Below, one piece after another: positions 1 to 32,478 of a DNA stretch of 32,478 nt. The notes under the pieces were generated by a model, which saw nothing but the letters and a program-made list of their open reading frames with translations, was not told where the DNA came from and ran no database searches. The first letter of the stretch is position 1, and each line of letters starts with the position of its first letter. A program made the translations under genes and the position numbers. The stretch is from Clostridia bacterium (lineage in GTDB: Bacteria; Bacillota; Clostridia; Oscillospirales; Acutalibacteraceae): contig JAGBAK010000138.1 of NCBI GenBank assembly GCA_017938985.1, positions 1-32,478 of the forward strand, given 5' to 3'.

Positions 1-396
1 GGGAATTCTTTCATCACCCGAGCAATCATAATAAACTTTAAGTGTTTTGCAAATGAGCTGAAGTGCCCAGGTGTCATATTTGGGTATTTCTTCTTTTTTG
101 CACGGACAAATCCAGCCGTCGCTCTGCTGCTTTGAGATAATTGAATCAATATATTTCTTTGCAACTGAAATCAATTCATCGTCCTCAAGCAGATAGGCAA
201 GGGGAATGAAGCCGTCGAGCCAATAGGGAACTCTTTCCCAGCCTTCGCAGTTGCCGCCAATCCAGGCGCTGTCACGGATATCGGGCCAGATTTTATGAAG
301 ATTGCCGCTTAAACCTTTAGCCTGAATTTCGAGCTGACGGCGAAGCCAACCCGCCGGTTTTATTTCTTTTGAGGTATAAAAATTCCACTTGTTCAT
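1..396 (-). CDS. GH127-like (DUF1680-type) glycosidase, partial
   Basis: This is the N-terminal 132 residues of a protein that runs off the left edge of the window. It starts MNKWNFYTSKEIKPAGWLRR and contains WPDIRDSAWIGG, GWERVPYWLDGFIPLAYLL and KQQSDGWICP. Aromatic-rich alpha/alpha-barrel sequence of this kind is typical of the beta-L-arabinofuranosidase (GH127/DUF1680) superfamily. Such enzymes remove arabinofuranosyl or related sugars from plant glycans. No signal peptide is visible, so it probably acts in the cytoplasm on imported oligosaccharides. The ATG at 394-396 follows a GGGTGAAA ribosome site. It lies 9 bases behind the MFS transporter gene, so the two are almost certainly cotranscribed. 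The family is a recognition from motifs; substrate and C-terminal half cannot be judged. Confidence 0.75.
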   Translation of the reverse strand, partial: MNKWNFYTSKEIKPAGWLRRQLEIQAKGLSGNLHKIWPDIRDSAWIGGNCEGWERVPYWLDGFIPLAYLLEDDELISVAKKYIDSIISKQQSDGWICPCKKEEIPKYDTWALQLICKTLKVYYDCSGDERIP

Positions 397-405
397 ATTT
401 TCACC

Positions 406-1806
406 CTAAGAAACAGTTTCTGTATTCTCTGTTTTGTTTTCTTGTGTATCCACGCCTTTTCTGATAAGGAAAAACAGTGGGATAAATGCAAAGATACAAA
501 CGATTGCTGCCCAGAGGAACATATTCTTTGAAGGCACAATTACTTCTGCGTTAGCTTCGTTCAGAATTGTGCGCGCGGCGCTCTGGCAAGCTTTGTCACC
601 GATAACGGGACCGATAACCATTGGAAGCATAACGGCGAATATCATTCTGATACCCTGGAAAAGTCCTGCCTTGCCTTCGGGAATGAAATCCTTGACTGCG
701 GCGCCAAACAGAATATTAACAAGCGCATTACCCAGAACAACAGGCAATACGCTTAAAAGAATAACGTAAATGCTTGTGCTTGTTGAGAGCATAAAGAATC
801 CGAGCGTTAAAACCAAAACACCGATAACAAGGCAAATGCCCCTTTTGGTTGTTGAAAGTTTTAACAGAGTTACAATGCAAGCAAGCAAAATAACTGCAAC
901 AACAACTGCGGTTATGATAACGGAGGGTTTCAGAATGTTTTCAACGCCGCCGTTATCGGGAATAACTACGTACTGAACGTATGTAAGAAGATAAGGGTAG
1001 AAAACCTGGAACGCAATTATTGCAAAGCAGAACGATATAAGAGCAAGATAAAGCCTTGAGTTTTCTTTTATAACAGAGGGTCTGAAACCGTAAAACAGGT
1101 CTGACCAATATGATGAATTATCAACCTTTTGAATTTTGCGGGGAGGGTCTTCAATAAGGAACAGACCTGCAACGCCGCAAAGAGTAACCACAATACCGAG
1201 TCCGATGAAAAACACTTTATAGCTGATTGTGCCTGCCTGAGCAAAGCTGCCGACGCCCGTTACTGCAAAAGACGATACCGTACCGACAACGGAAAGAACC
1301 GTTTCAACAACAGGTCTTTGTCGGGGTACCGTTATGTCCGTTACCCACGCCTGAAAAGCGGCGTCGTTACTGGTTGACCCCATAAAGGTCATGACAATAT
1401 CCATCAGGATAACAAACCATACCGTGCATCCGAGGATTTTTGTTTCGTCGGTCAGGTTGAAAAGATTTGCAACGTTGTCTTTTGAGATAAAGCCGAACAT
1501 CGCCGTAACAATACCCCAAAGAATATAGCCGACAGAGATAAACATTTTGCGGTTTTTCAGCTTATCGCTGAGCGCGCCCATAATAAACGTGGTAACCACT
1601 GCCGCAATTGCAGAAAGGGCAACCATTCGTGCAACGGCGGTGGTTGCTTCCATTGTGCCTGCAATGGCTGACTGCGATACGTCGGCATAAATTTCGTTGG
1701 TGATAAAGGTGTTGAAATACATATTTTCTGTATTCCAAGCAATACCGCCCATAAAGCAAAACAGGGTGATTATGAACCAATTCTTTTTGCTGACTTTTTC
1801 TTTCAT
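406..1806 (-). CDS. MFS transporter, sugar/cation symporter-like
   Basis: A 466-residue integral membrane protein with about 12 hydrophobic segments. The loop between helices 2 and 3 carries GALSDKLKNRK (about residues 77-87), a version of the MFS motif A. The overall look is that of GPH or SLC45-like sugar symporters, with a long central loop (DPPRKIQKVDNSSYWSD). It begins 3 bases after the stop of the acetyl-CoA-synthase-like gene and ends 9 bases before the GH127-like gene, so it sits in one transcription unit with both. Pairing with a glycosidase suggests oligosaccharide or glycoside uptake; this is inference from context. No terminator separates it from the dehydratase-like genes upstream, which is odd for a sugar transporter. 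Confidence 0.85.
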   Translation of the reverse strand: MKEKVSKKNWFIITLFCFMGGIAWNTENMYFNTFITNEIYADVSQSAIAGTMEATTAVARMVALSAIAAVVTTFIMGALSDKLKNRKMFISVGYILWGIVTAMFGFISKDNVANLFNLTDETKILGCTVWFVILMDIVMTFMGSTSNDAAFQAWVTDITVPRQRPVVETVLSVVGTVSSFAVTGVGSFAQAGTISYKVFFIGLGIVVTLCGVAGLFLIEDPPRKIQKVDNSSYWSDLFYGFRPSVIKENSRLYLALISFCFAIIAFQVFYPYLLTYVQYVVIPDNGGVENILKPSVIITAVVVAVILLACIVTLLKLSTTKRGICLVIGVLVLTLGFFMLSTSTSIYVILLSVLPVVLGNALVNILFGAAVKDFIPEGKAGLFQGIRMIFAVMLPMVIGPVIGDKACQSAARTILNEANAEVIVPSKNMFLWAAIVCIFAFIPLFFLIRKGVDTQENKTENTETVS

Positions 1807-1809
1807 AAT

Positions 1810-2496
1810 TTATTCCTTTCCGGATTTCCTGAAATGAAGCTCTTTCATACCGTCAACTTCATCGCAGATTGCTTTAAGGTTGCAGGTGGAGCAGTCAAAA
1901 TTGACGCTGTTCATTATATGATTGAGCGTTTCTGCAATTTCGCTGTTTTTTACGGCAAGATTTTCAATGCCGCCGAAATCTGCATTCGGGTGCGTAACAA
2001 AAATCACTTTGACACCCTTAACAGCAGGGATTTCTTTATATTTATCAATCATCAGCGAACCGACTTTGTGAAAGTCGATTCCGCTTTTGATTGCCGATTT
2101 TGCAACACGCACAGCTTCTTTGTGTGAGCGTGATGTGCTTCGCATCATATAACCGTCAGGGAAGGTGTGATATTTTACGTACTCAATCTTTTTAATAAGA
2201 TTATAAGCCTGCTGCTCATCGCCGACGTCATCAATCTGAATAATTGAAATTCTTGCAAAACGGGTGTCTTTGACGATATCTGCCGGATCGTTTCCGATAA
2301 CAACAGTTTCGTCATTAACGCAGTTGCTTGTCACAAGGTTAAAACCCGTACCTTCAAGCTCAAAAGCGGTGTCACGGCGCATAATTACCTGGTTTTTGCC
2401 TACATCATCCCACGCAACCGACTTGCTTTGCGTACGGCAAGGCAGGGGAGCAAGAAGTGCGTTTGCTTTGTCTATCAATGAATCAAAAAATTTCAT
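1810..2496 (-). CDS. Stand-alone acetyl-CoA synthase (AcsB/CdhC) middle-domain-like protein
   Basis: A 228-residue soluble protein. The stretch around residues 38-170 (RRDTAFELEG, VVIGNDPADI, DFHKVGSLMIDKYKEIPAVK, GVKVIFVTHP) resembles the central domain of the beta subunit of CO dehydrogenase/acetyl-CoA synthase. In AcsB that region reads NRTPAFELV, IEVIGPDIDQI, FKNYGEILVAKMKEEFPAI and DRVQVTIFTD. The full synthase is about 730 residues; the A-cluster domain with its FAPNHVC motif is missing here. The C-terminus has a CX2CX5C group (C202, C205, C211) followed by DEVDGMKELHF, which could hold a metal. Its ATG overlaps the stop of the 51-residue gene (TGATG). Being downstream of a CooC-like ATPase and dehydratase proteins suggests a role in assembling or docking a metallocentre. 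Function is not known to me; the homology is from memory of AcsB. Confidence 0.6.
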   Translation of the reverse strand: MKFFDSLIDKANALLAPLPCRTQSKSVAWDDVGKNQVIMRRDTAFELEGTGFNLVTSNCVNDETVVIGNDPADIVKDTRFARISIIQIDDVGDEQQAYNLIKKIEYVKYHTFPDGYMMRSTSRSHKEAVRVAKSAIKSGIDFHKVGSLMIDKYKEIPAVKGVKVIFVTHPNADFGGIENLAVKNSEIAETLNHIMNSVNFDCSTCNLKAICDEVDGMKELHFRKSGKE

Positions 2497-2651
2497 CAGA
2501 GCTTCTTATCCCTTTTCATTTTGTCATAGTGCTTGCCGAGAAAGTCATAAACTTTGCGGATAAGCTTCATATCGAGGTTGAAGAAATAAATAACAAAGGT
2601 GATAACAAAAAGAGCAAGGATAATTCCGAGAATTATAAAAACAACGTTCAT
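2496..2651 (-). CDS. 51-residue single-pass membrane protein
   Basis: A small gene between the activase and the acetyl-CoA-synthase-like gene. It encodes MNVVFIILGIILALFVITFV, continues with a short aromatic segment, and ends in a basic tail (KHYDKMKRDKKL). The first 24 or so residues form one transmembrane helix; the charged C-terminus would face the cytoplasm. The ATG at 2649-2651 starts 1 base after the activase stop, and its TGA overlaps the next ATG. Such tight coupling on both sides argues that it is a real gene rather than chance. A longer in-frame reading upstream exists but would lie inside the activase. It may anchor the downstream enzyme complex to the membrane; that is inference. 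Confidence 0.75.
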   Translation of the reverse strand: MNVVFIILGIILALFVITFVIYFFNLDMKLIRKVYDFLGKHYDKMKRDKKL

Positions 2652-2652
2652 A

Positions 2653-3447
2653 TTATTTATCCAGACCTTTCTGGCGTGCATATTCAGCTGCACCGAGGGC
2701 GCCCATAAGCTGGGGATCGGTTGAAAGCTCAACAACCTTAATTTTAAGCACCTTTTCGATTGCTTTCTTAAGACCGTCATTCTTTGCGCATCCGCCTGTA
2801 AGGGTTATGCTGTCCGTTGCACCTGCTTTTTTAGCCATAACAAAGCATCTCTTTGCAACTGCAAGCTGAATGCCTGCGGCAATTTCGTCCATCGGCTTGC
2901 CTTCGCCGACAAGAGAAATAACTTCGCTTTCTGCAAAAACGGTGCACTGTGCGGTGATGGGAATTGTGTTTTTTGCTTCAAGAGAGAGCTTTGAAAACTC
3001 GGGCAGAGTCATTTCAAAAGCGTTTGCCATAGCCTCATAGAATCTGCCTGTGCCCGCAGCGCACTTGTCGTTCATGGCAAAGTTTTTAACAGTGCCGTCG
3101 GTGTCAATTGATATGCCCTTAACGTCCTGACCGCCGATGTCAATTATTGCCTTGACTTCGGGGTTTGTAACGTGTACGCCCATTGCGTGGCAGCTGATTT
3201 CAGAAATGTTTTCATCTGCAAAAGGAACTTTGTTTCTGCCGTAGCCTGTGCCGATGAGGTATGTAAGCTCCTGTGCCGAATTAAGACCGTCAACCTGTGC
3301 AACGGCATCGCTCAGAGCGATTTCTGCACTTGCAACGGGATTGATTTTGCTTCTGTTTGTAACGTTGGCAACCATTTTGCCGTTTTCATCAAGAATAACG
3401 CATTTTGTATAGGTTGAACCGACGTCACAACCTCCGAAATATTTCAT
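2653..3447 (-). CDS. 2-hydroxyacyl-CoA dehydratase activase (BadF/BadG/HgdC family ATPase)
   Basis: A 264-residue ASKHA-fold ATPase. In this family a homodimer holds one [4Fe-4S] cluster and uses ATP to push a low-potential electron into a dehydratase or a related reductase. Visible motifs are GGCDVGSTYTK (residues 5-15, phosphate-binding), DIGGQDVK (103-110), NDKCAAGTGRF with C129, and AQCTVFAESE with C168. The two cysteines are 39 residues apart, as for the cluster ligands of HgdC. Length is normal for the family. It follows the 510-residue subunit by 30 bases with a GGAG site. The natural partner is the pair of dehydratase-like subunits just upstream. It could equally serve a double-cubane-type reductase, because those use the same activator family. 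Confidence 0.92.
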   Translation of the reverse strand: MKYFGGCDVGSTYTKCVILDENGKMVANVTNRSKINPVASAEIALSDAVAQVDGLNSAQELTYLIGTGYGRNKVPFADENISEISCHAMGVHVTNPEVKAIIDIGGQDVKGISIDTDGTVKNFAMNDKCAAGTGRFYEAMANAFEMTLPEFSKLSLEAKNTIPITAQCTVFAESEVISLVGEGKPMDEIAAGIQLAVAKRCFVMAKKAGATDSITLTGGCAKNDGLKKAIEKVLKIKVVELSTDPQLMGALGAAEYARQKGLDK

Positions 3448-3477
3448 AATAATTATCTCCTTAAATGATACATTTTG

Positions 3478-5010
3478 TTACCAGGCCAAGTCGTCTTCAA
3501 AATCAACAAGCGAGGGGTCAAGAGGCTCTTCCTGAAGAACTGTTTGCATATATTTGTTGACCTGCTCACGCATATCTCGTCTTGAAATTGTTCTGGGGTC
3601 CATAAGGTCCTGTTTAACCCAGATGAAGTTAACGTTTCTTTCTCTTGCCTGGTCGTCAAAAATACCTGCAAGACCGTCCATACCTTTGCACGAAATCTGG
3701 TCATACATAATAACCGTGTCGGCGTTGTATTCTTCAACAATTCTCCAAAGCTCGTCAACAACGTTTCTGTAGCCGCCCTTGGTATGTTTACGCATAATTG
3801 AGCGTTGATATGTTTTTGCAACGTCTTTAAGAGCCTGTTCTTTGTCTTCGGTGTCATATTTGATATAGGAAATCATTGTTTCCATATCCATAACAACGTT
3901 CATACCCCAGCAGTTTTCAAGCCAGTTAGCAAAGCTTGTGTAGTAATTTGCAGGGCAGCTCCATACAACTGCACGGTGACGCATTTCTTTTGAAACAGGT
4001 TCCTTCTTTTCGTAGGCTTTAAGCATAAGCTTGTTGACTTTTTTATCAACCTTAAGGAAACGCTTGTCAACGCCGCCCGAAAGGTTGAAATAATAAATTC
4101 TGTAAAGCCAGAAAGCTGCACCTGTCATCTGGGGATACTCTGTTTTGTTGATATCCCATTTTTCCATTTCATATTCAAGCTGCTTGTTTGAATTTTTAAG
4201 TGCCTTGAAGAAAACGTCCCAGTCAAACTTTTCGCCCGTATGCTCTTCAATGAATTTGATGAGTTCTTTAACCTCCTCAACTGCATATTCCTGAACGTCT
4301 TCGTCATTGTAGCGAAGCGGAATGTTGAACAGGTGAACGGGCAGATTGAGGCGTCTGTCAAGGAAGGTTGAGTTCATAACAGAGCCGTCGCAGGGCATAT
4401 TTGTTGCAATCATGCAGCAACCCATTTTGGGGTAATCGTCGTCAATCGCAACGCCTGCTTCCGCACTGGGAAGGGGACAAACGTCAGCAGGCACGCCGAA
4501 GCTTTCGGTAACCTCAAGGTAAGGCGGAGTTATCTGCTGGTCAACCATAGAGGTAAGGAAAATCGGAATTGTCTGTAAGGGGACAACCTTAAGATTCGGG
4601 AAACCCGAAAAAATTTCGTTGGGAATAATTTCATCGGTAAGAACGATTTTTTTTGAAAGCTTGTTTTTGGGGTTGATCTTTTCGTCAGCAACAAAGGACG
4701 TGTTGATAATTCCCGTTGCGTGCTTGACAATCATATTGAAATGCAGGTGAACAATGCGCAGATGCGTGCCGCGCAGACCTGCAGTGTGTCTGTCAATAAA
4801 TGACGGCGTTGAAAGATACGAAGCCATCCAGCGGTATTTCCACAGACCTTTTACGGTTGATACGGGTGCCTTGAGCACCATAACAATCATATCTTTCCAC
4901 GTTACAAGCCAGCGGTAATAGTCGTACATTGTATCCTTGAAGCCGCGCCACTCTCTGTGTCTGAGAAGAGCTTTGCGGTCTTTTGAATAAAGCTTGCCGA
5001 GATCAGCCAT
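3478..5010 (-). CDS. 2-hydroxyacyl-CoA dehydratase-like subunit, long form (510 aa)
   Basis: This is a HgdA/HgdB-family protein expected to bind an iron-sulfur cluster and receive electrons from the activase. I chose the ATG at 5008-5010 (MADLGKLYSK) because AAAGGCAGGCG lies 7-10 bases upstream. It overlaps the preceding gene by 8 bases; a start at 5121 would overlap it by over 100. The first 170 or so residues are an extension rich in aromatic and basic residues, longer than in ordinary dehydratase subunits of about 380-430. The core holds C178 (ADVCPLPSAE), C207 (NMPCDGS) and C441 (YDQISCKGMDG), plus CC at 198-199. C178 to C441 is 263 residues, the same distance as between C75 and C338 in the sister subunit. 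That supports these as cluster ligands. The substrate is unknown. Confidence 0.85.
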   Translation of the reverse strand: MADLGKLYSKDRKALLRHREWRGFKDTMYDYYRWLVTWKDMIVMVLKAPVSTVKGLWKYRWMASYLSTPSFIDRHTAGLRGTHLRIVHLHFNMIVKHATGIINTSFVADEKINPKNKLSKKIVLTDEIIPNEIFSGFPNLKVVPLQTIPIFLTSMVDQQITPPYLEVTESFGVPADVCPLPSAEAGVAIDDDYPKMGCCMIATNMPCDGSVMNSTFLDRRLNLPVHLFNIPLRYNDEDVQEYAVEEVKELIKFIEEHTGEKFDWDVFFKALKNSNKQLEYEMEKWDINKTEYPQMTGAAFWLYRIYYFNLSGGVDKRFLKVDKKVNKLMLKAYEKKEPVSKEMRHRAVVWSCPANYYTSFANWLENCWGMNVVMDMETMISYIKYDTEDKEQALKDVAKTYQRSIMRKHTKGGYRNVVDELWRIVEEYNADTVIMYDQISCKGMDGLAGIFDDQARERNVNFIWVKQDLMDPRTISRRDMREQVNKYMQTVLQEEPLDPSLVDFEDDLAW

Positions 5011-6208
5011 TGTTCTTCGCCTGCCTTTCTTTCTGAATTTTTTTGATTTCGAGGCTTTCAACAAAAGCCTGAACACGGGTGCGAAGCTGACCGGATGCCG
5101 AAGCTGTATACTGTCTGTCAACTGCAGCAGTGGGTACGCCGTAATCGTTACTCATAACGTACGAAGCAAGCGCTCTTTCGTAGCCCCAGTATTCGCAGAA
5201 CTTAAGCTGCTCATACATAACGCCGTCTGCGTGATACTCGTCAACAAGGCGCTTAACGTAATCTCTGCGTTCCTGAACCTTTTCGTGGCTCATGTATCTG
5301 GGACACTGACTTGTTTTAAGATAGTGCAAACAAATCTGAGTAAGAACGTCCTTGTCGGGATTGATGATAATTTCTTCTCTGCCCGGCATTGAGCCGAAGC
5401 AATATCTGTCGGCAACAACAAGTGCGCCGCTGTCTTCGATAAGGGCAGTAAAATCGGGGTCATCCATTTCTGAACCGACAACAACGATTTTTGCTCTGAA
5501 GTTTTTCTTTGCATCGGGTTCTCTTGTTTTAAGTTCTTCTGCTGTTTCACGCAGCATTGGCAGAATAAGAGCTTTGGGGCAGCAATATGTAATCAAGCTT
5601 AAAATGTGGTATTCATAGCCTGTGATGCGGGGATTATCCTCTTTGCGGTAGTTACCTATTTCCGTCATAATACGGCAAACCTCGTTGTGTTCTTCGACGG
5701 CCTTGAGAAGCGCTGCGTCAGAAGTGTCAACGCCGTAAACGTTTGTAAGCATATCAAGGATTTTGAGCCTTGTTTGTTTTACGTAGTGCTTAACCGTGTG
5801 GTCAGCAATTTTAAAAGGCATATCAAGAAAAGTCAAAAAGAATTTATCGTTTTCAACAAGGTTGAGCAGTTCAAAATGCTCGGCTGCTCTGTTCATTTCG
5901 GAGCAGGTTTCGCTGGCGAGCAGGGCGTTGAGAAAATTGTATCCGCCCTCAATTGCACGTTCAAGAACAGCCTTTGAATAGCCGCAAAGAAAGTTGCTCA
6001 TATAATATGTTGCAATATCCATCGAGCCTGTTCTCGGCGCACGGAGTCTGACCGAAAAACAGTTGCCGCAGTTAAGAAGAACCTCGGGTATGTGGTAGCA
6101 GGTGTAGCCCAAAGCTATGCCGCCGTCAGCTTTTGCCTTCTGCACAAGAGCGTTGTTTGCTTCCTGAAGCAGATTTTCAAATTCATAAAGATGTTTTAAA
6201 TCTCTCAC
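5003..6208 (-). CDS. 2-hydroxyacyl-CoA dehydratase-like subunit, short form (401 aa)
   Basis: The second member of the HgdA/HgdB (BcrB/BcrC) family in this operon. The C-terminus is typical: KFCEYWGYERALAS at 336-349, then VDRQYTASASGQLRTRVQAF, close to the family ending REYT..GQLRTR. Candidate cluster cysteines are C75 (NFLCGYSKAVLE), C102 (SETCSEMNRAAE) and C338. Extra cysteines at 37, 47 and 50 (GYTCYHIPEVLLNCGNC) are near the N-terminus. With the 510-residue protein it probably forms a heterodimer. Its start overlaps the CooC-like stop by 4 bases (ATGA). No CoA-transferase or acyl-CoA dehydrogenase is nearby, so dehydration of a 2-hydroxyacyl-CoA from amino-acid fermentation is not supported by context; a different reduction is possible. 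Confidence 0.85.
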   Translation of the reverse strand: MRDLKHLYEFENLLQEANNALVQKAKADGGIALGYTCYHIPEVLLNCGNCFSVRLRAPRTGSMDIATYYMSNFLCGYSKAVLERAIEGGYNFLNALLASETCSEMNRAAEHFELLNLVENDKFFLTFLDMPFKIADHTVKHYVKQTRLKILDMLTNVYGVDTSDAALLKAVEEHNEVCRIMTEIGNYRKEDNPRITGYEYHILSLITYCCPKALILPMLRETAEELKTREPDAKKNFRAKIVVVGSEMDDPDFTALIEDSGALVVADRYCFGSMPGREEIIINPDKDVLTQICLHYLKTSQCPRYMSHEKVQERRDYVKRLVDEYHADGVMYEQLKFCEYWGYERALASYVMSNDYGVPTAAVDRQYTASASGQLRTRVQAFVESLEIKKIQKERQAKNNG

Positions 6209-6972
6209 TTTAAAATCTCCATTTCAACAAGAGCTTTTTTTGCACCCTCAACAATGTTTGAATCGTCAGGCAGAGTGGTTATGTTTTTGCCTTCAATATC
6301 ATAGATTGCAAGGTTTGAGTCTGTGGGAATATAAGACAAAACGGGAATGCCGTTTGTGTTGATGTGTTCAATAACGCTCTCATCGGGGATTCTGTTGACG
6401 ATAGCGCCGATTTTTTTATACATAACAAGCTCGTCGGCAACACTCTTGATTGTTGAAATAACCTGTGTGCCTTTTTTGCTTGCATCGGTGATAAGCAGCA
6501 AGTGAGTAACCTTTTCCATAACACGGCGGTTGATTTGCTCAATGCCTGCTTCACCGTCGATTACAACGAAGTCAAATTCCTTTGAAAGAATGCTGATTAC
6601 CTCTTTGAGATAGGTGTTGATTTTGCAGTAACAGCCTGCGCTTTCGGGTCTGCCAACGGCAATAAAGGCAAAGCCGTCTGTTTCAACAAGAGCATCGAAA
6701 ATCTTGTATCTCGCATCGCCCAGAAGCTCAATTGCCGCTTTTGTCTGACCGTCTTCAACGGTTTCGACAATCTCTTTGCGGATGTCGTCAATTGTCATAT
6801 TAACTTCAATTCCGAGTGCGGTTGAAAGACCGACTGCAGGGTCGGCATCAATTGCAAGAATCTTTTTGTCGGGATAAGCCTGAACCAAGAGTTTTACTAT
6901 AGCGGCGGAAACCGACGTTTTGCCTACGCCGCCTTTGCCTGAAAGAGCAATAATTGTTGAATTGTTTTCCAA
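6205..6972 (-). CDS. CooC-like P-loop ATPase (CODH nickel-insertion type)
   Basis: A 255-residue MinD/ParA-fold ATPase. The deviant Walker A motif is LSGKGGVGKTS (residues 10-20), followed by AIDADPAVGLSTALGI (40-55) and VVIDGEAGIEQ. Residues 113-118 read GCYCKI; a CXC pair at this position (C114, C116) marks CooC, the dimeric ATPase that helps load nickel into CO dehydrogenase. No CO dehydrogenase gene is seen here; instead dehydratase-like subunits follow with a 4-base overlap. It would therefore act as metallochaperone or maturation factor for them; this is inference. The start is TTG at 6970-6972 with AGGAG 9-10 bases upstream, and it is the first gene after a consensus promoter. Confidence 0.88.
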   Translation of the reverse strand: MENNSTIIALSGKGGVGKTSVSAAIVKLLVQAYPDKKILAIDADPAVGLSTALGIEVNMTIDDIRKEIVETVEDGQTKAAIELLGDARYKIFDALVETDGFAFIAVGRPESAGCYCKINTYLKEVISILSKEFDFVVIDGEAGIEQINRRVMEKVTHLLLITDASKKGTQVISTIKSVADELVMYKKIGAIVNRIPDESVIEHINTNGIPVLSYIPTDSNLAIYDIEGKNITTLPDDSNIVEGAKKALVEMEILK

Positions 6973-7002
6973 TTAAAACACTCCTAAAATTTTATCTGTA
7001 AT

Positions 7003-7031
7003 ATTATAACAAAATACTGATATATTTTCAA
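7003..7031 (-). promoter_or_regulatory. Sigma-A promoter of the CooC/dehydratase-like operon
   Basis: On the minus strand TTGAAA (7026-7031) and TATAAT (7003-7008) are separated by exactly 17 bases. The -10 box ends 30 bases before the TTG start at 6972. It is the only promoter I see for the eight-gene run down to position 1. Confidence 0.8.
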
Positions 7032-7050
7032 TCTTATTGTAAAAAACAGT

Positions 7051-7083
7051 AATAAAAAATCGGAACAGCCTGAAACTGTTCCG
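7051..7083 (-). terminator. Rho-independent terminator after the second MFS gene
   Basis: An 8-bp perfect stem, CGGAACAG (7061-7068) against CTGTTCCG (7076-7083), with a 7-base loop. On the minus strand it is followed by ATTTTTTATT. It ends the GDPD-MFS transcript and insulates the downstream operon promoter. Confidence 0.85.
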
Positions 7084-7122
7084 ATAAATCAGTGCTTGTA
7101 CCGAAATAAGCGGTAAAACAAG

Positions 7123-8379
7123 TTATTTGCCGTCGGACGTACGGCTTTTTTTAAAGTATTTTGCAATGTAAATCAGCAATGCAAAGCCGATAATCGGGAA
7201 GATTGCTGTTACAAGCATACCTGCTTTAAGACCTATCTGTTCGGGCGACAGGTTCGTCTGTGTGCTTATGCGTGCCGCAACATTGCTTACCGCAACGTTG
7301 TCAACAACAATACCGAGCAGCTGAGGTGCAAGCGAAGCGCCGAAATCGCCGCCTGCCGCCATAAATGCATATGCGGCAACACCGACGCCCGGAACGTTTT
7401 CTTCCATCATGATAAGTGTTCCCGGCCAGAGCATGGCGGTAAAAAGACCTGTGAGAATGCAGGCAATAAAAGCAAAAATAACGTTTGTTGAAAGACCTGC
7501 AATAAGGTAACAGCAAGCGGCGCACGCCATACCGACAGTAAGAGTTCTGATTATGTTTTTGCCGAATTTGGCGTAAGAGATTCTTGCGGTGCCCAAAAGA
7601 ATTGCAAACATCGCCATACCGAGAATGTCACCGATTGTTTTGTCAATCTGCAGTGCATTCTCCATAAAGCTTGAAATCCAGTTTGACATTGCATTTTCAG
7701 CGCAGCTGCCAAAGAAAATGCAGCCTACGCAAAGAGCCATTGCGAGTGTTCTGCGTTTTGTTCCTTTTGTACCCTCATTATTGCTTGTAACGTCCATTTC
7801 GGGCATAGGCGAAAGCATAAACATAATCGCTGCGATAATAGGTAAAGCCGTCCAGAAAAGGGTCAGATAAAACCAGTTAGCCGAACCGAAAAATCTGAGA
7901 AACAGTGTGCTGATAACAACAACTGTGAAAACGCCGAAAGCATAAAGCGAGTGAAGCATACTCATATCTTTTTGCGGATTGTCAGAGGGGATAGCCGCAA
8001 TAACAGGGCTCAAAAGCACCTCTGAAAGACCTGCGGAAACAGAAAAGAGTATTGTGCCGATAAGCAGACCTGCATATGCGTACTGCGGCATAAATCTGGG
8101 AACAACCGCATAAATCAGCATACCTGCCGAGGTTATAAGCGGCATTATTCTGACAACCTTTTTTACGTTGAAATATTTTGTGAAAACAGTAAAAATAAGG
8201 TCAATGGTAAGCTGCGTGCAAAAGTTTGTGAGTACAAGCGTGCCGAGCAGGGTGTATGAAATTCCGTACATATCCTGCAGCGTTGCAAACAGCAGAGGCG
8301 GCAGGCTGAAAATGGATGACATTGTAAAATATGCCGTGTAGCAGGCAAATTTTGTGAGTTTAAAACTGTTGTTCTTCAT
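7123..8379 (-). CDS. MFS transporter (FucP/FHS-like)
   Basis: A 418-residue polytopic membrane protein with about 12 helices. N-terminal sequence FACYTAYFTMSSIFSLPPLL is followed by a domain of alternating helices, a central loop (DVTSNNEGTKGTKRRT) near residues 197-212, then a second half with SCAENAMSNWISSF and a glycine-rich helix (AAGGDFGASLAPQL). The general layout is that of fucose/hexose-type MFS symporters. It starts 15 bases after the stop of the glycerophosphodiester phosphodiesterase gene, so both lie on one transcript. The MFS might import the phosphodiesterase product or a sugar; neither can be read from the sequence. Confidence in MFS is high, in substrate none. Confidence 0.85.
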   Translation of the reverse strand: MKNNSFKLTKFACYTAYFTMSSIFSLPPLLFATLQDMYGISYTLLGTLVLTNFCTQLTIDLIFTVFTKYFNVKKVVRIMPLITSAGMLIYAVVPRFMPQYAYAGLLIGTILFSVSAGLSEVLLSPVIAAIPSDNPQKDMSMLHSLYAFGVFTVVVISTLFLRFFGSANWFYLTLFWTALPIIAAIMFMLSPMPEMDVTSNNEGTKGTKRRTLAMALCVGCIFFGSCAENAMSNWISSFMENALQIDKTIGDILGMAMFAILLGTARISYAKFGKNIIRTLTVGMACAACCYLIAGLSTNVIFAFIACILTGLFTAMLWPGTLIMMEENVPGVGVAAYAFMAAGGDFGASLAPQLLGIVVDNVAVSNVAARISTQTNLSPEQIGLKAGMLVTAIFPIIGFALLIYIAKYFKKSRTSDGK

Positions 8380-8394
8380 TTTATTATCTTTCTT

Positions 8395-9414
8395 TTATTT
8401 GCAGGATTTGACCGTGTCGGCAGCCATCTGCGGATAGTCGGTCATAATGCAGTCGGCGCCGTTTTGCGTGAGGAGTCTGACTTCTTCTGCGCTGTTGATT
8501 GTCCAATATTGCAGCGCAATGTTGTTCTTATGAGCATAGTTTATCATTTCTCTTGTGCCGAGATTGATTAAATTATCGAGTGCGCTTGAGCCGTACGGAA
8601 TCTGCAGAGCAACGTATGACGGCTTAACGTCCTGCAAATTCCAGCCGTTTCTGAAATAGAAATAGAATTGAACGGCTTCGATTGCGTCGGCAGTGCGTGC
8701 AATTTCAGGGTGTTTCGATTTCATATATCCCGAAACGTCGGGAGCAAACGTTGACCAAATAACCCTGTTTTCAAGGTTGCGCTCCGTGATGATTTCATAA
8801 AGGCGGTCAACGGCTTTTTTGCCGTTTGAACCGATGCTTTTTATTTCAATAACGTAGTTATAGACCTTATCGCCGCAGTTTGCTTCGATGTAGTCAATAA
8901 CCGTATCGCATTTGACAACTTTGAGATTATAGGGGATATCATCGCCTCTCAATCCTCTGTAAGGATATTCGCCGTCAACCTTAAAGTTTTCGCCCATATT
9001 CAAAACCTGAGCTTCTTCAAAGGTAATTGACGATGCAAGAACGTTGTCTTTTCCGAAAGCTTCAACAGCATTTGAAGTGCCGTCATAAGTAAGGTCGTGA
9101 AGCAGAATCAGTTCGCCGTCAGCGGTTATCTGAACGTCGAATTCAAGCGTGTCAACGCCGAGAGAACCGCCCTGCTCAATGATGTTTTCAAACGCCATCA
9201 GCGTGTTTTGCGGTGCGATTCCTGCGCCCGAGCGGTGAGCAGAGATATCGGGGTCAAGATATTCTCTGATATAAGGGTTGGTTGAATCGGGATAGCTTTC
9301 AACGGGCGTGTCGGGGTCGCCTGCGTTGCCCATTGTAAGCAAAATGGGTATAAGCATAAAGACCGAAACAAATCCGTGCCAGATGTTTTTTAAGGTCAGA
9401 AAAATAGCTGCCAT
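8395..9414 (-). CDS. Membrane-anchored glycerophosphodiester phosphodiesterase
   Basis: A 339-residue protein that hydrolyses glycerophosphodiesters to glycerol 3-phosphate and an alcohol. Residues 12-30 form a hydrophobic segment (signal anchor), so the catalytic domain probably lies outside the membrane. Active-site residues are easily seen: H60-R61 in SAHRSGAGIAPQNT, E91 and D93 in LEFDVQITADGELILLHD, and H106 as general acid or base. The C-terminal part ends with the usual YWTINSAEEVRLLTQNGADC and IMTDYP. The ATG at 9412-9414 follows an AGAGGA site. It leads a two-gene unit with the MFS transporter, which suggests extracellular cleavage linked with uptake. Target could be phospholipid-derived diesters or teichoic acids; not resolvable here. 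Confidence 0.9.
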   Translation of the reverse strand: MAAIFLTLKNIWHGFVSVFMLIPILLTMGNAGDPDTPVESYPDSTNPYIREYLDPDISAHRSGAGIAPQNTLMAFENIIEQGGSLGVDTLEFDVQITADGELILLHDLTYDGTSNAVEAFGKDNVLASSITFEEAQVLNMGENFKVDGEYPYRGLRGDDIPYNLKVVKCDTVIDYIEANCGDKVYNYVIEIKSIGSNGKKAVDRLYEIITERNLENRVIWSTFAPDVSGYMKSKHPEIARTADAIEAVQFYFYFRNGWNLQDVKPSYVALQIPYGSSALDNLINLGTREMINYAHKNNIALQYWTINSAEEVRLLTQNGADCIMTDYPQMAADTVKSCK

Positions 9415-9445
9415 AGTAAATCCTCTTGTTAAAATTTATTTTTTA

Positions 9446-9474
9446 ATTATATAACAAATGCTTATAACATTCAA
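9446..9474 (-). promoter_or_regulatory. Promoter of the GDPD-MFS operon
   Basis: Minus-strand TTGAAT (9469-9474), a 17-base spacer and TATAAT (9446-9451), about 30 bases before the ATG. It is divergent from the kinase promoter at 9515-9543. Confidence 0.75.
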
Positions 9475-9514
9475 GCTTTTAAGATAATAAATATTAAATT
9501 AAACTGGCAGGTTA

Positions 9515-9543
9515 TTGTCAGCTGAAAAGGCGTGTGATATAAT
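9515..9543 (+). promoter_or_regulatory. Promoter of the APH-fold kinase gene
   Basis: TTGTCA (9515-9520), a 17-base spacer and TATAAT (9538-9543). AGGAGGA at 9550-9556 then precedes the ATG at 9564 by 7 bases. Confidence 0.8.
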
Positions 9544-9563
9544 CGAAACAGGAGGAGATTAAA

Positions 9564-10634
9564 ATGAATAAACTCGATTTTCCGATTAATTTGTATTGCC
9601 GAAAAGCTCCGTTAAAAGTTAAAACCATTGATTTGTGCCGAAAAAAAACAGATTTCAGAAAAGTTTACATAGTTGAAGAAGAATCAAGAAAAATTGTTAT
9701 CAAACACAGCTCGAATGCTTTTACCGATGAGCAAGCCGTAAAAGGATGGTTCAGGTTAATTCAGGCTTATAATTCTTTGGGTATTTATTGTCCTTCGGCT
9801 GTTAAAAATCTTAACGGTGATATCGTATTCACCTATGAGGAGGACGGCAGAAAGTTTTGTGTTTACGCCGAAGAGTTTGCGATTTACAAAACTGCCGAAG
9901 AAACAGGCAGAAAAAAGATAAAAAACAAAGATGGAAGCGATATCTATACACCTGACTTGTTTCGTTCCCTCGGCAGGGTTGCGGCGGCAAGGCTTGACGT
10001 TGTTGATCACCATTCCGTTTTTTGCTTGCTCGAGCCTCATACTGACGATGACGAAACGGACGAAGGAACGGAATGCGCCGAAACTTTCACAAAAATTCTG
10101 AAAGAAAAATTCCCCGAATTTTCAGAAAGAGCCGATAAGCTGCTCACGCTATTCTACAAAAGAAAAGAAGAATTGCGTGAAGTTTATCACGATTTACCGA
10201 CGTCTTGTTTCCAAAGCGATTTGCATGACGGCAACGTACTGCTTGACAGCGAAAAACGCTTTGTGGGGCTGATAGATTTTAACCTGTGCGGCAAGGAGCC
10301 TGTGGTTAACTATGTGGTGCGAGAAGCTCTGTGGAGTGCCAAAGATTTAAAGTGTCTTTGGGGAAGAAAAGGCAGAGTCAAATGGTTTTATGATATGAAG
10401 TTGGACGAAATAAGAATCGAAAACTTTAAAAGAATCATCGGTTATGTTTGCGAGAATTATGAGTTCAATGAAAAAGAAAAACAGGTATTTCCGATTCTTT
10501 TCCGCTATATGAATTCTTATTGGTGGCATCAAATCAGCGAGATAAAACGCATTAAGCATAACAAAAAGAAGATTGAAAAAATTCTTGATTGGCTTGAATT
10601 CCAGATGAACCGTGACGATATCAGATTACCGTAA
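9564..10634 (+). CDS. Aminoglycoside phosphotransferase-fold kinase
   Basis: A 356-residue protein of the APH/homoserine-kinase II superfamily. The catalytic loop is SDLHDGNVLL with D219 and N224, and the metal-binding Asp is D238 in GLIDFN. A probable ATP lysine is K47 in KIVIKHSS. Such enzymes transfer phosphate from ATP to a hydroxyl of a small molecule (choline, homoserine, aminoglycosides, sugars or others). The usual IDFGD or IDW ending is IDFNLCG here. It is a single-gene unit with its own promoter and a shared terminator, so the neighbours give no substrate hint. I would not call it an antibiotic resistance gene: no mobile element is nearby and composition matches the surroundings. 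Confidence 0.8.
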   Translation: MNKLDFPINLYCRKAPLKVKTIDLCRKKTDFRKVYIVEEESRKIVIKHSSNAFTDEQAVKGWFRLIQAYNSLGIYCPSAVKNLNGDIVFTYEEDGRKFCVYAEEFAIYKTAEETGRKKIKNKDGSDIYTPDLFRSLGRVAAARLDVVDHHSVFCLLEPHTDDDETDEGTECAETFTKILKEKFPEFSERADKLLTLFYKRKEELREVYHDLPTSCFQSDLHDGNVLLDSEKRFVGLIDFNLCGKEPVVNYVVREALWSAKDLKCLWGRKGRVKWFYDMKLDEIRIENFKRIIGYVCENYEFNEKEKQVFPILFRYMNSYWWHQISEIKRIKHNKKKIEKILDWLEFQMNRDDIRLP

Positions 10635-10677
10635 AAAACGGCTTGCACAGGTGATTGAACCTATGCAAGCCGTTTTT
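10633..10677. terminator. Bidirectional terminator
   Basis: ACGGCTTGCA (10638-10647) pairs with TGCAAGCCGT (10664-10673), with inner AGGT/ACCT pairing. It is flanked by an A-run on the left and a T-run on the right. It serves the kinase gene on plus and the 725-residue gene on minus. Confidence 0.88.
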
Positions 10678-10682
10678 GATTA

Positions 10683-12860
10683 TCAGTCGCCGAGCAGTCC
10701 GTGGTATCTGCCCATCCAATAAGGAAGAAGGTAGTTGTAAGGCATCTGTGCTCTTAAGCCGTTTGCGCCTGCGGTGCCCGGAAGTGTTGATGTGCGGTTA
10801 ACAACCTTTGTGTTGATTTCAACAAATCTTTCTGCGCCTGAGTCGCATACAAACTGGTTGCCGTCATAGTTTACAAGAACTCTTGCGGAATACTCGAGGG
10901 GGTATTTAAGCTGTGCAGGCACGCCCATTCCGTCCTGCTCTGTATCCCACACAATGTCTTTTCTGTGACTGTTATAAACGGGCCATCTGATAAGGTCGAG
11001 CGTCATTTCGGAAAGTGACTTAGCCGCATTCTCAATGTCACAGCAGTTATTTGTGAGTGAGCCGTAAACAACGTTGAACATCGGTGAACGCTCAATTCGT
11101 TCATATTCCCAGTGATGAGTAAGACCCATCTTGAAAATTTCCTTTTCCGCTTCGCTGTCTGTGTAGGTGATAAGGGGATAGATGTTGATAAAATCAAGCT
11201 GGTCGTCGATGTGTGCGAGGTGCGCATCTTCAAATTTATATTGCATGCAGTTCATTGCGTAGTGATGCTTCTTAATCAGCATTTTGTAAACGTCGTTATA
11301 TTTTTCTTCGCCTGTAACATGATAGGTTGTTTTGAGGAAAGAAAGTATCTCAAGCGAGTTTGTTCCTCTTTCATAGAACCATCTGTCATCATTGTTGAGC
11401 AGGTCGGGTTCCCAGTTTGCCCAGGTTGTGGGTACGCCGTCAACGTCGGTCAGGTGGAAATTGTTTTCGATGATATGGTCAGTGATTGTTTTAACAACCT
11501 GTGCAATCTTTTTCTTTTCTTTTTTATCGGCAACAAGGTCATAGTAAACACCGTATGCAAAGTAGTGACCCGTCATTTCGTCGCTTGAAGTTTCGCCGAG
11601 CCATTCCATATCAGGGTTATCCTCGCAGATGTGCCATTCTTCTCTGTTTCCTGTGCCGAAGTTTTCTTCGTAAGAATGTCTTGTTGCTCTTGCGGTGAAG
11701 CCTGCTCTGCCTGTGATTTCGGTAAGCTTAATCATTGCTTCAACCGCTCTTTTTGCGTTTGCCTTTGCTTTTTCGTCGCCTGTTACCTTGTAACGGAAGC
11801 ACTGGCTGACGCAATAAAGACCTGTAAAAAGACCGTCGTTATCGGAATTCGGAAGCCATCCTGAATCCATATCGCCGTATTTGCGGAGCTTTCTGTCAAC
11901 CTGATAGCCTTCGTTGCGTGTAAAATATTTTTCGGCATATGCGTCAAAGTGGTTGGCTTTTTCTTCAAGAGTCATATATTTTGACGTGATAAGGCTGATG
12001 CCTTCGGGTGTAACGGCGGCAATTGTTCCGCTGTCGGAAACGGTGATTTTTGTAACCGTGGGGTGCATAAGCCAAACGCCGTATGAAAAATAAGAGATTT
12101 TGCCCTCAATAAGAGTGATTACGCCTGTGTTTGTTGCAAAGTATTTTTTACCGTCGGCGGCAAAGAACATATCGTTGAATGAGCCGTCGGGTACGGAATA
12201 AAAATCGTTACCGTTGAACCAATAATTTTTTCCGTCATAGATGTTCAGACCTTCATTTGAGCCGACCCAGAGATGACCCAGACCGTCAATGGCAAGGCAG
12301 TTGATTTTCTGGCTGAGAACACCTGTAACGTCGGGCACAAGCTCTGCCCAGTGGCGGCGTTTGCCTTTCATTGAAAGCAGACCCTCAACCTTTGAGCCGA
12401 CGTAAACGGTTTCACCGTATTTCGATTTGTTATCAAGTGCGGCAAGGCAGACGGTTTCGTCGGGCAGATTAACAATCTGGTTGAATTCACCGTTATCTGA
12501 CAGATAAAGATCTTTTTTCGTTATGAGCCAGAGTGAATTGTCAAGAGCAACCGAAATATCAATGACAGGGGCGTTGAAATCAGCAATTTTCTTTGCTTTG
12601 CCTTTTTTGATTTCTGCAAGTGAGTTGCCGATTGCGGCGTATAGTTTGCCGTTTCTTGAAAAAAGCTTTGAGGCTTTGATTGCAAGCTTTTTTGCTTTGC
12701 CGTCGGCATATTCGATAAGGCAATCGGGCTGAGCAATATAGAGTGTTTCGCCGTCAAACGCAACTGATGCAACGTTTTCAAGGTCGATGCCGCAATCTGC
12801 CGTTAAAAACTTTTTATCGTACTGCTTGAATTCACCAAAATTAAGAGTGTTTTTTCTCAT
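10683..12860 (-). CDS. Beta-propeller plus alpha/alpha-barrel protein, function unknown
   Basis: A 725-residue protein without signal peptide. Residues 1 to about 300 contain repeated short units resembling two-component-regulator propeller blades: GETLYIAQPDCLIEYADGKA, NGKLYAAIGNSLAEI, DNSLWLITKKDLYLSDNGEF, LGHLWVGSNEGLNIYDGKNY and KKYFATNTGVITLIEGKIS. Residues from about 310 to 725 look like an (alpha/alpha)6 toroid, with DNDGLFTGLYCVSQCFRY, LGETSSDEMTGHYFAYGVYY and WANWEPDLLNNDDRW. That fold is used by many glycosidases and polysaccharide lyases. I do not recognise a named family and can assign no reaction. Conserved-looking acidic and aromatic residues (D, E, H and W around GETSSDEMTGH) might line an active site. 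It is transcribed alone, divergent from the SGNH hydrolase. Confidence 0.7.
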   Translation of the reverse strand: MRKNTLNFGEFKQYDKKFLTADCGIDLENVASVAFDGETLYIAQPDCLIEYADGKAKKLAIKASKLFSRNGKLYAAIGNSLAEIKKGKAKKIADFNAPVIDISVALDNSLWLITKKDLYLSDNGEFNQIVNLPDETVCLAALDNKSKYGETVYVGSKVEGLLSMKGKRRHWAELVPDVTGVLSQKINCLAIDGLGHLWVGSNEGLNIYDGKNYWFNGNDFYSVPDGSFNDMFFAADGKKYFATNTGVITLIEGKISYFSYGVWLMHPTVTKITVSDSGTIAAVTPEGISLITSKYMTLEEKANHFDAYAEKYFTRNEGYQVDRKLRKYGDMDSGWLPNSDNDGLFTGLYCVSQCFRYKVTGDEKAKANAKRAVEAMIKLTEITGRAGFTARATRHSYEENFGTGNREEWHICEDNPDMEWLGETSSDEMTGHYFAYGVYYDLVADKKEKKKIAQVVKTITDHIIENNFHLTDVDGVPTTWANWEPDLLNNDDRWFYERGTNSLEILSFLKTTYHVTGEEKYNDVYKMLIKKHHYAMNCMQYKFEDAHLAHIDDQLDFINIYPLITYTDSEAEKEIFKMGLTHHWEYERIERSPMFNVVYGSLTNNCCDIENAAKSLSEMTLDLIRWPVYNSHRKDIVWDTEQDGMGVPAQLKYPLEYSARVLVNYDGNQFVCDSGAERFVEINTKVVNRTSTLPGTAGANGLRAQMPYNYLLPYWMGRYHGLLGD

Positions 12861-12896
12861 TTCGTTTCTCCTGTCTTAATTTTTAAATTAATGAAC

Positions 12897-12925
12897 AGTT
12901 TACCATATATTTTCTTTTTTGTCGA
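12897..12925 (-). promoter_or_regulatory. Possible promoter of the propeller/barrel gene
   Basis: Minus-strand TCGACA (12920-12925), a 17-base spacer and TAAACT (12897-12902), about 37 bases before the ATG at 12860. Both boxes are imperfect. Confidence 0.45.
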
Positions 12926-12952
12926 CAGTATATTTAATATAAATTTGACAAG

Positions 12953-12981
12953 TTGAAAATTTATCAACGTTGTGATAAAAT
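12953..12981 (+). promoter_or_regulatory. Promoter of the SGNH hydrolase gene
   Basis: TTGAAA (12953-12958), a 17-base spacer and TAAAAT (12976-12981). A TTGACA lies 8 bases further upstream but has no well-spaced -10 box. Confidence 0.6.
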
Positions 12982-13017
12982 CAATATCAACATACTGATG
13001 TAAACGGAGTGTTGGCT

Positions 13018-13800
13018 TTGGACTGGAACAAAGAACTTTTTGATATAAACGAAAAACCTCTTGACAGGCTTGTGAACGGTTACAGTATGACCTCTGTATT
13101 CCGCAGAATTGCGTTTATCGGAGACAGTCTCTCTTCGGGAGAGTTTGAGACCCGTGATGAACAGGGCAATGCGGGTTATTATGATATGTTTGAATATTCA
13201 TGGGGTCAGTATATCGCAAGGGAAAACGGGTTGACGGCTTATAATTTTTCAAGGGGCGGTATGACGGCTGAATGGTATCTCAATAGCTTTGCCGATGAAA
13301 ACGGTTTGTGGGGTAAATCAAAGGCCTGTCAGGCTTACGTCATTGCTCTGGGCGTCAATGATATTTACAACAGCGGTCAGGAAATCGGCAGTGTTGATGA
13401 TATTGACGTTAACGATTACCGAAATAACAAACCAACCTTTGCGGGTTACTATGGACAGATAATCAGCCGTTATAAAGAAATCAGCCCCGATGCAAAATTT
13501 TTCTTTGTAACATTTCCGAAAGAGGATGAACGCAAATCGGATTCACAAACATTCGGAATGATTGAATTGCTTTACAAATTCACTGAAATTTTTGATAACT
13601 CATATGTGATTGACCTCTATAAATACGGACCTGTTTACGACGAAAAGTTCAAAGAAGAATTCTATCTTTACGGTCACATGGCACCTATGGGGTACATTCT
13701 TACCGCAAAGTTGATTGATTCATATATTGATTATATTATTCGCCACAATGCCGATGATTTCAAAAACGTTCCGTTTATCAATTCGGGAATCAAATATTAA
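13018..13800 (+). CDS. SGNH/GDSL-family hydrolase
   Basis: A 260-residue cytoplasmic hydrolase of the SGNH superfamily (esterases, acetyl-sugar deacetylases and lipases). The four blocks are visible: IAFIGDSLSSGE with Ser37, NFSRGGMTAEW (block II Gly), ALGVNDIYNSG (block III Asn), and YGHMAPMGYIL, whose His would be the base. I chose TTG at 13018-13020 (MDWNKELFD) because GGAG at 13006-13009 is 8 bases upstream. The GTG at 13009 in the same frame overlaps that ribosome site and would add three residues. No signal peptide is present, so substrates must be intracellular. It is a single-gene unit. De-acetylation of imported sugars is plausible given the many glycan genes around, but not shown. 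Confidence 0.82.
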   Translation: MDWNKELFDINEKPLDRLVNGYSMTSVFRRIAFIGDSLSSGEFETRDEQGNAGYYDMFEYSWGQYIARENGLTAYNFSRGGMTAEWYLNSFADENGLWGKSKACQAYVIALGVNDIYNSGQEIGSVDDIDVNDYRNNKPTFAGYYGQIISRYKEISPDAKFFFVTFPKEDERKSDSQTFGMIELLYKFTEIFDNSYVIDLYKYGPVYDEKFKEEFYLYGHMAPMGYILTAKLIDSYIDYIIRHNADDFKNVPFINSGIKY

Positions 13801-13838
13801 AAAAACACCGCAACCTGATGTGTTATCAGGTTGCGGTG
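13801..13838. terminator. Bidirectional terminator
   Basis: A perfect 14-bp stem: CACCGCAACCTGAT (13806-13819) against ATCAGGTTGCGGTG (13825-13838), with a 5-base loop. The T-run is strong on the minus strand (TTTTT after the stem) for the oxidoreductase gene. It is weak on plus, so its role for the SGNH gene is less sure. Confidence 0.85.
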
Positions 13839-13848
13839 AAATGTTTTA

Positions 13849-14943
13849 TCAAACAAGCGGAATTTCCATGGGTACGCCGCCCTGAACGGCAGATTCGTGA
13901 GCAATGATGCCGGGAAGCGACATATTGATTGCAAAATCAACGTCGAGAACAGGTCTCTTTCCTTCAACAAGGCAGTTGATGAAATCCTTTACCATCTTTG
14001 CGTCTGCGCCGCCGTGGCCGCTTGAATCCTCACCCTCGTAGCAGGTGGTAACGGGAATGTCAATTTTTGAGTTGGCGTTGAAAGTGCCGGGTACACTGTG
14101 CAGGCTTGCAAGGGAGTGTGCGTTGTCAACAACCTTTGTGCGGTCTGTTTCAATTGTACCTCTTGTGCCGCAGATACGGTAATTGTGGTCATAGCTTGTG
14201 TAAGCACCGAAGCTTACGAGCAACCTGATAACGGCGCCTTTCTGCGTTTTGAAAAGAGCAACGCCTGTTTCTTTGCGTTCGGGCGTATAAGGGTCGTAGT
14301 GAACGTCTGCTTCCATGCAGGTAACGCTTACTACCTTGTCGTCCATAACGTAGAGCAGGGGACCAAGCTCATGTGTGAGATATCTGATTGCGGGCTGATA
14401 TGTTCTCCAGTGACCCTCGGGATAATATGTGGGTGAGAACTCGTCGGGATTAAGAGCGTGAAGATATTCGGCTTCGGCATACGCAATTTCACCGAAAAGA
14501 CCGTCTTGATGCATTTTTCTCCAGGTTTCGATGAATGCCCAGTAGCAGCAGTTTTCGGCTGCCATATATGTAAGGTCGGGGTGAGCAAGGCAGGCAGCTT
14601 TGAGCTCCTTTGCCTCTTCAACTGAATTTACAGAGGGGATTTCGCAAAGAACGTGTTTGCCTGCTTCAAATGCTTTTATAACAATCGGAACATGGTAAAC
14701 AGCCTCTGTTGCAACAATAACTGCGTCTATATCTGATTTAAGAAATTCGTCGTAATCGCTGAACTGAATGAGGTTTTTGTCTTCAAGAACCTCTGAAAGC
14801 TCATCGTAGCCTTTTTTCAGAATTGCGGGATTATGGTCGCAAACAGAAACGAGCTTAGCGTTTTTAACGCCTTTGAGGCATCTTGCAACAGCTGTACCTC
14901 TACCCAGACCGACTACGCCGCATTTAATGATTTTATCGCTCAT
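13849..14943 (-). CDS. Gfo/Idh/MocA-family NAD(P)-dependent oxidoreductase
   Basis: A 364-residue dehydrogenase of the glucose-fructose oxidoreductase/inositol dehydrogenase family, normally acting on sugars or inositols with NAD(P). The Rossmann start CGVVGLGRGTAVA is clear, and D(A)VIVATEAVYH and EAGKHVLCEIP follow. The usual EKP motif, whose Lys is catalytic, reads EIP here; a His remains in YLTHELGPLLYV. The end, GHGGADAKMVKDFINCLVEG, is typical. I chose ATG 14941-14943 because AGGAG (14952-14956) lies 8 bases upstream; the GTG three codons earlier overlaps that site. It is a single-gene unit. Missing Lys means it may bind but not oxidise in the usual way, or belong to a subfamily with another acid-base residue. 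Confidence 0.88.
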   Translation of the reverse strand: MSDKIIKCGVVGLGRGTAVARCLKGVKNAKLVSVCDHNPAILKKGYDELSEVLEDKNLIQFSDYDEFLKSDIDAVIVATEAVYHVPIVIKAFEAGKHVLCEIPSVNSVEEAKELKAACLAHPDLTYMAAENCCYWAFIETWRKMHQDGLFGEIAYAEAEYLHALNPDEFSPTYYPEGHWRTYQPAIRYLTHELGPLLYVMDDKVVSVTCMEADVHYDPYTPERKETGVALFKTQKGAVIRLLVSFGAYTSYDHNYRICGTRGTIETDRTKVVDNAHSLASLHSVPGTFNANSKIDIPVTTCYEGEDSSGHGGADAKMVKDFINCLVEGKRPVLDVDFAINMSLPGIIAHESAVQGGVPMEIPLV

Positions 14944-14971
14944 TTTATTCACTCCTTTTTGGATTCGGTTT

Positions 14972-15000
14972 ATTATACATCATTATTTCGGTTTTGTCAC
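14972..15000 (-). promoter_or_regulatory. Promoter of the Gfo/Idh/MocA gene
   Basis: Minus-strand GTGACA (14995-15000), a 17-base spacer and TATAAT (14972-14977), 28 bases before the ATG. Confidence 0.7.
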
Positions 15001-15095
15001 CACATTCTTTAAATTAAATACGGATTTCTTAAAATAGTGTTCGGGAATTATATAAAAATCCTGTTATTGTAAAATACAAAATTTTTCCGGGTTGA

Positions 15096-15101
15096 TATAA
15101 T
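15096..15101 (+). promoter_or_regulatory. Possible -10 box of the ABC transporter operon
   Basis: TATAAT at 15096-15101, about 63 bases before the GTG start. There is no convincing -35 box at the normal distance. The rest of 15001-15164 is AT-rich with nothing else I can name. Confidence 0.35.
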
Positions 15102-15164
15102 AATAGCAGACCAAACGGTTATTTTATTCGTCTTTAAGGTGTAACACAAAAGAGGAGGGATACC

Positions 15165-15902
15165 GTGAAAAAGAAAAACCGTATAATAAAACCCCTTGAA
15201 ACCATTGAAATTGTAAGGGCCGAAAAAGTTACAAAAAAATACGGGATCGGAACGCTTGATGCTTTTGCTGCGGTTGACAATGCTTCGCTGACGGTTAAAA
15301 GAGGTGAGTTCCTTGCTGTTGTCGGCTCAAGCGGTTCTGGCAAATCAACGCTGATGCATATGATAGGCGGGGTCGAAAGACCCACACAGGGCAAGGTTTA
15401 TATCTGCGGCCACGACATTTATTCGATGAAGGATGAGCAGCTTTCTGCCTACAGATGCCGTGAAATCGGTATGGTCTATCAGTTTTTTAATCTGATTCCC
15501 GTTCTGAATGTTGAGGAAAACATTGCTTTCCCGCTTATAGCGGCTGGTGAAACCGTTGATTTTAAAAAAGTGCGTGAAATAATGGAACGGCTCGGAATAG
15601 GTAATAAGGGCACGTATTATCCTCACCAGCTTTCGGGCGGCCAGCAGCAGAGAGTTGCAATCGCAAGGGCTGTTATTGCGTCACCTTCGCTTATTCTTGC
15701 CGATGAACCGACAGGTAACCTTGATTCCGGAAACAGCAGAGAAGTTATGGATTTGCTTGAGAGTCTGTGCAAAGAGCTCGGTAAAGCACTGATGGTTATT
15801 ACTCACGATGAGAAAATTGCAAGCCGTGCAGACAGAGTAATCCGCATTGAAGACGGCAGAATCGTATCCGAGACGATGAAGGGTGAAACGGTGATGATGT
15901 GA
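15165..15902 (+). CDS. ABC transporter ATP-binding protein (MacB/LolD type)
   Basis: A 245-residue ATPase that powers the FtsX-type permease encoded next. Walker A is GSSGSGKST (54-62), the signature LSGGQQQR, and Walker B plus following residues [13 protein letters not shown], which is the signature of the MacB/LolD/BceA subfamily. A basic 12-residue N-terminal tail precedes the core. The start is GTG at 15165 with AGGAGGG 5-6 bases upstream. It overlaps the permease gene by 4 bases (GTGA), so the two are translationally coupled. Exporters of this type move lipoproteins, antimicrobial peptides or drugs, or regulate cell-wall hydrolases without transport. No membrane-fusion protein or two-component system is adjacent. 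Confidence 0.95.
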
Positions 15903-17365
15903 ACAATTTAAGAAATATCGCCCAAAAAAGACTGATAAAAGCTAAAACAGAAAGCTTGCTGATTGTTGTTTCTCTTGCTTTTGCCGCTTCGGTGCTGTTT
16001 TCATCAGCTGCACTCAGCACCGGCTTTGTAAAATACTTTTTGACAAATGCCGAAAAAATGACAGGCAACTCTCTCGCTCAAGTGCTCTCAAATGCAAAAA
16101 CAAATTTCACCCAAATCGGTGATTATCTTTATGAAGTATTTGAGTATGTAAAGACCGGAGAGGTTGAAGAAAAAGACCGTGAGGAATATGTTGACGGAGA
16201 GCGCAAAGAAGTTCCATGGCCCATTCCGCTTGCTGACAATGCTGATGCTTTGTTTTCTGCAGATGCTTCGGTTGAGAATCTGCCCCTTACGGCAGCTTTG
16301 ATTTCTGCGGTGGCTTTGCTGTGTGTTTGCGTTGCCGTGTCACTGGCGTTTGACGTAAGCAAAAGGGAACGCAGGAGCTTTTATGCAACACTGCTTGCAT
16401 CCGGTGCAACGCAGAGCCAAATCAAAAAATGTTTGCTTTATGAGGCAATGTATTACTGCGCAGCAGCAATTCCTGGCGGTGCAGTGTTAAGCTTTGCGGA
16501 GTTGCTGGTTGTTAAAAAAGCTGCCGCAAAAGTGCTCGGAAACGGTTTTGCTGTTGCAGGAACGGCTTTTAACGTTGATTTAGGTACGGCTTTGTGTGTT
16601 GTTCCTGCCGTCAGTTTGCTGACTGTTTTGCTGGCCTGCCTGTTTTCGTTATCCGTTTGCAGAAAGCTTTCGGTCAGAACTGTTGCAACCGACGTAAAAA
16701 GAACGTTTTCAACCTCAATAGGTAACAGGGTGCTGACAGACGATGCCCGAAAATACAAATTGCTAGGCTGGAAATATTACGTTGCTTTCAGAAATCTTCA
16801 TAATAACCTTGATAAATATATCCGGATTATTTTTATGACCGTTGTTTATACGCTTATTCTTTGCTCCTCGCTTATGATATTTACGGCAATGCGTAACTTT
16901 ATGATGTTTGAAAAGGATGCTGTCGGATTTCACCTCATCGCTTTCAGCTATGCCTGCGAAATCTACGTTTGCGCCGTGGCAGCGCTGATTGCACTGATTA
17001 CCGTTATCAGCACTTTCAATGCGATTTATGCAAACGTTATATCAAACGAGGGCGAGTATGCTCTTATGCGTTCAGCAGGTTCGTCGCTCAAATCTGTTGC
17101 AGGGTCAGTAAAAATGGAAGGTTTTATCTGCAACGCCATTGCATCTTTTATTAGTTTTGTCTGTCTCCTGTTTTTCTATGTGATTTTTTCGCAGGCTTAT
17201 AACAGAGAGGAAAGGGTTGACTTCGGTTCTCCGTTCTTGTTCTGGGGCGGTTTTTTGGGAGCGACGCTTCTGCTCGGCGTTTCTGTGATTATAACATCTG
17301 CTGTATCCGCAAGAAGAATGAAGCGCATTGATCTTATCGGAGTGTTGAAAGATTATATTTATTAA
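15899..17365 (+). CDS. FtsX-like ABC permease
   Basis: A 488-residue integral membrane protein. I count about eight hydrophobic segments: near residues 19-41, 128-152, 183-207, 236-256, 304-326, 339-372, 400-428 and 443-468. The extracellular part between the first two (about 85 residues, acidic, VEEKDREEYVDGERKEV) is small compared with MacB. The C-terminal ending SAVSARRMKRIDLIGVLK is typical of the FtsX/MacB domain, where RRMKRIDLIGVL docks on the ATPase. The start is GTG overlapping the ATPase stop. The permease probably forms a homodimer with two copies of the ATPase. The substrate is not predictable. Confidence 0.88.
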   Translation: MNNLRNIAQKRLIKAKTESLLIVVSLAFAASVLFSSAALSTGFVKYFLTNAEKMTGNSLAQVLSNAKTNFTQIGDYLYEVFEYVKTGEVEEKDREEYVDGERKEVPWPIPLADNADALFSADASVENLPLTAALISAVALLCVCVAVSLAFDVSKRERRSFYATLLASGATQSQIKKCLLYEAMYYCAAAIPGGAVLSFAELLVVKKAAAKVLGNGFAVAGTAFNVDLGTALCVVPAVSLLTVLLACLFSLSVCRKLSVRTVATDVKRTFSTSIGNRVLTDDARKYKLLGWKYYVAFRNLHNNLDKYIRIIFMTVVYTLILCSSLMIFTAMRNFMMFEKDAVGFHLIAFSYACEIYVCAVAALIALITVISTFNAIYANVISNEGEYALMRSAGSSLKSVAGSVKMEGFICNAIASFISFVCLLFFYVIFSQAYNREERVDFGSPFLFWGGFLGATLLLGVSVIITSAVSARRMKRIDLIGVLKDYIY

Positions 17366-17401
17366 AAACAAAGTAAAAAGCTTTTAATTTCTGCAACAAT
17401 T

Positions 17402-17445
17402 AAAAATCGGCTTGAACGGAAAGAAAAAACCGTTCAAGCCGTTAT
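17402..17445. terminator. Bidirectional terminator between permease and secreted-protein gene
   Basis: CGGCTTGAACGG (17408-17419) pairs perfectly with CCGTTCAAGCCG (17430-17441) over 12 bp. An A-run on the left serves the minus strand; the T-rich right side serves plus only moderately. The rest of 17366-17519 is AT-rich with nothing else seen. Confidence 0.78.
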
Positions 17446-17519
17446 ACTTTGCTTTGATTGTTTTACTGTTTTCCGCAAGAGTGCCTTTTATTATATATGC
17501 TGAATTGATACAGGTTACA

Positions 17520-18410
17520 TCAAAAGCCTATAATTGCTCCGAAAAAGCTTAACAGCGCAACTATGGGGAATAAAAGGCTGTAGAACAGTCCTGCTAATCC
17601 AAGGGCGCCGTAAGAGCCGGTTGATATAAGCGATTTTAACGTGTCGAAGCCGACAATGCCCAATGTTGAACCGATAAGCTCAAGAAAGTTATCGGGAGTT
17701 TCGGGGATAACCCTGATGTTAACCTGAACAATCGTGTCGCCGCTGAATACTTCTTTTATAATCAGAACGGTTTCGCCTCTTGAAACACCTTTTATACTTG
17801 TGTTTTCTATTTCGATAATTTGCTCGTCGAAAAAGGTTTCCGGCTTGTTTTCGCCGAGCGCATAAACACACAGATAGTCTTCCGGCAAATCAATAATTTC
17901 TGAAATGTCAGCTTTCTGACCGACTTCCAGAGTGTAATCAATTATTTCGTTTTCTATTTCGGGGTTAATTATATCCTCATAAGTAAAATCAACGCTGATA
18001 TCGTTTGATTTTTCTCCGCCTTCGGGAGGCGTTTCTCTTGCAATGAATTCAAACGTATATTGACCCTGAGATTCAAAAGGATTTTTGCCGACCAATCTCA
18101 AACTGAACACGTTATCCGGGGCGTCAAATCTTTTGCTGCAGTGTTCAGCCACGGAAACCGTGCTGATCAAAGTTTTTTCGTTGCTTTCGTTTCTCTGATA
18201 AAAATTGACTGTTTCAAAATCAAAAATATTAAAATCAGAAAACACTACCAAATCCGTACAGTCGCTGTATTGTACGTTTATCCTTATTTCTGTCTGTTCT
18301 TTTTCTTCAGCACCCTCGTCAGTGCCGCTTTCGGCGTACCCTGTAACAAACGACGAAACGGCAATCAGCACTGCCATCAAAAAAGCGGCTGTGTTCTTTA
18401 CAACTCTCAT
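17520..18410 (-). CDS. Secreted or membrane-anchored protein with Ig-like region, unknown
   Basis: A 296-residue protein. Residues 1-26 are a signal peptide (MRVVKNTAAFLMAVLIAVSS, then a GYA cleavage-type end). The extracellular part is acidic and beta-rich. The segment from about 150 to 235 (YTLEVGQKADISEIIDLPED, IIEIENTSIKGVSRGETVLI, VQVNIRVIPE) resembles a bacterial Ig-like (Big_2) domain. The last 60 residues are hydrophobic and glycine-rich (TGSYGALGLAGLFYSLLFPI, VALLSFFGAIIGF), probably one or two membrane helices without a sorting motif. It lies 18 bases downstream of a 43-residue hydrophobic protein and forms a unit with it. I do not recognise a function. Confidence 0.75.
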   Translation of the reverse strand: MRVVKNTAAFLMAVLIAVSSFVTGYAESGTDEGAEEKEQTEIRINVQYSDCTDLVVFSDFNIFDFETVNFYQRNESNEKTLISTVSVAEHCSKRFDAPDNVFSLRLVGKNPFESQGQYTFEFIARETPPEGGEKSNDISVDFTYEDIINPEIENEIIDYTLEVGQKADISEIIDLPEDYLCVYALGENKPETFFDEQIIEIENTSIKGVSRGETVLIIKEVFSGDTIVQVNIRVIPETPDNFLELIGSTLGIVGFDTLKSLISTGSYGALGLAGLFYSLLFPIVALLSFFGAIIGF

Positions 18411-18428
18411 TTTATCACCTCATTTTTA

Positions 18429-18560
18429 TTATGCAAAAAAGTTTGTCCAGACTGCGATTATGTCTGTAAAAGTGGCGGAAGCGGTTTCAAAAATTCCCAT
18501 TACCATCGAAATCGGTGCAGCTATAACGGCAAGGGGAGCAATAAGCAGCAACAGACCCAT
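18429..18560 (-). CDS. 43-residue hydrophobic peptide
   Basis: A short gene encoding MGLLLLIAPLAVIAAPISMV, then a 23-residue stretch ending in AVWTNFFA. A perfect AGGAGG (18568-18573) stands 7 bases ahead of the ATG at 18558-18560, among the best ribosome sites in the window, so translation is likely. The product is nearly all hydrophobic with one Glu and one Asp in the middle. It could be a small membrane protein, a toxin-like peptide or a partner of the downstream anchored protein, whose C-terminus is also hydrophobic and rich in small residues. The gap to the next gene is 18 bases. No family recognised. Confidence 0.65.
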   Translation of the reverse strand: MGLLLLIAPLAVIAAPISMVMGIFETASATFTDIIAVWTNFFA

Positions 18561-18594
18561 CTCATAACCTCCTTCCGATTTATTCATTAACCGT

Positions 18595-18600
18595 ATTTTA
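18595..18600 (-). promoter_or_regulatory. Possible extended -10 box for the 43-aa/296-aa unit
   Basis: On the minus strand TGCTAAAAT ends 34 bases before the 43-residue gene, with a TGN extension. No good -35 box is seen at 17 bases. Confidence 0.4.
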
Positions 18601-18693
18601 GCATTAAAAATCTTAAAGAACCACTATGAAATCATTAAGAAATGCTTTAGACTTTTTTAAGAAAATTAAGATTATGAATTTGTTGTTAATATA

Positions 18694-18722
18694 TTGAAAA
18701 ACAGCTTTTTCTGCTTTATAAT
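18694..18722 (+). promoter_or_regulatory. Promoter of the TetM/EF-G-like gene
   Basis: TTGAAA (18694-18699), a 17-base spacer and TATAAT (18717-18722), 35 bases before the GTG start. There is no long leader, unlike the attenuator-controlled leader of acquired tet(M). Confidence 0.8.
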
Positions 18723-18757
18723 AAAACATTATATTATGACCGAAGGAGAGTAATGCC

Positions 18758-20785
18758 GTGTCGGATAAAATACATAATATAGGTATTCTTGCTCACGTTG
18801 ACTCGGGCAAAACAACACTTACCGAGCAGCTTTTGTATTTAACGGGTGCAATCCGCACCGCAGGCAGTGTTGACAGCGGCACGGCGGCAACCGACAGCCT
18901 TTCAATTGAAAAGCAAAGAGGAATTTCGGTGCGCACCGCTACCGCCTCAGCAAGCTATAAGGGCGTTACCGTTAATATAATCGACACTCCCGGTCACGTT
19001 GATTTTGCGGGCGAGGTCGAGCGTGCTCTTTCTGCGCTTGACTATGCGGTGGTTATTGTTTCCGCTGTTGAGGGCGTGCGTGCTCATACCGAAAATATTT
19101 TGAAATCGCTTGATGCTGCAAAGCTGCCGAGAGCTGTTTTTATCAATAAAATTGACAGAGCAGGCTCTGATATGATGGCGGTGGTCAATGAATTGAAACA
19201 GTTGTCGGCGCAGACGTATTTTGTTGCATCCGAAGTTAAAAACGAGGGCGAAGATAATCCTTGCGTCAGCAGATTAACGGGTGAAAACTTTGCTCTTGCT
19301 GCAACCGAAGCGCTTGCCGATATCTGCAACGAAGCTGCGGAGGCGTTCCTCTGCGATGAAGCATTAACGCAAGAGCGTGCGGCTGAGCTGATAAGAAGCG
19401 AAATTTCTGCTTGCCGACTTACTCCCGTTCTTTGCGGCAGCGCCAAATATTCAATCGGGGTTGAGAATCTGGCAGATTTTCTTGTTGAATATATGCCGTC
19501 TTCTGAGCGCAGAGCAACCGATGAATTATGCGGTGTTATTTTTAAAATTGAGCACGATAAAACCTTGGGCAAGGTTTCCCATATAAGACTTTTCGGCGGT
19601 GAAATTGCAAACCGTGACGAGGTTGAGATTTTGTCACCTGACAGTTTTTCGGATATGATTCAGGATACAGACGATAATGCGGCGGTTGAAACCGAAAAGA
19701 AGCCGCCCGTCCGAGAAAAAATTTCGCAAATCAAGAGCTTTTCGGGCGCAAAATTAAGTGATTCGGGTATCGTAAGAGGCGGCGATATTGCTGCCGTGTG
19801 CGGTCTGCCGAGCGCAAAAACGGGTCATTTTATCGGCTCGCTCTCGGTAAGCGAAAACGCAAGGCTCGTTAATCCTTTCCTGCGTGTGAAGGTTACGCCG
19901 TCCGACGGCGATGCACTTAAAATTCCCGACCTTGCGGCGGCGCTGGTCGAGCTATCCGACGAAGAGCCGTATATTGATGCAAAATGGGAAAACGGTCAGA
20001 AAGAAATAACAATCAGCACTACGGGCAAAATTCAGCTTGAGGTTCTTGATAATCTGCTCAAGGAAAGATATAATCTTTCGGCTGCGTTTTCTCCGCCGAC
20101 GGTTATATACAAAGAAACACCTGCTTCAAAAGGCTTGGCAAGAGCAAGCTATACAATGCCGAAACCCTGTTGGGCGGTTGTTGAGTTTATGTTTGAACCC
20201 ATGCCGAGAGGCTATGGCGTCAGTTATCACGGAAGACTGCCCTCAAATCAATGCTTTTACAGATATCAGTCACACATCAGAACTTCGTTCAATTCCTGTC
20301 TTGAGCAGGGTCTTTACGGCTGGGAGGTTACCGATTTCAGATGTACGCTCATCGGCGGCGAACACCACACAATTCATACACATCCGCTCGATTTCTTTGT
20401 GTGTACGCCTATGGCATTTATGAACGGTATGTCACAGCTCGGTTCAACAATTCTTGAGCCGCTTTTGAAAATCAGAGTAACCGCCCCTGCAGAGATTTCG
20501 GGCAAAATTCTCTCCGAAATTGTCAAAATGGGCGGCGAATACGAAAATCCCGTTGCCCGTTCGCAAACCGTTACGCTTGAAGCGATTGTTCCCGTTGCAA
20601 CGTCAATGGATTTCCCCACAAGGCTTGCGGTTTTGTCGTCGGGTAAAGCGGTGCTGAATCAGTCGTTTTACGGCTACCGTGAATGCCGTGACGGTCTTGA
20701 ACATATTAATCCCAGACGCGGCGTGAATCCGCTTGACCGTTCAAAATGGATTCTCTATGCAAGGGGAGCATATCAGAAAGATTGA
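18758..20785 (+). CDS. TetM/EF-G-like ribosome-associated GTPase
   Basis: A 675-residue translational GTPase with the layout of ribosomal protection proteins (TetM/TetO, about 640 residues) and EF-G. Motifs: AHVDSGKTT (12-20), DTPGHVDF (76-83) and NKID (130-133). An insertion-like acidic stretch lies near residues 290-320 (DTDDNAAVETEKKPPVREK). The EF-G domain IV region includes GYGVSYHGRLPSNQCFYRYQ, and the C-terminus ends NPRRGVNPLDRSKWILYARG. The start is GTG with AAGGAG 9 bases upstream. It has its own promoter and terminator and native composition. It may be a chromosomal paralogue used to rescue or modulate ribosomes; tetracycline resistance is possible but not shown. Confidence 0.85.
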   Translation: MSDKIHNIGILAHVDSGKTTLTEQLLYLTGAIRTAGSVDSGTAATDSLSIEKQRGISVRTATASASYKGVTVNIIDTPGHVDFAGEVERALSALDYAVVIVSAVEGVRAHTENILKSLDAAKLPRAVFINKIDRAGSDMMAVVNELKQLSAQTYFVASEVKNEGEDNPCVSRLTGENFALAATEALADICNEAAEAFLCDEALTQERAAELIRSEISACRLTPVLCGSAKYSIGVENLADFLVEYMPSSERRATDELCGVIFKIEHDKTLGKVSHIRLFGGEIANRDEVEILSPDSFSDMIQDTDDNAAVETEKKPPVREKISQIKSFSGAKLSDSGIVRGGDIAAVCGLPSAKTGHFIGSLSVSENARLVNPFLRVKVTPSDGDALKIPDLAAALVELSDEEPYIDAKWENGQKEITISTTGKIQLEVLDNLLKERYNLSAAFSPPTVIYKETPASKGLARASYTMPKPCWAVVEFMFEPMPRGYGVSYHGRLPSNQCFYRYQSHIRTSFNSCLEQGLYGWEVTDFRCTLIGGEHHTIHTHPLDFFVCTPMAFMNGMSQLGSTILEPLLKIRVTAPAEISGKILSEIVKMGGEYENPVARSQTVTLEAIVPVATSMDFPTRLAVLSSGKAVLNQSFYGYRECRDGLEHINPRRGVNPLDRSKWILYARGAYQKD

Positions 20786-20811
20786 AACGTTACATTTTTT
20801 GTAACGTTTTT
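20785..20811 (+). terminator. Terminator of the TetM-like gene
   Basis: AAACGTTACA (20785-20794) pairs with TGTAACGTTT (20800-20809), then a T-run. The right arm contains TGTAAC, a sequence also used as -35 box by some ECF sigma factors; the next gene encodes one. Confidence 0.8.
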
Positions 20812-20850
20812 GTCTTTTTGTAATCTAATAAGTGAAAGGACGGTGAAAAT

Positions 20851-21327
20851 GTGACGGATTTTGAAAAGATTTATGCCGAAAACTCCGATTTTATTTATAA
20901 ATATCTTTTTAAGCTTTGCTCAAACGCTTCGGTTGCCGAGGAATTAGCACAAGAAACTTTTTTCAAAGCCTATATGAATTTTCACAGTCTTCGGAACAAA
21001 TCCAAAGCGCCGGTCTGGCTTTGTCAGATTGCAAAAAATACTTACTATGCGTGGTATAACGAACAGAAAAAGCATAGCAACTTTGAAGAAATAAAAGCGG
21101 ATTTCGATATTGAAAGCTTTTATGAGGAAAAGGAGCTGACGGAAAAAGCGTTAAGCTGCCTGCACGGTCTTGAGGAGCCGTATAAAGAGGTCTTTATGCT
21201 GTCTGTTTTCGGTCAGCTTTCGTTAAAAGAAATAAGCAAGCTGTTCGGTAAAAGTGAGAGCTGGGCAAGAGTCGCATTTTACCGTGCAAAGCAAAAATTG
21301 GCAGAAAGGATGGAGAAGTCATTATGA
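20851..21327 (+). CDS. ECF-family RNA polymerase sigma factor
   Basis: A 158-residue sigma-70 factor with only regions 2 and 4. Region 2 is FEKIYAENSDFIYKYLFKLC, then ASVAEELAQETFFKAYMNFH (2.1-2.3 type) and NKSKAPVWLCQIAKNTYYAW (2.4). Region 4 is SCLHGLEEPYKEVFMLSVFG, followed by the helix-turn-helix QLSLKEISKLFGKSESWARV. The start is GTG at 20851, with AAAGGACGG upstream. It overlaps the anti-sigma gene by 4 bases. It would direct RNA polymerase to a stress or envelope regulon when the anti-sigma factor releases it. Confidence 0.93.
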   Translation: MTDFEKIYAENSDFIYKYLFKLCSNASVAEELAQETFFKAYMNFHSLRNKSKAPVWLCQIAKNTYYAWYNEQKKHSNFEEIKADFDIESFYEEKELTEKALSCLHGLEEPYKEVFMLSVFGQLSLKEISKLFGKSESWARVAFYRAKQKLAERMEKSL

Positions 21328-21944
21328 ATTGTAATATTGTCAGAGATTTGATACCTCTTTATATCGATGACTGCTGCAGCGAGGAAAGTCGTGCAGAAGT
21401 AGAAAGACACATCGATAACTGCGCAGAATGCAGAAAAGTTTTTGCAAGTATGACCGCTACGGTTACGAAAGAAGAAGCAAATTATGAAATAAAGAAATGC
21501 ACAAGAATAAATGATTGGAAGGCATCATCTTTGCAATCGGTGCTGTTTCTGCTTTCGTTTCTTCTGATAACCGCAGGCGTTTTCTTTGAAGCAGGTACTG
21601 ATCATATTGATTTGAGAAACGGACTTTTTGCTTTTAATATTGTAGTGCCTGCAACGGGTTTTATGCTTTCTCTTGCCAACTGGTATTTTATAAGGCTTTA
21701 TCAAAGCAGAAAGCTGTTTTCGTGGTGCAGCTGTGCCCTTACACTTTTTGTTACTTTGGGTGCATTCGTTTGGAGCTTGCTCCACTATGAAATGAATCCG
21801 TTTGATTTAACCGACGGAACATTTGTTGATTTTTTTGAAGGCATTTTATTCAGCTTTGGAATCGGATTTTTTCTTACTGCTTTATTTGCAGTTTTATCAA
21901 AAGTTTTATCTGCCTTTTACGCAAAAATGCTCGGCAAGGAGTAA
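21324..21944 (+). CDS. Zinc-finger transmembrane anti-sigma factor
   Basis: A 206-residue protein. The first 40 residues carry the ZAS zinc motif: H29, C33 and C36 (RHIDNCAEC), with an additional Cys pair at 17-18. This segment should bind the sigma factor in the cytoplasm. Four or so hydrophobic helices follow (about 70-90, 100-122, 132-152, 170-200), more than the single helix of simple anti-sigma factors. It overlaps the sigma gene by 4 bases (ATGA) and is followed 6 bases later by a third membrane protein gene. Signal and release mechanism cannot be read. Confidence 0.88.
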   Translation: MNCNIVRDLIPLYIDDCCSEESRAEVERHIDNCAECRKVFASMTATVTKEEANYEIKKCTRINDWKASSLQSVLFLLSFLLITAGVFFEAGTDHIDLRNGLFAFNIVVPATGFMLSLANWYFIRLYQSRKLFSWCSCALTLFVTLGAFVWSLLHYEMNPFDLTDGTFVDFFEGILFSFGIGFFLTALFAVLSKVLSAFYAKMLGKE

Positions 21945-21950
21945 AAATAT

Positions 21951-22640
21951 ATGAAAGAAAAAAGATTGTTTCTACCCTATGTATTGGTGGCTTCCAGTTT
22001 GCTTCTGCCTGTTCTGACTCTTGTTTTTTATAGCTTCGGGTATAGTGTTTATCTTGCAAATCATCATCTTTTTCCTTTGATTTCCGCTTTGGTTTTTATT
22101 GTTTCCGCATTAGTGATTTCAAAGAAAAACATATATTGCAAAATATCAGCTTTTTTGCCGATGTTTTCTTTAATTAATCTTGTGCTTTGTCTTTTCAAAG
22201 ACCGTTCCGCTGTTGCTCTTGTTTGTATGATTGTTTGTTTCATATGCTCTGCGATAATTGCCGAAAATGCCTGCAGTTCAGCAAAAGCCAAAATTGCATC
22301 AGTAATAACTTCCGCATTTTTAGCTGTGCTGATTATTGTTGTTTCAATCCTTTGTGTCGGATTCGGAAACTTCGGTCAAAACAGCGTTGTTGAAAGAATT
22401 TACTCGCCCGAAAAAACTTTTTATGCCGAAATAGTTGACAGCGACCAAGGTGCTTTGGGAGGGGATACAGTTGTTTATGTTTACAAAAACAACTGGCTGA
22501 ATTTGCTTGTTCTTACAATAAGAAAAACTCCGCAACGTGTATATATAGGCGAATGGAAAGAATATGAATCAATGCAGACCGAGTGGAAAAATGAAAACTG
22601 TCTGCTTATAAATTCAGAAGAATATAATATCGAAAATTAA
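21951..22640 (+). CDS. Membrane protein with C-terminal DUF5412-like domain
   Basis: A 229-residue protein, third gene of the sigma/anti-sigma unit (6-base gap). There are about five hydrophobic segments in residues 8-145. The tail (about 148-229) begins YSPEKTFYAEIVDSDQGALG, then GDTVVYVYKN and RKTPQRVYIGEWK. Such S-P-x-K-x-Y...D-x-D-Q-G-A-x-G-G sequences are typical of DUF5412-type extracytoplasmic domains, as far as I recall. Likely it works with the anti-sigma factor in envelope sensing or is a target of the regulon. Function unknown. Confidence 0.7.
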   Translation: MKEKRLFLPYVLVASSLLLPVLTLVFYSFGYSVYLANHHLFPLISALVFIVSALVISKKNIYCKISAFLPMFSLINLVLCLFKDRSAVALVCMIVCFICSAIIAENACSSAKAKIASVITSAFLAVLIIVVSILCVGFGNFGQNSVVERIYSPEKTFYAEIVDSDQGALGGDTVVYVYKNNWLNLLVLTIRKTPQRVYIGEWKEYESMQTEWKNENCLLINSEEYNIEN

Positions 22641-22643
22641 CCG

Positions 22644-22681
22644 AAGTTGGTTGGTATTGCATTGACAATGCCAATCAACTT
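22644..22681 (+). other. 16-bp hairpin: operon terminator or operator
   Basis: AAGTTGGTTGGTATTG (22644-22659) pairs with CAATGCCAATCAACTT (22666-22681), including two G-U pairs, with a 6-base loop. TTGTTAATATTCTT follows, a poor T-run. The mannosidase -35 box (22662-22667) overlaps the loop. It may end the sigma-factor transcript, act as regulator site, or both. Confidence 0.7.
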
Positions 22682-22690
22682 TGTTAATAT
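22662..22690 (+). promoter_or_regulatory. Promoter of the alpha-mannosidase gene
   Basis: TTGACA (22662-22667), a 17-base spacer and TAATAT (22685-22690), 18 bases ahead of the ATG at 22709. The -35 box lies in the hairpin loop and right arm described at 22644-22681. Confidence 0.75.
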
Positions 22691-22708
22691 TCTTAGCGGG
22701 TGATTAAT

Positions 22709-25129
22709 ATGAAAGAACTACATATGATCTGCAATGCACATCTTGACCCTGTTTGGCTTTGGCAGAAGCCGGAGGGCATTGCAGAAGCTATTTCAACGTT
22801 CAGGGTAGCCGCTGATTTCTGCGAAGAATTTGACGGTTTTGTATTCAACCATAATGAAGCTGTTCTTTATGAGTGGGTTGAGGAAAACGAACCCGAGCTT
22901 TTTGAACGCATTCAGCGGCTTGTCAAAGAGGGCAAGTGGCGCATTATGGGCGGATGGTATCTTCAGCCCGACTGCGTTATGCCCTGCGGTGAATCTTTTA
23001 TCCGTCAGATAGAAACGGGCATAAAATACTTTACCGAAAAGTTCGGCGTCAGACCGCTTACCGCGATAAACTTTGACCCGTTCGGTCACACAAGGGGACT
23101 TGTGCAGATAATGAAAAAATGCGGCTATCAGTCCTATGTCTTTATGCGTCCGTCAGGCTTTGACTGCGAGCACGATTTTATCTGGAAAGGCTTTGACGGC
23201 AGTGAAATTCTTGCTCATAAAATGAATCAGGGATATAACTCGGGAAAGGGTAAAATCGCCGCAAAGCTTGAACGTGCGTTTGAACGTGAATACGGTGACG
23301 ACGGCATAAATATGATGTTCTGGGGTATCGGCAATCACGGCGGCGGTCCGTCAAGAGAAGATTTGCTGACCGTAGCTGATTATATGAAAGCGAATCCCGA
23401 GAAAGGTATTACCCATTCCTGGTGTGAAAAATATTTTGACCGCATAGATAAATCAAAGCTGGAAACTGTTGAAGAGTCGATTAACTACACAATGGTTGGC
23501 TGCTATACAACCATGGTCCGCATCAAGCAGGCTCACAGACGCCTTGAAAATGATTTGGCTGTCTGCGAAAAAATGCTTGCTTTAAGCGGTGCTTCGTATG
23601 ATAAGCAGGAGCTTGAAAAAGCGATTAAAGCACTGCTTTTCTGCGAGTTCCACGATATTCTTCCGGGCACAAGCATTAAGGCGGCGGAAGACGATTGCCT
23701 GCGTCTTTTTGCTTACGGCAGTGAAATAGCCGAGAAATATAAAACAAAGGCATTCTTCAAGCTTTGCGAGGGTCAGCCCAAAGCAAAAGAGGGCGAAATT
23801 CCCGTTCTCGTTTTCAACCCGCATCCCTATAGAATCATTCAGGACGTTGAGGTTGAATTCCAGCTTCAGGACCAGAACTGGAACGAAAACGAGGTTACCG
23901 TTGTAAAGGTACGTGACAGCAAAGGTGATTACCTGCCGTCGCAAAATGAAAAAGAAGCCTGCACGTTCAGCCTTGACTGGCGCAAAAGAGTTTGCTTCAG
24001 GGCAGAGCTTGAGCCTATGAGTATCAACCGATTTGACTGCGAGCTTCACGTTGAAAACTATCCAAAGCGTAAAATCGAACCCTGCACCGAAACCGACGAG
24101 CATTTCACTTTTGATAACGGAAAAATGCAGGTGCTTATCAGTAAAAAGACAGGTCTTATTGATAAATACTGCGTTGACGGCGTTGACAGACTTAACCCCG
24201 AAAGCGCAAAGATAACGGTTTATAGAGATAACGAAGACCCGTGGGGTATGCGCACCGATAATTTCAGCGATAGAATCGGTGAGTTTACCCTTTTGAGTGC
24301 AGAAAAAGCAAATGCCTTCAACGGTTATCCCGAAGAAACGCTCGACAACGTGAGAGTTATTGAAAATGGTGAGGTGCGCCTTAAGATTCAGGCGATTTTC
24401 GGCTATGCTGATTCTTTTGCTGTTGTGACGTATACTCTGCCCAAAAACGGAAATCACGTTGACGTTAAAATCAGAATGCTTTCAAATAACAGCAGCAGAT
24501 TCTATAAGCTTTCGTTTGACACAACGCTTAATAATCCCGAGTTTTTTGGTCAGACAGCTTTTGGCACAGAGCGGCTGCGCACCGAGGGCAAAGAAGCGGT
24601 TTATCAGAAATGGTGTGGTGTTTTTGAAAACGAAAATTCTCTTGCAGTTATCAATAAAGGCACTTACGGCGGCAGTGTTGACGGCAATATGCTCAATATT
24701 TCTCTTTTGAGAACACCCGTCAATTCTGCTCACCCCATTGCGGACAGACCTCTTGCGGACAGTGATCGCTCACACGACAGAATTGATATCGGCGAGCGTG
24801 ATTTTGAATTCAGAATAACCGCTGACACGTCGTGTATTGATATGCAGGCAGAAACGTTCAATCAGCCTGTAATTGCGCTTTCGTTCTTTCCGTCGGGAGC
24901 GAAAGAAAAACGAGAAACTGCGGTTGAAATCAGCAACCCTGACGTCATTCTTTCAAGATTCTGCAATGATACAGACGGCTTAAAAATCCGCCTTTATAAC
25001 TCGGCGGATAAACAGACTGAAAGCAATTTCAGAATTGAAAATAATGTGTTCTCAATTCAGTTCGGAGAGTTTGAGATTAAGACCTTCAGCTACTCAAACG
25101 GCAAACTCTCCGAAACAGATATGATTTAA
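22709..25129 (+). CDS. Alpha-mannosidase, GH38 family
   Basis: An 806-residue cytoplasmic glycosidase that hydrolyses alpha-linked mannose. GH38 hallmarks: the zinc ligands H11 and D13 in CNAHLDPVWLWQ, then GGWYLQPDCVMPCGESFIRQ, and the nucleophile D123 in INFDPFGHTRG. The motif FCEFHDILPGTS (the GH38 central H-D-x-x-x-G) follows. The C-terminal beta-rich half is the usual receptor-like and sandwich domains. I chose ATG 22709 since GCGGGTG lies 6 bases upstream; the GTG at 22700 sits inside that site. No signal peptide, so it cleaves imported mannosides. It is transcribed alone and ends at a strong terminator. I see no transporter beside it. Confidence 0.92.
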   Translation: MKELHMICNAHLDPVWLWQKPEGIAEAISTFRVAADFCEEFDGFVFNHNEAVLYEWVEENEPELFERIQRLVKEGKWRIMGGWYLQPDCVMPCGESFIRQIETGIKYFTEKFGVRPLTAINFDPFGHTRGLVQIMKKCGYQSYVFMRPSGFDCEHDFIWKGFDGSEILAHKMNQGYNSGKGKIAAKLERAFEREYGDDGINMMFWGIGNHGGGPSREDLLTVADYMKANPEKGITHSWCEKYFDRIDKSKLETVEESINYTMVGCYTTMVRIKQAHRRLENDLAVCEKMLALSGASYDKQELEKAIKALLFCEFHDILPGTSIKAAEDDCLRLFAYGSEIAEKYKTKAFFKLCEGQPKAKEGEIPVLVFNPHPYRIIQDVEVEFQLQDQNWNENEVTVVKVRDSKGDYLPSQNEKEACTFSLDWRKRVCFRAELEPMSINRFDCELHVENYPKRKIEPCTETDEHFTFDNGKMQVLISKKTGLIDKYCVDGVDRLNPESAKITVYRDNEDPWGMRTDNFSDRIGEFTLLSAEKANAFNGYPEETLDNVRVIENGEVRLKIQAIFGYADSFAVVTYTLPKNGNHVDVKIRMLSNNSSRFYKLSFDTTLNNPEFFGQTAFGTERLRTEGKEAVYQKWCGVFENENSLAVINKGTYGGSVDGNMLNISLLRTPVNSAHPIADRPLADSDRSHDRIDIGERDFEFRITADTSCIDMQAETFNQPVIALSFFPSGAKEKRETAVEISNPDVILSRFCNDTDGLKIRLYNSADKQTESNFRIENNVFSIQFGEFEIKTFSYSNGKLSETDMI

Positions 25130-25160
25130 AAAAAGCCGCAGCATTTCTGCTGCGGCTCTT
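25130..25160. terminator. Bidirectional terminator between mannosidase and fucO
   Basis: AGCCGCAGCA (25134-25143) pairs with TGCTGCGGCT (25148-25157), 10 bp with a 4-base loop. The minus strand has a long T-run after the stem; the plus strand has CTTGCTTTTT. Confidence 0.88.
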
Positions 25161-25171
25161 GCTTTTTATAA

Positions 25172-26320
25172 TCAGATAAGTGAATTGTAAAGAGCAGTGA
25201 TTTCTTCAACGCTTGTATCTCTGGGGTTACCGGGACGGCAAGCGTCGTCAAATGCGCTCAGTGCAAGGAAGGGGATATCCTCAGCTTTAACGATTTCCTT
25301 GAGGTCGGCAGGAATGCCAACGTCAATTGAAAGCTGCTTAACGGCATCAATAGCTGCCTTGCGTGCATCTTCAATGCTCATTGCGTCTGTGCCTTCAACG
25401 CCCATAGCCTTTGCAATGTCTCTGTACTTATCACCTGTTGCAGGTGCATTGTATTCCATAACTGTGGGAAGAATGATAGCGTTTGCAACGCCGTGAGGTG
25501 TGTCATAAAGTGCACCGAGGGGGTGAGCCATTGAGTGAACAATGCCGAGACCAACGTTTGAGAAGCCCATACCTGCGACATACTGACCGAGAGCCATACC
25601 TTCTCTGCCTTCGTCAGTGTTGGCAACAGCGCCTCTGAGGCTCTTTGCAATGATTTCGATAGCCTTGATGTGGAACATATCGCTCATTTCCCAAGCGCCC
25701 TTGGTGATGTAGCCTTCGATTGCGTGTGTAAGAGCGTCCATACCTGTAGCAGCGGTAAGACCTGCAGGCATTGTTGACATCATATCGGGGTCAACAACGG
25801 CAACAACAGGGATATCGTGAACGTCAACGCAAACCATCTTTCTGTTATTCTGTGCGTCTGTGATAACGTAGTTGATTGTAACTTCTGCAGCAGTGCCTGC
25901 TGTTGTGGGAACAGCGATGATGGGAACGCACTTGTTCTTTGTGGGAGCAACACCCTCAAGTGAACGAACGTCAGCAAATTCGGGGTTAGCGATGATGATA
26001 CCTACTGCCTTTGCAGTGTCCATTGATGAACCGCCGCCGATAGCGATGATGCAGTCTGCGCCGCTTGCCTTGAAGCTTTCAACGCCTGCCTGAACGTTTT
26101 CGATTGTGGGGTTAGCCTGGATTGTGCTGAAAACGTCATAAGGGATTTCGGCACCCTTGAGAATGTTAAGAACCTTGTCAGCAACGCCGAATTTAATGAG
26201 GTCGGGGTCGCAGCAAACAAGAGCCTTTGTGAAGTTTCTTGCCTTGAATTCGTCAGCAATAGCGGCGATAGCGCCCTTGCCGTGGTATGATGTTTCGTTG
26301 AGTACAAATCTGTTAGCCAT
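25172..26320 (-). CDS. fucO: Lactaldehyde reductase (propanediol oxidoreductase)
   Basis: A 382-residue iron-dependent alcohol dehydrogenase, the same length as E. coli FucO and very similar in blocks such as NPEFADVRSLEGV, PTTAGTAAEVTINYVITD, ALTHAIEGYITKGAW and ALGQYVAGMGFSNVGLG. It reduces L-lactaldehyde, the aldolase product of rhamnose or fucose breakdown, to 1,2-propanediol with NADH. Iron ligands are D195, H199, H262 and H276, and GGGSSMD (95-101) binds the cofactor. It is the last gene of rhaA-rhaD-fucO with a 65-base gap that holds a palindromic repeat. GGAGG stands ahead of the ATG. It gives this anaerobe a redox sink. Confidence 0.93.
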   Translation of the reverse strand: MANRFVLNETSYHGKGAIAAIADEFKARNFTKALVCCDPDLIKFGVADKVLNILKGAEIPYDVFSTIQANPTIENVQAGVESFKASGADCIIAIGGGSSMDTAKAVGIIIANPEFADVRSLEGVAPTKNKCVPIIAVPTTAGTAAEVTINYVITDAQNNRKMVCVDVHDIPVVAVVDPDMMSTMPAGLTAATGMDALTHAIEGYITKGAWEMSDMFHIKAIEIIAKSLRGAVANTDEGREGMALGQYVAGMGFSNVGLGIVHSMAHPLGALYDTPHGVANAIILPTVMEYNAPATGDKYRDIAKAMGVEGTDAMSIEDARKAAIDAVKQLSIDVGIPADLKEIVKAEDIPFLALSAFDDACRPGNPRDTSVEEITALYNSLI

Positions 26321-26344
26321 TGTTAAATCCTCCGTTATAGATTA

Positions 26345-26375
26345 GTTATGGGTAGGGGCGGATATTATCCGCCCG
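26345..26375. repeat. Palindromic intergenic repeat, copy 1
   Basis: GTAGG then GGGCGGATA (26356-26364), one base, and TATCCGCCC (26366-26374), a 9-bp perfect palindrome, in the gap between rhaD and fucO. The core sequence TAGGGGCGGATA recurs at 30844-30873. There is no T-run, so it is not an ordinary terminator. It may be a short dispersed element (REP/MITE-like). Confidence 0.7.
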
Positions 26376-26385
26376 TATGTTTTGA

Positions 26386-27207
26386 TTAAAGATTAAGGAA
26401 ATCTCTTCTGTAAACGTCAAGAAGATTGAAAGCCTTTGCAATTTCAACAAGGTCGGGGTCGGTGATTGTGTTTACTCTGGGCAGGTGAGCAGTCATCATA
26501 TAAAGCTGAGCAGCCTTTTCAACTGTTTCAATAAGACCGAAAGCTTCATCAAGGTCCTTGCCGCAGCCGTAGATACCGTGCTGACCCCAGACAACAAGAC
26601 GGAATTCCTTCATTTTTTCAGCGGTTGCAATGCCGATTTCGTTGGTGCCGCAAACCATCCAGGGAAGAATGCCGATACCGTCGGGGAAAACAACCATACA
26701 CTCGGTGCACATTTCCCAGAGTGAATGTGTGAATTTCTTTTCGCTCAGCTCATGAACGTAAGTCATTGCAAGTGTGTTTGTGGGGTGGCTGTGCATAATA
26801 ACTCTGTTTTCGGGATTTTTTGAGAGTCTTGAAATGTGGCTCATAAGGTGAGCGGGAAGCTCTGATGTGGGTCTGCCGCCGTCGCTGTAGCCCCAGAGAA
26901 GCTCTGCGGTTGTGCCGTTTTCTGCAATCTTGATGATGCCGAGGTTGTTTTCGGGGTCATCTTCAATGTTTTTGAAATATTTGCCTGTGCCTGTGACGAT
27001 GAAGATTTTGCCAACGAGAACGCTTGCGTCAAAGCCCATTTCGATTGTTCTGATGGGAGCATTGATGTCAAGATATTCTGCAACCTCGTCGTTTTCAAGC
27101 ATCATACTGATGTTGCCGCCGTTTCTTTCGTCCCAGCCCATGCGGTACATATTTGCCGTTGTTTTCATCATACCCTTAACGAAGGGTGCATCCATAATGT
27201 TTTTCAT
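26386..27207 (-). CDS. rhaD: Rhamnulose-1-phosphate aldolase
   Basis: A 273-residue zinc class II aldolase that splits L-rhamnulose 1-phosphate into dihydroxyacetone phosphate and L-lactaldehyde; E. coli RhaD has 274 residues. Zinc ligands are H139 and H141 in IMHSHPTN and H210 in WGQHGIYG; the catalytic Glu is E116 in TSELPAH. Other conserved blocks are GWDERNGGNIS, FIVTGTGKYFKN and VVFPDGIGILPWMV. Its ATG overlaps the rhaA stop by 4 bases. Its lactaldehyde product is the substrate of FucO encoded next. Confidence 0.95.
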   Translation of the reverse strand: MKNIMDAPFVKGMMKTTANMYRMGWDERNGGNISMMLENDEVAEYLDINAPIRTIEMGFDASVLVGKIFIVTGTGKYFKNIEDDPENNLGIIKIAENGTTAELLWGYSDGGRPTSELPAHLMSHISRLSKNPENRVIMHSHPTNTLAMTYVHELSEKKFTHSLWEMCTECMVVFPDGIGILPWMVCGTNEIGIATAEKMKEFRLVVWGQHGIYGCGKDLDEAFGLIETVEKAAQLYMMTAHLPRVNTITDPDLVEIAKAFNLLDVYRRDFLNL

Positions 27208-28442
27208 TTTCTGTTCACCAAAACCTTTTCTTCATATTCTTTGATTATATTCAGATAATCGGGTTCAACCTTTTGTCTGTTAAGATATTCTGCCCATATA
27301 TCGCCGAAGGGCAGGGTTTTTGCTTCTTCGCTGAGCACCATAAGCTCTGTGAAATTCGAAGCATCCTGAAGCTCTTTCATTTTTGCGTCAGGCTGAAGCA
27401 TTGCAAAAAGCAGAGCCTTCTGAACGTTGCGAACGCCCGTTACCCAGGCGCTGATGCGGTTGATTGAAGCATCAAAATAGTCAGTTGCAATAAACACTCT
27501 GTCAATTGCATCATTGCGGACGATTTCTTTTGCGATTTCCTTTGTTTCGTCGTCAAAAAGAACAACGTGGTCGCTGTCCCAACGGACGCCTCTTGTGACG
27601 TGAAGAGCGATTTTTTCGTTGAATGCAAGCATAGCCGAAATCTTGTCGGAAACAAGCTCCGTAGGATGATAGTGACCGTTATCCATAAGCGGAACAATGC
27701 CTGCTTTTGTTGAATAGCTGAGGCAGAATTCAGCCGAGCCGACTGTGTAGCTTTCAAGACCGATGCCGAAAACCTTTGACTCAAGGGTGATGAATACTTT
27801 TGATTTGTCATAGGGAGTTGCGAGAATTTCGTCAAGTGATTTCTTGAAGCGGAGTCTGGGGGAAAGGCGGTCGGCAGGAATATCCTTGTAGCCGTCGGGA
27901 ATCCATATGTTCATAACACAGGGATAGCCCGTTTCTTTTGCAAAGTAATCGGAAAGCTCAACGCAGCGCTTGCCGTGTTCAACCCAGAATTTGCGTACTT
28001 CTTCATCGGGTGAAGAAAGTGTCAGACCGTCTTTAACCATAGCGTGTGAGAAGAACGTGGGATTAAAGTCGATGCCGATGTTTCTTGCCTTTGCAAACTC
28101 AACCCATTTTGCAAAATGTTCAGGTTTAAGAGCATCTCTGTCAGCTCTGTTGCCGTCAAAGATTGCGTAACTTGCGTGCAGATTAAGCTTAACTTTGCCG
28201 GGAATAAGGCTGAAGGCTTTGTCGATATCCGCCATAAGCTCATCGGGCGTTCTTGCTTTGCCGGGATAGTTGCCCGTTGTCTGAATGCCGCCCGAAAGAG
28301 CATCGTCGCTGTCAAAGCCGCCTACGTCGTCGCCCTGCCAGCAGTGAACCGAAACGGTTACCTGAGCAAGGTCGGCGAGAGCTTTTTCAGCGTCAATGCC
28401 GTGTTTTGCATATATCTCTTTTGCACTTTCAAATCTGTTCAT
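27204..28442 (-). CDS. rhaA: L-rhamnose isomerase
   Basis: A 412-residue isomerase converting L-rhamnose to L-rhamnulose; E. coli RhaA has 419. Diagnostic blocks are VSVHCWQGDDVGGFD, HASYAIFDGNRADRD, GIDFNPTFFSHAMVKDGLTL, NIWIPDGYKDIPADR, LESKVFGIGLESYTVGS, LMDNGHYHPTE and RWDSDHV, which hold the metal-binding Glu, Asp and His residues. It is the promoter-proximal gene of rhaA-rhaD-fucO, with GGAGG 6-7 bases before the ATG. There is no rhamnulokinase gene (rhaB) in the operon, so phosphorylation must be encoded elsewhere. No AraC-type regulator is adjacent. Confidence 0.96.
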   Translation of the reverse strand: MNRFESAKEIYAKHGIDAEKALADLAQVTVSVHCWQGDDVGGFDSDDALSGGIQTTGNYPGKARTPDELMADIDKAFSLIPGKVKLNLHASYAIFDGNRADRDALKPEHFAKWVEFAKARNIGIDFNPTFFSHAMVKDGLTLSSPDEEVRKFWVEHGKRCVELSDYFAKETGYPCVMNIWIPDGYKDIPADRLSPRLRFKKSLDEILATPYDKSKVFITLESKVFGIGLESYTVGSAEFCLSYSTKAGIVPLMDNGHYHPTELVSDKISAMLAFNEKIALHVTRGVRWDSDHVVLFDDETKEIAKEIVRNDAIDRVFIATDYFDASINRISAWVTGVRNVQKALLFAMLQPDAKMKELQDASNFTELMVLSEEAKTLPFGDIWAEYLNRQKVEPDYLNIIKEYEEKVLVNRK

Positions 28443-28473
28443 AACAAACCTCCGTGAGATTTCTAACCAATTA

Positions 28474-28502
28474 ATTATAACTTTTTATATTTTATTAGTC
28501 AA
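28474..28502 (-). promoter_or_regulatory. Promoter of the rhamnose operon
   Basis: Minus-strand TTGACT (28497-28502), a 17-base spacer and TATAAT (28474-28479), 31 bases before the rhaA ATG. A strong promoter for a sugar operon suggests control by repression; I see no clear operator. Confidence 0.78.
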
Positions 28503-28602
28503 GATATGTTGCGGTTGTTTCATAATTTTTTACAAAATAAACTCGGCTCTTTTAACGTTTCTCGGTAGTTTGACAGAATATTTTTGCGAGGCTCAAAAAA
28601 AC

Positions 28603-28631
28603 TTGATTTTATGGTTTAATGGATATATACT
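28603..28631 (+). promoter_or_regulatory. Promoter of glnN
   Basis: TTGATT (28603-28608), a 17-base spacer and TATACT (28626-28631), 39 bases ahead of the ATG. AAGGAGAG precedes the start. The 100 bases between this and the rhamnose promoter hold nothing else I can name. Confidence 0.7.
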
Positions 28632-28670
28632 TAACCTGTTAATTTATTTCTTCTGTAAGGAGAGAATACG

Positions 28671-30761
28671 ATGAGAAGTGTTCCCGATTATTTCGGCTGT
28701 ATGGTGTTTGACGACAAAACAATGAAATCACGCCTGCCCAAAGAAACATATAAGGCAATGAAAAAGGCTATTCAGGATAACAAACGCCTTGACCTGAGTG
28801 TTGCCAACGTTGTTGCAAACGCAATGAAGGACTGGGCAATTGAGAAGGGTGCAACCCACTATACCCATTGGTTCCAGCCGATGACGGGTATCACCGCCGA
28901 AAAGCACGACAGCTTTATTTCACCCTGTGAGGGCGGCAACATCATAATGGAATTTTCGGGCAAGGAGCTTGTTAAAGGCGAATCCGACGCTTCGTCTTTC
29001 CCTTCAGGCGGTCTGCGTGCAACCTTTGAAGCCAGAGGTTATACCGCATGGGACCCCACGTCATATGCTTTTATTAAAGAGGGCGTACTTTATATTCCTA
29101 CCGCTTTCTGCTCCTACGGCGGCGAAGCGCTTGATAAAAAGACACCTCTTCTGCGTTCAATGGAAGCTATCAGTAAGCAGACTGTCAGAATAATGAAGCT
29201 TTTCGGTCAGGATATGACGGCTGTCAAAACAACCGTCGGACCGGAGCAGGAATACTTCCTTGTTGATAAAGAGGTTTATGACAAGAGAAAAGACCTGCGT
29301 TATACAGGCAGAACACTTTTCGGCGCAAGACCTCCCAAGGGTCAGGAAATGGATGACCATTATTTCGGCAACATCAAACCCAGAGTTGCTGCTTATATGA
29401 AAGACCTTGACGAAGAACTCTGGCAGCTTGGCATTCTTGCAAAAACAGAGCATAACGAGGGCGCACCAGCGCAGCACGAGCTTGCTCCCATTTTCACAAC
29501 AACAAACATCGCTGCAGACCATAACCAGCTCACAATGGAAATTATGCAGAAGGTTGCAAGAAAACACGGCCTTGTGTGCCTTCTTCACGAAAAACCGTTT
29601 AAGGGCGTTAACGGCAGCGGTAAACATAACAACTGGTCAATTCAGACCAACACGGGCGTCAACCTTCTTGAACCCGGCGAAACACCTTATGAAAATGCAC
29701 AGTTTTTGCTTTTCCTTTGTGCGGTAATCAAAGCGGTTGATAATTATCAGGATTTGCTTCGCATTTCTGTTGCAAGCGCCGGTAACGACCACCGTCTCGG
29801 TGCACATGAAGCACCGCCCGCCGTTGTTTCAATGTTCCTTGGTGACGAGCTTAACGATATCCTTGAAGCGATTGAGAACGATACCGCATACGATGCAAAA
29901 GAAGCCGTTCAGATGAAGGTCGGCGTTCACGTTCTGCCCAGATTCCCCAAGGATACAACTGACAGAAACAGAACATCTCCTTTTGCTTTCACAGGCAACA
30001 AATTTGAATTCAGAATGCTCGGCTCGGCAAGCTCAATTTCGAGCGCAAACATCGCTCTTAACACTGCTGTTGCAGAGTCGCTCAAATCATATGCGGACAG
30101 GCTTGAAAACGTTGATAACTTTGAAGAAGCGCTTCATGCACTTATCAAGAAAACAATCAAAGACCATAAGCGCATCATCTTTAACGGCAACGGTTACGAC
30201 GATGAATGGATAAAGGAAGCGGAGAAGAGGGGACTTTCCAATCTCAGAACAACTCCTGACTGTCTGCCTGCACTTATCAGCGAAAAGAGCGTTGAGCTTT
30301 TCGGCAACCACAAGGTTTTCACAAGAGAAGAACTTGAAGCAAGATATGAAATTTATCTTGAAAACTACTGCAAGACACTCAACATCGAAGCTCTGACAAT
30401 GATTGATATGGTAAATAAAGATATCCTGCCTGCAATCAGCCGTTATATCGGTGCGTTGAGCGAAACCGCTGTTGCACGTAAGAGTGCTTTCGCCTCTGTT
30501 GACTGCAGCTATGAAGAAAAAACAGTTGCAAAGCTTTCTGCTTTGAGCTCATCCGTTTTTGAAAAGATTGCAGCTTTTGAAGAAAAGCTTGACAGCGTTA
30601 ATGCCTGCAGCGATAAGCTTGCAGTTGCAAATATGTATAAGGATATAATTATTCCTGCAATGGATGATATCAGAACCGACGTTGACGTAGCGGAATCAAT
30701 TACCTGCGCAGAATACTGGCCTTATCCCTCATACGGTGACCTTCTTTTCAGTGTTCAATAA
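28671..30761 (+). CDS. glnN: Glutamine synthetase type III
   Basis: A 696-residue GSIII, which makes glutamine from glutamate, ammonia and ATP. GSIII is a dodecamer of about 700 residues per chain, common in Bacteroides and anaerobic Firmicutes. Recognised blocks: [20 protein letters not shown] (N-terminal), [32 protein letters not shown] (metal-binding Glu), [35 protein letters not shown], and [15 protein letters not shown]. Such NEGxxxQHE and [12 protein letters not shown] motifs are specific to GSIII. Likely the main ammonium-assimilation enzyme; no regulator is encoded beside it. Confidence 0.96.
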
Positions 30762-30768
30762 ACAATAA

Positions 30769-30803
30769 ATCCCGAAGCCAAAACGGTTTCGGGATATTTT
30801 TTA
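30769..30803 (+). terminator. Terminator of glnN
   Basis: ATCCCGAAGCC (30769-30779) pairs with GGTTTCGGGAT (30785-30795), one G-U pair, then ATTTTTT. It sits 7 bases after the stop. Confidence 0.9.
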
Positions 30804-30843
30804 TTATAAAACATATATATAAATATACTCGTTTATCTTAATT

Positions 30844-30873
30844 GTTATGGTAGGGGCGGATACTATCCGTCCG
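30844..30873. repeat. Palindromic intergenic repeat, copy 2
   Basis: GGGCGGATA (30854-30862), one base and TATCCGTCC (30864-30872) with one G-T pair. It matches the copy at 26345-26375 over about 25 bases, and lies between the glnN terminator and uppP. The changed base in the right arm keeps pairing as G-U. Confidence 0.68.
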
Positions 30874-30916
30874 AATATTCAGTATGCCAATTGTAGTATA
30901 TGTTTTGAGGTGCGGT

Positions 30917-31744
30917 ATGGGGTTTGATCTGATTGAATTTGTCAAAGTAATGCTTATCGGTATAATTGAGGGTATAACAGAGTGGCTGCCCGTGAGCAGC
31001 ACGGGGCATATGCTTTTATTTGATGCCTTTGTTCCTTTGCATATGACTGAAGAATTCAAAGAGATGTTTTTTGTTGTTATTCAGCTTGGCGCAATTCTTG
31101 CGGTTGTTGCAATGTTTTGGGAAAAGATGTTTCCGTTTTCACTACAAAACAAAAAAATATCAGTTGATAACGGCATAATAAGAATGTGGTGTCGGGTAGC
31201 TGCGGCTTGCATACCGTCTGCTGTTCTTGGCTTTTTGCTTGATGACTGGCTCGAAACACATTTCGGCTCGCCTCTGACAATAGCAGCAATGCTTATTCTT
31301 TACGGTTTGGCGTTCATATTTGTTGAGCGCAGAAACCGCAATCAGCCGCCGAAGATTTTTACTCTTTCAGGTATAGATATCAAAACCGCCTTGATAATAG
31401 GTCTTTTTCAGGTGCTTTCAATGATACCCGGCACGTCACGCTCGGGCGCAACGATTATCGGAGCACTTTTGCTGGGTGTTTCACGCACGGCTGCGGCGGA
31501 ATTTACGTTTTTTCTTGCCGTGCCGACAATGCTCGGCGCAAGTGCGCTTAAAATACTGAAATTCGGTTCAGGATTTTCGCAGTCAGAGTTTATTACGCTG
31601 ATAATCGGTATGGCAGTTGCATTTGCAGTTTCAATGCTCACAGTAAAATTCCTTATGGATTACGTGCGCAAACACGATTTCAAAGCGTTCGGAGTATACA
31701 GAATTGTTCTTGGTATTGCAGTGATTCTGATATGTTGCATATAA
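30917..31744 (+). CDS. uppP: Undecaprenyl-diphosphatase
   Basis: A 275-residue polytopic membrane enzyme (E. coli UppP/BacA has 273). It removes a phosphate from undecaprenyl pyrophosphate so that the lipid carrier for peptidoglycan and other envelope glycans can be reused. The two signature regions are EGITEWLPVSSTGHM (about 18-32) and IPGTSRSGATII, which together form the active site. I chose the ATG at 30917 (MGFDLIEF) because GAGG is 6 bases upstream; the earlier ATG at 30884 adds 11 residues not typical of the family. It is a single gene. Loss of activity would sensitise to bacitracin in known species. Confidence 0.95.
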   Translation: MGFDLIEFVKVMLIGIIEGITEWLPVSSTGHMLLFDAFVPLHMTEEFKEMFFVVIQLGAILAVVAMFWEKMFPFSLQNKKISVDNGIIRMWCRVAAACIPSAVLGFLLDDWLETHFGSPLTIAAMLILYGLAFIFVERRNRNQPPKIFTLSGIDIKTALIIGLFQVLSMIPGTSRSGATIIGALLLGVSRTAAAEFTFFLAVPTMLGASALKILKFGSGFSQSEFITLIIGMAVAFAVSMLTVKFLMDYVRKHDFKAFGVYRIVLGIAVILICCI

Positions 31745-31770
31745 AAAAGCCCACCGTGTTGGTGGGCTTA
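31743..31770. terminator. Bidirectional terminator
   Basis: AAGCCCACC (31747-31755) pairs with GGTGGGCTT (31761-31769), with a 5-base loop. The T-run on the minus strand is strong (TTTTTT) for the acyl-CoA synthetase gene; the plus side (AATTCTTTATT) is weaker for uppP. Confidence 0.85.
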
Positions 31771-31775
31771 ATTCT

Positions 31776-32478
31776 TTATTCCTTTTCGCCGTTTCTGATT
31801 GCAACTCGTCTGACTTTGCCGCTGAATGTTTTGGGCAGAGCGTCAACAAATTCAATGATACGGGGATATTTATAGGGTGCGGTGTTGACTTTGACGTAGG
31901 TCTGAAGCTCTTTTACAAGCGCATCGGAGCCTTCAAAGCCGTCTCGCAGAACAACAGTTGCTTTAACAACAAAGCCTCTTACGGGGTCGGGAACGCCCGT
32001 AACGGCAACTTCGAGAACTGCAGGGTGCTCAAGCATAACGCTTTCAATCTCAAAGGGTCCGATTCTGTAACCGGATGACTTGATAACGTCGTCGTTTCTG
32101 CCAAAGTAAACGAAACGTCCCTGTTCATCTCTGTATGCAAGGTCGCCTGTGTGGAAGAAGCCGTTTCTGTAAGCGTGCGCAGTTTCCTCTTCATCAAAGT
32201 TATAGCTGGCAACAACGCCGCAGGGATGCTCTTCTGGTGAAGGTGACTTGATGCATATTTCGCCGATTGTACCTCTCTGGCAGTGGTTGCCGTCTTCGTC
32301 AAGAATATGTACTCTCAGACCGGGGGCAGGAAAGCCGATTGCACCGGGTACGGGCTTTGTCCACGGATAAAGCGTGCAAATGCTGACGGGAGTTTCGCTC
32401 ATTCCGAAGCCTTCGTGAATTTCAAGACCTGTTGCCTCTTTCCACTTGTTGAAGATATCGGCGTTGAGCGCTTCGCCT
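31776..32478 (-). CDS. Acyl-CoA synthetase (AMP-forming), partial C-terminal part
   Basis: The last 233 or so residues of an ANL-superfamily ligase that activates an acyl acid with ATP and CoA; the N-terminal half lies outside the window to the right. Motifs: IHEGFGMSETPVSI (A5-type, the E is typical), GFFHTGDLAYRDEQGRFVYF, GRNDDVIKSSGYRIGPFEIE (hinge region), and LPKTFSGKVRR with the catalytic Lys of the C-terminal domain. The wording is closest to acetyl/medium-chain acyl-CoA synthetases. The ATG at 32402 is internal: the frame stays open to the edge with fitting sequence (EALNADIFNKWKEATGLEIH). The substrate is not deducible. Confidence 0.93.
   Translation of the reverse strand, partial: GEALNADIFNKWKEATGLEIHEGFGMSETPVSICTLYPWTKPVPGAIGFPAPGLRVHILDEDGNHCQRGTIGEICIKSPSPEEHPCGVVASYNFDEEETAHAYRNGFFHTGDLAYRDEQGRFVYFGRNDDVIKSSGYRIGPFEIESVMLEHPAVLEVAVTGVPDPVRGFVVKATVVLRDGFEGSDALVKELQTYVKVNTAPYKYPRIIEFVDALPKTFSGKVRRVAIRNGEKE

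Follow-up and report, generated by a model that had tools for sequence, protein, structure and literature searches.

The locus described here raises the question of what a predicted two-subunit reductase of the HGD-D family would do with a CooC-like ATPase and a protein related to acetyl-CoA synthase (ACS), both of which are encoded beside it. The set comprises six genes, all on the minus strand, which span positions 1810-6972 of the window (the whole stretch of DNA analysed, 32,478 nt). The genes and the two elements ahead of them are listed below.

7059-7085, minus strand: terminator-like hairpin of the upstream gene, with a 12-pair stem and a T tail
7003-7031, minus strand: promoter-like site with an extended -10, TTGAAA-17-TATAAT (7031-7003), 11 of 12 consensus bases
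6205-6972, minus strand: CooC-like P-loop ATPase, 255 aa, with a deviant Walker A (GKGGVGKT) and a GCYC metal-site motif
5003-6208, minus strand: S401, small HGD-D subunit (E 9.4e-90), predicted [8Fe-9S] double-cubane carrier
3478-5010, minus strand: S510, large HGD-D subunit (E 3.5e-48), predicted to hold a catalytic open-site [4Fe-4S] cluster
2653-3447, minus strand: acyl-CoA dehydratase activase-type ATPase, 264 aa, electron activator (TIGR00241, 213.6 bits against a cutoff of 125.4)
2496-2651, minus strand: single-span membrane peptide, 51 aa, with an NLDxK motif (maximum 19-residue hydropathy 3.38)
1810-2496, minus strand: ACSL, an ACS middle-domain protein with a C-terminal CxxCx5C (profile match to ACS residues 333-486, E 1.5e-9)

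Gene set, recurrence and neighbours

The distances between adjacent genes, read from CooC to ACSL, are -4, -8, 30, 1 and -1 bases, and this packing is more than a chance arrangement because the same set recurs outside the genome of the window. The first-pass annotation had described six close-set genes behind a consensus promoter. The six-gene set is confirmed as genuine, tightly packed and conserved, but the promoter does not stand as evidence by itself, since shuffled sequence contains on average 1.0 promoter-like site of equal quality. The site at 7031-7003 is nevertheless the probable start of the six-gene unit. The hairpin at 7085-7059, for which the count in shuffled sequence was 0.0, sets this unit apart from the upstream gene. 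At gathering thresholds the only Rfam element in the window and eight loci was one ribosomal L10 leader, and therefore there is no nickel or other Rfam riboswitch at these positions. For the membrane peptide the best start is the ATG at 2651, which gives the 51 residues listed; a family search matched no family, and the position of the peptide is conserved among relatives.

Dozens of genomes, most of them from Clostridia, carry the set between differing flanks, either in a single order or as rearranged blocks; one is that of a cultured type strain, Clostridium algidicarnis DSM 15099 (L102). Among 391 sampled genomes of the class, S510 and ACSL occur in the identical seven, the ACSL count leaving out two matches to true ACS. 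CooC lies immediately ahead of ACSL in five rearranged loci (L066, L069, L071, L075 and L089), and in the type 2 clusters, which belong to another class, ACSL again adjoins CooC beside HGD-D pairs. The earlier statement that such parts do not normally occur together is, as worded, not borne out, given this conserved set and the second cluster type; co-occurrence outside the genome of the window was searched for and found. We also note reduced loci: away from contig ends, L055, L056, L072 and L100 are without helpers or without the activase at the locus, and L083, L084, L086 and L088 have a bare S401-S510 pair. One further locus (L131) carries CooC, the pair and two activases, with ACSL not nearby.

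The genes around the set vary and gave no lead to a substrate. An MFS gene (406-1806) is seventh in the row, 3 bases beyond ACSL, with a homologue (37% identical) in just one of 89 related loci, and each of three neighbours in the window likewise recurs in one of the 89. When flanking genes from 28 representatives were clustered, a single partner proved frequent (8/28), a flavoprotein resembling Old Yellow Enzyme and FadH/BaiCD. Its close form (at least 65% identity) lies inside the operon in 7/89 loci, a count that rises to 12/89 when more distant forms are included; the eight flavoproteins scanned all fell under the bile-acid and bilirubin reductase cutoffs. That CoA enzymes are missing holds beside the module in the window, where none adjoins, but not in the wider clade, where acyl-CoA dehydrogenases or CoA-transferase/ligase genes do; two acyl-CoA dehydrogenases stand alongside the type 2 clusters. 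A role in defence was ruled out, as the six proteins gave no PADLOC match at E 1e-5. A plasmid collection searched at E 1e-3 contained no ACSL match and hence no sign of plasmid cargo.

Predicted reductase pair and activase

In S401 (401 aa) residues C37, C75, C102, C270, C302 and C338 align on Cys36, 73, 100, 263, 293 and 327 of BzdN. They are kept in 34/34 sequences, apart from C37 at 33/34, the remaining one being an unread residue. The HGD-D match of S510 (510 aa) covers residues 158-488 and follows an N-terminal extension of about 150 residues. Five of its cysteines are near-invariant (178, 199, 207, 367 and 441), three of which align on cluster ligands: C178, C207 and C441 fall on BzdO Cys95, 128 and 380 and are kept in 30/30 sequences, the C441-Cys380 step depending on a weak BzdO segment together with an MbdO alignment. 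Judged from these alignments, the cysteines that bind the clusters in class I benzoyl-CoA reductase are retained, six in S401 and three in S510.

The pair scores far below the families to which it is related: S401 reaches 95.7 with bzdN (cutoff 453.8) and 53 with bcrC (421.2), S510 reaches 23.1 with bcrB (486.6) and 18.4 with bzdO (448.6), and HadB and HadC give 31.9 against 750 and 78.8 against 700. With the DCCP family NF040772 the scores are 135.5 and 62.2 bits against a cutoff of 350. When S401 was placed in a tree with known dehydratases its clade left out HadC (support 98/95) and was separate from BzdN, in a tree without BzdO; together with other pairs linked to CooC, the HGD-D pair makes up a clade of its own. 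On cutoffs and tree, identity with an ordinary 2-hydroxyacyl-CoA dehydratase, with Bzd/Bcr or with DCCP was rejected. Together with the activase, these results agree with the first-pass description of an ATP-primed two-subunit reductase outside the known dehydratase families. Activase homologues in two other genera are 86 and 88% identical; the module in the window has one activase gene and type 2 clusters have two.

CooC-like ATPase and ACSL

The CooC-like gene has a TTG start with AGGAG upstream and encodes a CbiA/ArsA-type ATPase. A profile of ten such sequences has as its best solved match C. hydrogenoformans CooC (3kje; E 6e-19), with the CYC of the two proteins lining up, and C114 and C116 are present in 21/21 sequences, in keeping with the original assignment to the CooC family. 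Passages of PMC6006190 report one Ni bound per dimer of C. hydrogenoformans CooC, no tight Ni binding by R. rubrum CooC, and maturation of CODH without CooC in some species. CODH lies above its cutoff in three of 11 host genomes and has no match in the other eight, which upholds the reported lack of CODH; the window's own genome (81% complete) gave no match. The C-domain of ACS is missing from 9/11. In those hosts CooC would therefore have another client, and a role as an accessory to CODH/ACS was rejected on the same counts.

The match of the single ACSL sequence to CdhC (E 1.1e-4, 22.6 bits) is slightly short of the 24-bit cutoff. In an hhalign comparison with 17 AcsB sequences (probability 97.6, E 4.6e-12) the alignment runs to the A-cluster [4Fe-4S] and pairs its first two cysteines with C202 and C205. 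With the profile match, this bears out the proposed ACS-derived domain. CdhC is matched by 55/58 ACSL members at E 0.01 and the ACS C-domain family by 0/58 at the same threshold. C202, C205 and C211 are invariant (58/58), as is R130 (58/58), which aligns with the RVSK motif of ACS. As far as its sequence indicates, ACSL is thus an ACS middle domain with three invariant cysteines. The protein in the window ends 26 residues past C202, and ACSL is without the ACS nickel site (CGC). No nickel ligand set was identified in the module.

Co-variation links the two helpers to each other. The partial correlation between CooC and ACSL is 0.56, a value reached in 0/2000 permutations, and that between S401 and S510 is 0.80; ACSL gives 0.07 with S401 and -0.14 with S510. 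ACSL is the fastest-evolving gene of the set, varying six-fold faster than S510, which fits a docking partner but also weak constraint. Where a genome holds several catalytic pairs, ACSL gives a single match, as in G613, where there are four S401-S510 pairs.

Interpretation and comparison with known systems

In our view, the most consistent interpretation, to which we give a probability of roughly one half, is an ATP-driven two-subunit iron-sulfur reductase with a dedicated CooC/ACSL maturation pair. The reductase would have the fold of HGD-D and class I benzoyl-CoA reductase. The activase would hydrolyse ATP and pass low-potential electrons into S401, which would hold them on its predicted double-cubane [8Fe-9S] cluster and hand them to S510, where a [4Fe-4S] cluster with three cysteine ligands and an open iron could carry out the radical reduction of a small substrate. 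CooC and ACSL would be non-catalytic: the CxC site of CooC may carry a metal ion, most likely nickel, and ACSL may accept the metal from CooC or serve as its docking partner for the reductase. One ACSL could then serve several catalytic pairs per genome, and the membrane peptide may anchor the assembly.

A more specific version can be offered only tentatively, namely that the module is a hitherto unknown heterometal (nickel) member of the benzoyl-CoA-reductase/dehydratase superfamily, in which CooC loads Ni by way of ACSL into a double-cubane reductase that drives the reduction of a CoA or non-CoA substrate with ATP in gut Clostridia. Somewhat doubtful is a role in which CooC and ACSL build or repair iron-sulfur clusters from iron and sulfide only, CooC as the cluster carrier and ACSL as a scaffold through its CxxCx5C. 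The retention of all six double-cubane ligands in S401, of the CxC in the CooC-like protein and of A-cluster cysteine equivalents at C202/C205 would suit such a role, whereas the closest solved relative of the ATPase profile is a CODH metallochaperone. Other double-cubane enzymes are also not known to have such a helper. Against the preferred reading, too, BzdNO and DCCP are not known to have CooC/ACSL, so that the cluster alone need not require them.

We consider it unlikely that ACSL is a structural third subunit that binds CoA or a partner protein, with CooC as a second ATP-driven factor. If ACSL bound CoA as the ACS middle domain may do, the substrate would be a CoA thioester presented by ACSL; passages of PMC12289521 propose that this domain contacts CoA and, in a model, CoFeSP. 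R130 and the acyl-CoA dehydrogenases of type 2 clusters are compatible with this, but the rapid evolution of ACSL, its co-variation with CooC and not with S401 or S510, and its single match in genomes with several pairs argue against it. An ordinary 2-hydroxyacyl-CoA dehydratase among bystander genes is very improbable: both subunits are HGD-D proteins and the activase matches TIGR00241, but the HadB/HadC scores and the tree speak otherwise, C37 and C270 of S401 are P and A in the aligned HadC, no CoA-transferase adjoins the module in the window, and the genes within the set are conserved and therefore not bystanders. Scarcely credible is the idea that the two helpers are remnants or spares from a CODH/ACS system. 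Their homology and the three CODH-bearing hosts could be cited for it, but CODH and the ACS C-domain are each missing from most hosts, the cysteines are invariant and the linkage with the reductase is stable.

The results suggest that many gut Clostridia have a low-potential metalloenzyme of an unstudied type. On the preferred reading of a reductase with its own maturation pair, CooC would act on something other than CODH in hosts where no CODH was detected, and the ACS middle domain would have a use apart from acetyl-CoA synthase. The predicted double-cubane reductases also form a delimited clade, covering many gut Clostridia MAGs and C. algidicarnis DSM 15099. If nickel is involved this would be a new class of nickel enzyme; if not, a dedicated assembly route for the unusual [8Fe-9S] cluster.

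A description of the six-gene set was not found in the open-access literature, most subscription papers lying outside the search, and CooC is not mentioned in the main text of PMC11971306. Like the Bzd class I benzoyl-CoA reductase (BzdNOPQ), the module has an HGD-D heterodimer with the six and three ligands kept and an ATP-driven activase, but it lies far under the Bzd/Bcr cutoffs and in a clade apart from BzdN, has one activase gene rather than two in the window, and adds the S510 extension, CooC, ACSL and the membrane peptide. With the HadBC/HgdAB dehydratases it shares the HGD-D family and a single activase gene beside the subunit pair, and differs in the extra double-cubane cysteines of S401, its separate clade and the lack of an adjoining CoA-transferase in the window. 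DCCP and its reductase have the double-cubane ligands and an ATP-driven activase in common with S401 and its partner, but DCCP is a double-cubane homodimer and the module has two different subunits. The CooC-like ATPase resembles the CODH chaperone in its P-loop, CxC site and best solved-structure match, although its usual partners here are an HGD-D reductase and ACSL. Finally, ACSL is without the N-terminal domain, the C-terminal A-cluster domain and the nickel site of AcsB/CdhC, yet shares with them the middle domain, at residues ~333-486, as well as the A-cluster's first CxxC.

A conserved six-gene operon

The window is one contig of a 2.19 Mb genome that is 81% complete. It holds a unit of six genes at intergenic distances of -4, -8, 30, 1 and -1 bases:

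1810-6972, minus strand: CooC-like P-loop ATPase (CooC); small (401-residue) and large (510-residue) subunits of the dehydratase/benzoyl-CoA reductase family, HGD-D (S401 and S510); activase; 51-residue membrane peptide; acetyl-CoA synthase (ACS) middle-domain-like protein with a C-terminal CxxCx5C (ACSL)
7085-7059: terminator-like hairpin, upstream of the unit
7031-7003: promoter-like site, upstream of the unit

The hairpin was above chance in shuffles; the consensus promoter that the first-pass annotation had placed ahead of the genes survives as the promoter-like site, which alone was not above chance. Each of the three nearest neighbours of the module was seen again in 1 of 89 related loci, a count limited by short contigs. 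Elsewhere in the window we note an EF-G-like protein (18758-20785) related to tetracycline ribosomal protection proteins, which at 492.6 bits falls below the 775 cutoff and is therefore perhaps not a standard resistance gene; a rhamnose degradation operon (25172-28442), with the isomerase over one of two cutoffs, the lactaldehyde reductase over both and an aldolase-like gene, judged by eye, between them; and the C-terminal part of an acyl-CoA synthetase (31776-32477), cut by the contig end, for which no link with the module was seen.

The six-gene module is real and conserved. ACSL protein and profile searches matched 3 of 197 genomes in the order sample and 4 of 150 in the family sample, the window's own genome counted in each; the two same-genus genomes listed in the latter gave no ACSL match, and the module is therefore patchy. 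In the class sample 9 of 391 genomes matched, two of which were set aside as real ACS (one by its A-cluster motifs, the other a frame cut at the locus end). The S510 profile (E <= 1e-20) found exactly the seven retained genomes among the 391, own genome counted, although these are not phylogenetically independent. The region was fetched from the ten other module genomes of these searches. All six genes, in a single arrangement, are present in nine; L019, the tenth, is truncated at a contig end.

Against named genomes, the best 80 of at least 513 candidate relatives by S510 profile, a choice biased to close relatives, represent 79 loci. The record titles of 26 point to the gut of ruminants or deer, and the 79 also include a Vallitalea sp. 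MAG and Clostridium algidicarnis DSM 15099. Together with the ten they form an 89-locus set in which at least three contigs are counted twice (L006/L062, L019/L057 and L025/L059). The six genes, taken earlier as one system, do co-occur outside this genome, and stand in plain standard order in 52 of the 89 loci. Six further loci hold the full set, three with extra genes (L018, L101, L104) and three in which the peptide was missed by the tally's filter yet is present in the locus listing (L029, L036, L044). S510, the query, is present in 89 loci, S401 in 86, activase in 77, CooC in 73 and ACSL in 70, many of the absences being contig ends. Where the set is rearranged its components are retained: CooC lies between the peptide and ACSL in L066, L069, L071, L075, L089 and the cut L070, and L092 has the order CooC-activase-peptide-ACSL-S401-S510. 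More than 800 bases from a contig end, the S401-S510 pair stands alone in L083, L084, L086 and L088, CooC and ACSL are missing from L055 and L072, CooC and activase are missing from L056, and L100 has only CooC-S401-S510.

CooC and ACSL as a probable helper pair

Distance matrices from 51 dereplicated loci gave partial correlations of 0.80 for S401-S510 and 0.56 for CooC-ACSL, the latter reached by 0 of 2000 label permutations, which do not fully remove shared ancestry. The values were 0.07 for ACSL-S401, -0.14 for ACSL-S510 and 0.24 for activase-ACSL. Several genomes hold multiple S401-S510 pairs (four in G613, three in G412, two in G497, and three in G071 plus an extra pair whose small subunit clusters with HadC, a 2-hydroxyacyl-CoA dehydratase subunit). 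Each has one ACSL match, which we read as several catalytic pairs sharing one common helper set. In our view CooC and ACSL are a dedicated pair serving the HGD-D reductase, with a probability of roughly 0.8.

The closest solved structure by profile to the module's ATPase is that of C. hydrogenoformans CooC (E 6e-19), whose CYC falls on a conserved GCYC; both cysteines are kept in 21/21 CooC members, and in 9/9 in an alignment including the second cluster type and L131. According to PMC6006190, C. hydrogenoformans CooC binds one Ni per dimer, with zinc competing for the Cys112/Cys114 site, and R. rubrum CooC shows no tight Ni binding. Of 11 module genomes, three have a CO dehydrogenase (CODH) match that exceeds its cutoff; at that level it was not found in the other eight, six of which are 99-100% complete; the ACS C-terminal domain occurs in 2 of the 11.

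The ACSL profile matches the middle domain of ACS chains (residues ~333-486, E 1.5e-9), and comparison with a profile of 17 AcsB proteins (probability 97.6) reaches as far as the initial cysteine pair of the A-cluster Fe-S site. The first two ACSL cysteines, which we take to correspond to Moorella C506/C509, and the third, C211, are kept in 58/58 type 1 (window-type) and 6/6 type 2 members; the Ni-binding CGC is absent from ACSL. The middle domain of ACS is described in PMC12289521 as the proposed site of CoA action and, in a model, the CoFeSP docking site. Metal delivery seems about an even bet as the task of the pair, cluster assembly is unlikely, and that the task is one or the other is quite probable; nickel in particular is doubtful as the metal.

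ACSL is an unusually fast-evolving partner gene, the quickest to change in the set, with a mean difference of 33% vs 5.5% in S510 over 85 locus pairs (S510 differing by 1-8%). In L026-L034 it is 64-68% identical to the window protein (1810-2496), against 91-99% identity for CooC, S401, S510 and the activase.

Related clusters and possible substrates

In the phylum sample 96 of 398 genomes matched ACSL, mostly within full-length ACS frames; the short form occurs in G000 and G865, a count that excludes 403-416-residue frames of G882, G999 and G1084. Short frames (240-277 residues) occur in 6 of 97 genomes in the class of G865, in a type 2 order, as far as contigs reach, of small-large-activase-activase-ACSL-CooC. 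Two acyl-CoA dehydrogenases (called by Pfam for G865, by similarity for G1120 and G1129) and one unassigned gene precede this cluster in these three genomes. A related pair in G375 lies with CooC, two activases, CoA-transferase, CoA ligase and thiolase, with no ACSL nearby. From the type 2 clusters and this gene set, the association of CooC and ACSL with the reductase clade looks old, and acyl-CoA compounds are probably the substrates of some relatives. In the G375 locus (L131) a transposase gene (9729-11074) separates the activases from the CooC-linked pair. Two further loci (L203, 5044-10431; L204, 5603-10685), from genomes also carrying CODH and ACS, each hold two HGD-D proteins with activase and other genes; one protein reaches 333.8, where the double-cubane cutoff is 350, and a two-subunit variant of the double-cubane cluster protein (DCCP) is possible.

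An Old Yellow Enzyme-type flavoprotein (BaiCD/BilR/FadH kind) lies within the operon in 7 of the 89 loci (L090, L091, L094, L096, L100, L101, L102), and TetR, GntR or LysR regulators lie close to four sets or pairs (L102, L101, L202, L201). These genes suggest that an unsaturated compound is reduced inducibly in the hosts concerned; the window module lacks such a hint.

Comparison with known reductases

The ligands of BzdN ([8Fe-9S]; Cys36/73/100/263/293/327) and BzdO ([4Fe-4S]-OH2; Cys95/128/380), of class I benzoyl-CoA reductase, are listed in PMC11971306. In profile alignments, counted along rows, S401 C37/C75/C102/C270/C302/C338 fall on the six BzdN positions and S510 C178/C207/C441 on the three of BzdO, C441 being placed by a weak BzdO segment and the MbdO alignment. 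The S401 cysteines are kept in 34/34 members (C37 in 33/34, one residue unread) and those of S510 in 30/30; C199 (28/30) and C367 (29/30) are also near-invariant. From sequence, an ATP-dependent HGD-D reductase architecture is predicted with considerable confidence.

S401 and S510 score far under every curated cutoff for double-cubane reductase, HadBC, Bzd and Bcr. A tree was built from 36 HGD-D proteins; in it the S401 proteins share a clade (support 98/95) with the CooC-linked pairs of L131 (G375) and L163 (G865), to which BzdN, HadC and DCCP do not belong. In this tree, which contains neither BzdO nor HadB, the large subunits cluster likewise (93/84), the L163 subunit being a long branch. 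The subunit pair falls outside the known dehydratase families, and the module represents a new form of ATP-dependent HGD-D reductase, equipped with a probable CooC/ACS-fragment helper pair.
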